Of a stretch of 64,000 nucleotides of DNA, positions 1-64,000 are shown piece after piece. This stretch comes from Terebella lapidaria (taxonomy: Eukaryota > Annelida > Polychaeta > Terebellida > Terebellidae). Below the pieces are notes generated by a model. It saw only the letters and a list, made by a program, of their open reading frames with translations. It had not been told where the DNA came from and made no database searches. The stretch is from NCBI GenBank assembly GCA_949152475.1, contig OX424566.1, positions 31,038,423-31,102,422 on the forward strand, written 5' to 3'. Made by a program: the position numbers and the translations under genes. How positions within the stretch are numbered: the first letter of the stretch is position 1; each line of letters begins with the position of its first letter.

Positions 1-256
1 TATTCTAACTCATAATATGTGCCAAACTTGGTTTCGTGTTGAAATTCAAGCTAAAAGTTTACCAAAACTGCATTTCAAGATGAAGAAATTGGAGCCAGAT
101 CGAACTTTTCATCATAAGTTATATTTTAACTCATAATATGTTGAAATTCAAACTAAAAATTGACCAAAACTGCATTTCAAGATGACAAAATTGGAGCCAG
201 ATCGAACTTTTCACCATGAGTTATATTTCGACTCATAATATGTGCCAAACATGCTA
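1..256. repeat. Short direct repeat, ~100-120 bp unit
   Basis: The word ACTCATAATATG recurs near 9, 129 and 231. The sequence between, including 'CTGCATTTCAAGATGA' and 'GGAGCCAGATCGAACTTTTC', is repeated almost unchanged. The second unit lacks about 20 bases present in the first. This is a two-copy tandem repeat entering from the left edge, with no coding signal. Confidence 0.7.
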
Positions 257-715
257 GTCAGGAGGAAATTTCACACAGGGTGGAAACGTAGTACAGACTT
301 TTTCTATCTATTGATATGGCTTCATAATGGTCTAAGACAACCTTTTTCAGAGGGTGTGTAAAATTTTCTCCCGGGCTAACTTTTTTATGGCCTTTTTCAA
401 AATGGCCGACATCGAAAATTTTGTATTTTAGGGAAAAAAACAAAATTATCCTCCTGGCATGATGCTTTTGGTCTATTAAGGTGACATTTAGTTATATGGA
501 GATATATTCTTCATAACAATACTAATAATACCGATTCAAACGCCCCGAAAATAGAAAGATGGCTGCCAAATTTTAGCAACAATGACCGTCATATATATCA
601 AGATAACAAGCCAACTCTGGTGGCCAGTCCTGGGCCTTGGGGTATGAGGGTGCTACTTGAAGAAGTACTCTCGTGTGTAGATGGTGACTGGCGAAGATAA
701 CCATTAATTAATGTG
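257..715 (+). repeat. Left terminal inverted repeat arm
   Basis: It matches the reverse complement of 3350-3975 in two blocks: 257-565, including 'CTCCCGGGCTAACTTTTTTATG', and 615-700, including 'GGTATGAGGGTGCTACTTGA'. The blocks are closer together here than in the right arm, which indicates an internal deletion. Confidence 0.7.
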
Positions 716-800
716 AAACATGTAAACGAACCCGTCTAGCACCCACTCGCACAAAATCAACAGAATCAACCACTATCAGACAGAAAAAATAATTTCTGAG

Positions 801-2074
801 TCAACTCTTCGGGAGATCTGTTGGTGATAAGGCACGGGCATTGATGCCAAATTGGTCATTGTCAAATATAACACACACACATTGTGGTTGGCATAGAGGT
901 TTGGATCCTTCGATGATTCTCAAGACCGTTCCCATGACGCCACTCACCAGACCATCCTCTACATTGGGATTGCTCATCATAGTCACCATGGAGCCCTTAC
1001 AGAGTGTAACATCAGCAGAAAGGTTACATTCAATGGGTACAGGTGTGGTATTCTTCTTCAAGCCTGATCTATTATCGATAACATTCACAGCCACAATCTT
1101 CGATTTCTGTCTGTTCAAAAAACAGTCATCTTTACATTGTGTGCAGCAGCAACTTGTTGAAGAGGAAACACTTGAAGTACATCTGCTTGGATCTGTGATC
1201 CTTAAGCATATCCTAATTTTCAGAGCTCTATGATTTAACATCTCCGAAAACGATTTGTCATTTTTTTGTCTCATTATGTCGGTCAAAGTAGTAACCTTGA
1301 AGTCGTCCCAAGGCTCTACAAGGGCAGCTGGGTCTCAGTATTTGTCCTCTTACATGCGGCAGTGGATAAAATCACTCGCTGCCAGAATCATGAAGAACTT
1401 TTGTTTCTCTTGAGTTGATCCAGACGACCTCTAATGAAATTCAGCATGCCTTTGCTGAAATCTCATCAATGATTATCAGCTCGAGGTTTTAATACCTAAC
1501 CTTTCTTCAGCAAGTGGTATATACTTTTGTCCCACACCCCTTTGCATGGTTCCGCCTCTGATGGTAAATGCTGCTTTGCCAGTTGGAGCCACACATCAGA
1601 GCTTTGATGATATAAAACTGTCCTTTATCAATATGCTGAATGTCCCCAGACATTTTCCGTTCATCTCATCGATGCACCACTAGCGAGTATGAATGAAGAC
1701 TTTCCCTTGCATATTGTTCATGCACTGCATGAGAACTTGAGCCTGGTTCTATGGGATTGCCAAGATGCTGTGTTCTACTGACAACTGAGCCCATCTTGGT
1801 ATTGGAGCTCCGAGGCAGCCACTCAATCTGGCAGGTCTTCCAGACTGATGTCCTCGAGGTAAGTGTCATCTAAGTTGGCTTTTGTTTCCAAGCGTCCAGC
1901 CGCCACTTGCTGGGGCATTGTGTGCCAAGGCATCTTCTGCAAGATGATTTTCTTGGATCTCTTCATGGCTACTTCAACCTCTTTGATATTATTTCCAAAT
2001 AGCGCTTGCTTTTCTCTGGTAATGTTGCTGATGCTTGTCCTTTTGCCATAGTAGGAAATGCTCCCACTCATTTA
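801..2074 (-). pseudogene. Pif1/Helitron-type helicase remnant
   Basis: The product would be an SF1B DNA helicase of the Pif1 family, the type carried by Helitron Rep-Hel proteins. Reading right to left, near 1590-1520 there is an APTGKAAF-x-IRGGT-like Walker A/post-Walker segment. A degenerate IIDEIS Walker B-like segment follows near 1480-1440. Next come 'PWDDFKVTTLTDIMRQK' (~1310-1255) and a C-terminal block 'CKGSMVTMMSNPNVEDGLV' then SGVMGTVLRI (~1010-915), characteristic of the Pif1 C-terminal domain. Frames change several times and stops occur between the blocks, so it is dead. An ORF at 1823-2071 may be the upstream part of the same protein but is not diagnostic. No Rep nuclease motif was seen. 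Confidence 0.75.
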
Positions 2075-3349
2075 AATCCATTTCAAAGTGGTGAAGATAA
2101 AGAACCACGAGATTCTGATAATGTTTCTCACTGTCTAGGTCCTGTTACCCTTCTTGCATGACTTCGTATAATTCTTGGAATGAAGTTGAACATCATTTAT
2201 AATGTCATGTAACTTGCTGTATCTCGTCTAATCAACGTCCTCTGTTATATGTACAGCGTAGCAGGATTTTATACTCAGAAAAGGCAGTGAATGTAAGTAC
2301 CAATGTGAGGCCAATCTCCTTGTAGAAACTCAATTGAAACAAAGTAGTCACAGACTTTGCCAATTTGATTTGATGGTGAAGTGATCATCAATTTCCAGGA
2401 GTTTTTTTTACTATCTGATCAAACATTCTGGCAGCTGTTATATGGTTTTAAACGCCTAATATAATATACTTAGTATTGAAATGCTTAATATAATATACTT
2501 GGGTTTGATTGCTCGGAAAAAAATTATGCCTGGTAGTGGTACTGAGTGAGTGCTATTAAACAGGTTTGGTCGCATGTGTTTTATTAAAGACCTAGTAGCA
2601 TGCCGATGAAAGTGCTTTTCATTTAGTCCATTATGGATAGTTATCTGTAAATTCGAACGAATTTTACAAATACAATCAATGGGTTTCGAGATATTGAATC
2701 AAATAGGCACTCCTTGCGTAATTTGCCGAAGATTTTGATCACGATTTTAGTGTGGGTCACGTGGTTTGTGACGTCATTTGAGGCAGTACTGAAAGTACAT
2801 GTAGCCAGCAAGGTAAACTGCATGTCGCATATTCATTCTCGTTGTGTATGTTTGACAATTCAAGTGAACGGGTGAGATGGTTGGAATACGGCATTTCTTG
2901 TCTTGATATTTAGAATCAGTACTATTCATTCTCCCAGAAGGGAGGTTTGTTGAACTGCAAGATGTCCAGTATTTGTTGGTTTTCATGTGTTTTCTTTTGA
3001 ATCTCATGCATTTTGGAGTGGTTTTCTATCTTTGAGCTGACCGCCCAAATTACGTGTTTTACGTTTTTGGCCAGCCATCAAAGCACATTTTGCCTCAACT
3101 GACGTCACGATTACGGAAACTGCCGAAGCTATTTTTTTCATCGGCATGAGAAGGCGATTGTAATACTGGCTCAATATAACTCGATTATATGTCGCTGTTA
3201 TTATTTACCAATTAACGCGAACATCTTTTTTATCACCAAATGTCCACAATGCCTTTATCTGAACAGGAATAAAACCATACATTGGTACCTTGCTACTATG
3301 ACTTTAAGTAGTCCTTATCTTGCCTTTGGGCAGTTGGATAGTTTTAAAA
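2075..3349. other. Interior of the TIR element, no recognisable gene
   Basis: This lies between the helicase remnant and the right inverted repeat. It holds short minus-strand ORFs (2641-3007) without recognisable motifs, possibly further decayed coding sequence. I see no RNA gene or ordered repeat. Confidence 0.4.
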
Positions 3350-3975
3350 TGGCTAATCACCATCTACACACAAAAGTATTTCTTCAGGTAGCACCCTCAT
3401 ACCCCAAACCCCAGGACTGGCCAACAAAATTGCCTTCTTATTTGAATATGTGACAGTTATTGGTGCTGTCGAGCTATCATTTGGCAGACATCTTGGATTC
3501 TGAGCATCTTCGAACCATCCAATCATGAAACTGGTTATTTATTTGGAATCCTCATACCCCAAAACCCAGGGTTAGACACCAAAATTGGCTTCCTATCTCA
3601 ATTTGGAAGGAAGTTATGAGCATTTGTGTAAAAATGGCGAGAATCTGGCGGCCATCTTGGATTTTTTCCATTTTCGGGGCGTTTGAATCGGTATTATTAG
3701 TATTGTTATGAAGAATATATCTCCATATAACTAAATGTCACCTTAATAGACCAAAGCATCATGCCAGGAGGATAATTTTGTTTTTTTTCCCTAAAATACC
3801 AAATTTACGAAGTCGGCCATTTTGAAAAAGGCCATAAAAAAGTTAGCCCGGGAGAAAATTTTACACACCCTCTGAAAAAGGTTGTCTTAGACCATTATGA
3901 AGCCATATCAATCGATAGAAAAAGTATGTACTACATTTCCACCCTGAGTGCTATATGCTCAATATTCCTCCTGAC
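3350..3975 (-). repeat. Right terminal inverted repeat arm
   Basis: It is the reverse complement of 257-715. It contains ~230 extra bases (3436-3670) with two related 'CATACCCCA..CCCAGG' segments near 3400 and 3555, so the arm itself has an internal duplication. Confidence 0.7.
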
Positions 3976-4479
3976 TATCAAGTCGATCCCTTCAGGCGTT
4001 CTCGAGTTATCGCGCAGGAACGAAACCGGTGGAAGACGAAAAAAAAAACCATGAAGGCATTTCGGCAATGCCTTTATAATAGGCAAAATACCGTTATATC
4101 TGAGTAGGCTTATTAGGCTATCAATATATACCAGTGTTTATGTAAAGTATGACGTCCGCTATCCCGGATCCTCGTGGCTAGGCCACCCACCGTGGGTCAT
4201 TGCGGACTTAATAACTTAGAACATCAACCATGTAGCAGTCCTCTTGTTTTGGGCAACGTATCTAAAAATAACATCGGTTTCACTCTACGACACACTGTCC
4301 GCCATAGCATCATAGCATCATCACCGTGGTGTTAGTTGTAGCTGGCCGGCTCGCCGACAGTCCGCCACGGGGATAGAACCCCAGACAGCCCGACGGTCTG
4401 CCAGAACCTGTGTCGCACCATCCCAGTGCGAAGGACTGGTGATCCAGGGACGAGCTCCGAGTCAGCCACATTTACCAGT
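3976..4479. other. Repeat debris without genes
   Basis: The first 80 bases (CGTTCTCGAGTTATCGCGC followed by an A-run) resemble the block before the A-run at 18115-18172, so this is likely the end of a dispersed repeat. At 4365-4383 the minus strand has a GGGG-TTCTATC-CCCC stem-loop like a tRNA T-arm, but no full cloverleaf is visible. Confidence 0.35.
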
Positions 4480-5292
4480 CAAGGTCATCTTTGTGAACTT
4501 CAATGTCACCATTAGGTAAGCTGCATATGATTTATATATGTTCATAATACAACATATAAGCTTTATCAACAAGTATTTTGTCTGTAGAGGCCAATTTACA
4601 CATGTCAGGTCAGGCAAGATTTTGAGATTTGGCCTTCAAGGTCGTTTTAAGGTCAAATTCAAGGTCACCAAAAGATGTGCCATATATACATGACTTCTTG
4701 TAAGCTCATAAACAATTATAACCTGCATGTGTAAGTGTTTAAACCTCAGTGGCCAATTTACACATTTCACATCAGACATTCAGCACTCCAGGTCATCCAA
4801 GGTCAAGCTCAAGGTCATCATTAGTTATTCCATAAATGATTTCCCGTGGCTCATAATGCAAACTTAAGATCTATCTGCAAGCATTTCATCTCTAGAGGCA
4901 AATTTGGTCATTTTTTACCCCAAAATGGCTGTTCGACCTTTCAAAGGTCAAATTCAAGTTCACCACCCAAAGGGTTATATATAACCTCCCATTTGAAAAT
5001 GCCACTTTCTAAGCTCTATCTTCAGGCGTTATAGGAGTACAGTCCTGGCAGCTCCCAAAATTTTTTTTCGCCGGCCAGTCAAAACTTCAAAATGGCCGCC
5101 ACACGCACACCGGCGATTCAAGGGCATCGAAACTTATACACATAGCAGAGGTACATGAGGGGAACTTTTTGAGACAAAAATCTCAAAACCGATAAGTTTT
5201 CGAGAAAATGGCTGCCAAATTTCAAAATTGACCGTTTTTCGTAAAAAATGGACGCCATTTTGATAAAAATTCGAAATTCAAAAAATTAAAAA
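4480..5292 (+). repeat. Dispersed repeat, partial relative of the 39.1-40.1 kb element
   Basis: It shares a long run of similarity with 39110-39910, including 'TCATAATGCAAACTTAAGATCTATCTGCAAGCATTTCATCT'-like text (4853-4893), CAAGGTCA half-sites and 'AAAATGGCCGCCACACG'. Its 3' tail is interrupted at ~5292 by the palindromic head of another copy of the same family. Confidence 0.65.
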
Positions 5293-5359
5293 TTAGCCCA
5301 ATGGCTAAGAAAGGTTACCGGACAATGTTTTACATCTTAGATATTAGTCTTTTGTCCCG

Positions 5360-6680
5360 TAACCCTGAAAACAAGGTCAAAGGTCAAATTCAAGGCCACA
5401 AGAATATTCAGCATATATCATTTCATGTCCACAATTAATTCCTAAGGTGCAAAATCGACAATGAGTAAGATATTAACCATTTTGTGCTCTGACCTTGGAA
5501 ATGAGATCAAAGGTCAAATTCAAGGTCATGAGAAAATTCAACATATACCACTTCCTATATGTCAACAATTGATCCCTAAGCTCTAGAGTTGATAATAAGC
5601 AAGATATTAGCCTTTTGTGCTCTGACCTTGAAAGTGAGGTCAAAGGTCAAATTCAAGGTCATGACAACATTCAGCATATATCGTTTCCCATATGTTCACT
5701 ATTGATTCACAAGCTGCAACGTCGATAATAAGCGATATATCAGCCATTTTGTGCTTTGGCTATGAAAATGAGATCAGGGGTCAAATTTGAGGTCAAGACA
5801 ATATTAAGCATATATCATTTCCTATATGTGCTCGAATGATTGCAAAGCTCTAAGGTCGATAATAAGCGAGATATTAGCCATTTTGTGCTTTGACCTTGAA
5901 AATGAGGTCAAAGGTCAAATTTAAGGTCATGACACTATTCAGCATATATCGTTTACTATATGTTCACAATTGATTATTAAGCTGTAAAGATGATAATAAG
6001 CGAGATATTAGCCATTTTATGCTCTGACCTTGGAAATGAGGTCAAAAGACAAGTTCATGGTCATGAAAACACTCAGTATATATCAATTCCTATATGTGCG
6101 TAATTGATTCCTAAGCTGTCAAGTCGATAATAACCGAGATATTAACCATTTTGTGCTTTGACCTTGAAATGAGGTCAAAGGTCAGATTCAAGGTCATGAC
6201 AAGATTCAGCATATGTCATTTACTATATGTTCACAATTGATTCCTAAGCTATAAAGTTGATAATAAGCGAGATATTAGCCATTTTATGCTCTGACCTTGG
6301 AAATAAGGTCAAAGGTCCAGTTCAAGGTCATGATAAGATTTAGTATCATTTCTTATATGTACACAATTGATTCCTAAGCTGTAAAGTCGATAATGAGCGA
6401 GATATTAGCCATTTTATGCTCTGACCTTGAAAATGAGGTCAAAGGTCAAGCTCAAGGTCATGACAATATTCAGCATATATCATTTCCTATATGTCCCCAA
6501 TTGATTTGTAAGCTGTCAAGTCGATAATAACCGAGATATTAGCCATTTTGTGCTTTGACCTTGAAATGAGGTCAAAGGTCAGATTCAAGGTCATGACAAG
6601 ATTCAGCATATATCATTTCCTATATGTCCACAATTGATTCCTGACCTCTAATCGCAATATCAAGTGAGATATTAGCAATA
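5360..6680 (+). repeat. ~134-bp tandem array (about 10 units)
   Basis: The word TTGTGCTCTGACCTTG or a close variant recurs at about 5482, 5615, 5749, 5882, 6017, 6150 and 6284, a period of ~134 bp. Each unit carries TGACCTTG, AGGTCAAAGGTCA, CAAGGTCATGA, GCATATATCATTTCCTATATG and ATAAGCGAGATATTAGCC. Units are moderately diverged. Confidence 0.85.
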
Positions 6681-6899
6681 ATGTGTCCCATTATAAAGCA
6701 TAGGAGAATTTAACATGTGAAAGTCCTATTTGGGCCAAGTTTGGGCCAAAATGGCCCACTTTGAGCGATTCAAGCGCAACGAAACTTATACACATCACAT
6801 GAGTACATATGAGGAGTGTTATGTATCAAAAAGAAAAATTACCCCAATCGCTAAGATAGTTTACTGGACAATATATATTATTATATATAATATATTTTA

Positions 6900-7860
6900 T
6901 ATATAATAGCTATTTTATATTGTGGCCTTGAAAATAAGGTCAAGGTCAAATTTGAAGTCATGAGAGTATTCAGCATTTTTGATTTCTTATACGTTCACAT
7001 TTGCTTACTAAGCTGTAAATTCAGTACTAAGAGAGATATTAGTCATTATGTCCTGTGACATTGGAAATGATATCAAAAGTCAAATTAAAAGCCATCAGAA
7101 TATTCGGCATATATCATTTGCTGTATGTCCACAATTGAATCCTACAAATCCTTTACTAGTTGTAAAGTTGATAATAAACAAAGTATTAGCCATTTTATCC
7201 TATGGTACCTTGAAAATGAGGTCAAAGGTCAAATTCAAGGTCGTGACAATATTCAGCATATATCATTTCCTATATTTCCACAATAGATTCCTAATCTGTA
7301 AAGCTGATAATAAGCGAAATATTAGCCATTCTGTACTCTGACCTTGAAAATGAGGTCAAAGTTCAAATTCAAGGCCATGACAATATTCAGCATATATCAT
7401 TTCCTATCTGTCCACAATTGACTCTCAAGTTGTAAAGTCAATAATAAGCGAGATTAGCCATTTTGTGCCTGACCTTGAAAATTAGGTCAAAGGTCGAATT
7501 CAAGGTCATCATATATTCGGCATACATCATTTCCTATACATCCACAATTTAGTCCCAAACTGTAAAGTGGTTAATAAGCGAGATACTAGCCGTTTTGTTC
7601 TTTTGACCTTGAAAATGAGGTCAAAGGTCAAATTCAAGGTCATCAGAATATCTGGATTATATTATTTCCTATATGTGCACAATTGATCCCTAAGCTGTAA
7701 AGTCGATGATAAGCGAGATATTAACCATTTTGTGCTCTGACCTTGAAAATGAGGTCAAAGGTCAAATTCAAGGTCATGACAATAATCAGCATTTATCATT
7801 TCCTATGTGTCCATAATTGATTCCTAGTCTCTAATCTCAAAAATAAGTGAGATATTAGGC
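6900..7860 (+). repeat. ~134-bp tandem array (about 7 units)
   Basis: It has the same unit as 5360-6680, again ending in the shared tail that begins TCTCTAATCTCAA. ORF 7048-7341 lies across the units and is not a gene. Confidence 0.85.
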
Positions 7861-8433
7861 ATAATATGTCCCATTATAAAGCATAGGAGAATTTAACATG
7901 GGAAAGTCATATTTGGTACCCTTCGAGAACATGAAAATGGCCGCCACACGCAGACCGGCAATTCAGGGGCAACGAAACTTATACATATCACAGACGTATG
8001 TGAGAGCAATCTTTTGAAATAAAAATCTCAGAACTGTCTGAACAGTTTTTGAGAAAACGGCCGCCAAAAGTCAGAAATTGGCCGTTTTTCGGCGAAAATG
8101 GCTGCCATTTTTTTAAAAATGTGAAAATCGAAAAACAAAAAACAAAACTCCTCTTGAAATATTTTTTAAGTATTTTTGCACAAAATTTCAGAAAGATCCG
8201 ATCATAAACTTCAAAGATAAAAATGTGGACAGACGACACCGACGACGCAGACGCCGATGCAGACGCCGACGACGGACGACGGACGCAACGCCATGCCAAT
8301 AGGTTATCGGACCATAGGTCCGGTAACCTAAAAATTTACTGAACAGATTTTGATAAAATGGCTGCCAAAGTCCGAAATCAGACATTTTTCGTCAAAAACG
8401 GCCGCCATTTTGAAAAAAATGCGAAAATAAAAA

Positions 8434-9882
8434 ATTACGCCAAGGGCCGAAGGCCAAGGGACAATGTTTAATATTTTAGATGTTAGCCAGGTCACTGGTT
8501 GAATTCAAGGTCAAGAGAATATTCAGCATATATAACATTAAGCATATATCATGTCCACAGTTGATTGCTAAGCTGTAAATTCAATAATCAGAGAGATATT
8601 AGCAATTTTTTGCTGTGGCCTTGAGAATGAAGGGGCAAAGGTCGAATTCAAGGTCATCAAAATATTCAATGTATATCATTTTCTATATCATGTCCACAAT
8701 TGATTCCCAAGCCATACAGTCAATAGAGGAGCAAGATATGAGCCAGTTTGTCCTGTGACCTTGAAAATGAGGTCAGAGGTCAAATTCAAGGTCCCGAGAA
8801 TATTCAGCATATATCATCTACTATATGTCCACAACTGATTCCAAAGCTGTAAAATCGATAATAAGTGAGCTATTAGCCATTTTGTCCTGTGACCTTGAAA
8901 ATGAGGTCAAAGGTCAAATTCAAGGTCATGACAATAATCTGCATATATCATTTCCTATATGTTCATAATTGATTGCTAAGCTGTAAAGTCGATAACAAGC
9001 GAGATATTAGCCATTTTGTCCTGTGACCTTGAAAATGAGGTCGAAGGTCAAATTCAAGGTCATCAGAATATTCAGCATATATCATTTCCTATATGTCCAT
9101 AATTGATTCCTAAGCTGTAGAGTCGATAATAAGCGAGATATAAGCCATTTTGTGCTCTGACCTTGAAACTGAGGTCAGAGGTCAAATTCAAGATCACGAG
9201 AATATTCAGCATATATTATTTCCTATATGTCCACAATTGATTCCTAAGCTGTAGAGTCGATAATAAGCGAGATATAAGCCATTTTGTGCTCTGACCTTGA
9301 AACTGAGGTCAGAGGTCAAATTCAAGGTCACGAGAATATTCAGCATATATCATTTCCTATAGGTCCACAATTGATTACTAGTCTCTAATCTCAATATCAA
9401 GTGATATATTAAGCATAATGTGTCCCATTATAAAGCATAGGAGAATTTAACATGGGAAAGTCCCATTTGGGCCGAGTTTGGGCCAAAATGGCCCACTTCG
9501 AGCGATTCAAGCGCAACGAAATTTATAGACATCATAGGAGTACATATGAGAAGTCTTATGTATCAAAAAGAAAAAAAGTTACTGAACAGATTTTGAGAAA
9601 ATGGCCGCCAAAGTCCAAAATCAGGCATTTTTCGTCGAAAACGGCTGCCATTTTGAGAAAAATGCGAAAATCAAAAAACTAAAAAATACCTCCTACTTGA
9701 ATTATTTTTAGGTATTTTTGTGCAAAATTTCAGAAAAATTCGCCCATAAACAAAAAAGATAAAAATGTGGACGACGACGACGACGACGACGGACGACGAC
9801 GACGACGACGACGACGACGGACGACGGACGACGGACGCAACGCCATGCCAATAGGTTATCGGACCATAGGTCCGGTAACCTA
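8434..9882 (+). mobile_element. Palindrome-ended repeat copy with full 3' end
   Basis: A degraded head (ACGCCAAGGGCCGAAGGCCAAGGGACAATG) is at 8434-8466. An array follows, then the common tail, a run of GAC/GGAC triplets (9772-9838) and the 3' hairpin ending at 9882. The head lies directly after an AAAAATT that belongs to the tail of a preceding copy, as expected if one copy inserted into the tail of another. Confidence 0.7.
8485..9415 (+). repeat. ~134-bp tandem array (about 7 units)
   Basis: Units contain AAATGAGGTCAAAGGTCAAA (8899-8918) and GATAATAAGCGAGATAT. The last two complete units (ending ~9195 and ~9330) are nearly identical, so local duplication is recent. Confidence 0.85.
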
Positions 9883-10083
9883 AAAACTAAGAAAAACTTC
9901 TCCTGGAAATATTTTTAGGTATTTTTTTGCAAGATTTCACCGCAACGCCACGGCAATAGGTTTTCTCCCAAATTTTCAGAAATATTGCACCGTACACTCT
10001 AAAGACAAAAATGTGGATGGACGGACAGACGACGGACGCAATACGACGGTAATAGGTTATCGGACCATAGGTCCGTTAACCTA
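9883..10083 (+). repeat. 3' end fragment of the palindrome-ended repeat
   Basis: Only the terminal part is present: 'TATTTTTAGGTATTTTT', a short GGAC-rich stretch and the 3' hairpin with one mismatch (GGTCCGTTAACCT), ending at 10082. It is tandem to the previous copy. Confidence 0.6.
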
Positions 10084-10084
10084 A

Positions 10085-12858
10085 AAACTTGCTGGAGAAA
10101 ATCATGGATAGACACACCTACGAGGACAAGTTGTTTCACGAGCTGGTTGCGGAACAGCAGACAAACCGAGATGTCAAGGTCAATGTGCTCAACGCAGAAG
10201 GCAGAACCATCATAGACGAAGCTGATCTTAACGAGGCACAGGCTACCTACTTCCAGGAACTCGATGAACCCCTACAACAGGATGACTTCAATGAGTCATA
10301 CAGATAACGAGTGGAAGAAGATGTGAAGCACATAAAAGAAGCACTGCTTACCTCTGGTAACGACCCACCTGAAGTCACAGCAGTCGAAGTCTTTGACGCC
10401 ATCAAGTCCCTGAACACCGAGAAAGCACCAGACCCATCCGGACTGAGAGCCGAACACCTCAAGATTGCAGCAACCACAATAGCTCCTCACTTGGCAAACC
10501 TATTCAACGTCATGATCAGGGCACGACACATCACATTCATTACAAATAGGCACCGTCATACCCATACCCAAGAAAGGCAAGGACTCCACCAAGCAAAGCA
10601 ACTACAGGGGGATAACACTCACCTCAATATTGATGAAGGCGCTCGAACAAACCCTGTTATGTAGAGAAAATACCAGCTGAAAGATCAACACGCAAGACTT
10701 CAGTATGGATTTACGGAAGGCACCTGATGATGACAGCACTAGTCACCACAGAGGTATTGGCGGACAGAGCCGACTCGCGGCTTCCAACGTATGCCGCTGC
10801 CTTGGACGTCCAAAAGGCGTTCGACACTGTCTGGCACTCATCCCTCCTCAGAAAACTGTTCTTAGAAGGTGTCAAGGACCTCAGGCTGACAAGGGAAGCC
10901 ATGACCACCTCCGTGAAGATACGGGTCCGAATAGGGGACAGTCTGAGCCAACCTGTCGCCCTATCACAAGGAGTCGGACAACGCCGGCCGTGGTCCACCA
11001 TCAATTACAAGACCTATGTGAACGACATCATCAAAACGGTGACACAGTCAAGGATAGGAGCACACATAGGACCTTTCAACCTTGTTTTACCGACATCCAG
11101 ATGACATGATGGCCATAGCAGGTGACCCAGATGAGCTTCAAGCTATCCTGGTTCTGGTGTTGAACTACTCAAGAGAAGAACACTACGTGATGCACCCGAC
11201 TAAGAGTATGATTCCCATCTTCAACCAGCAAACACACAAGAGAACCACAGATGGACCTTGGGCTGTTCTTAGAAGGTGTCAAGGACCTCAGGCTGACAAG
11301 GGAAGCCATGACCACCTCCGTGAAGATACGGGTCCGAATAGGGGACAGTCTGAGCCAACCTGTCGCCCTATCACAAGGAGTCGGACAACGCCGGCCGTGG
11401 TCCACCATCAATTACAAGACCTATGTGAACGACATCATCAAAACGGTGACACAGTCAAGGATAGGAGCACACATAGGACCTTTCAACCTTGTTTTACCGA
11501 CATCCAGATGACATGATGGCCATAGCAGGTGACCCAGATGAGCTTCAAGCTATCCTGGTTCTGGTGTTGAACTACTCAAGAGAAGAACACTACGTGATGC
11601 ACCCGACTAAGAGTATGATTCCCATCTTCAACCAGCAAACACACAAGAGAACCACAGATGGACCTTGGGCGCAGCGGAAGTATCCACTGCAGAAGCCTGT
11701 CTTCACCTGGGGATAATTCGACCAGCTGACTCGTCATGTAGTGCTGACGTATTTCCTCCATAATAGACCTCGCGAGGAAGACAGCTTACTCATCGATGGG
11801 TGCCGGACTCCACGGGACAAATGGCGTAGGAGCAGCTACTTGAGATGTACTCGACATACGTGCTCCCAAGCCTGACATATGATTCTGAGGCACTTACGAT
11901 GAGGAGATACCATATTGATAGCCTTGAACGCCACCACCGGAAGACCATTAAACAGATATTGTCACTGTCTGAGAGAACAGCTGGAGCCGTGGCCTACCTC
12001 TTATCAAGGATCCATCGAGTAGAGGCGACTTTAGATGTGAAACATCTGACCATCCTCGGATCAGGTTGGCCTACGACAAATGGCAATGAAAAAGCCGTCC
12101 TCCAAGTCATGGTTCTGCTATGTTGCGAAAGTGTGTAAGACATATGATCTTCCATCCCCGGCTGAATTGTTTGAGCAACCACCACCCAAACAACAGTGGA
12201 AGAAGGTCGTCAGTTCTGCAGTGAACAAATTCTGGAATGAGAGGCTCCAGACTGACGCCTGCACCAAATCCAGCCTGATGTACCTCAATGTGACACACCT
12301 GACCCTGGGAAAACAAAGCCTTCTAGTGCTATCGATCGACAACACTGAGGTAGATGTCATCAGAGCTAGAGTCCATCTCTGCACGCGACACACAAACCTA
12401 CATCCTCCAGAACAATCGTGCATGCTTTAACCAGTATAAAGTTGACTCGACCTGTAACCTCTGCAAGCGGGAGCCTGAGGACAGAGAACACTTCATAGCC
12501 TCCAGTACAGCACTCGACCCGGTTCGTGACAGTCTGCGGGATGACCTGAAGGTGGCAATGTCACGACTCTTCCCAGACATCCAGCTCAATAACAAGAACT
12601 TTACTCGTTTGGTCATTGACCCATTGGCTTTTAACAGTGTTGCAGGGGATTTTAGGCGCGACAGCCTCACAACAATGAATTTTATACTCACTAGAAGGTT
12701 CCTGTATAAACCACATACACTGAGGAACTCGATACTCGCAAACAACCCGTGAACTTGTGAAGCGTATTGTCCAAATCCAAGGGGCAGGATACGACTACAA
12801 GACAAGACAAGACTGCCCTGTCTGGAAAGATTTCCTTTTATTCCCCAAATCAATTTAG
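10085..12858 (+). pseudogene. Non-LTR retrotransposon ORF2 remnant (reverse transcriptase and C-terminal zinc-finger region)
   Basis: This would encode a target-primed reverse transcriptase. In order: a pre-RT segment (10104-10310), RT entry 'AIKSLNTEKAPDPSGLRAEH' (~10410-10455), frameshifted 'SNYRGITLTS' (~10597-10626), 'DVQKAFDTVWH' (~10807-10839), 'VALSQGVGQRRPWSTINYK' (~10955-11011) and a degenerate catalytic box HPDDMMAIA in place of YADD (~11094-11120). A CNLC-KREPEDREHF zinc-knuckle-like motif lies near 12453-12494. At least four frame changes break it, and 407 bp are duplicated in tandem. No endonuclease domain is left, so it is 5' truncated. The clade is not assigned. Confidence 0.85.
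10856..11669 (+). repeat. 407-bp tandem duplication inside the retrotransposon
   Basis: Bases 10856-11262 are repeated at 11263-11669, apparently without a mismatch on reading. The junction is CTTGGG|CTGTTCTTAG. It duplicates the RT thumb-side segment and the catalytic DD region. Confidence 0.9.
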
Positions 12859-12869
12859 CATGTAAAAAA

Positions 12870-13955
12870 TTAGGCCAAGGGCCAAAGATAGTTTACCGGA
12901 CAATGTTTAATATTTTAGATGTTAGCCAGGTCACTGGTTAAAGTCAAGGTCAGAAGAATATTCAGCATATATAATATTAAGCATATATCATGTCCACAGT
13001 TGATTGCTAAGCTGTAAATTCAAAACAGATAGATATTAGCAATTTTGTGCTGTGGCCTTGAAAATGAAGGCAAAAGGTCAAATTCAAGGTCATCAAAATA
13101 TTCAGTGTATATCATTTTCTATATGTGCACAATTGATTCCCAAGCCATACAGTCAATAGAGGAGCAAGATATGAGCCAGTTTGTACTTGGACCTTGAAAA
13201 TGAGGTCAGAGGTCAAATTCAAGGTCACGAGAATATTCAGCATATATCATTTCCTATATGTCCACAATTGATTCCTAAGCTGTAAAATCGATAATAAGTG
13301 AGATATTAGCCACTTTGTCCTGTGACCTTGAAAATGAGGTCAAAGGTCAAATTCAAGGTCACGACAATAATTTGCATATATCATTTCCTATATGTTCAGA
13401 ACTGATTCATAAGCCGTAAAGTCGATGACAAGCGAGATATTAGCTATTTTGTCATATGACCTTGAAAATGGGGTCAAAGGTCAAATTTAAGGTCATCAGA
13501 ATAATCAGCATATATCATTTCCTATATGTCCACAATTGATTCCTAAGATGTAGAGTCGATAATAAGCGAGATATAAGCCATTTTGTCCTATGACCTTGAA
13601 AATGGGGTCAAAGGTCAAATTCATGGTCATCAGAATATTCAGCATATATCATTTCCTATATGTCCACAATTGATTCCTAAGCTGTCAATAATAAGCAATA
13701 TATAAGCCATTTTGTGCTCTGACCTTGAAACTGAGGTCAGAGGTCAAATTCAAGGTCACGAGAATATTCAGGATATATCATTTCCTATATGTCCACAATT
13801 GATTCCTAGTCTCTAATCTCAATATTAAGTGAGATATTAAGCATAATGTGTCCCATTATGAGGCATAGGAGAATTTACGTGGGAAAGTCCCATTTGGGCC
13901 GAGTTTGGGCCAAAATGGCCCACTTCGAGCGATTCAAGCGAAACGAAATTTATAG
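12870..13955 (+). repeat. 5' part of a palindrome-ended repeat copy with array
   Basis: The head TTAGGCCAAGGGCCAAAG plus TTTACCGGACAATG starts at 12870. Seven ~134-bp units follow (12920-13820), then the start of the common tail (13815-13950). The copy is cut by the retrotransposon at ~13956, so its 3' end may be the later tail pieces near 18.2-18.7 kb. Confidence 0.7.
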
Positions 13956-15815
13956 AAATTTATATGGTTCCCACAGATTTCACTGATTTCTTTAAATCTA
14001 TTATGCAGTTATCAGGTGCATTGTCTAAGGAACAAGAAGTTATCGCCCGAAAGGTTGATCAATGGTATTCTGAGGAACATGTCTTTGATCCGGAGATAGT
14101 TGGCTTTACTCCTGAGCTAGTTGATGAATATATTAAATCCTTGAACACTGGTTGTTCTCCCGGTATGGATGGTATCACCTCGGAACATTTACAGTATGGT
14201 AACACTGAATCACTACGGAACTGTTTGTCGGATCTTTATAATATTCTGCTTAAGTATTCTTATATCCCTAATATATTCTGTTGCGGTGTGATCGTTCCCA
14301 TTCTTAAGAAGTCCTCGTTAAATCCAAATGTTGCTTCTAACTATCGACCCATCACTCTGAGTTCAGTTCACAGTAAGCTAGTTGAGATGCGGTTACTTCC
14401 ACAAAATGAGGTTGCGGATAGTTAGTTCGGTTTCAGGCCAAAGCGTGGCACTGCCTTCGGATGTACCTTACTGAACGACATAATGAGATATTTTGACCAC
14501 AAACGGAGTCCACTATATTTGTGTAGTCTGGATGCAGAAAAGTGTTTTGATAGCATTTGGCACCCTGCCCTCTTTTATAAACTTAAAAATAAAGTCCCAG
14601 ATATATATTGGAGGTTCCTTCTCACATGGTATAGTAGTCTAAGAGCTGTTGTTCGCTGGAAGGGTCAGTATAGTCATTCATTCTCTGTTACTCGTGGCAC
14701 AGTATTTTATCGCCACAGCTGTTTAATATTTTTATAGATGAATTACTTGAAGAATTGCAGCATACAAACTTTGGTGTGTCCATAGGAGGTGATAACTATA
14801 CATCTTTTGCCTATGCCGATGACATTACGGTATTCAGTGCTACAGTCCCCGATCTTCAGGTTTTAATTGATAGATGTGTAGATTATGCAAGAAAGTGGCG
14901 TTTTAACTTTGGCATCAAAAAAACTAAATGTATGGTAGTTGGAAATAATTTATTCAAGGAGGAACCACATTGGAACCTTGGATGTCATGTTATAGATAAT
15001 GTTTCATCTGTGGATATTCTAGGTGTAACATTTAATAGTAATTGTAAATTTAACTCTCATGTTAGTAATCGCATTCAAAAATGTTACAGAGCCTTTCATT
15101 CCTTGCGAGACTGTGGATTTTCCTACCCAGGTCTAGACTGTGATGTGAAGTCATACATGTGGAAATCATTGTGCCTACCGGTATTAACATATGGATCTGA
15201 GTCTATTCATGTTGGTGTAAACGAAATTAAGAAAATGGAAACATGTCAGGGTAATATTATTAAACAAAGCCTAGGCCTAAGTAAGTCAGCCAGATCAACT
15301 AGCTTATTACATGCCTTGGGTATAAAGAAAATTACAGATGTCATATCACATAATGTGTTATCATTGTGGAATAGATTGTTTAGTGTAAAGTCACCAACTA
15401 GAACTCTCTGCTCATATTTTTATTCCTTATACCTACAAGGTGTTGTCATTCCTGGTACTTTACTGAGTAAAGTTGTTCTGTCTGGGCACTCGCCTTCAGA
15501 GTGTGCTCTCCGTAGAACCAAATATATCCCACATCATGATGTAAACATTGGATTAGTGGACTCACTACGTACTGTCCTTCTCAGTGAAAATTTTATGAAA
15601 CCCTACTCGGAAGAATACCACCTTGCAAAACTTTTAACCAAGTCATATTGATGTGAATGTTGTACTAAAGTGCCTAATTTTTAGGGGTCTACCGTCTCCT
15701 TAGACTGCCTGCATGTATACACTATCCTGATGAATGTGTGTTTTGTATGAATGGTTTTATTGTATTTTTATGTACTTCCCCAATCATGGGGGTTGAATGA
15801 AATAAATAAAAAAAT
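13956..15815 (+). pseudogene. Non-LTR retrotransposon, 5'-truncated, RT domain nearly intact
   Basis: It would encode a reverse transcriptase of the LINE type. Visible in order: 'SPGMDGITSEHL' (~14156-14192), 'SNYRPITLSSVHSKL' (~14336-14380), 'LDAEKCFDSIWHP' (~14528-14566), 'FAYADDITVFSA' (~14807-14842) with the catalytic ADD, and a thumb and C-terminal region to a TGA at 15651. Only two lesions were found: an in-frame TAG at ~14424 and a +1 T in 'GTATTTTATCGCC' near 14700-14712. The 3' end is an AAATAA-rich tail (15799-15815). It is inserted in the repeat mosaic and younger than the element at 10.1 kb. Confidence 0.88.
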
Positions 15816-17110
15816 AAAAAATTAGCCCAAGGGCTAAGAAAGGTTACCGGACAATATATATTTTAGATATTAGTATTTTGTCCCGTGACCTTTAAAAAAC
15901 GTCATTGGTCAATTCAAGGACACGATAATATTCGGCATATGTCATTTCTAGTATGTCCACAATTAATTCCTAAGCTGTGAAGTCAATAATAAGCGAGATA
16001 TTAGCCATTATGTCCTGTGACCTTGAAAATGAGGTCAAAGGTCGAATTCAAGGTCATAGCAATATTCAGCATATATCATTTCCTATATGTTCATAATTGA
16101 TTCCTAAGCTGTAAAGTCCATAATGAGCAAGCTATTAGCCATTTTGTCCTGTGACCTTGGAAATTAGGTCAAAGGTGAAGTTCAAGGTCATGACAATGTT
16201 CAGAATATATCATTTTCTATATGTCCCCAATTAATTGCTAAGCTGTAAAGTCGATAAAAAGCGAGATATTACCCATTTCGTTCTCTGACCTTGAAAATGA
16301 GGTCAAAGGTCAAATTCAAGGTCATAGCAATATTCAGCATATATCATTTCCTATATGTTCATAATTGATTCCTAAGCTGTAAAATCGATAATAAGCGAGA
16401 TATTAGCTATTTTGTCCTGCGACCTTGAAAAGGAGGTCAAAGGTCAAATTCAAGGTCATGACAATAATCTGCATATATCATTTCCTATAAGTTCATAATT
16501 GATTCCTACACTGTAAAGTCAATAATAAGCAAGATATTAGCCATTTTGTGCTCTGACCTTGAAACTGAGGTCAGAAGTCAAATTCAAGGTCACGAGAATA
16601 TTCAGCATATATCATTTCCTATATGTCCACAATTGATCCCTAAGCTGTAAAATCGATAATAAGGGAGATATTAGCCATTCTGTGGTGTGACCTTGAAAAT
16701 GAGGTCAAAGGTCAAATTCAAGGTCATCAGAATATTCGGCATATATCATTTCCTATATGTCCACAATTGGTTCCTAAGCTGTAAAGTCGTTAATAAGCAA
16801 GATATTAGACATTTTGTGCTCTGACCTTGAAACCGAGGTCAGATGTCAAATTCAAGACCCTGAGAATATTCAGCATATATCATTTCCTATATGTGCACAA
16901 TTGATTCCTAGTCTCTAATCTCAATATTAAGTGAGATATTAGGCTTAATTTTGTCCCATTATAAAGGATAGGAGAATTTAACATGGGAGAGTCCCATTTG
17001 GGCCGAGTTTGGGCCCAAAATGGCCCACTTCGAGCGATTCAAGGGCAACGAAATTTATACATGTCACAGGGGCACATAAGAGGAGTGTTATGCATCAATA
17101 AGAAAACTAG
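15816..17110 (+). repeat. Palindrome-ended repeat copy, head plus array
   Basis: The head TTAGCCCAAGGGCTAA (a perfect palindrome) plus AGGTTACCGGACAAT is at 15822-15856. About 8 units of the ~134-bp array (15880-16915) and the common tail to about 17110 follow. Units carry TGACCTTGAAAATGAGGTCA and AGGTCAAAGGTCA. Confidence 0.75.
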
Positions 17111-18172
17111 ACATAAAAGCCTACAGGCTTTGTGGCATCCCCCAATTTTTCTTTTCTTTTCTAATGGTGTAACTTGACTGTTATTATATTACATTTACCG
17201 GGATTATTGAACACAGGTGGGAGTGAGAGTTCAAATTATAGCAGTTGCTCACTAGACAAATGTCCATCAGATATTTGTTTTAATCTCAATAGGTATTAAA
17301 TGTACAGACATGACAGACATTCATAATACAAGCAAAAAGGAAATTATTCTGGGTTCTGGCTAAGTAAAACAATGATAATTTGGTCACTGCATGTGAAATA
17401 CAGCTAGAAAACAAAACAATGCATGTAGTTTCATCCAGATAAACACAGTGCTGTTTTAACTGAATACAATGAACAATTGACCGGCAACCAAGTCCCAGGC
17501 AGACCTTCAAAGCTGTTATCTTCAGTTTGGGTCATCATTATATAACCACCTATTGTTTTCTTTAGAAAGGGAAGGAGGGCATTGTTCCAACTTGTTGGTG
17601 TTAGTATAGTAAACTGGGGTGAGGGGACAGGAGGGGGGGGGGGGGAGGGGCAGTGCATACAAGTCACTGATACATTGCTACATTCATATGCAGATTAGAC
17701 TGGCTGACAGTGGAGGTGGGGGAGGGAGAGGGGGGGGGGGGGTATTGCCTTATCACAGGCATTACTGAGCAGGGCTCTCATATACTGCACTGGCTGAGAG
17801 GGCAGAGCCTAGCGTCATGCTGGACATGCAGGCTGCAGTCAGTGAATACAGTAGCATGGCTCAGTCACAGTATTACATCTGCATGGGGGCAGGCGAGGGA
17901 AAAATTCCAAGTCCAAAAAAAAAATACACCCACAAAATTTTTTCCCCCTGGAAATTGCCTGAATCAAATTATGACATTGACAGGAATCGCCCGATTTTTT
18001 TTTCCAAAATGGCCGCTGGCGGCCATCTTGGATTTCGGGTCTCGACGAAAAACAATAGGGGTTAGGAGCAAAGTATTTCGGATGAGCTGTGAAAATTTCG
18101 GAAAGATAGATTAAGGCGTTCAAGAGTTATGATCCGGAAACCGAACGGCGGAAGAAAAAAAAAAAAAAAAAA
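17111..18172. other. No gene; G-runs and repeat debris
   Basis: It holds two G13 runs (17633-17645, 17730-17742). From about 17985, repeat-like text (AAAATGGCCGC..GGCCATCTTGG) ends in a 19-base A-run (18154-18172). No coding pattern was recognised. Confidence 0.5.
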
Positions 18173-18173
18173 A

Positions 18174-18424
18174 GAAAATGACTGTCAAAGTCCAAAATTG
18201 GCCATTTTTCGACGAAAACGGCCGCCATTTTGAAAAAAATTGGAAAATCAGAAAACTAAAAAAAACCTTCCTTGGAAATATTTTTAGGTATTTTTGTGCA
18301 AAATTTCAGAAATATTCCATCATAAACTTTAAAGATAAAAATGTGAACGGACGGACGGACGGACGACGGACGCCGGACGCAACGCCATGGCAATAGGTTA
18401 TCGGACCAAAGGTCCGGTAACCTA
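18174..18424 (+). repeat. 3' end of palindrome-ended repeat
   Basis: The tail segment has 'CCGCCATTTTGAAAAAAAT', an AAAGATAAAAATGTGAACGG block, (GGAC)n and the hairpin TTATCGGACC-AAA-GGTCCGGTAA. Two like it lie in tandem. Confidence 0.75.
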
Positions 18425-18431
18425 AAAAAAT

Positions 18432-18739
18432 AGAAGTACATATGAGGAGTGTTATGTATCAAAAAGAAAAAAAGTTACTGAACAGATTTCGAGAAAATGG
18501 CCAAAGTCCAAAATCAGGCATTTTTCGTCGAAAACGGCCGCCATTTTGAAAAAAATGCGAAAATCAAAAAACTAAAAAATACCTCCTTCTTGAATTATTT
18601 TTAAGTATTTTTGTGCAAAATTTCAGAAAAATTCGCCCATAAACAAAAAAGATAAAAATGTGGACGACGACAACGACGACGATGGACGACGGACGCAACG
18701 CCATGCCAATAGGTTATCGGACCATAGTCCGGTAACCTA
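18432..18739 (+). repeat. 3' end of palindrome-ended repeat, second copy
   Basis: It has the same tail as the preceding feature and ends TCGGACCATAGTCCGGTAACC, with one base missing in the hairpin loop. The GAC stretch (18664-18690) is shorter. Confidence 0.75.
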
Positions 18740-20936
18740 AAAAACTGTGAAATGAGACTCCTTGTTAGACGAGACCTAATTACCTTGGCGAACATTGATG
18801 TCCTATTTATCGTCTATGTAGCCATAATCTTGCGTTTGACCCCTCGAGACTGAGCTTGAGACCTCCATATAACCAAAACTAATAGCTATCATGGCTTCAT
18901 CGTAAAACATGTGCACACACAGAAATTTTCATATCATTCTAGAACCGAGACAAGGAAGAACCTATCAAGATAGAGGTGTGACACGCTTAGTATCCGTCAA
19001 TCTTCATTAGACATATGTAATTACAAACTTAACACACTCTAATTTAGGCATCTTTTATTAGATATCATAATTGCATGCCATCTGTAGGCAGATATACACA
19101 GTTTTGTATGTACAAATAAGATCCCATGCATAATTAACATATGTACTTGAATATTATTTTTTGCCCTCCACAAGGCATACAACATGGAACTACATGTATG
19201 GACATTTGACAGTATTTGGGACTCGTTTTACAGATGTAGAGTTTCTGTACGCTTTCATTTGACATGATCTGCCTTCGTATTCTAAGGACGTGGTAAACTA
19301 CTTTTTTATACCAAATTCAGGAACCATTACACTCAGTAGTTAGGGGAATATGGGCAGATATAAAGATTCTTGCCGCTTTGTAAATATGACTAGATGCTGG
19401 AGCTTGAAGCTTGGGAACAATCATGTGTACTTATCGACGCCTTTGACGGCGCCACAATATTTTCTGGTGTCATATTCACTTGACGAGCAAATCCTCGCGA
19501 ATAGTTCTGCAAAGTATACACATATGGAAAATTAAATGCATTTTGGACACTATCCTGGCAAAAAGATTCGCAATTTGAGAAGCAAGAAATATATTCTGCA
19601 TATATGCTTTAATGTTCAGGACTGTCAATCTACTAGTATGTTGCAAATATGTAGAATAAACAGTAGAAAGGTATTATGAGCAATCGTAACATCAATAGGA
19701 CTGTATAGCAATATGCTTGAAAGCAGTTTGGGAAATACCAATATAATACAGAGCACAGCCTTTTCTGAAATACAATTCAAAATGTCTAGCATATATTCTA
19801 GAATATTGGCAAAAAAGATGCAAGTTGTTTCATAGTAAAAAATTTTGAAAGAGGGAGAATCAGTGAAAGCTGACAAAATCGAAACATGTAATACAAAAAT
19901 ATGGCTGTTCAATGGACTATTGTAATGATATTGGGAGGGTCCGACATACTATCACAATCACTGAATAGTAATAGCATGGAAATACAAAGACAAAATTAAA
20001 GCCTCCAGTTATATAAGGTCAATGCTGTTAAAAAATGACTGAAAATAAACTGCCAGCCTTCTGAGGGCGTTATATCGACCGTAATCTTTCAAAATATCAA
20101 CAACACATCAAGTCATTCTCCTGGCACCAGGGATACACTGTACATGTGGTACAGATGATTCATGGCACCGTACATAGTCTTTTGTCTGTGTTTATGGCAG
20201 CAGATACATACATCATTTCCAAAATATACCATCAACAAATCACACGGAAACCTGTTAATACACAACTTGTGGTTTAAATCATATACAAAATACAAATAAT
20301 ACGATATTCATAATCTACATACACATTCTTTTTTTTGCGAAAAACAGGCCTATGTACAAATTTTATGACATGAAAAACCAATCAAGCTTATACACATAAT
20401 CATTATAATCAGTGGTTTATATCAAGATGATTCCAACATGCAAACATTTTTCGGTGACACTAATATTTCCTAAAAAAAAGTACTAGAACTTGCACACGCA
20501 CATTCACACAACACACAGCCAGACAGTAGTAAAAGTAATACTGATTATGTACAACACAATGGAAGTGAAATTGCAAGTCACGGGATTGCTTCTTCATGTT
20601 TGGACCACATAATTATTTTCTTCATGGGTAAAAAACGAAACGGAAACAAAACAAAAGATTAAAACAGAAGTACAGTACACATGTTACAGCAAAACGTACT
20701 TCACTTTCGTTTTTGCAATGTTATGGCTCAGTCAACAAATCCGAATACACATGATTTATAAAATGTCTTGAATTCATAAATAGGAGTTTCCGTTCATCGC
20801 AGCAAAATTCTTGCACAAAGTGATGGAGAAACCAAAGGGAGAAAATCAACACATAATGATTATCAATTGTCATGTTTATAAACATATATTCAAGACAATA
20901 ACATTGTGACATGTAGATGATAATTTGACACATGTA
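18740..20936. other. Region downstream of Cip4, no gene seen
   Basis: This is AT-rich single-copy-looking DNA. On the minus strand it follows the Cip4 stop codon and minisatellite and could include distal 3' UTR. An AATAAA on that strand sits at 19054-19059. Short ORFs here (for example 19625-19912) have no recognisable content. Confidence 0.4.
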
Positions 20937-21500
20937 GCCACCAAGCAGATATCCACAAGATATCCACTCAGCCACCAAGCAAATATCCACAAGATATCCA
21001 CTCAGCCACCAAGCAAATATCCACAAGATATCCACTCAGCCACCAAGCAGATATCCACAAGATATCCACTCAGCCACCAAGCGGATATCCACAAGATATC
21101 CACTCAGCCACCAAGCAGATATCTACAAGATATCGACTGAGCCACCAAGCAGATATCTGCAAGGTATCCACGAAGCGACCAAGCAGATATCCACAAGATA
21201 TCCACTCAGCCACCAAGCAGATATCTACAAGATATCCACTGAGCCACCAAGCAGATATCCACAAGATAGACTGAGCCACCAAGCAGATATCTACAAGATA
21301 TCCACAGAGCCACCAAGCAGATATCCACAAGATATTGACTGAGCCACCAAGCAGATATCCACAAGATATCGACTGAGCCACCAAGCAGATATCCACAAGA
21401 TATCCGCAGAGCCACCAAGCAGATATCCACAAGATATCGACTGAGCCACCAAGCAGATATCTACAAGATATCCACAGAGCCACCAAGCAGATATCCACAG
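20937..21500 (+). repeat. 34-bp minisatellite, about 16-17 copies
   Basis: The unit begins GCCACCAAGCAGATATCC and ends AGATATCCACTCA, 34 bp. Variants include AAATATCC, ATCGACTGA and CACAGA. Because 34 is not a multiple of three, long ORFs on both strands cycle through the frames and are artefacts. It lies 558 bp beyond the Cip4 stop codon, inside its possible 3' UTR. Confidence 0.95.
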
Positions 21501-21856
21501 TTAACACACAATCATCATCAACAGCATGGATTTGCATAATACATTCATAACGATAAAAATCTTAGACTACAAGCTAGTAAAACACTTCCAAACTGTGAAT
21601 ATGCATGCTGGATACCCTTACAGAGCTATCATCACCACAATCAATGCAATATTTGTTCCTACTTTTCATTCACTGAATGAAAGAATCTCCTACAATGTAT
21701 ATATACAATTGGAGTTTTGAACATAGCACAAGAACACTTAGGGATCATACAAAAACATTCGTTTTTCTCACAAAAACAATCTGATGACAAGTTTTTTATC
21801 CATTACATTATCAGCATTACATTCATTTGTTACATCACAAACTTGCAGATTTCACT

Positions 21857-21862
21857 TTTAAT
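21857..21862 (-). terminator. Possible poly(A) signal ATTAAA for Cip4
   Basis: ATTAAA on the minus strand lies about 200 bases after the stop codon, followed by a TG-rich stretch. This is the nearest variant hexamer; transcript ends are unknown. Confidence 0.25.
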
Positions 21863-22058
21863 ATCAACTGCACATCGAATCAAAGATGATAATGTGTGCA
21901 GCAAGCATCCAGTTCGTCAATGTCAGGGGAGGGGGGATAATCTTGAGTGCGGGTGGATGGGGCAGGACCAATAAAAATAGAGCTCTGGGCTGATTGACTC
22001 CTCGCACGGGACGATCTCGGAGTGAATCACTGGGTTTGTGGACTGGCGATAGCGGTCG

Positions 22059-22204
22059 CTATTCCATGATACGGATGTATGACGTGGGCACGAAGCCGAC
22101 CTCTCCGCTGGTTCGCTTGACCCTGGTCCATCCGTCACCCTGGTCGCGCTCTAACACCGCAAACTCATCGCCCTGCTTCATGGCAATCGATCCCTCGTTA
22201 GGAG
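22059..22204 (-). CDS. Cip4: Cip4 exon 14, SH3 domain and stop
   Basis: Acceptor GGTTTACAG|CTCC. It encodes APNEGSIAMKQGDEFAVLER, then DQGDGWTRVKRTSGEVGFVP and TSYIRIME, then TAG (22059-22061). The SH3 binding-face residues are all present: ALYDF from exon 13, the acidic RT and n-Src loops, W in DGW, P and Y in VPTSY. Confidence 0.97.
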
Positions 22205-25200
22205 CTGTAAACCAGTAAAGTTCTCAAAATTTGTGACCAGTATAAGGTTTTAGGTTTGTCTTTTATTACTGATAACTCAATCATTAACCCGAACATTCAA
22301 CACTTGTCAGACAATTTTATGGGTTCATTTGGACAGGTATTGCGGCCTATGTCACATAGAATATAATTCCAGCTCAAGTCAACTTAATCAGGAATTGAAG
22401 TAGATTCTGTCCTAAACCTAGTTATGGGCTATATTTGAACTCTGATAAATATATCCATAGTCTTTTCCTGGGACAACTTTTAGACAAAAGAGCTTTCTTG
22501 CGCTTTTGGAGCACACCAAAAGGTTTCCACATTTCCAGCACAGATACTACACAACTATTGTGGGATTCCACCAAACTCTCACCATCGAAGTCGTAGAGAG
22601 CCAGACAGGAGCCAATGACTTGGAAGTCAAATTCATCTTGGTCATCGACGACATCCTCGAAAGAGCCGTCTGCGTCCATCATATCGGAAATCTGCCGCTG
22701 CGGCGGCGGCGGCGTCTCTTGCACGATACTGCATGGGATAAAGCGAATAGGTAAGGGAGTATGCAATGAAGTCAGAGATTCGTGTGTGAAGTTACAAAGA
22801 CAAAATTGTCAAAAGTCACAGGATTGATTCCAAACTGAGCTCAGATGTATTGATTGTCGAAGGAAAGAATAGAAAGAACATTCGTTTAACAATAAGTAGC
22901 ACATGGCATTAGCTGCGCTGCTTTGGTAACTCCTCCACAGTTCCTGTTGCTATGGTTACCTGTGGTGGGTCTGCTGTGGAGTGCCGGGGTTAGAGCCCCG
23001 GGTACCAGCTGATGACAGACTCGTGTTGGACATGCGTTTGGACATGCTGTCAGAGCTCTGGGCCGAGTTTGGGTGGAGACTTCGGTTCTCCACCTCCGCT
23101 AAGTAACCCTGGCAACCACATATATACTCAAAATAAAGCCACATGTTGCCATACATTACAGTCCATCAGCTATATACTGTGACAATACGGGGAATGAAAT
23201 ATACAAGTATGCAATGGTATGGACTTGAAAATTTATAACACCTGCATTTTCCCAATCAAAACTAACCAAAGAGATCTACTATGTTCATGTCTGTATAGTG
23301 TATGTTCATAAACCATCGCAATAATCATATAACTTTCATTCTCCTCTGCTTCATGTGTTTAGGTGACCACTCGTATGGCCAAGCACTGACCTCATATTTC
23401 TGCAATTCCTTGCGGAAGCCGTCGAGTTTCTGAGCGTTTTGATCGAGCTGTTTGTCGATGGAGGCCGGGTCACCAAGGCTGCGATTCTGGGAGTAAACGT
23501 CCCGCATCTTTGTCATGCCGTCTCTGTTGCCATGGAAATAACAAATTTGTGCATGCAGTATGTGTGTGGCATTTGAGAGCTAGTGGGACGTGATAGTTGG
23601 CAAAACTTAGGTGAAACATAACAGAATCTTAAACTCTTACATCTTTAGGTGGTGCAAGCCAGTGATGCTATTTATAATGTCTTTTACAACTTCAATAGAA
23701 ATACATGTACCTTGATGCTGTTTCTTTAGCAATGAGCTGCTTGAATTCATCTATCTTTTCATTCAATTTCTTCTTCTGCTGGTTCGGCGGCAAATGACTG
23801 TAATCGTCTCTGGCATCGTCGGTCTGCAACGCAACAATGCATCATTACTAAACACAGACGTCTATATATAAAAGGCAGAGTCAAGCGATCAGCTAGCAAG
23901 CATCTACTTACAAATAGGGCTAATTCAACGAGTCTAAGAGTACAAAATTTTGGATTGCATAATCAGATATATAAGGTCATACATGTAGTCTCAGTTGAGA
24001 AAGCAATATATTGAAAGATCTGGGCTGTTAAACTAGTTTTAGTTTTATTAATATCTAAATATTAGTGGTGGATAAAACCCATGCATTTAGCTCAGGTCAG
24101 ATCAGATGCATGACGGCGTCCGCAACAAAAATGGAATCATCCTGTTTTAATTTTTAAAAATTCAATGTTTTTCTAACAGATTGGTGAATTGAGAAAATGA
24201 ACAGCATAGCGCGATATCGTTGATTCAATGAAATTATGAACATGAATCTTATTTAAGTAACATCCTTATTTACAAATATACACCTAATTATACAACAGAG
24301 ATAATCAATTAAAGATGAACCAACAAAAAAACTTCTTCATTTCAACACGTTGATCAACTAACCCTCAAAATATTGTTTTCTGATTAAACCAATTGCATCT
24401 GCTCGAGATGGGAACAATTTACAGCAAATTATGGGACTAACTCAACAATCGGAAAAAAGCTCCAAAATTTTGATGGGTCATGATAACATCATGATAACAG
24501 AATAAAAACCTAGTGAAAAAAATTATAATAATGATGAATAACATCATGTGATTGCCAGAAAGTGAACTGGAAGGACTAATGTCAGTAACCATAGTAACAA
24601 AATGTATATAATGTACGTAATATGTATATAGTATGGAAAGCCAGTGCGACATACAGTGCGACATGACAAGTGAGAAACGACATGTGAGAAGTGAGAAATA
24701 TTGCTTATTTGGACATGTAGCCTGCGAGCTACTAGTAGCCAATAAACTGTGGTATGCGAGTTGCGAGTTAACATTACAAACTGTGACCTGCGTGCAACAG
24801 AAAGTAACTTGTCCTACTTGGTATATACTTTTAACGTATTAAACCATGGTTTACTATGGATTAAGTCATAGTTTATGGCTCGCAGGTCGCATGTTGCTTC
24901 TCACATGTTGCTTGTCGCATGTCGCACCGGCTTCCCATAATAATATGGAATGAGATGAGCAGATTGGATTACAAGTCAAGTAAGACAGGAGGTCATGGTG
25001 ATACCAGAGTTGATAACATAGGAGGTGGGGGTGGGGGGGGGGGAGCAAATGATATGATTGATAAGGGGGCTTTGAAAATATTATGAGTCTGGAAAGCTTG
25101 CAGTTTCATCATGTTATCGGTATTTTAACAATAACTTCTTCAAGTATGAATGAATGATGTAATTTTGATAGCTTCAGGAAGCTCAAGCAAGGATCACAAG

Positions 25201-28200
25201 ACTACAAGCCTAGAAGCAGGTGTGATACATGGTTATAATAATGTGTACATTTATCATTCTTATAGTGGTGCATTTGACAATTGCGCATGTAAGACTGCAA
25301 AACTGTTCCAAGTATATAATGATGAGTATGTTTAAGTTTCGTATAAACCAGCAATTGGATGGTTTAGGCCAAACTTAAAGTTTAGTACCCACATCTTCCA
25401 CAGTAATACACACGGCTTGTGAAAAAATTTACAGTCTTACAGCACATTCACAGTTACCAATGGACATGCAAATTCTACAATCATGCTCACAGTAGAAATT
25501 TATATTCCAGTACATTCCTTACAAACTACCGGTATAAGTTGTGTACCCTTTTCCGCGATTTCTACAGTTGCATGCGTAACGCACGGCAAAGACAGAAGAG
25601 AAGGTACATAATGTATGAAAACAGTCACATAGTGGAATTTTCACTTCGGAAAATCCAATTCCAGTGTCAGAATTCATGGTACATGTGTATTAGGCTGAGA
25701 AAGAATGATAAAACATGACCCAAGGCAGGTCCACACAACACCAGTACAAGCGTACAGTGGTCATGCCCTACACATGACCGCGATGGAATGCACGGTGATA
25801 CATTACAATCTGTGATCATAATGTATCATAGAATCATGTTAGTCCTCGGTGCAAAGCAGGGGATTCTGAAATGCCATCACCAAACGTCAAAGTTGAGTTC
25901 TTACACTCAACTACCATATGCCACCACCTGATACACCCCTCATACATGCAAATATACGATTATCTCCCACGATCTCTGCTGAGGGGAAGTGCAAAATGAA
26001 CAATAGAGAAAATGAAAAAAGCGAAATTCCAACAAGACGATTGAAAAATGCACCGAAACAAAAACAAACCATAGTACCATAATTGGATGCAATTAGTCGA
26101 CAACCTACACTAACGAATCACACGTTTACTCCCTTTCCTCACAGCTACTCATTGGACGACTTATGCCAAACGATTTACATATTAATGAGTAGTCATGAAT
26201 ATTTAAATGATGCTGACCCGCCAGAGCCCGTTTCTGCGTCCCCCTGGTGACAGATCTTTGAAGGATTGCTGTAAGCAAACGGCAGAGAGGGAGAGAGAGA
26301 AAAGTCGGTCAGAAATCTTGGATTTCATCTCTGTACAGTGGTCTGAAATACTGTAAATTTCCGTAACGTCCCTGTAAGAAGCTAGACTCTCGCAGTTTTC
26401 AGTATAGGCAAGTACAGTGTACTGGGCAGCATGCAAAATACATATATTTGACAATTTGGAAAGCTTTTATTAACCTCAAAACCCACATGCAAATTTAATG
26501 AAACTCAAACTTTCCAAACTCGAATCCAAACTTGAGTTTGTAGTTTAATATAACCAAATATCACGACGAAGCTCACTACATCCAACTCAAAGACAACTGC
26601 CCTCTCAAACAATCCATACAGACACAGGCACCAATCCCATGCAGAATACACAGAACAGCATGGCATATACCTACGTGTATTAGTGAAACAAACAATTATC
26701 TAGAATATACCATGTGGTGAAAGCTGCAATAAGCAAATAAAGCCTTTGCCAACCCGTCATGCGTGATCAAAACAGTGCAGCTTGGGAGGACTGGGAGGGC
26801 ACCGAGAACCGTATGTCGTGAGTACAGTGGATGGCAATGTCATGATTAATACGCGGAAATTAACATGATGAACGGAGATTCAATGACAGATGGAAGGTTC
26901 TATAGGGGGGCCCACATTCAACATCTATCACACTACATGTCACATGTACACATGGCAACTTTTATGGATGATTTAAATATTCAGTGGACAGCAGAAATTC
27001 GAAGAAACAGGGGGGTGGTGACCAGCTACAGAATGTTTTGACGTACATCGTATGTGGTGATTGTTTTAATACCAGGTTTGTATCGACACTCAATGACAGA
27101 CCAATGACTTGGAATTGGAGATTATATAAGCATGGCACAATAATGTCAAGGAATATAAATGAACATGTTCAAGAAAATACACAAAAATAAAACGAGAGTA
27201 CAGATGAAATATGAAAAGCTGATTGGACAGTCCATATTCAGTAATTTCATATTTACACTCATTCACTTTATACTTGTGTGTATATTTTTGTGCATTCTTA
27301 ATTATCAGGCATAACAATCTCAATTTGGGAACATCCTATGTTTACATAGCTATGCTGAATAAAATAGTATAGATGAAAATATTTTTGTTAGAAATTTTGT
27401 TATGGTCTTTTCGGTTTTTGCCATGCAAAATTTTTTTTAAAGAAAGTTGAACCTTCATCCAAACAGTTAATGTTTATTAGAATCCTTGCTGAAATAACCC
27501 TGATAAAAAGAGTCCCAGTTTTGAAATATTCAGTTAAATGGAGTGGAGTTAAATGAACAAATAAATAACATGAAAGATTTCCTCAAAAATGCCTATCTTG
27601 TTTCACATACCGTCCACGAATGCTTTTCCTTGTGTAAAAAAAACACAAAACAAACAAACAGAATTATACACAATTTACACGACTGTTTTAGTAAGTATTG
27701 AACAGAATCAACACCTCACAAAATCAGAGAAATAAGCAACTTGAATGTTAGTGATGTAACTATAATAACCAAGAAACATTTTAATAACAATCAAGCAAAA
27801 ACAAGATGCATACAAACTGAATCTTGTTAGTTTCCTTCGTAATAACTCATATTTTTTGTACAGGAAATTCCTTCATGCCATGCAAAAACTTTTAATATCA
27901 CAAAAAAAAATATTTGGGATGATTTTAACGGACAAAACGGCAAATTTAGATGAAGCACACTGCACCTCAATATTGGGCATTCCTAGATCTCAACATAAGA
28001 ACCTTGAATGACATAGTTCGTGACATAACATCATGTAACTGTACAAAAGCAATCAGACACACAGAATATTAAGTTACCGTGGAAATCAGTGAATTCAAAG
28101 ACCACAGTAACTTAGAAAAGCTAGATTTCCAACAACAAAATATGAATAAATTCATCAACATTTACCAAACACGTAATTAACAAAATATATTTCTACATCG

Positions 28201-31200
28201 ACGCTGAAAAATATGACACTTTGATGACACACACAGGTGTATTATTATCACCTATGATGATTGTTTCAGAATAATACTATTTCAAAACGTGCCATCAAAG
28301 TTAAACAAACAGAAACGGCTGCCATTCCTCCGCAAAGTAAAGGTATTCATTGCTGGCAAAGCACATAAAACAACAAGTACTTTCTATAACATTCCCACAG
28401 AAGAGTGTCGATTGGACGATTTTGTTGCTACCTACCAACAAGCCACTGATCTAGTTGGGAAGTCACGATAAGGTACATAATTTTTTTTTTCATTTTCAAA
28501 CTACAGCCAGGCCAGATGGTGGTTAATAACACATATGCAATACAAAAACATCAATATGTTCAGTTGATAGAGTCATGAATACAGCTCAGAAATGCAATAT
28601 ATCAAGCACACCAAGGCCCCCTCGGTAATACTAGTATGGTAATACTAATATGTCACAATTTTCAAGGAAAATCACTAATTTTCATTCAAAAGTTTCACAA
28701 ACCAGACAACCTCTCAAGCTCTACTTTCCAATAAATATCAAAGAAAGATGACCTACCGATACAAACCATTTTCTCTCAAATTGACATCCCAAAACACACC
28801 TTTGTCCCTGCGAAGATCCCAAGCAAGCCAGCACGGGATTTCTTGGTTTTCCCCATGGTGTTTTTGTCAGGGCGCTGGGGTTTCGGGGTGCCGCCTGTGT
28901 GGTTTTGGCTGTCTCCGCTGAGGTCCTCAAATGGAATGTCCCCAGGCGTCGAAAAACCGGACTTGTATCGCTCAATCACCAACTTCGTGTCCTGCGTAGT
29001 GGAAATTTTGGGGGGGGGGGGGGGGGGGGGAGTTGATTGAGAAGGAGATAGGCAGTCACGTTGCGGTGAGAAAATGAAGTTGTGAATGCAGCAAATGCAT
29101 GCATTGCTTCAGGGTATTTTTTCCCTTTTTGTTTAGGGGCATCAAGTACATTCCAGAAGTAGATGTACGTAGAGCATGATAATGTATTCAAATTTATTAT
29201 TTTGCCTTCACCAGTGGTGTATCTATAGTTCTTTATCATCAAATTTAACCTAGAAAGGAACAGTATTTCTCACAAAATTTGAATGATCACAACTAATATA
29301 CACAGTTTCAGTTTACCGGACTCTCCATTTTGTATTTTTTTTACCATATACCGAGTCATAAGCTATGAGCCTATGGTAGATATCTTCCCAAAACTTGACC
29401 CTTGACCTACCTCTGCGGCGTTGATAGACTGTGAGGCATTCGTGATTCCATCTATACAAGTGTTAATTATAGGCATCGTTCTCCGTTCAATCTCCGCGGA
29501 CTGCTTGATAAAATCCTGAACCGTGTTGACTCGCTTTTCTTCTAACGTTTGTAATTGCTGAATGAGACGTGGGAGAAATAAACATTAACATAATATGGAA
29601 TATTACATGATAGCAGATTCATAATACTACAGAACCAAAACACAGTTTTTATTTTATCGAATATGATGCATACAAGAGACATATTAAAAGTTTAACCACA
29701 GTTGACAACGATTACACATCATGATATCAACCATCCTACATGTACCATGTGCATTCTCAATTAATTCAGACCATTATATATTTGGCATGACTCACACTAA
29801 ATATATTTGGCATGAGTTTTTCGTAGTGGTCGCGCTGCGCGGTGTTGGTTTTCTGCAGTTCCGACGCGTATTCGCTCTTACACTGCTCACAGTGCTGCTG
29901 CTTGGCTACCATCAGGTTCTTCGACTGGAATAGAGCAACAAGGGCCACTGGCCTCATAGGAAGAGCTTTGAAAATGTTTGCACAGAACTAGTTCAAAACC
30001 CTCGAATACTGTATCCTATTCGGTACATATATGTTGTGGCCATATTGTAACTGTAGCCCATGATATTGTACCAACTGGCCAATCATTTGCTTATTGTTTG
30101 GTTTGGCCTAATATAAAATTGATTGATACCATTATCAAGGTACTGATTCCATTTGCTCCGATCTTCCAAACTAGATGTTCTCCAGTCGCTGACGACTGCT
30201 GGAATGTATCTCCCGTAGCCCTATCACCCCCCCCCCCCCCCCCCTTGGTGTAGCAATCACAGGCCCATCTGATCATACGTGACATTCAACAGATGGCGCT
30301 CTTGCAGCATGCAGTAGGCCCCTACAGGAAAGTTGTGCGGTTCATTATGATGAGAACTGTCATTTTGTGATAAATGTGATGATGTGATTGTTGCAGTACC
30401 AACTCGACTGGCGATTTTTGCTTTGATCATTTGTGTATGATTCTAGTAACCTAATTACTAGTAACCTATCATGCACAAAATAATCGAGTGCTTGAAACAT
30501 GACTCAACCAACAAATCACCGATTTTAAAAGATGGTTGATAAGCTATGATCAATTGATTTATTTTTGTATTAAGTGCTGCAGTATCTCGTGATGTCATCT
30601 CATTAATTATTCATTAGGCTATGAGGCACGCTCACCCAACGAACAGCGATGTTTAGGTGGAAGAGGGGGGAGGCATCGTGAAGAAAGTGAACTTGTTGTC
30701 ATCGGCATATATGATCTCTCGAGGTGGATCATATTACTGAAATGCATCAGTAATCGCCGATTGCGATCTTGCAGATAGTTTAGCGATATGTTCATGCGAG
30801 AAAACTCATCGGACCATTCAGCAGACCTGATTTTTACCCGGGTGCGGGCCAGCTTTCATTTATCACGATTGGGTCGTAGTAGCGATCTTACGTTAATACG
30901 GTTACGGATGCGTGAGTTCACAACTGAATATATAATCAACCAATGGGGCAGCGAGAAAAGGACGGTCACGGTTTGATGGCGATCGTCGTGACCGTCATGT
31001 CTCTATTTTCAATGACTGATGAGGACTGAATATGTAAATGCCGCAAGACTTTGTTATCACGCGTGGCAAACTGTTTAATTTCTGACTGAACTTACACGCT
31101 TATAGGATATATTTCCCACACATCATACAAAAGTTAAACTAAGTTGAATGTTTGTGAAGGAAAACATGTTTTTCTGTCAAATCACTGAAACATATATTTG

Positions 31201-34200
31201 TCTAAAATTATAGACACAATGTTATACGAAGCATTGCTGATTTACTGTGATGTGCTCGATAACAGACTAAAGTGGGAGAGGTGAGGGATCATAGCACGTT
31301 ATTACAGTACTAACTGAATGTGGCCACATGGGTTCCCTCAAACTTTGAATGTATATATGTGTTCATGACGAAAACATAGTACTTCGTAATTTTACTCGTG
31401 GAAATGGACGCATGTAAAGTATAACATTTACATTTCTGAGGGTGATTTTGGAGTGGCGCAAATTTTGGACTTGCAGAAGTACCACTTTTCTATGATCATG
31501 GTCGAAAATAACATGTTTTTATCAATATACGAATATTCGCTTTATAAATGTAGCATACTTTCCGTTAGGACCCGGCCCCAAAACTTAACATACACTCATG
31601 TACATGTACGCGTCCCCTTCCACGCTTTAGATTGCCAACATTTTCAATGGATGTTTCACTGAGTTTCAAAATTTATAGAAAACTGCCGTTTGACTCTCTG
31701 ATTCAGGATGCCAATGTGCACGATGATATTTTCATCTATTCCTGAATCGCGGTCAAAAAGGAGTTTATTCAGGGGAGTTTGCTCTTTGTTTTAGCGTTCT
31801 TCAACAGTGTAGTTGTTTGTATCGGGTGATCATTCCCGGGCTATGCACGAGTTGCGCTCAGGTGAAATTGCCTCATGCATATATTCGTCACATTAGTAGA
31901 GTCTCCTCATTGAAAATAGAGACAGAACGGTCACGACGAACGCCATTAGACCGTGGCCGTCATTTTCTCGCTGCCCCATTGGTGGATTATATATTCAGTC
32001 GTGAAATCACGCATCCGTAACCGTATTAACGTAAGATCGCTAGTCCGACGTCTTCACGCGGATGGGAGGGGGGGGGGCGGACTGTGGTGCGGGACGGGGA
32101 TGAAGCGGGTTGAGTGTGGCTGGCTGCCTCGCTAGGGGGGGCCACACTTATTTGCATTTGGCCTACTAGACATACCAGCACTTGCCACAAGTTTTCATTT
32201 ATTATGTTGCCGTATCAAGCCGTTTTTCCGTTTTTGCAATAGCTTATGTACTATCTATGTAGTGTGGAATGTTTATGCAAAATTTTGAGTGCATCTGATA
32301 CAAGAAAGCCCTGTTTCAGAGAAGATCAAAACGGGAGTGGTGATGGGTGATGAAACGGTGACACACAAAAAAAATAAACGGTCGGAACACACGTCTCCTG
32401 TGGCTAATATTGCTTATAACTTATTACAGTAACCATACTTGGGTACACGGGTGTCATATTCTTTCCAACTGGCCCCAGGCCCTCCTAATTAGCCACAATT
32501 GAATGGTTTGCTCTGGCTCCAAGTCGGACTTTCAAAAATGTAAACAAAGGAAAATTCTCCAAAATCCAAAAAAAACTAACATCATAGAGGAAGAGCTCTG
32601 CTCTTCCTAAAAATCAAACAAAATCTGCAGTAACTGATGACATTAGAGAAAATTGATGAATCTATACACAATGTGCTTAAAAAATATGTCAGCGATTATC
32701 ATATAAATGAGAGTTTTTCAAGGGAACATATATCCTTCTCAACACAACTCTTTCATTTCATAATCCTAGAAGTTCGAACACTTCTATCCAGTTGAAACAC
32801 TTCTATATTCAAACACTTCTACATGTATGTTTAGACCTGGCTTACCTTCTCGACCTCTGCCCTTGACAGGTGGATGTCGGCGTCCGCTTTCTTGTAATTC
32901 TCCTGCGTCTTCTCTGATTCTTTGAACGACTTTTCATACTGTTTTTTACTCTGAAATACATGCACCAGAATCTTTGTTATAATCATACGATGGGTAAGTG
33001 GCAAGTGCCGCACAACTGTAAAGAAAGAGTCATGCAAAATTCCCCCTAAACTTAAGACCTGTAATGTATGAACAAATTGAACATATGAAGAATATGATGA
33101 AGTTTATGCAAAATGAAAGTGAAAGAATTACCTTTTCCAGTTGGTCAATTTGTGACTTCAAACTGGAGTGTTGTTTAGCACCATCTTGTAAGTACTGGAA
33201 CCAAAGCAAACTATGAAACATATAGTCCATCAAAAAACATATCATAGGGGGTAACCATGGTAACTGTAGCAACCCTTTAACAAGTGTTGTGCAGACAACA
33301 TGTAGATCTACATGGTTGTATATTTAAATGCTTCATGTGAACGTGTATAATACTTACCGCAAACACTATCGTTACACCAACAATAATCATCACAGATTTT
33401 TATGTTAAAAATATATTAACGAGGCTGATGAACATGGATTTCTATTGAAACAGAGAAGAGTTTCTATTGAAACAGAGCTAAAGATACGCACTTTTTTCCT
33501 GTCCTGTTTGAGTTCTGAGACGAGGGTCTGCAGCTCTCGGAAGATGCTTGCGCTGAGACACTCCGCGATACTCTCGTGCTGGCCCGCCAAGTCATGCAGC
33601 TCATTGAGCATGCGGTAAAACCCCCTTGTGCATGTGAATCTGGCGGGAGGGGGGAGGAATTACATATAAAAGGTTATAATATACAAATGGTATAATGAAT
33701 GTTATGATATTATATATTCATATTTCAATATAGTATTGCTGAGAGAAAAAGCATAAGGTTTTTAATATAAACTGATAAAATGACTTATAGGTTATTATCA
33801 ATTATGATCATACTTTTGACTCGCATACATGCATAAATATTGGATATTATCATGAGAATGTATGATTGTAAAATTTTCCAAGTATTCAAAATGTCAAATC
33901 CCAGTTGGGCACTGCACAATGACCTAGCCAAAAGAAAAAGATGTTAGCTTGTGTATTTTTGTCAGTTTGTAACATTTGCAGGGTTTGCTGCATCTCTCGT
34001 CAGCCTCACAGATCGATAGAGCAAAGCCTGTGGGTGCAGACTTCTGATTACTCAACGCACAGGAATCACAATCTGGACCGGAGTGCTACTCTAACGCAAG
34101 AAGTTTCTTATCTTACTCAAACAATGCCTCGTACCCTACTAGCTGGCAGACCCCATCTCCCCAGTGTTGGAATTCATCCATTATCAGGATAACCTCTTGC

Positions 34201-37200
34201 TAAACATGACATTGTTGTTGATAAATTTTAGGGATTGTTCATAATTTTCTTGTGCACAAATATAAACAGGCCATGAAAAATTATTCACTCGTTTGAAATC
34301 TTCAAAATGGCAAGCTTTGAAAAGAAAATACATGTGATTTTAAGACCAGATTGTATCGTGATTAGGTTTTGTGATAAAACACATGTTTTGGTACAACTTC
34401 ATAGTTCTAAATTTACCACAGAATAACACTAAAGCTAGCAGGAAACATCGAGAAGTAAATCCTGCAACAAGAGGGAGATATAGTGCTTTAATTCATTCAC
34501 TATGCGTACATGTAAGTCCTCACCATCTCTCCTTGCTGTTATCATAGCGATTTTTCATCTTCCTCTTTTTACGGATTTCCGTTCAGTTTTCAGTCTTTCT
34601 CTCGTAAATTACTCATAAATTGACTGAGTTTACTGCAGTAACGGGCTCACAATCTAATAGCTTGCTGTCGGAACAGACTTCAACTATACAAGAGAGTAAC
34701 AAAATTTTGCGAGTTTGTAACAAAAGAGTTGAAGTTTTAGAGATGAAGTTCCTGGTCTATTTTCATTGATAACCGAAGTCTGGACTTTATCGAGGGATTT
34801 TTCTTCTTCTCACTTACTCTTCATCATCAGCCTTCTTTGGCTTGTAGTTCTTCACCAACTTTCTGAAAACACACAAAAATATTACATAAATATAATATGC
34901 ATATGGACATTACCATGATTGAGGATATAATTTGATGCATGTAGAAAGACAACAATTGACATGATTAACAATTGATGATGTTATAGTCAAATTTGTGGCT
35001 TTGTACACAGTGGCCAAAACTGCAGCTTAGAAATCTTCAAAGTTCCATGTCATTTTAAATCAGCCCATGAATAACGAAGGATGTACTTTGTTTTGTTTTT
35101 TATCCATACCAAGTTGGTGAGTGAGGAAATCTGATCGAAAGAACAAGATAAAACAGTTGCCAATCACTTTGCCCTAATTGCTTGGAACATTTCCTTTGTT
35201 TTAACTTCTGTGGCGTGTTATTTCTGAAGTCTTCCGTGAAGGTTGCCAAACACAGACAAACACAACACAAAACAAGACAGTTGAATGAACAATGACCAGG
35301 CAGACATACATATACATACGACTGTCACAGTTACCATACTGACATTACATAGTGAACAGTGCCAAAATACTGCAACCATTATATTGTTTGTATCCCTGCC
35401 AATGAACCCATGTTCACGAGCTTCAAAGCCGATACCATCTAGGATGTATGACCGATACGACTACTCGACCGAGACACACGTACATGATGTACCACTACAA
35501 CATTACTCTACACAAACTCTCTCTGTACACGATGAACACTGGTATTTGCTAAAATCAAATTCATCTGTACAACTACAACATGATACCCAATTAAGACACA
35601 CAAAATTTCAAGTTGATTCGATTATCCAAAACAAAACTAGAGCCAAAAGGCGTGTTTCACTGACAGATAAACTTTAGTATAGTACTATAACTTTTCAATG
35701 TGAACAAATATCAGCAACAAAATGTAAATCACAAGTCAGCAACTGATTACAATATCATCAACGTGATCAATGCATGATTATATAATACATGTAATGTCAT
35801 CATGATTCTTCCCATTTCACTCTTTCTAGATCTCCGGAACTGGACATATTCCTGACGAACACTTGACAATATAAATGATATACATATCATAAATGAAACA
35901 CATAGAAAGCTTCCAGCTGAATGCAACACATGATAGTCAAGAAATATATTTATATATATAGGTATCATCATTATCATAGTAAACTATATATATGTACATG
36001 AATGCAGAAACCAAGGCATTGTCATATATGGTAATACTATACATGTGATATATTTTTTTATAGCAACCACTGAGGTTATACATATATACATGCTATTCAT
36101 GTATACAATATATAACATGTATCACATGTATGGATATACATGTAAAGTTATGATAGTATGAGTGACAGGGGTTATTTTGCGGTTGCTGGTCAAAGGCCAT
36201 TAGTAATTTGTCTGTGAACTGTGCATTATAATCCACCGCCTGCACATCTATCCGTCTAATTAGCAATGATATATGGCTTGTACTCCAGTTGATACTAACC
36301 TATCCTTGCTTGCAAATATGCTATGTCATCGTATATGTTAGTTACATTAGTTCAAGAACTGCTATTTATTGTTGTGTACAATCAATCAATTAAGTTGGTA
36401 CACTTTCTTGAGCTGTCAACTACACAGTACATGTTGTACTAAGTGAATTGGCTTGACGACATACAGGATTTAGTGTTAGATAATACAAGTCATGATGAGC
36501 CCTATAGGACTGGTGGCAGTGGTAGCTATGGTTACTGAGGGCAAACTTGACGACTGATTTATAGCGATATACTATATGTGCGATTTAATGTATTTTTCTT
36601 GGAAAATTTGATATTACTGTGACTGTACTGCATCCTCTTTGCCCTTTCAGATACAAGTTCATATTCTAACCTCATGACTTCAAATGAGAAAAAACCATGT
36701 TACATCAATGTCACATATCGGAGAACCGCGAAAGTTACTTGCACATATGTCATGACACGATATATATAAGTATAAACGTGATACAAAACGATCCAAAGGG
36801 ATTTTCCGAAAGTCACAGCTCCACAGATGATGTGATATGGTAATAGGTATTACAAGAAAACTATTCTTATATCTCGACTAATGTCACTAGGCAAACTCAC
36901 TAGGTACAAGGATTAGAAATTTACAAACATGCAGAAATTGGTCCACTATGACTACTTCTGTAATGTAACTGGATGGTCTGATATTTTGACATGTTTATGA
37001 CCCGGTGGCCATGGCCAATTCAGCTAAAATGTGTACTTTAGCTGTTTTATGGGGCTCGGGGCAGTGATGTGGTAATCGGGGATACCAAAACACCAAATCA
37101 ACTGGCTCAATTCCAGCACCGAGTTTATATTGTACATGTACATATCACTGACGGCTGCACTTGAAAACACATCTGCTGGGAAAAGGGAAACACAATCATC

Positions 37201-40200
37201 AGGGAATGAGTGTGGATACATGTAACATTAATGTCAAAGTCTGGAGAATACTGTACGGATCTCGTCAATACATGTGTAGATTTATCTCATGAATGTATCC
37301 AGAGGCACAACATTTGGTATCTGGGGGAAGAAACAGAGAGGAAAAAGCGAACATGTGCCGAGCAGCGAATGTCATGAAAATATCAGACTGGTACACCTGT
37401 ACTCAGCTAATAACACTTGCGAGAACAGGAATTACAAGGGCGAGATCTGACTGAACATTTCTCTTATTTCTGAACCATCACACATATCCCATATTTTGAT
37501 ACGGTAATATGTATGTGATTACACCATTGTTGTCCAAATTTATATGAATGTGAATTTGTCAATTTACTGAATAGTCAAACAGTGGTCGATGTTCCATATG
37601 CAAAAAAACTTACAACTTAAGGAGAAGCAATTAAATTTATCCAAGTACAATTCTATGACAGATTAGGATCATATGATTGCAACAAATGAGGCTCAAGTAT
37701 AGACATACATGTACATGTACCGGTAGATATATAACGCCTTCAGCTAATAATGAACATGCGGCATTTAGATACAACAGTTGAGCATGTTTAATGTACGTGA
37801 AACACTGTCAGCTTCCTGGTTCAATTACATACAACTTTCTCCAGAACAATGTACATTTACTTGTACGGTAACAAGATCGGCCACAAGATCGACCATGGCT
37901 TTCACTGAATACACATGTTTTTATACCCAGCTAATGTACATGCACATAAAGCCAAAAAAAAAATTCTATGTTTCTGGTTATTGCGCGTCACTCCAAACCC
38001 CGCGCATCATTTCATTTTTTTTTTTTAAATCGCGCGCATCACTTATACTCTGATTTTTCTAACTCGTTTACACTGTTTTTCTCTGATAACTTTGCGATGC
38101 TGAATGTTATCTTTCTATAACTTCGCATCCTTCACTCAGGACTCAAACGGCAATTTTCTACCAAATTTCAGACTTCTATCACAAAAATTGAAGAAGTTGG
38201 CAATCTACCCCAATGTTAAATTTTAGGCGAAAACGGGATCTTGAGAATATGAGCATTTTCGAGGATTTAGTCTTTTTTATATCCACTAGGATTCGAAGTA
38301 TTCTTGTAATTTGGGACGAGAAGACACATTGGGATGTATTCTACACAAACATGTTTATTTTAAAAGATTGCACCGCTACTGAACCGAGCAAATGCACAAA
38401 ATTGTGTGCGGACTCATAAAATAAATAACAGGGCTAAATTTAACATTGAGGTAGATCGCCAACTTTTCCAATTTTCACGATAAAAGTCTGAAATTTGGTG
38501 CATAATTGCCGTTTGACTCCCAGGTGAAGTATGCCAAATTATAGAATGATACCATTTAGCATCGCAAAAATATCAGAGAAAAACAGTGTAAACGAGTTAG
38601 AAAAATCAGAGTATAAAATACCACGTGTCACTTCATTTTTTATATTTTTTTTACCGCCGCCCTCGACGTTTGGTTATTGAATGATGAAAGAGCACATACA
38701 GGGTCATATTCTACAAGTTTTACATTCGGTAACAGTTATCAAGTTATGCAAATTTGCGAGTTGTGTTTGTGTTGAAAAATATAGGCTTACTAAAAGTTCA
38801 TCAATACATAAATGTAGCCGTACGTGTTCGTGTTGTGTTGTGTGTCAGCTCAAATATCACAAACGCTGATATTAATAACAATGTGGATTTAGTCAGGGTG
38901 GCGATCTGAAAGCAATGAGTGGCAAATCGCGGCTACGAACGGGTGACAAACTGTTTTATACGTGCGCGGCCGGCAATACTTTAACCTGTTATCACACCCA
39001 TGGGATGAATAAAATGCAGATGCATATTGGTATGAATATGGACGAAAGGAATTAATAAATTAGCCCAAAGGCTAAGATAGGTTACCGGACAATTTTGGTT
39101 TGGCCATGGCAGCATTGGCAGGTAACAGACCTTGAGATTTACCAATCAAGGTTCGCAGTGTAAACATATGACCTTGGGATTTACCAATCAAGGTCATCCG
39201 TATGAACTTCGATGTAACCATTACATGTATGTGTGCGGCATTTGATATTCTATCTGTTGGGTGGAATCGTTTAGGCCGCTCAGGTCAATTTACACATTCC
39301 AAGTCAGACATTTGGCACTCAAGGTCATCTGACGTCAAGTTCAAGGTCATCACTAGTTGTGCCATATATGTCTTCCTATATGTTCATAATGCAAACAGGA
39401 GCTCTATCTGCAAGCATTTCATCTACAAAGGCAAATCTGGGCATTTTTTGGCTGTTTCGACCTTTCAAGGTCATCCAAGGTCAAATTCAAGGTCACCACA
39501 CAAGTCGCCATATATGACTTCCGATTTGAAAGTGCCAATTTCTAAGCTCTATCTTCAAGCGTTCTATGAGTACAGTCCGGACAGCTCCCATTATGAAGGG
39601 AAAAAGTGCCGAAAATTTTTTTCAAAGGGTGAAAATTTTTTTTGCTCTAGAAATGGCCCAAAATGGATAGTAATGCGATCTGGGGCGAAAAAAATTTTTT
39701 TCGCCGACCCGCCAAAAATTCAAAATGGCCGCCACACGAAAACCGGCAGATTTAGGGCAACCAAACTTATACATATCACAGAGGTATATGAGGGGAATCT
39801 TTTGAAACCAAAAACTCAAAACTGATCAGACAGTTTTTGAGAAAATGGCCGTCAAAGTCCAAAATTGAGCGTTTTTCGACAAAAACGGCCGCCATTTTGA
39901 AAAAAATGCGAAAATCAAAAAACAAAAAAATACCTCCTTCTCAAAATATTTTTAGGCATTTTTGTGCAAAATTTCAGAAAGATTCGATCGTTAACTTTAA
40001 AGATAAAAATGTTAACGCCGGACGGACGGACGGACGGACGACGGACGCAACGCCATGCCAATAGGTTATCGGACCAAAGGTCCGGTAACCTAAAAACACG
40101 GAAGCAACTTGGACAACCATATGTACAAAACATGCGTAATGCTACAAAGCATCCAGGCCACATAAGGCTTAGTTAATAAAATGTTCATCAGAGATTTTAA

Positions 40201-43200
40201 ATGTTTTGTTTAGAATATAACGAACAGTAAGATGTTCTATGCACATAATATATTTAACATATAGGTGTTTTACTGAGGCAAATGTAGCTTTCATGGCTTC
40301 GGCGAGCACGATTCGCGCTGATTTAGGAAAAAAAAAAGAAAGAAAAAATTCGCATCACCGCATCACTTTTGGAAGACCATTGTAACCAGAAATATATATT
40401 TTTTTTTTTGGCCTAATGTAAGAGCATGTCCATCCTGACAGATAGACTAGTACACGTACAATATATGAACAAATCGCATGACTTTGTGACCTCACAAGAA
40501 TCATGGCATGTATACATGGTTTAGATGTATGTATCTAAAATATCTTTCTGATGGCTTCATGGCTCCACTTTCATTAATTGAAGTCAATCTGCATAATTTG
40601 TGAACAATTTATCCAGTCTAACATGTATACATCAGATTCAAATAGGAAAGTGTCTTACACCTCAGATTTCTCTGTTCATTTAACAACACCTGGAAGTATT
40701 TTTAATCATAACAGCACTTATCAAATATGTCAAACAAGACTTGGTTGTTGAAGTACATGCCCTGATACTCAGCTACTCATTGTACTCAATGAGTAATACA
40801 GAAAGAGGCTGACAAATTATGAACAAGTACATGTTCATATGCATCTTCATGAAGAACACTCATGTCACTTACATGATGTCCACAACTTGGACTTCCTTAT
40901 TACATGCAGTAGTTGTATTAAGTTTTCTATCCCACGCGATCCAATAGCTCGAGACAGAGCATGTACACTAGTAGGTCAGATTCATATAAATGACTCGTAG
41001 GAATGGTAATGTGCATCTACATACACACAAATTGTATATTAGGAACAACTGTCATAAAAACTTTACTGCCCATTATCAATGGTATACTGTTCATGACAAA
41101 ATCTTTGGTATGAATTAATTGATCAAATTTCTGTGCTTCAAAGAATTTTTAGCAGTATATTAACAGCTTCACACAAACTTCTTTGGGTTCTACATGTATA
41201 AGTTGATAGAATACAGTTTCAAAAGCATCAAATATGATGAAAAGATTATATCCATGTTGTGGCCAGGCCAAATGAGTGATGTACTAGACATTTCAACATG
41301 ATTAATCCACAGTTCATTTGCATGACCGACCACTGACTTTGTATTCTGCTTGAGCCACATTGCCACAATGTACAACACTGTTACAAATATGGAAAAACAA
41401 AACATGAGTCCTGTTATAACACTACATGTACTTTTTTTCAAATTCACATGGTCTCAAATGAAGAAGATGTTTCAGACGCTATTGATCAACAGAAAATTCT
41501 TTCACGTACCCATGCTAAATTCCTTCACAAAACGCGCTGAAATTTCCGAAAGTTTTTCCCCGAACCATCCATCACCTGGCCGCCATACTTGGAGGATGCC
41601 AAGTTTAACAGACTAAATACCGGCGGACTCCCCTACATGTACTTGCGATGTTTTCAGACACCCTTTGGCACGCTTTGTGGCACTATACTTCCTCGAATAG
41701 CAGATCGGAGGAAGTGTCGGGATCAACACACGGCTATTTCCAGTTTTGCTTTCCTGTATAGATGTATGATGTTTACTGGAAGGTTCACAATATGTTTATT
41801 TTTCCGCCCAGTCGGAAGTATATCTGGATATACATGTGTGAACCTGACTTAAAATGATTTGAAATATATAATACACTGAAATGTATTGCATCTTTATTAT
41901 GGCACACTGATGATCTACCAGAAAATCACATGTATTTTTACATGTAATTTACATGCTTTGTTGCAGTATACAATACATATATCAATATAGTTCACATGTT
42001 TTTATTAACACAATCATACAATCCCTATCAATATCATGCTATTTCAGCCATCATCCTGTCAGTAGTCTAAACCTAGTTCCTTGCCCTGGTTTTCACTCTG
42101 CTATGAGCATGATGAGTAATCCATCTCCCATACTCAGATACTGCTTCAGTTGTCCCACTCTCTGGTGAGATCCGTTGATTTCCTTCTGTATCTGCTACAA
42201 CATGCAGCCATCCACGATAGGATCTCGACTGTTATGACTGGACCAAGGCTAATTTCCTGATCTTTTCCCTGATTAGACCTAGATATTATGGTATATGTTC
42301 CATGGTAACGCCCATGAAACTTTTACCATGATAAGAGATAGGCATCAAACAAGGGTATTTTCATGGGTTTTATTAGTGATGTTCATGGCATACATGGCAT
42401 ATGTCGTAATGCCACGAGACCACGTCCATGGTCCATGGTCCGCACAGTCTACCCAATGTGACAATAGTGACATGCATGGCACCAGAAAGTCAGGGCTATT
42501 TTCAATGCCACCAATGCCATCATATGTCACAATGTCACGAGACGTCCACGACTGTGCCATCATGGCATATTAGCTGTCACCATCCGAACAGCATGTCCAG
42601 CCTGACATGATGACACCAGAACCCCAGAGAGGGCTATTTTCTATGCCACCAATGTCATCATATGTCACAATGCCACGAGACGTCCACGACTGTGGCATCA
42701 TGGCATATTACCTGCCACCATCCGCATGGCATGTCCAGCCTGACAGGATGACACCAGAGCCCCAGAGAGGGCTATTTTCAATGCCACCAATGTCATCATA
42801 TGTCACAATGTCACGAGACCCCACGACTGTGCCATCATGGCATATTATCTGCCACCATCCGCACAGCATGTCCAGCCTGACATGATGACACCAGGACCCC
42901 AAAGAGGGCTATTTTCTATGCCACCAATGTCATCATATGTCACAATGCCACGAGACGTCCACGACTGTGCCATTATGGCATATTACCTGCCACCATCCGC
43001 ACAGAATGTCCAGCCTGACATGCATGGCAGCAGAACCCCAGAGAGGGCTATTTTCTATGCCACCAATGTCATCATATGTCACAATGCCACGAGACGTCCA
43101 CGACTGTGCCATCATGGTATATTACCTGCCACCATCCGCACAACATGTCCAGCCTGACATGATGACACCAGAACCCCAGAGAGGGCTATTTTCTATGCCA

Positions 43201-46200
43201 CCAATGTCATCATATGTCAAAATGTCACAAGACACGCACGACTGTGCCATCATGGCATATTACCTGCCACCATCCGCACAGCATGTCCAGCCTGACATGA
43301 TGACACCAGAACCCCAAAGAGGGCTATTTTCTATGCCACCAATGTCATCATATGTCACAATGCCACGAGACGTCCACGACTGTGCCATTATGGCATATTA
43401 GCTGCCACCATCCGCACAGCATGTCCAGCCTGACATGATGACACAAGGACCCCAGAGAGAGCTATTTTCTATGCCACCAATGTCATCATATGTCACAGTG
43501 CCACGAGACGTCCACGACTGTGCCATCATGGCATATTACCTGCCACCATCCGCACAGAATGTCCAGCCTGACATGCATGGCACCAGAACCCCAGAGAGGG
43601 CTATTTTCTATGCCACCAATGTCATCATATGTCACAATGCCACGAGACGTCCACGACTGTGGCATCATGGCATATTACCTGCCACCATCCGCACAGCATG
43701 TCCAGCCTGACATGCATGGCACCAGAACCCCAGAGAGGGCTATTTTCAAAGCCACCAATGTCATCATATGTCAAAATGTCACGACACCCACGACTGTGCC
43801 ATAATGGCATATAACCTGCCACGATCCGCACAGCATGTCCAGGCTGGCATGCATGGCACCAGACCCCCAGGGAGGGCTATTTTCAATGCCACCAATGTCA
43901 TCATATGTCACAATGTCACGAGACGCCCACGACTGTGGCATCATGGCATATTACCTGCCACCATCCGCACAGCATGTCCAGCCTGACATGATGACACAAG
44001 GACCCCAGAGAGAGCTATTTTCTATGCCACCAATGTCATCATATGTCACAATGCCACGAGACGTCCACGACTGTGCCATCATGGCATATTAGCTGCCACC
44101 ATCCGCACAGAATGTCCAGCCTGACATGCATGGCACCAGAACCCCAGAGAGGGCTATTCCACCAATGTCATCATATGTCACAGTGCCACGAGACTTCCAC
44201 GACTGTGCCATCATGGCATATTACCTGCCACCATCCACGACTGTGCCATCATGGCATATTACCTGCCACGATCCGCACAGTATGTCCAGCCTGACATGCA
44301 TGGCACCAGAACCCCAGAGAGAGCTATTTTCAATGCCACCAATGTCATCATATGTCACAATGTCACGAGACGCCCACGACCGTGCCATCATGGCATATTA
44401 CCTGCCGCCATCCGCACAGCATGTCCAGCCTGACATGCATGGCACCAGAACCGCAGAGAGGGCTATTTTCAATGCCACCAATGTCATCATATGTCACAGT
44501 GCCACGAGACGTCCACGACTGTGCCATCATGGCATATTCGCTGCCACCATCCGCACAGAATGTCCAGCCTGACATGCATGGCACCAGAACCCCAGAGAGG
44601 GCTATTTTCTATGCCACCAATGTCATCATATGTCACAATGCCACGAGACGTCCACGACTGTGCCATCATGGCATATTACCTGCCACCATCCGCACAGCAT
44701 GTCCAGCCTGACATGATGACACCAGAACCCCAGAGAGGGCTATTTTCAAAGCCACCAATGTCATCATATGTCAAAATGTCACAAGACACGCACGACTGTG
44801 CCATAATGGCATATTACCTGCCACGATCCGCACAGTATGTCCAGCCTCACATACATGGCACCAGAACCCCAGAGAGGGCTATTTTCAATGCCACCAATGT
44901 CATCATATGTCACAGTGCCACGAGATTTCCACGACTGTGGCACAGCATGTCCAGCCAGACATGCATGGCACCAGACCCCCAGGGTGGGCTATTTTCAATG
45001 CCACCAATGTCATCATATGTCACAGTGCCACGAGACACCACGACTGTGCCATAATGGCATATTACCTGCCACGACCCGCACAGTATGTCCAGCCTGACAT
45101 GCATGGCACCAGAACCCCATAGAGGGCTATTTTCAATGCCACCAATGTCATCATATGTCACAGTGCCACGAGACGTTCACGACTGTGGCATCATGGCATA
45201 TTACCTGCCACCATCCGCACAGCATGTCCAGCCTGGCAGGCATGGCACCAGACCCCCAGGGAGGGCTATTTTCAATGCCACCAATGTCATCATATGTCAC
45301 AGTGCCACGAGACGTCCACGACTGTGGCATCATGGCATATCACCTGCCACGATCCGCACAATATGTCCAGCCTGACATGCATGGCACCAGAACCCCAGAG
45401 AGGGCTATTTTCAATGCCACCAATGTCATCATATGTCACAATGTCACGAAACGCCCACGACCGTGACATCGTGGAATATTACCTGCCACTATCCACACAG
45501 TATGTCCAGCCTGACATGCATGGCACCAGAACCCCAGAGAGGGCTATTTTCAATGCCACCAATGTCATCATATGTCACAATGTCACGAAACGCCCACGAC
45601 CGTGACATCGTGGAATATTACCTGCCACTATCCACACAGTATGTCCAGCCTGACATGCATGGCACCAGAACCCCAGAGAGGGCTATTTTCAATGCCACCA
45701 ATGTCATCATATGTCACAATGTCAGGAGACTTCCACGACCGTGACATTGTGGCATATTACCTGCCACGAGCCACACAGTATATCCATCCTTATATATATA
45801 AATGTACATGATAAACAGTTCAATACCAATATATTTTGTTTTATTAAGTTCGAAATTCATGCACAATGTATGCGAATACATGTGTATATATAACAGCTTA
45901 TAGTTGACTATGAACAAAAAAATTTATACACATACATGTTATGAGACACATATACAATATCTAACATGTTATAATGAAATGAAGGTTGCATGTGCCTCTT
46001 TGAGTCATATGAATTGTGCATCAATGATATGTACATAGATCTATAAAATATATAAGAAACAATAGATCTACCTGATCGCGGAAATAAGCCACAAAGAAGG
46101 TTCACGCTATCCAAAGAAAATATTTAATTAGAATCAGAATATTGTAAAAACACCAACACCCACTAGCTTATTGGATCACATACCACACATACTTGCATGA

Positions 46201-49200
46201 TATAAAATGACAGAGGGACGACGTGAAGTCGATGGGTACGTTTTACAGTAATCAATTAAGTCTTTTCTTCACAATTGTCAGTACCTTATCAAATGTTAAC
46301 TGTACCAGTGGCAAAGTCATGTGTATCTCATCGAAATATTCAATAATTGTGTTAAATGCAACCATAACTGTGTTTGCCAGCTTTCTGATATCAGTTATTT
46401 CAGGATAATATTGACCTATCAGTGCATGTAGTACTAACAGAGAAAACGAATTGGCTCTGTTTGAATCAACTTCAGCTCTTTCTTGACTGTTCAGGAAGTA
46501 ATTGTTCAAGTTCGACAGGTCCATTCTCAACGAGCTGTACGAATTCTTTTTTCGTTTCTTCCGTGAATGCACCATATTCGCACATGTATGTGCCTTTGCT
46601 TTCTCCCTTATTCCATATGGGTTTGAACAAGACACACGTTTGCATAATGCTGTACAGCTTCGTTTAGATTTCAAACATGGACATCGAGACACCCTTGGCT
46701 TTGCATGTAATGACGATGAACGACATATGTCTATACAGCTTACCAAATTTGTGTTTTTATATTCACCACACCTACATTTATGTGCTGATTCATTGGGATC
46801 AGACATAGACACATATGAACTGCCAGTATCTCCTGGTACAGTCTGAAGTTATGTTTCTGTGTTGTTCAAACTTGATCCTTGATTGGGAATTAATACATCA
46901 TAATGACCACTACCAACCTTAGCTCTCTCTGGGGTCCTTGTGTCATCATGTCAGGCTGGACATGCTGTGCGGATGGTGGAAGGTAATATGCCATGATGCC
47001 ACAGTCGTGGAAATCTCGTGGCACTGTGACATATGATGACATTGGTGGCATTGAAAATAGCCATCTCTTATCTGGGGTTCTGGTGTCATCATGTCAGGCT
47101 GGACATGCTGTGCGGATGGTGGCAGCTAATATGCCATGATGGCACAGTCGTGGACGTCTCGTGGCATTGTGACATATGATGACATTGGTGGCATAGAAAA
47201 TAGCCCTCTCTGGGGTTCTGGTGCCATGCATGTCAGGCTGGACATACTGTGCGGATCGAGGCAGGTAATATGCCATTATGGCACAGTCGTGGACGTCTCG
47301 TGGCATTGTGACATATGATGACATTGGTGGCATAGAAAATAGCCCTCTCCGGGGTTCTGGTGCCATGCATGTCAGGCTGGACATTCTGTGCGGATGGTGG
47401 CAGGTAATATGCCATGATGGCACAGTCATGGACGTCTCGTGGCATTGTGACATATGATGACATTGGTGGCATAGAAAATAGCTCTCTCTGGGGTCCTTGT
47501 GTCATCATGTCAGGCTGGACATGCTGTGCGGATGGTGGCAGGTAATATGCCATGATGCCACAGTCGTGGGCGTCTCGTGACATTGTGACATATGATGACA
47601 TTGGTGGCATTGAAAATAGCCCTCCCTGGGGGTCTGGTGAAATGCATGCCAGGCTGGACATGCTGTGCGGATCGTGGCAGGTTATATGCCATTATGGCAC
47701 AGTCGTGGGTGTCGTGACATTTTGACATATGATGACATTGGTGGCTTTGAAAATAACCCTCTCTGGGGTTCTGGTGCCATGCATGTCAGGCTGGACATGC
47801 TGTGCGGATGGTGGCAGGTAATATGCCTTGATGCCACAGTCGTGGACGTCTCGTGGCATTGTGACATATGATGACATTAGTGGCATAGAAAATAGCCCTC
47901 TCTGGGGTTCTGGTGCCATGCATGTCAGGCTGGACATTCTGTGCGGATGGTGGCAGGTAATATGCCATGATGGCACAGTCGTGGACGTCTCGTGGCATTG
48001 TGACATATGATGACATTGGTGGCATAGAAAATAGCTCTCTATGGGGTCCTTGTGTCATCATGTCAGGCTGGACATGCTGTGCGGATGGTGGTAGCTAATA
48101 TGCCATAATGGCACAGTCGTGGACGTCACGTGGCATTGTGACATATGATGACATTGGTGGCATAGAAAATAGCCCTCTTTGGGGTTCTGGTGTCATCATG
48201 TCAGGCTGGACATGCTGTGCGGATGGTGGCAGGTAATATGCCATGATGGCACAGTCGTGCGTGTCTTGTGACATTTTGACATATGATGACATTGGTGGCT
48301 TTGAAAATAGCCCTCTCTGGGGTTCTGGTGTCATCATGTCAGGCTGGACATGCTGTGCGGATGGTGGCAGGTAATATACCATGATGGCACAGTCGTGGAC
48401 GTCTCGTGGCATTGTGACATATGATGACATTGGTGGCATAGAAAATAGCCCTCTATGGGGTTCTGGTGCCATGCATGTCAGGCTGGACATTCTGTGCGGA
48501 TGGTGGCAGGTAATATGCCATGATGGCACAGTCGTGAACGTCTCGTGGCACTGTGACATATGATGACATTGGTGGCATAGAAAATAGCCCTCTTTGGGGT
48601 CCTGGTGTCATCATGTCAGGCTGGACATGCTGTGCGGATGGTGGCAGCTAATATGCCATGATGGCACAGTCGTGGACGTCTCGTGGCATTGTGACATATG
48701 ATGACATTGGTGGCATAGAAAATAGCCCTCTCTGGGGTTCTGGTGCCATGCATGTCAGGCTGGACATACTGTGCGGATCGTGGCAGGTAATATGCCATTA
48801 TGGCACAGTCCTGGTGTCTCGTGGCACTGTGATGACATTGGTGGCATTGAAAATAGCCCTCTCTGGGGTTCTGGTGCCATGCATGTCAGGCTGGACATGC
48901 TGTGCGGATCGTGGCAGGTAATATGCCATGATGCCACAGTCGTGGACGTCTCGTGGCATTGTGACATATGATGACATTGGTGGCATAGAAAATAGCCCTC
49001 TCTGGGGTTCTGGTGTCATGATGTCAGGCTGGACATGCTGTGCGGATGGTGGCAGGTAATATACCATGATGGCACAGTCGTGGACGTCTCGTGGCATTGT
49101 GACATATGATGACATTGGTGGCATAGAAAATAGCCCTCTCTGGGGTTCTGGTGCCATGCATGTCAGGCTGGACATTCTGTGCGGATGGTGGCAGGTAATA

Positions 49201-52200
49201 TGCCATAATGGCACAGTCGTGGACGTCTCGTGGCATTGTGACATATGTTGACATTGGTGGCATAGAAAATAGCCCTCTCCGGGGTTCTGGTGCCATGCAT
49301 GTCAGGCTGGACATTCTGTGCGGATGGTGGCAGGTAATATGCCATGATAGCACAGTCGTGGACGTCTCGTGGCACTGTGACATATGATGACATTGGTGGC
49401 ATTGAAAATAGCCCTCTCTGGGGCTCTGGTGTCATCCTGTCAGGCTGGACATGCCATGCGGATGGTGGCAGGTAATATGCCATGATGCCACAGTCGTGGA
49501 CGTCTCGTGGCATTGTGACATATGATGACATTGGTGGCATAGAAAATAGCCCTCTCTGGGGTTCTGGTGCCATGCATGTCAGGCTGGACATTCTGTGCGG
49601 ATGGTGGCAGGTAATATGCCATGATGGCACAGTCGTGGACGTCTCGTGGCATTGTGACATATGATGACATTGGTGGCATAGAAAATAGCTCTCTCTGGGG
49701 TCCTTGTGTCATCATGTCAGGCTGGACATGCTGTGTGGATGGTGGTAGGTAATATGCCATGATGCCACAGTCATGGGCGTCTCGTGACATTGTGACATAT
49801 GATGACATTGGTGGCATTGAAAATAGCCCTCTTTGGGGTTCTGGTGTCATCATGTCAGGCTGGACATGCTGTGCGGATGGTGGCAGGTAATATGCCATGA
49901 TGGCACAGTCGTGCATGTCTTGTGACATTGTGACATGATGACATTGGTGGCATTGAAAATAGCCTTCCCTGGGGGTCTGGTGCCATGCATGCGAGGCTGG
50001 ACATGCTGTGCGGATCGTGGCAGGTTATATGCCATTATGGCACAGTCGTGGGTGTCGTGACATTTTGACATATGATGACATTGGTGGCTTTGAAAATAGC
50101 CCTCTCTGGGGTTCTGGTGCCATGCATGTCAGGCTGGACATGCTGTGCGGATGGTGGCAGGTAATATGCCATGATGCCACAGTCGTGGACGTCTCGTGGC
50201 ATTGTGACATATGATGACATTGGTGGCATAGAAAATAGCCCTCTCTGGGGTTCTGGTGCCATGTATGTCAGGCTGGACATTCTGTGCGGATGGTGGCAGG
50301 TAATATGCCATGATGGCACAGTCGTGGACGTCTCGTGGCACTGTGACATATGATGACATTGGTGGCATAGAAAATAGCTCTCTCTGGGGTCCTTGTGTCA
50401 TCATGTCAGGCTGGACATGCTGTGCGGATGGTGGCAGCTAATATGCCATAATGGCACAGTCGTGGACGTCTCGTGGCATTGTGACATATGATGACATTGG
50501 TGGCATAGAAAATAGCCCTCTTTGGGGTTCTGGTGTCATCATGTCAGGCTGGACATGCTGTGCGGATGGTGGCAGGTAATATGCCATGATGGCACAGTCG
50601 TGCGTGTCTTGTGACATTTTGACATATGATGACATTGGTGGCTTTGAAAATAGCCCTCTCTGGGGTTCTGGTGTCATCATGTCAGGCTGGACATGCTGTG
50701 CGGATGGTGGCAGGTAATATACCATGATGGCACAGTCGTGGACGTCTCGTGGCATTGTGACATATGATGACATTGGTGGCATAGAAAATAGCCCTCTCTG
50801 GGGTTCTGGTGCCATGCATGTCAGGCTGGACATTCTGTGCGGATGGTGGCAGGTAATATGCCATGATGGCACAGTCGTGAACGTCTCGTGGCACTGTGAC
50901 ATATGATGACATTGGTGGCATAGAAAATAGCCCTCTTTGGGGTCCTGGTGTCATCATGTCAGGCTGGACATGCTGTGCGGATGGTGGCAGCTAATATGCC
51001 ATGATGGCACAGTCGTGGACGTCTCGTGGCATTGTGACATATGATGACATTGGTGGCATAGAAAATAGCCCTCTCTGGGGTTCTGGTGCCATGCATGTCA
51101 GGCTGGACATACTGTGCGGATCGTGGCAGGTAATATGCCATTATGGCACAGTCGTGGTGTCTCGTGGCACTGTGATGACATTGGTGGCATTGAAAATAGC
51201 CCTCTCTGGGGTTCTGGTGCCATGCATGTCAGGCTGGACATGCTGTGCGGATCGTGGCAGGTAATATGCCATGATGCCACAGTCGTGGACGTCTCGTGGC
51301 ATTGTGACATATGATGACATTGGTGGCATAGAAAATAGCCCTCTCTGGGGTTCTGGTGTCATGGTGTCAGGCTGGACATGCTGTGCGGATGGTGGCAGGT
51401 AATATACCATGATGGCACAGTCGTGGACGTCTCGTGGCATTGTGACATATGATGACATTGGTGGCATAGAAAATAGCCCTCTCTGGGGTTCTGCTGCCAT
51501 GCATGTCAGGCTGGACATTCTGTGCGGATGGTGGCAGGTAATATGCCATAATGGCACAGTCGTGGACGTCTCGTGGCATTGTGACATATGATGACATTGG
51601 TGGTATAGAAAATAGCCCTCTTTGGGGTCCTGGTGTCATCATGTCAGGCTGGACATGCTGTGCGGATGGTGGCAGATAATATGCCATGATGGCACAGTCG
51701 TGGGGTCTCGTGACATTGTGACATATGATGACATTGGTGGCATTGAAAATAGCCCTCTCTGGGGCTCTGGTGTCATCCTGTCAGGCTGGACATGCCATGC
51801 GGATGGTGGCAGGTAATATGCCATGATGCCACAGTCGTGGACGTCTCGTGGCATTGTGACATATGATGACATTGGTGGCATAGAAAATAGCCCTCTCTGG
51901 GGTTCTGGTGTCATCATGTCAGGCTGGACATGCTGTTCGGATGGTGACAGCTAATATGCCATGATGGCACAGTCGTGGACGTCTCGTGACATTGTGACAT
52001 ATGATGGCATTGGTGGCATTGAAAATAGCCCTCTCTGGCTTTCTGGTGCCATGCATGTCACTATTGTCACATTGGGTAGACTGTGCGGACCATGGACCAT
52101 GGACGTGGTCTCGTGGCATTACGACATATGCCATGTATGCCATGAACATCACTAATAAAACCCATGAAAATACCCTTGTTTGATGCCTATCTCTTATCAT

Positions 52201-53569
52201 GGTAAAAGTTTCATGGGCGTTACCATGGAACATATACCGATATTATGATGTCAGACTATGATACTTTTGTGTGACATCCAACAGAAGCTTTTGATGAAGA
52301 GGGTTGTAGCAGTCCGAACCAAAGGTCATAGCCAATAACCGGTAAATGAGATCATTCTAAAATGTGCATGATAACAGATGCATAAAAACAAACAGAAGGT
52401 TTGTAAAAGTATCAGATATTGGAGTATGACGCCATGGAAACAGATGATGTAACACCATATTGCACAATATTGCAGTTTTTGTCCATAATATTGGTGATTT
52501 TGTTCAAAACCGATAAACCACAAACAGGTCTGCACGGTCTGCATCACATGTACAGGTCTTGATTTGTGATGTTCATGATAGATTTTACAAAATATTCGTC
52601 ATTTTCATACTCACAAATTCAAAACAACTTCACATTTATTAAACCATATTTGCATTGTTCTCGCAGGAGTTTAATCAATGCGGTATGTTGGTTCAACCCC
52701 TGCCGGTCATGGCTGAGTAGTAATCTGTATGGTGTAAAATGGAGAAACCCCTCGAGTAACAGGGAGTTATTCAACATGGTCGGGGCCCCTGTTCCTCGGG
52801 ATTTCTCCATTTCTTATATCACTCAAACTTCACACATGACAGACACACACCATTGCATGGCAAAGATTAGGCCTTTACCCCAACCCTTATGAAGATCCCC
52901 TTGAACTTACTTTAGTTTGCTGGCGTACTCATTCTCAATTTGGCATCGTTCCTTGATGAAATGTGCATATTTTTCACAGAAGTCTATCCCTTTTTGTGTA
53001 TGCCCTGCTATATTGTCAAACTGGTCCTGAAACAACAAGAACAAAACATACATGTATATAGCTCTTCGACAGTGCTTTGAAACATATCACAATTCGCGAA
53101 ACATGATGGATAACATAATTTTGTAGGCCACAGATCATGCAGATGAACAAGTAGTCATGAGATGTCCTAGGCTACCATGTGGGTATCCACCCTGAAATGT
53201 ACATATAATCTTGTAAGATAAATTTCTTGCTCTGCTCTGCTTCCACAAACTGCATTTGCACCTACATGGCTTTGATGGAAAACTGCTACATTAGTGAAAT
53301 ATACAGAAAAGAAAATACACAGCTTATAATGTACAGGTATGGATATTGATGAGTTTATTTTCCTAATTCGGCTCTCCAGCACACACTGACGCCATTGGAC
53401 GATCAGAGCGCGGACACACCTTGAGAGGCCAGCCCTTCATATTAGAGCCCCACACCAGGGTTTGATACGAAGTTGACAGTTCACTGAAGTTCTCGACACT
53501 CTTGCTGCGAAGCCTGTCGAGCGTTCCTGCCGAATGTTTCCATTCTTTCAGAACTCGTTTCTGAGCCAT
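22059..53569 (-). CDS. Cip4: CIP4/FBP17/TOCA-1 family F-BAR, HR1, SH3 adaptor (whole spliced gene)
   Basis: The protein family senses and bends membranes at endocytic and actin-rich sites. It binds active Cdc42 through HR1, and N-WASP/WAVE and dynamin through SH3. Fourteen exons with GT-AG borders and matching phases give 1782 bases, 593 residues: F-BAR about 51-310, linker, HR1 about 366-450, proline-containing linker (PPPP near 500), SH3 about 535-593. Clear family marks are DQFDNIAGHTQKGIDF, AGQHE, MPNIF, 'IERYKSGFSTPGDIPFED', LPPNQQKKKL, GDPASIDKQL, ALYDFD and 'GDGWTRVKRTSGEVGFVPTSY'. Length fits the family (about 550-620). Vertebrates have three paralogues; this reads as the single invertebrate type. 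Exon 1 is the only uncertain exon. Introns total about 30 kb. Confidence 0.95.
22583..22728 (-). CDS. Cip4: Cip4 exon 13, acidic linker and start of SH3
   Basis: Acceptor CCCATGCAG|TATCGT was chosen over the nearer CAAG because only it keeps phase. It encodes a PPPP stretch, an acidic segment (SFEDVVDDQDEFDF) and the first SH3 strand VIGSCLALYDFD. Donor GATG|GTGAGA. Confidence 0.93.
22960..23108 (-). CDS. Cip4: Cip4 exon 12, end of HR1 and serine-rich linker
   Basis: Acceptor GGTTGCCAG|GGTTAC, donor CACAG|GTAACC. It begins GYLAEVENR (family WLAEVE) and continues into a Ser/Asn/Pro-rich linker (MSKRMSNTSLSSAGTRGSNP). Confidence 0.92.
23391..23523 (-). CDS. Cip4: Cip4 exon 11, HR1
   Basis: Acceptor GGCAACAG|AGACGG, donor TATGAG|GTCAGT. 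It encodes GMTKMRDVYSQNRSLGDPAS, then IDKQLDQNAQKLDGFRKELQ and KYE. 'KM-x-DVY-x-x-N-x-x-x-GDPAS' is the family HR1 signature. Confidence 0.96.
23711..23823 (-). CDS. Cip4: Cip4 exon 10, start of HR1
   Basis: Acceptor CAACGCAG|ACCGAC, donor TCAAG|GTACAT, ending in phase 2. It encodes TDDARDDYSHLPPNQQKKKL, then NEKIDEFKQLIAKETAS. LPP-x-Q-x-KKKL-x-x-K-x-x-E is the beginning of the Cdc42-binding HR1 coiled coil. Confidence 0.95.
23824..28799. other. Cip4 intron 9
   Basis: Apart from the cassette-exon candidate I see no exon here. It contains a G11 run (25033-25043) and AT-rich unique-looking DNA. Around 24650-24920 there is a loose inverted arrangement of 'GCGACATG/CATGTCGC'-type words. Confidence 0.5.
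26218..26268 (-). CDS. Cip4: Possible Cip4 cassette exon (17 codons)
   Basis: On the minus strand, TTTGCTTACAG|CAATCC is a good acceptor, and GGCGG|GTCAGC, 51 bases on, is a plausible donor of the type used by exon 11. The exon is phase 0 at both ends, exactly what fits between exons 9 and 10, and encodes QSFKDLSPGGRRNGLWR without a stop. The vertebrate paralogues have alternatively spliced linker exons at this place. No transcript evidence. Confidence 0.4.
28800..28991 (-). CDS. Cip4: Cip4 exon 9, end of F-BAR and linker
   Basis: A 192-base, phase-0 exon. It begins DTKLVIERYKSGFSTPGDIP, then FEDLS (family 'YKSGF-x-x-PGDI-x-FED'), and continues into a basic linker KTKKSRAGLLGIFAGTK, equivalent to the KGKLWPF-like segment. 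Donor ACAAAG|GTGTGT. Upstream of the acceptor the polypyrimidine tract is a run of 21 C. Confidence 0.95.
29010..29030 (-). promoter_or_regulatory. C21 polypyrimidine tract before Cip4 exon 9
   Basis: A pure run of 21 G on the plus strand (C on the transcribed sense) lies 17-18 bases upstream of the exon 9 acceptor AG (28992-28993). It serves as the polypyrimidine tract and is likely length-variable. Confidence 0.6.
29411..29557 (-). CDS. Cip4: Cip4 exon 8, F-BAR C-terminal helix
   Basis: A 147-base, phase-0 exon. Acceptor CTCATTCAG|CAATTA, donor GCAGAG|GTAGGT. It encodes QLQTLEEKRVNTVQDFIKQS, then AEIERRTMPIINTCIDGI and TNASQSINAAE. Confidence 0.95.
29796..29924 (-). CDS. Cip4: Cip4 exon 7, F-BAR core
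   Basis: A 129-base, phase-0 exon. Acceptor TATTCCAG|TCGAAG, donor TTTAGT|GTGAGT. It ends RDHYEKLMPNIFS; the Y-x-x-x-MPNIF word is typical of the family. Confidence 0.95.
30880..32042. mobile_element. ~1.16-kb MITE-like element with ~140-bp terminal inverted repeats
   Basis: Left arm 30880-31020 begins TAGCGATCTTACGTTAATACG, and right arm 31905-32042 is its reverse complement with about 90% identity by eye. Both ends are bordered by TA, so a TA target duplication is likely, as in Tc1/mariner-type elements. The interior (31021-31904) has no transposase. It sits in Cip4 intron 6, between exons 7 and 6 on the map. Confidence 0.8.
32846..32950 (-). CDS. Cip4: Cip4 exon 6, F-BAR core
   Basis: A 105-base, phase-0 exon. 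Acceptor TATTTCAG|AGTAAA, donor GAGAAG|GTAAGC. It encodes SKKQYEKSFKESEKTQENYK, then KADADIHLSRAEVEK, matching the family K-x-DADI-x-x-x-x-A-x-VEK segment. Confidence 0.95.
33132..33194 (-). CDS. Cip4: Cip4 exon 5, F-BAR core
   Basis: A 63-base, phase-0 exon. Acceptor GGTTCCAG|TACTTAC, donor GAAAAG|GTAATT. It encodes YLQDGAKQHSSLKSQIDQLE and K, corresponding to the family DGRKAQQ...LE segment. Confidence 0.93.
33492..33639 (-). CDS. Cip4: Cip4 exon 4, F-BAR core
   Basis: Acceptor CCCGCCAG|ATTC, donor AAAAAA|GTGCGT. It encodes FTCTRGFYRMLNELHDLAGQ, then HESIAECLSASIFRELQTL and VSELKQDRKK. LNEL-x-D-x-AGQHE is a family signature of F-BAR helix 2. Confidence 0.95.
34818..34862 (-). CDS. Cip4: Cip4 exon 3
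   Basis: A 45-base exon with acceptor TGTTTTCAG|AAAG and donor GAAGA|GTAAGT. It encodes KLVKNYKPKKADDE, completing the KL-x-x-LVKNY-x-PKK motif begun in exon 2. Phases 2 and 2 are preserved. Confidence 0.93.
34863..38043. other. Part of Cip4 intron 2, no gene seen
   Basis: AT-rich sequence with many ACATGTA words and a few short ORFs (for example 35285-35677) that show no domain or codon pattern I recognise. Confidence 0.45.
38044..38615. mobile_element. MITE, 572 bp, ~180-bp terminal inverted repeats, TA-flanked
   Basis: The ends are TATACTCTGATTTTTCTAAC and its reverse complement. Inverted similarity continues inward through 'CTCGTTTACACTG', 'TTTGCGATGC' and 'AAACGGCAATTTTC'. The central ~200 bases are unique. 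A diverged second copy lies at 57515-58155. Confidence 0.85.
39078..40092 (+). mobile_element. Complete single copy of the palindrome-ended repeat, no long array
   Basis: The head TTAGCCC-AAA-GGCTAA is at 39060-39075. TAGGTTACCGGAC follows at 39078-39090, and GTCCGGTAACCTA at 40080-40092 is its exact reverse complement. The interior resembles 4480-5280 and then the standard tail with (GGAC)n at 40020-40045. It has no ~134-bp array but has several CAAGGTCA words. It lies in Cip4 intron 2. ORF 39202-39825 runs over repeat sequence and is not taken as a gene. Confidence 0.8.
40093..42281. other. Part of Cip4 intron 2
   Basis: Mostly AT-rich without features. The stretch 41500-41720 is richer in G+C and has promoter-like words on the minus strand (described separately). 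Confidence 0.45.
41500..41720 (-). promoter_or_regulatory. Possible internal promoter with first-exon-like ATG
   Basis: On the minus strand the region carries two ETS-like GAGGAAGT/ACTTCCTC words, a YY1-like TATGGCGGCC and, near 41515, ATGGGTACGTG, an ATG next to a donor-like GTACGT. It could be an alternative start for Cip4 downstream of exon 2 or unrelated. The phase does not fit exon 3 if GTACGT is used. Confidence 0.2.
42282..42289 (+). repeat. Left target-site duplication GATATTAT
   Basis: The eight bases directly before the left end are identical to 52239-52246, directly after the right end. Confidence 0.85.
42470..45790 (+). repeat. 139-bp satellite array, left arm (~24 units)
   Basis: The unit runs through 'CCAGAGAGGGCTATTTTC', 'TGCCACCAATGTCATCATAT', 'GTCACAATGCCACGAGACG', 'TGCCATCATGGCATATTACC' and 'GCACAGCATGTCCAGCCTG'. 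Repeats start 139 bases apart (for example 45294, 45433, 45572, 45711). Units fall into variants (CATGATGACACC or CATGCATGGCACC; GTGCCACG or GTCACG). As 139 is not a multiple of three, the many ORFs up to 187 aa cycle frames and are not genes. Confidence 0.95.
45791..46251. other. Left part of the central spacer
   Basis: AT-rich, not repeated. No gene seen. Confidence 0.5.
46252..46806 (-). CDS. Cysteine-rich CXC-like protein, 184 aa, central cargo of the composite element
   Basis: Function unknown. From the ATG at 46806 the N-terminal 65 residues hold KCRCGEYKN, C-x3-C and RCPCLKSKRSCTALCKRVSC, then SNPYG. This C-x-C...C-x-C-x6-C-x3-C-x4-C-x-NP-x-G pattern resembles CXC (tesmin/TSO1-like) zinc clusters seen in chromatin proteins and in some transposon proteins. 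A basic patch follows (SRKKRKKN, ~81-88), then a helical-looking C-terminal half without motifs. The frame is open upstream to a possible acceptor TTCAG|ACTG at 46843, so this may be a last exon. It starts only ~110 bases from the right array. No transposase catalytic motif was found. Confidence 0.6.
   Translation of the reverse strand: MSDPNESAHKCRCGEYKNTNLVSCIDICRSSSLHAKPRVSRCPCLKSKRSCTALCKRVSCSNPYGIREKAKAHTCANMVHSRKKRKKNSYSSLRMDLSNLNNYFLNSQERAEVDSNRANSFSLLVLHALIGQYYPEITDIRKLANTVMVAFNTIIEYFDEIHMTLPLVQLTFDKVLTIVKKRLN
46919..52075 (-). repeat. 139-bp satellite array, right arm (~37 units), inverted relative to the left arm
   Basis: It has the same unit as the left arm, reverse-complemented. 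Variant units are ordered so that the outer few kilobases mirror the left arm. Blocks recur 2343 bases apart (47665/50008, 48381/50724, 48658/51001, 48771/51114, 49066/51409), showing a higher-order duplication of at least ~1.8 kb, which makes this arm longer. Confidence 0.95.
52239..52246 (+). repeat. Right target-site duplication GATATTAT
   Basis: Identical to 42282-42289 and directly adjoining the right terminal inverted repeat. Confidence 0.85.
52247..52910. other. Cip4 intron 2, 5' part
   Basis: No exon or repeat recognised. It leads to the donor of exon 2 at 52910. Confidence 0.5.
52911..53026 (-). CDS. Cip4: Cip4 exon 2, F-BAR helix 1
   Basis: Acceptor TTGTTTCAG|GACCAG, donor AAA|GTAAGT, ending in phase 2. 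It encodes DQFDNIAGHTQKGIDF, then CEKYAHFIKERCQIENEYASKL, the start of the F-BAR domain with the KER-x-x-IE-x-x-YA pattern. It is followed by an 18-kb intron holding the 42.3-52.2 kb element. Confidence 0.95.
53420..53569 (-). CDS. Cip4: Cip4 exon 1 (tentative), residues 1-50
   Basis: The ATG at 53569 is directly preceded in frame by TAA. The open frame ends ...GWPLK at a donor AAG|GTGTGT and joins in phase 0 to exon 2. Family members usually begin with a short M-x-W-G-x-x-L-W peptide right before D-Q-F. Here that place is taken by NMKGWPLK after a 43-residue extension that I do not recognise. Translation might start at the internal Met. Another first exon elsewhere is possible. Confidence 0.45.
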
Positions 53570-56500
53570 TTATACAGTACCTCCCGAGTAGACACAAAAC
53601 ACAGCTTCAACGTTGTGGGACGATCCAAAACATTTTTTCATGATGTATTCCCGCTTTCAATATAGGTCCAGATCATATCCATATCGACACTCGAGAAATT
53701 CCGATACTGATCCTGAATTCCTGATTCGCAATGTTGTCTATGGATGCTAACGATGTTCCTTCATTAATACACTATACAATGTATGTTACCAGCCATACTT
53801 GTACTTCTATGGGTTTAACCAGACTTTTAATCAACTTTATTCTACATTTGATAGTATGCAGTGTTGTAATAAGGCCAATAATACATGTATCAATTACTAA
53901 TAACCAACAGCATGTGATACATAGATGTACTACCAATAAAATGTTTCACTGAAACTCACTTCCTCAGCATTCGGTACATTATGATATTGTATGGAATTAT
54001 ATACAAAAAATTCAGTATAAATTTATTTTGCAAACCTTTCATGTAACCATTTGCTGGAAATGCTGAAGAATCGTTGTTCATTTTTCCAAGTTTTTTGTTG
54101 TTGTTCAATTCATTATGTAAACATATCATATTAAGCGTAAGAATTATCCATGTATTTTGTTACCCCATAAACTTACAGTAGCTGTACAATGTACATGTTT
54201 TATCACGTGTAATCGTGTATATCATTGCATTGCATCCTCACTAGCAGTTTCACAATTTGACTTAAGTTCCGATTATTTCTTCTTTTGCTTCCTCTTTCAA
54301 CATGCATTGGGTTGATTCAATGATATATGATTCAACCAAATATATTAATTGTTATGATTCAACTGAAGAATGAAGCAGCACTGTAGAACAACCTACAGCA
54401 TCACTCTATTCAATAGTGCTCTGCCAGCCTGCCATACAATGCAATGCATTGCATAAGATATGTTCAGAAAACACTGGACTGTACATACATCAAACATGTA
54501 CGTGAATTTAGCTAATCTTTAGTTCAAGGTCAATAGTGAGTATAACCTCCAATATCTGTACTAGAAAGTAAGGACAGAGCTTTCCAAATAACAGTTGGTA
54601 GAACTGCGTAGAAATATCCAAAATATCCTCTAGAGATATCCTTGAGCAACTTGGGCATTTTGATAAGATGCTCAGATTTCACTTCCATGCATCCACTGAC
54701 CGGGCTGTCAGAAGTACGAATAGACTATGAACGAACGGTATTGGCACTTAAACCAGTTGCTTCTATTCCATCCAAAACAAATTTGATATATCCATTTTAC
54801 GTGCTTCTTGAACCTGAAAATCACTCCAGACTGTGTAACCAAAGCCAGTGACTGCAAGACGCCAAACATGATCACTGAAGTCCGAGAAAAACTGTCCGTA
54901 AACCTAACACCTCCTTGGAGGTACAAGGTGATGTTCTGGGATGTGTACTTTGAAGACCAGTTAAATATCCAGGAGATCTGGATGAGAAAGGTTGCAGTCC
55001 ATGAAATCTGGCCTCAGATGTCTAGGAAATATATTATTATATCAATATTGGGGTGAGGGGGGAAGGGGAGAAGAATACCTGGGTATATTTATGTGAGGTA
55101 AATATGTAGGTAAAGATTGCCATGGTTACCATCCAATAGGTGTGAAGTGAGAAACAGAAAAAGTTTGAAAGGGGCAGGGGGAGGGAAGGTGAGAATGGTG
55201 GAAGTTAGTTATCACATATAAAAGGTATGACAATAAATATCAAGTCACACATTGACGAAGAATAAACTGAGAGATAATAAGAATACTTAGAATCAAATGC
55301 GGATACGAGAATCTGGAACTAAAAAAAGTATGTCCTTCAAACTGAAATTGTATTTCAACTCATATTTAACAGCACAAGCATCTTACAATGGCTTATTCTG
55401 CATGTCATGAGCTTTGTCATGATTGCTGTTTATATTAAATGCTGTTATTCATTCCACACCCTTGTCAGTGTTACATATAATTCTTGATTAAATAGGCCAG
55501 TGTCCCTGAGTGTACCCCCAGTCAGCCATGAATTCCAACACCAGCTGATAAAGACAGCCCTGTCAGACAGCGGCTCCACTCAACATTTTCTGGTAATGTA
55601 AGAGGTTCGGTGAAGTTTATGGGAAGAATCTAATGGTTGTTGAACACTGGCATAAGAACGGCAATACCTTACTTGAAATACATGTAAGGCCTTTAGATGT
55701 AATATGGCAACACTACACTCAATTTAATCGTGTTAATAGTTTTTTTTCTTTACACTCTGGCATGCCATTGTCAGTAGGACAGTAGTGGCAACTCAGTTAT
55801 TTTGTGTAGTGTCATTTGTCATGAGTCATTTTACACATGTCATTGTAATCACTCTCTTGAAAAACTATTGGTGCACAGTAAGCTACCAGGAACAGATATA
55901 TAAACAGAAAGTATTGTTAGTTAACAGTGGTGTCGGTGGGCATATTATTGCAATTATTGAAACAAAGACTACATCCCTGACAAATAATCTGCAAGTACCA
56001 GAGGTTCAGTGCAAGAAAAAATTGACAAACCACAATTACTCACATCCCATGAAATATGGAATCCCTAACTGGTCCAAGAACTGGCTACATGTACATTTCA
56101 TGGATTCCAGAGGTTTTGTTTTCTGAGTACAGAATTGGCTGCAGGCTGGCAGGGAGAGTGGGTAGTTGTTGTAGTAGGTGAAGGGGATGGGGGTGTAGAA
56201 CAGTAGAGGTCATGCGAGGGGGAGGGGTGGATGGTTAGACGCAAAGGGAAATAGGCATTTAAAATCACAAAATATGTGTCTTTTATGACCACTAAAATTT
56301 GCTATCTTCTGACTTTCTTTTGAGTGGAGAAACTTGTTCACATTGCAATCTTCTTGGGTCAGACTATGCTTACTATAATGCATCATACACCAAAGCCAAC
56401 GGATTGAAAACAGCATACTTAGTACTTAGTATTAGTAGTATTCATTGAGAATTGGTCAGTAATGGACCAGCTTACTATATTGACATATATGGCAATTTGC

Positions 56501-57449
56501 CAAGTTGTGGAGGATTTGCAGAATATTTACTACAGACACAGTGCACATACTCAATAGACCAGAGGTCTTATTGAATATATGTCAACACCAGATCGTAAAC
56601 TCATCTACCATCTCATGATCTCGGAGCTTGTGTTGACCCATAAATACCAATACTCGAGGCTAGTGAATGAACATTACACACACACACTATGAATGTGGTT
56701 AACTTCCTTTGTTGAGCTGGTAATCATGGAATGTTTTCTATCTGAGTATGTTCCAATCAACATCTTTAGCACCGTAGAAGGGTATGAAACCTCATTGAAC
56801 ATGCAATAATCAATACATATATCTTGCTCTGATACATCAAAGGTTCAGGAATATATATATATGATCATAAGAATGGAGCATTATGATAAAATGACATACA
56901 TGTACCATGATAGGTAATAGGTATGCATACTACAATATGAACACGACGACACTAGAAGTTAATAAATAAGGCCAAGATTGTAACATGAACATTCAAGATG
57001 ACCCATCGTCAATAAAGTTCTGATTGTCCTAAATTTCTACATTTGTTCTCAGATATTTGGTTCACTGCTCAAATCACTCAACTCAGGCAAATGTTAATTT
57101 GTGAATTGTATGACTGAGTATTTGTCATTATCAAGTTATTACATTTCATTGCATCAATACATATGTCACAATGAGCAAATGACAGCTTAAAGTGAAGGCA
57201 GGGTGTCTATGCATACACTTCACGTACAAAAGTACATGTACAGCACAACTAAATGTTAATTCTGTCTCTAGTCTAGCACCTTCATAATCTTGACTATTCA
57301 AAATGAGGGTAGTATAGAAAAGCATGGAATGCATCTTCATGTTGATGAATTCATGTATTTTGTGATACTTGTATATCAAGTGAACTGTATGTATTGTACA
57401 TGATTAAATATTGCAACAAATATAGAATCCAACTGTAAACTGCCAGGTT

Positions 57450-57452
<3 letters not shown>
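53570..57452. other. Upstream of Cip4, no gene recognised
   Basis: A Cip4 promoter would lie here if exon 1 is right, but I see no convincing core motif. A TATAA directly before the ATG at 53569 is too close to be used as a TATA box for that start. ORFs such as 55785-56126 and 54808-55056 show no motifs. G-rich stretches occur at 55050-55075 and 56150-56235. Confidence 0.4.

Positions 57453-57480
<28 letters not shown>
57453..57480. repeat. (AC)14 microsatellite
   Basis: Uninterrupted dinucleotide repeat of 28 bases. Confidence 0.95.
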
Positions 57481-57481
<1 letters not shown>

Positions 57482-57514
57482 TTACGAAGGCATTTTAGTA
57501 ACTTGAATAAGATC

Positions 57515-58155
57515 TATACTCGGATTTTTCTAACTCGTTTACACCGTTTTTTGCCGATATTTTTGCGATGTTTAATGGTATCGTATTGTAACTTGGCATA
57601 CTTCACCTGGAGATCAAACGGCATTTTTCTGCAAACTTTCAGACTTCTGCTCATAGAACTGTGAGAGTTAGCAATCTACTGCAATGATAAATTTTCCCTG
57701 AAATCCTGTCGTTTGCATGTCAACAAATATTGTTTTCCTTTGGCACGTGATGGGCGATTCTGTTCCGATAATTTGCATAGGGGCGAGGGTTAGGATTCGG
57801 GACCGCCCACGCAGGTAAACTGATTCGAAATTACTGGCACGTGCAGGCACCTTGACGACAATTGACAACCCGATCCCCCTACTATGACTAATTTGAAATT
57901 GTCCATTTGGATTCCGTCATCAGTTGTCGAGAACCAAGCAATATGTCGGCGCCCATTGTTCGAGCAAATCCTCACTTAAATAAAACTTTTGTGTTTTGGA
58001 AGAAACAGATAGCTTTCCGGAAGGCAGGTTTGTGTAAATTAATTGCCGTTTGTACCACAGATATGCAATATTCAGTTGAATAGTTCGCTTGATGTAACTT
58101 GACTGAACTGAAGGAAAAAAACAGTGTAAACGAGATAAAAAAAAATCAGAGTATA
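57515..58155. mobile_element. MITE, second copy of the 38.0-kb family, 641 bp
   Basis: The ends TATACTCGGATTTTTCTAAC and TCAGAGTATA match the 38044-38615 element. The left arm matches through 'CTCGTTTACAC', 'TTTGCGATG' and 'ATCAAACGGCATTTTTC'. The interior differs and is longer, and the right arm is more decayed. TA is at both borders. Confidence 0.75.
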
Positions 58156-58992
58156 GTGATATTTATTAAGTCTTATCTATCACTCTGAAAAAAAATACAG
58201 AGAAACGGAAGTAATTGGTCAATGCTATGTTACTAAAAACTTTCAGGACTTGGTGCGTATCTGGATAGCTATTAGTTGGTGTTGGAATTTTATTACCATT
58301 ATTCACAACCATAACCCAAACCATTGCAATTCAGAACTTTCACTCCGAATAGGGCAATAAACAAAGGGGGAAATGCAGAATACAGACTGCAGATGACATG
58401 CTGAACTTATCCAGGAAATGCTGGATACATTATGGATCTGGGGGAATGATTGCAGTGGAGTGGATCTAAGATAGAGAGGATGCTTGGTGAGACGGCAGGT
58501 CTGATTGGGCAAACCCCTTGGGATCATTTATTAAAGTCTAGGCCTATTGAAAGAGAAGTTCTCACTGGACCCGGGCCAAGAGAGTATTTAACTTTGTTGA
58601 GTTGAGAGAGAGTTGTGGGAGCTCATGCATGTAGGGCCTATAATAGACCCCCTAATAACACAAAATAAACGCGAAAATTTGTGAAAGAATATTAGGATCC
58701 CAATAAGATGATTTCTCCTGCATTTTTAATGTGAGAATAATTGTTCTGATAAAAATGTTCGAGACAGTGAAACTGGGAAATTAAATGGCGGCGAACATGG
58801 CCTGATTGCAAAAACATGAAAATTTGTGGCAGCGACCTTAAGGTGCTTTACATTAGCACGGTGTGCCTTAATGGGTACATCATGATATGGCATGTTATAA
58901 CTTATATAACGTGGCAATCGGAAACTGCTCACTTTATCTTACATGAGCTTTGAACCACCAAATTTCATGATTACAAGTTGCAACTACTTGCA

Positions 58993-59210
58993 ATGTAGCC
59001 TGTAGTACTTTTGAGTGTTGTGTATTGAGATGCTTGACATTTGATAGAAATTGAAAATTCACAACTGTCAGTCTCAAACGAGCTATCTGTCCTAATCTTG
59101 ACGCATCCCTAAATTTGCCAACAGTCTTTTAGTTTTAATTAATAAATAATAATTATAATTAATGCAATGTAGCCTGTAGTACTTTTGAGTGTTGCGTATT
59201 GAGATGCTAA
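58993..59210 (+). repeat. ~170-bp spaced direct duplication
   Basis: 'CAATGTAGCCTGTAGTACTT' and the following TTGAGTGTTGNGTATTGAGATGCT occur at 58993-59032 and again at about 59164-59208. Confidence 0.8.
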
Positions 59211-59653
59211 ATTCGCCGCATCCCAAAATTCGACAACTCAATATTATCAAAACTTAGAGGCTTGTTTTGTGGAAAATAAATTACTGGAACGAAGATTGGA
59301 TATCAGAGTCTCGACTGACGATGAAACTTGTTAGCTTCATTTACATTACAAGACCTGAAATCCAAGATGGCGAATTTGGGAATGCGGCGAATTTAGGACG
59401 GATGGCTCGTAGAGCAGACTCGAGAGTTCAGATTTTTTTTGTCGGAAATTCAGCAGAATTCTGACACGGGAGGCATTTCATCTTCGGGCCTTTAGCTCTC
59501 AGAGGAGATACTGTTTTCTTAATGAAATCTGTTTTATTCTGTTGACATTGATATTGATAAAAACAAAATACTGCTGCACTCATCCATGATGAATTGCAAA
59601 CAGCAAAGTCATTGGTTGGCGAATTTGGAGATGCGGCAAAATTAGGACTGATA
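59080..59653. mobile_element. Decayed MITE with a second copy nested inside
   Basis: Outer ends GAGCTATCTGTCCTAATC (59080) and AATTAGGACTGATAC (59639-59653) are diverged versions of the termini of the 59797-60015 element. Inside lies a younger copy (59211-59409) missing its outermost left end. Confidence 0.55.
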
Positions 59654-59796
59654 CTAAATACAACAAAATAGTCACTTGTTTTCGTGTTTATCCTCACAAT
59701 TTACAAGTGAATATTTCATTGGATTTAGGAAGTACAGACATCGTGAGCCGCCTCTGACCAAGGATGTGAGTTCCATTCCAGATTTTTAGGCAGTTA

Positions 59797-60015
59797 CGAG
59801 CCATCCGTCCTAAATTCGCCGCATCCCAAAATTCGACAACTCAATATTATTATCAAAACTTAGAGGCTTGTTTTGTGGAAAATAAATTACTGGAACGAAG
59901 ATTGGATATCAGAGTCTCGACTGACGATGAAACTTGTTAGCTTCATTTACATTACAAGACCTGAAATCCACGATGGCGAATTTGGGAATGCGGCGAATTT
60001 AGGACGGATGGCTCG
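59797..60015. mobile_element. MITE, 219 bp, ~38-bp terminal inverted repeats, TA target duplication
   Basis: Left end CGAGCCATCCGTCCTAAATT plus CGCCGCATCCC; right end is GGGAATGCGGCG plus AATTTAGGACGGATGGCTCG. TA is on both sides. It is nearly identical to 59211-59409, and similarity continues ~60 bases past the right end in both, so the pair arose by a larger local duplication rather than two insertions. Confidence 0.8.
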
Positions 60016-60537
60016 TAGAGCAGACTCGAGAGTTCAGATTTTTTTTGTTGGAAATTCAGCAGAATTCTGACATGGGAGGTAATTCCGCAGCGTAACAGAG
60101 TTACGCGTAAGGCCATGCATAAAATTCCCTACGAGATTCCCGCTATAACCGGCTATAACGGTTGTTGTTTTTTCCTCCAAAGTTTGCATTATATGCTGAA
60201 ATAAACTTGATTTCCACTTACTGTGTGTTGTTGTCCTTCTATAAACGCAATTAGGTGTCTGACATATGGCGACATTATCAAATAATCTATCATAATCCAC
60301 CCGCTACATCTCGCGGTTTTTTGTGTTTACAATTTAATGGCGCCTCCCCCCGCTTTCAGCTGACTGTCAAACGCTCAGCCAATCAGGTGAGGGCAAGGTT
60401 TATTGGTGAATGCAAACTAGAACAAGATTTTAAAAAGGCGTAAACACATTGAATATCACACACATAGACTGGACAGGAGATGTACATGTATGAGGTGACA
60501 CTTGACCTTTGACATCAACAGAAGTATTTTAATTTTT

Positions 60538-60728
60538 TGCCGACAATGTTTTTCCAAAGAAGAAATCAGTGGAATATACAAGAACCACTATGAAGAAAGA
60601 TTCAAGATACAGTTAAAGCAGGAACAACTGGACATAATCTGGCACATATGCAACAGAAAAAATGTTTTAGGAAAAATGTTTTAGGAAAAAGTTTTGTGTA
60701 CACAGTTGCACCCCTCATCATGGACAAG
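60538..60728 (+). pseudogene. RecQ-like helicase exon fragment, broken
   Basis: The frame reads FSKEEISGIYKNHYEERFKI, then QLKQEQLDIIWHICNRKNVL. It resembles the start of a RecQ-type DNA helicase domain (L-K-x-x-Q-x-x-x-I-x-x-I-x-x-x-K-x-V-L). A 14-bp tandem duplication (60661-60674, 60675-60688) throws the frame off. After it, GKSFVYTVAPLIMDK resumes and ends at a donor-like AAG|GTATGC. The usual PTG-Y-GKS Walker A loop is missing its first residues, so it would not bind ATP normally. Similarity is from memory only. Confidence 0.4.
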
Positions 60729-63700
60729 GTATGCCCCTTTACTATTTGAAAAAAAAGTCTTTGGTAGTTCATTGAGAATAGGCATGATGTACACCTAATG
60801 TACATTGATGTAAAAACAATCAGAATCTTGCTGGAGAAGACACATGTTATTGACTTGGACATTAGTGGTATGTAAATACAAATTATTGTAGGGAATTAGT
60901 CTGTATGATCCTAGAAGTGAATGAAATAAACACAACAATAATTTTGGCCTATTCCAGGACAATAGCGAAATGATTATTGAGATAAATAAGCGATATGGTC
61001 AAATGTATAATATGCAGTCAAATAGTGCTAGATTAAATTAGATAGATTTATCATATACTCCCACATATATGTTTTAAACACCTCCCCCACAGTCTGATAA
61101 GAAAGTGAAGATAACTTGAGATGTATTCATGTTAATCAGATTGAACCGGATACTAGTAATGCTCCACACATCGTGCTGGTTGTCGCCACTAATAGCACTA
61201 ATGGCGATCAGAACGCTACATTTGATGCCTACGGTATACAGAACGGTATAACATTCTTTGACTTTGACTTTGACTTTGCTTTTCAATTTCGAAAAAAAAA
61301 CAAAATATATGAATATGTGCATGTGTTTGCGCGTAATCTTCGGATATTTCTCTGAGTTTTTTTCCCTGGTATATCATGACTTGTATGCATGCAAAGAATA
61401 CTGAGTTAAACCCGAACAGGAACAAAGTAATTGCTATCTGTTCATTCAGAAAACACTCCCATACATTGCTCCATTACGTGTCGAATATTGCTATTGCTGT
61501 TGATCTACGGCAATGGGGCAATATTTTCTTCAATTATATTTAGGTTCTCTGTGTATTCCAATCAGATAATCACCTTTTTGATTGCAATTCATTAAAAATA
61601 TCTCCTTAATTTGTAAAATTATTAAGATTTTAGCAAGTAATATTTTATGTGACCATGGCTCATTCTCAAACATTCATTATAACCACAATTGTCAGGATTT
61701 GGCTAATACGTTTTGTTCTCATTATCTCACAAATACAAAGTGTCCGGTACGCGAATGTAGCATCATCTACTGGCTAATAATTACGAGAAGACATTGCGGT
61801 CAGTCACAGCGGGGCTAATGCATACATGTACGTATGTACTATAATTGTACATACTTGGCTACTTCCTATGCCGTTCATCTACAACAGGCTTATTCACCTT
61901 CTAAAATCCATATACTATTTGAGTACATAGATATTTATATATTTTCTGGCCTTGAATTCGGAATATTTGCATGTGCTGTGTCAGCTATATCGGGAAATCT
62001 TTCTCTGCGTTCATTGTCTCGTGCGAGTTATCAAAACATATAGGCTCCGCCTAAAATAAAAATCCAAATTAAAGGGGTTCTTCGCAAAGCATCCTGGGAA
62101 GGCGAACATCCTGGGAAGGCGGTGATTTGCAATATTTGCTGTCATCTGACGTTAATTCAATGTTCTTTGAAATATATCGCTTAACAGCTTATTCGAACAT
62201 AGCAAATTGAGTACATTTATCACCCTCATCATGATTCACATGTTGTTTTAAGGGTAAATCGTTCTATTCGTCGAATATAACCCGATGTTTGTTGGCGCGG
62301 GAATTCCCCACTCCGTCGGTAAATTCTTGTCATTGCTTACATAGGACTCTGTCTCAGAGATAGGACTACATGGGAGGCATTTCATCTTCGGGCCTTTAGC
62401 TCTCAGAGGAGATGAAAATCCAAGTTATGAAAATCCAAGTTTACGAATGGAATTTGTACAATAAATTGACCTAGATTGTCAAATCAAAAGTGGAATTGAC
62501 TTTACAAATGCATGTAGATCTACCAACCCGATTGACAAGGGGGCAACCCTTCAGGTGAAAGTGCAGATGAGAATGGAATGACTTGACTCATTGACTGACA
62601 CTGTGACTGACTGTTGTGGTGTGGACTGTGGTCACTGGACCTGGTGGGCCCTGAGGCCTGACACGGATGTCAAATGTTTGAGTGACAATTGGCCTTGGAC
62701 ACGCACACGGCACCATTGACGCTTCAATACATACCCATAACTCTATTCCCCAGCTCATGTCTCTTTTTTTCTTGACATCACCAAGAGAAATCCAAATAAA
62801 CTATAAGTTCCGGGCAAATTTACACCTTTTTCGTCCAAAATGGTGTAGGGTCAACTGGTGCATGATGGGACCGGAAGTTATGAATTTGACTCATAGACCT
62901 ACATTTTTATTAAAACCCTGAATAAAGGCATTTTGAAGTGTCGAATACAAATCCAGCAATATAAAATGAGATAATCTAGTTATTTCTGGTATGAGCATTT
63001 GATATGAAATAAACCACACAAATATTTTTTTTTTTCTCATGACCGCATGAAACTATAACGGACCATTTATCATAATAGCTATTCTTTAGGTATAAGCCCG
63101 GGCTTAAGGACAGATTTCACTAATTCCTTTGGCCATACAAAACAATGATAAAAAGCCCAAATTCAAGTCTCCATAGCTCCGTCCCAGAACAAGATGAACC
63201 TTAGCAGCTTATATATAAGCTAGCCAATTCATTTCCTCATCTCACTATAGTAAGGAAAATATATGTTGATAAATTGGATTTTTCGCTACAGCTCGAATTC
63301 TGAGGGTACCCCCTTTAAACGACTGATTTTCATGCCTGACAACCCATATATATCGTTCGTCGTCCGAGCCGTTCTGTGCGTGCTGTGGTCTTGAAACTGT
63401 TCGTGTGCAATGCCAACCAGCTCGGGTCAACAACCAGCCATAGCAAAATGTCTCCCACCATTCTGCGGGGGATCAAGGGCATCCCCCGTTTTCAAAATAG
63501 GGAATTCTCTGACTGTAACGGATATGACGCAATATCATTGGTGTTGTGTGGCCCTAAGCCTTGGCCTCCCTACATTCCCCTTTCAATATCTGTGTTTCTG
63601 TACATGTTTTTTAGTCATTGTATGTCAATGATTGAATTAATCCGCACGTTTCTTTCAAAAGGTTTTCAGAGTCAAAACATCAAATTTTCTCTAAGGCATC

Positions 63701-63764
63701 ATACTATAGCAAATATGTGGAACATTAATCAATGATCTGAAAATTTCATGCAATAAATTAACAT
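60729..63764. other. No gene recognised
   Basis: AT-rich DNA. A 42-base segment at 62372-62413 is identical to 59468-59509. A short 'CATCCTGGGAAGGCG' tandem lies at 62090-62122. Short ORFs (61116-61355, 63376-63735) have no recognisable content. Confidence 0.45.
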
Positions 63765-63765
63765 T

Positions 63766-64000
63766 TACCGATTACGTCGCTGGGGCGTTGCAGAGCCCAA
63801 ACGGCATTAAATTGAATTGGTAAAGGCCGTTCTGGGTGACAAAGGCTCTCTTAGTCTTATCACTCTCCTCCATCTGGACTTGCCAATACCCGGAGGCCAG
63901 ATCATGTAGTACAAAAATAGTGTGATCCGGCCAGGGCATCGAATGTCCTCGATGTGCGACAGAGGATATGAGTCCTTATGCGTGATGTCCTTACCATAGA
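63766..64000 (-). pseudogene. Ty3/gypsy LTR retrotransposon reverse transcriptase fragment
   Basis: On the minus strand the segment reads [11 protein letters not shown], a frameshift, DALAGSHYF, another shift, then [13 protein letters not shown], '[20 protein letters not shown]' and GLCNAPAT. These are the hallmark RT blocks 'D-L-x-SGYWQ' and '[13 protein letters not shown]' of Ty3/gypsy elements. At least two frame changes and a stop after PAT show it is dead. It runs off the right edge, so other domains cannot be seen. Confidence 0.9.

Follow-up and report, generated by a model that had tools for sequence, protein, structure and literature searches.

The 64,000-nucleotide stretch of Terebella lapidaria DNA analysed here (the window) raises the question of whether long satellite arrays can form the arms of a mobile element and travel with it. 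The initial annotation had marked positions 42282..52246 as a transposon-like unit whose inverted ends are satellite arrays, and had proposed both a new type of element and a link between satellite birth and transposition. We conclude that, very probably, the unit belongs to a family of foldback-type DNA transposons, itself probably of the IS256/Mutator (MULE) clan, as a palindromic copy that is not autonomous and that took shape by the mechanism proposed below. The family provides a countable case of satellite arrays carried by an apparent cut-and-paste element, and suggests how satellite DNA can be carried, and rearranged, by the mobile element to which it belongs.

The unit itself is real—mirror-image ends, an exact 8-bp duplication and inverted arrays were all found—but the span first reported includes both duplications, and the element proper occupies window positions 42290-52238 (9949 bp). 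Its left end is GGTATATGTTCCATGG at 42290 and the reverse complement of GGTATATGTTCCATGG ends at 52238; GATATTAT flanks the element exactly on both sides (42282-42289 and 52239-52246), a match with a chance of about 2e-5 at these fixed positions, given the base composition of the window. Over the first 700 bp, the arms are identical at 694 positions and differ by 2 mismatches and a single 4-base gap, and the 178-bp outer domains are identical left and right. Inward of these lie tandem arrays in opposite orientation, with a period of 139 at 42468-45790 and of 138 at 46920-52060; the arms are unequal (3.3 kb left, 5.1 kb right) around a 1.13-kb core. The arms are therefore satellite, as proposed, but the ends are not: the outermost 178 bp on each side are non-satellite, although part of this domain (bases 109-139, 31 bases) is monomer-like, with a score of 37 that was reached by 0 of 300 shuffles. 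The similarity of the outermost 60 bp to the monomer is not above that of shuffles. Within the core, shorter plus-strand frames overlap the 198-aa minus-strand frame (Table 1).

Table 1. Features of the element, its core and the paralogous empty sites of two relatives, in window positions.
Feature	Position	Strand	Remark
Left target-site duplication, GATATTAT	42282..42289	.	exact copy
Left outer terminal domain, A-type end, 178 bp, non-satellite	42290..42467	+	bases 109-139 monomer-like
Left arm, ~24 copies of 139-bp repeat	42468..45790	+	A-type subfamily, 21/22 full monomers
Core (spacer), 1.13 kb	45791..46919	.	same as C1c core, fetched part of C8 core and left part of C11 core
198-aa frame, C-terminal remnant of the family's putative transposase	46252..46848	-	longest core frame
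Weak CXC-domain match (MSL2), frame residues 20-79	46612..46791	-	E 0.0087, below Pfam cut-off
Right arm, ~37 inverted copies of same repeat	46920..52060	-	A-type subfamily, 37/37 full monomers
Right outer terminal domain, A-type end	52061..52238	-	identical to left over 178 bp
Right target-site duplication, GATATTAT	52239..52246	.	exact copy
Paralogous empty site of C3	57514..57861	+	96% over 349 alignment columns (50 left, 299 right of junction)
Paralogous empty site of C11	35571..35639	-	69 bp, 84% identity, gap-free
End sequence of the family			GGTATATG

The window element is not alone. A search of the 761.6-Mb genome with its left 219 bases returned 41 candidates, 40 of which were scored, and the resulting counts are lower bounds: 40 end matches make up 19 pairs plus the unpaired ends of C8 and C2b, giving at least 21 family loci and, for the window element, at least 20 sister loci in the same genome. 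Fifteen members were fetched whole, and C4b, C5, C7b, C1d, C2b and C8 were read in part. Inverted satellite arms are present in all 15 members fetched whole, with arm lengths of about 1.2 to 8.7 kb, and their cores range from none to 15.7 kb, the larger ones containing nested insertions. The family thus displays the features of foldback elements—inverted arms of tandem repeats, 8-bp duplications, and variation from copy to copy in arm length and middle segment. One member, C7a (7202 bp, with an exact 8-bp duplication), has no core; its two arrays meet and the element is satellite only. The largest member fetched is C4a (28.5 kb; L014-L016), in whose core a nested Gypsy-like frame of 1154 aa was read by eye.

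Members differ in their ends and in their cores. An A end is found on both sides in ten pairs (the window element, C1a, C1b, C1c, C4a, C2a, C15, C9, C16 and C12), while nine pairs (C3, C7a, C4b, C5, C11, C7b, C7c, C6 and C1d) have an A end on one side and a B end on the other; the B end has its tip in common with A and diverges further in. One group of cores is linked through C11, the left part of which resembles the cores of the window element, C1c and C8 and the right part those of C9 and C4a, with C3 tied in; since the C11 core matches both sets, they appear to derive from one longer core by different deletions. A second core group comprises C1a, C1b, C2a, C12 and C16.

Evidence for movement comes from duplications and empty sites. 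Other copies with 8-bp duplications, which the initial annotation had treated as decisive, do exist: the flanking 8-mers are exact in 16 of the 19 complete end pairs, agree at 7 of 8 positions in C15 and C11, and at 5 of 8 in C7c. The A+T content is 78% in the 16 exact duplications vs 58% in the flanks. The joined flanks of the 19 members were compared with the sequences obtained, and empty-site matches were accepted for C3, C11 and C7b. The C3 site has one gap, away from the junction, and carries a single 8-mer, present as CGATATTT with one base different; for C7b, the joined flanks (70 bp) align with numerous monomers of a 134-bp satellite, mostly without gaps. As the targets of C3 and C7b are repeats, their empty sites are paralogous copies and not alleles. 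Several other matches were dropped: that of C9 in L022, a palindrome of C9's own right flank; that of C4a, with 68.6% identity and 59 gap positions; and those of C6 and C1d, which are short (20-31 bp), along with further weaker C3 matches. Together, the duplications, the empty sites and the dispersed near-identical copies within this one assembly indicate that the family has probably been mobile.

Whether the arrays moved too can be addressed through their monomers. We cut 746 full monomers (from 826 matches) out of 14 elements; their mean pairwise identity is 91.6%. With ties shared, 53.8 of the 59 monomers of the window element have their closest match in another element, and more than half of the monomers are best matched elsewhere in 13 of the 14 elements. 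The exception is C8, where 40.6 of 57 monomers find their closest match in the same arm; a self-alignment of this arm, shifted by 3.7 kb, extends over 4.3 kb with 98.6% identity. In A/B elements each arm has a different monomer subfamily (A or B). Monomers were labelled by leaving one element out at a time, against a reference of 105 A and 43 B monomers that favours A: among the A-arm reference monomers 98 are called A, 2 B and 5 are tied, and among the B-arm monomers 40 are called B, 1 A and 2 are tied. Arms labelled later behave as predicted—C7c gives 16/18 A and 16/16 B, C6 gives 18/20 A and 26/30 B, and the A arm of C1d gives 20/22 A.

The palindromic members are largely A throughout. Their 598 monomers (ten members) comprise 517 A calls, 66 B calls and 15 ties, with 58 of 59 called A in the window element. 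C4a accounts for 24 of the 66 B calls; the others are scattered or lie in short runs, as in C1b and C12 and, for C9 and C15, at the inner end of a single arm. From tip to core, the right arm of C4a reads 18A-6B-18A-16B, an A/B mosaic with a 24-monomer duplication. Relabelling with balanced references (43 A and 43 B, 100 draws), which offsets the excess of A, keeps the pattern with lower A shares: the C7c A arm is called A at 74% on average and the window element at 81% (left) and 93% (right), whereas C4a monomers 19-24, the inner 16 of C4a and the C7c B arm are never called A and the C6 B arm is at 10%. The palindrome probably arose by arm replacement, in which an outer B arm became A within the repeat and a block duplication followed; the basis for this end replacement is one mosaic arm (C4a) and the subfamily pattern.

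Because the arm-specific subfamilies are common to elements on different chromosomes, the arrays must already have been in a shared ancestor and then have changed length. It follows that there is no need for the smaller ancestor with later-expanded arms that had been offered as an alternative, whereas the other suggestion, that the whole unit moved, is borne out by the duplications and by the relationships of the arrays across loci. The satellite arrays, as read from these monomers, appear to have moved with the elements and to have existed before their dispersal. A satellite search of the genome with a 415-bp array piece gave 451 matches (32 of 44 candidates scored), of which 150 were listed; among these 150, a count by eye places every match within 20 of the 21 family loci (all but C11) and none in arrays outside family loci. 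The idea that transposition gave birth to a satellite accordingly finds no free satellite among the matches listed.

Two other accounts would leave no moving arrays at all. The inverted arms might be a product of misassembly, with satellite sequence wrongly joined or collapsed and no biological unit behind them, and long inverted repeat arrays are indeed hard to assemble; such an artefact would, however, have to produce one architecture at each of the 15 loci fetched whole, although arm length, core and flanks change from locus to locus, supply exact duplications in 16 of 19 end pairs, leave joined flanks that match empty sites for three members, and give the window element arms that differ in length and monomer number. 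We find this scarcely plausible. Alternatively, only the ends and the core moved and each array grew in place after insertion. The arms of C2a (4.4 and 6.4 kb) and C16 (1.9 and 2.1 kb) do differ in this way around cores that are 99.3% alike, and most C8 monomers are closest to others in their own arm; growth in place nevertheless predicts one monomer clade per element, and the data point the opposite way. The A- and B-arm subfamilies are common to several loci, 13 of 14 elements have more than half of their monomers best matched elsewhere, and C2a and C16 share a rearranged left end as well as their core at sites with different duplications. These three observations indicate that the arrays predate the insertions, with change in place adding to them, and we consider growth in place as the sole explanation quite improbable. 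The reading we prefer remains that of arrays inherited with the element.

The enzyme behind this movement has to be pieced together from fragments and relatives. None of the 21 loci (15 fetched whole, six read in part) yielded the family's transposase in complete form; a full protein is suggested by broken pieces in several members, of which C1d carries only the Asp motifs (DHTF, DNCC, DLFH) and C11 only the part from Glu onward (TNRNERLH), both aligning to relatives. These relatives combine an IS256/MULE-like DDE core with OTU-protease and CXC domains. A profile of these relatives matches the MSL2 chain 2lua (E 1.2e-4), and the C11 frame has OTU and CXC matches below the Pfam cut-offs. The Pfam KDZ and MULE models have no match in the nine relatives scanned; relative P0013 has a sub-threshold Transposase_mut match (E 0.0036). 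The predicted fold of relative P0012 (residues 24-469) matches PDB 6xgx, 6xg8 and 6xgw, which we take to be ISCth4, an IS256-family transposase; ISCth4 differs in being bacterial, in its chain of about 400 residues, and in having neither an OTU nor a CXC domain. The P0012 model has a mean pLDDT of 71 and a pTM of 0.46, and this structurally matched relative is about 26-33% identical to the family protein. The structure search also lists retroviral integrases and IstA, with weaker scores than ISCth4 and OTU domains, and no other family is prominent.

Transposases of the Mutator/MULE (IS256) clan have a C/D-x2-H motif between the second Asp and the Glu, and their elements make target duplications of 8-11 bp. 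The motif is found as DLFH at 326-329 of P0012 and also in C1d, with D326, F328 and H329 nearly invariant in alignment A3, and the 8-bp duplication of the family falls within the range of the clan, for which the available parts of the Tm1 paper give 9 bp as usual (PMC3169594). The transposon family probably belongs to the IS256/Mutator (MULE) clan. The large cores of C3 and C9 were also considered as sources of a transposase: 49 stop-free frames of at least 62 aa (38 of 44 from the C3 core after removal of 6 low-complexity frames, and 11 from C9-only parts under the same filter) gave one reverse-transcriptase match, four weak matches to unrelated families and no transposase domain. In the C15 core, the phage-integrase match of a nested frame is weak and stays below the cut-off. 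A related family, R, is present as three copies about 98% alike (L049, C8:27.12M; L050, C6:18.66M; L051, C5:12.42M), each with a stop-free 727-aa OTU-CXC transposase frame. Its gene has a 134-bp tandem array on one side and, in two of three copies as fetched, 53/105-bp tandem repeats on the other; element ends and duplications were sought in L049-L051 and not found. Satellite arms as a property of family R were set aside as a lead only, as the ends are not fixed and the 134-bp repeat is common elsewhere.

A different enzyme, a KDZ (Kyakuja-Dileera-Zisupton) transposase, was first suspected from a frame within the C15 locus with a KDZ-associated CxC5 domain (E 4.6e-8), and Zisupton also makes 8-bp duplications (available parts of PMC12730594). 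That frame, however, sits in a separate insertion—a KDZ-type element with its own inverted ends, GGCACAAAAACGTATC, nested in the C15 satellite arm (L019 ~886-7123). The KDZ model (PF18758) has 14 genome matches (29 candidates scored), 0 of them in family loci, and the transposase pieces of the family match another DDE lineage. Given the nested element and the lack of a KDZ match in family loci, the assignment was rejected, and we give it almost no weight beside an IS256/MULE-type enzyme. Why the arms are kept is a separate matter: they may be selected as multiple transposase-binding sites instead of drifting passively. The authors of the Galileo and Tetris studies propose binding sites for their repeats (PMC4079207 and PMC3573991, in the parts available), arrays are kept on both sides in every member fetched whole, and the terminal domain contains the 31 monomer-like bases described above; against this, the outermost 60 bp lack such similarity and arm length ranges from about 1.2 to 8.7 kb. 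We regard selection of this kind as possible but less likely than not.

Under the mechanism that we propose, a DDE transposase with OTU-protease and CXC domains would bind the ends and excise the element; it would then insert it at A+T-rich sites, with the cuts staggered by 8 bp. Ancestrally, the element's two ends would have been unlike (A and B), each arm having its own type of array, with the gene lying between them; arms would grow and shrink by exchange or slippage in monomer blocks, and recombination or template switching inside the shared repeat could convert the B arm into a second A arm, giving a palindrome. Internal deletions would then have cut the gene down to its 198-aa tail. A broader reading is more speculative, and we think it rather doubtful—that animal OTU-CXC transposases form their own branch of the IS256/MULE clan, that such elements make their satellite arms themselves and keep them as a permanent, functional component, that a satellite-only unit (C7a) can move, and that array recombination regularly makes palindromes. 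The 727-aa frames of family R also lie beside kilobase tandem arrays. For C7a, an alternative is that the core was lost once the element had inserted.

The literature describes foldback transposons whose arms are tandem repeats, which make duplications of 8-10 bp and for which a part in the origin of satellites has been suggested (PMC4079207, PMC3169594 and PMC3573991, as far as their available parts go). With Tetris, Tm1 and Galileo already on record there, the suggestion of a new element type does not hold; the family of the window element is a new, extreme variant among foldback elements and not a new kind. The closest likeness is to Tetris, a foldback element of Drosophila virilis that, in the available parts of PMC4079207, has an outer flanking domain, inverted tandem-repeat arms and a variable middle, with 220-bp repeats of satellite size and target duplications of 8-10 bp, and is suggested to give rise to satellite DNA. 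Fibre-FISH in that study shows long repeat arrays between two flanking domains (PMC4079207, same parts), and a foldback element with long internal arrays is thus no novelty by itself. The terminal inverted repeats (TIRs) described there reach at most 1,735 bp, in three structurally complete copies and with no transposase found, whereas here sequenced arms reach 8.7 kb and there are 19 end pairs and pieces of a transposase, a comparison made on published descriptions. Tetris repeats are also reported in contigs without element flanks (PMC4079207, in part); here there are none among the matches listed.

Other systems share single aspects, each as given in the available parts of its source. Tm1, a Mutator/Foldback element of root-knot nematodes, has composite foldback-like TIRs of varying length with internal repeats, a Mutator-clan (Phantom) transposase, 8-10 bp duplications and asymmetric terminal motifs (PMC3169594); it differs in its repeat motifs of about 14 bp and Phantom-type protein, against 139-bp monomers and a putative OTU-CXC protein here. 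Galileo, of the P superfamily in Drosophila, likewise has long, internally repetitive TIRs, variation in arm length, extra sequence recruited into TIRs and chimeric copies, but a P-type transposase, 7-bp duplications and TIRs of up to about 1.26 kb (PMC3573991). The Cg_HINE Helentrons of Crassostrea gigas also spread satellite-like arrays through a genome as part of a mobile element; their repeats are central repeats in a Helentron, and no inverted arms or DDE transposase are described in the parts available (PMC7492417). In the open-licence literature searched, we found no foldback family with arm-specific satellite subfamilies as a tracer, no core-less, satellite-only foldback member, and no IS256-type transposase with OTU and CXC domains.

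The two arm-specific monomer subfamilies provide a built-in tracer for arrays inherited through transposition and for arm swaps; with them, the origin of foldback elements and the growth of arrays inside mobile DNA become directly testable. The family also appears to link an IS256/MULE-type transposase to OTU (deubiquitinase-like) and CXC domains.

The window holds further repeats. Arrays of a 134-bp satellite lie at 5339-6676, 7158-7862, 8502-9380, 12928-13839 and 15865-16942; the same satellite adjoins the 727-aa OTU-CXC frames in L049-L051 and is the insertion target of C7b. Between these arrays, at 14674-15651, is a reverse-transcriptase frame (RVT_1, E 1.6e-12), and positions 10856-11670 are an exact 407-bp tandem duplication within a reverse-transcriptase-like region. 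At 20936-21499, a 34-bp tandem repeat of 16.6 copies overlaps a 163-aa minus-strand open frame (21070-21561).
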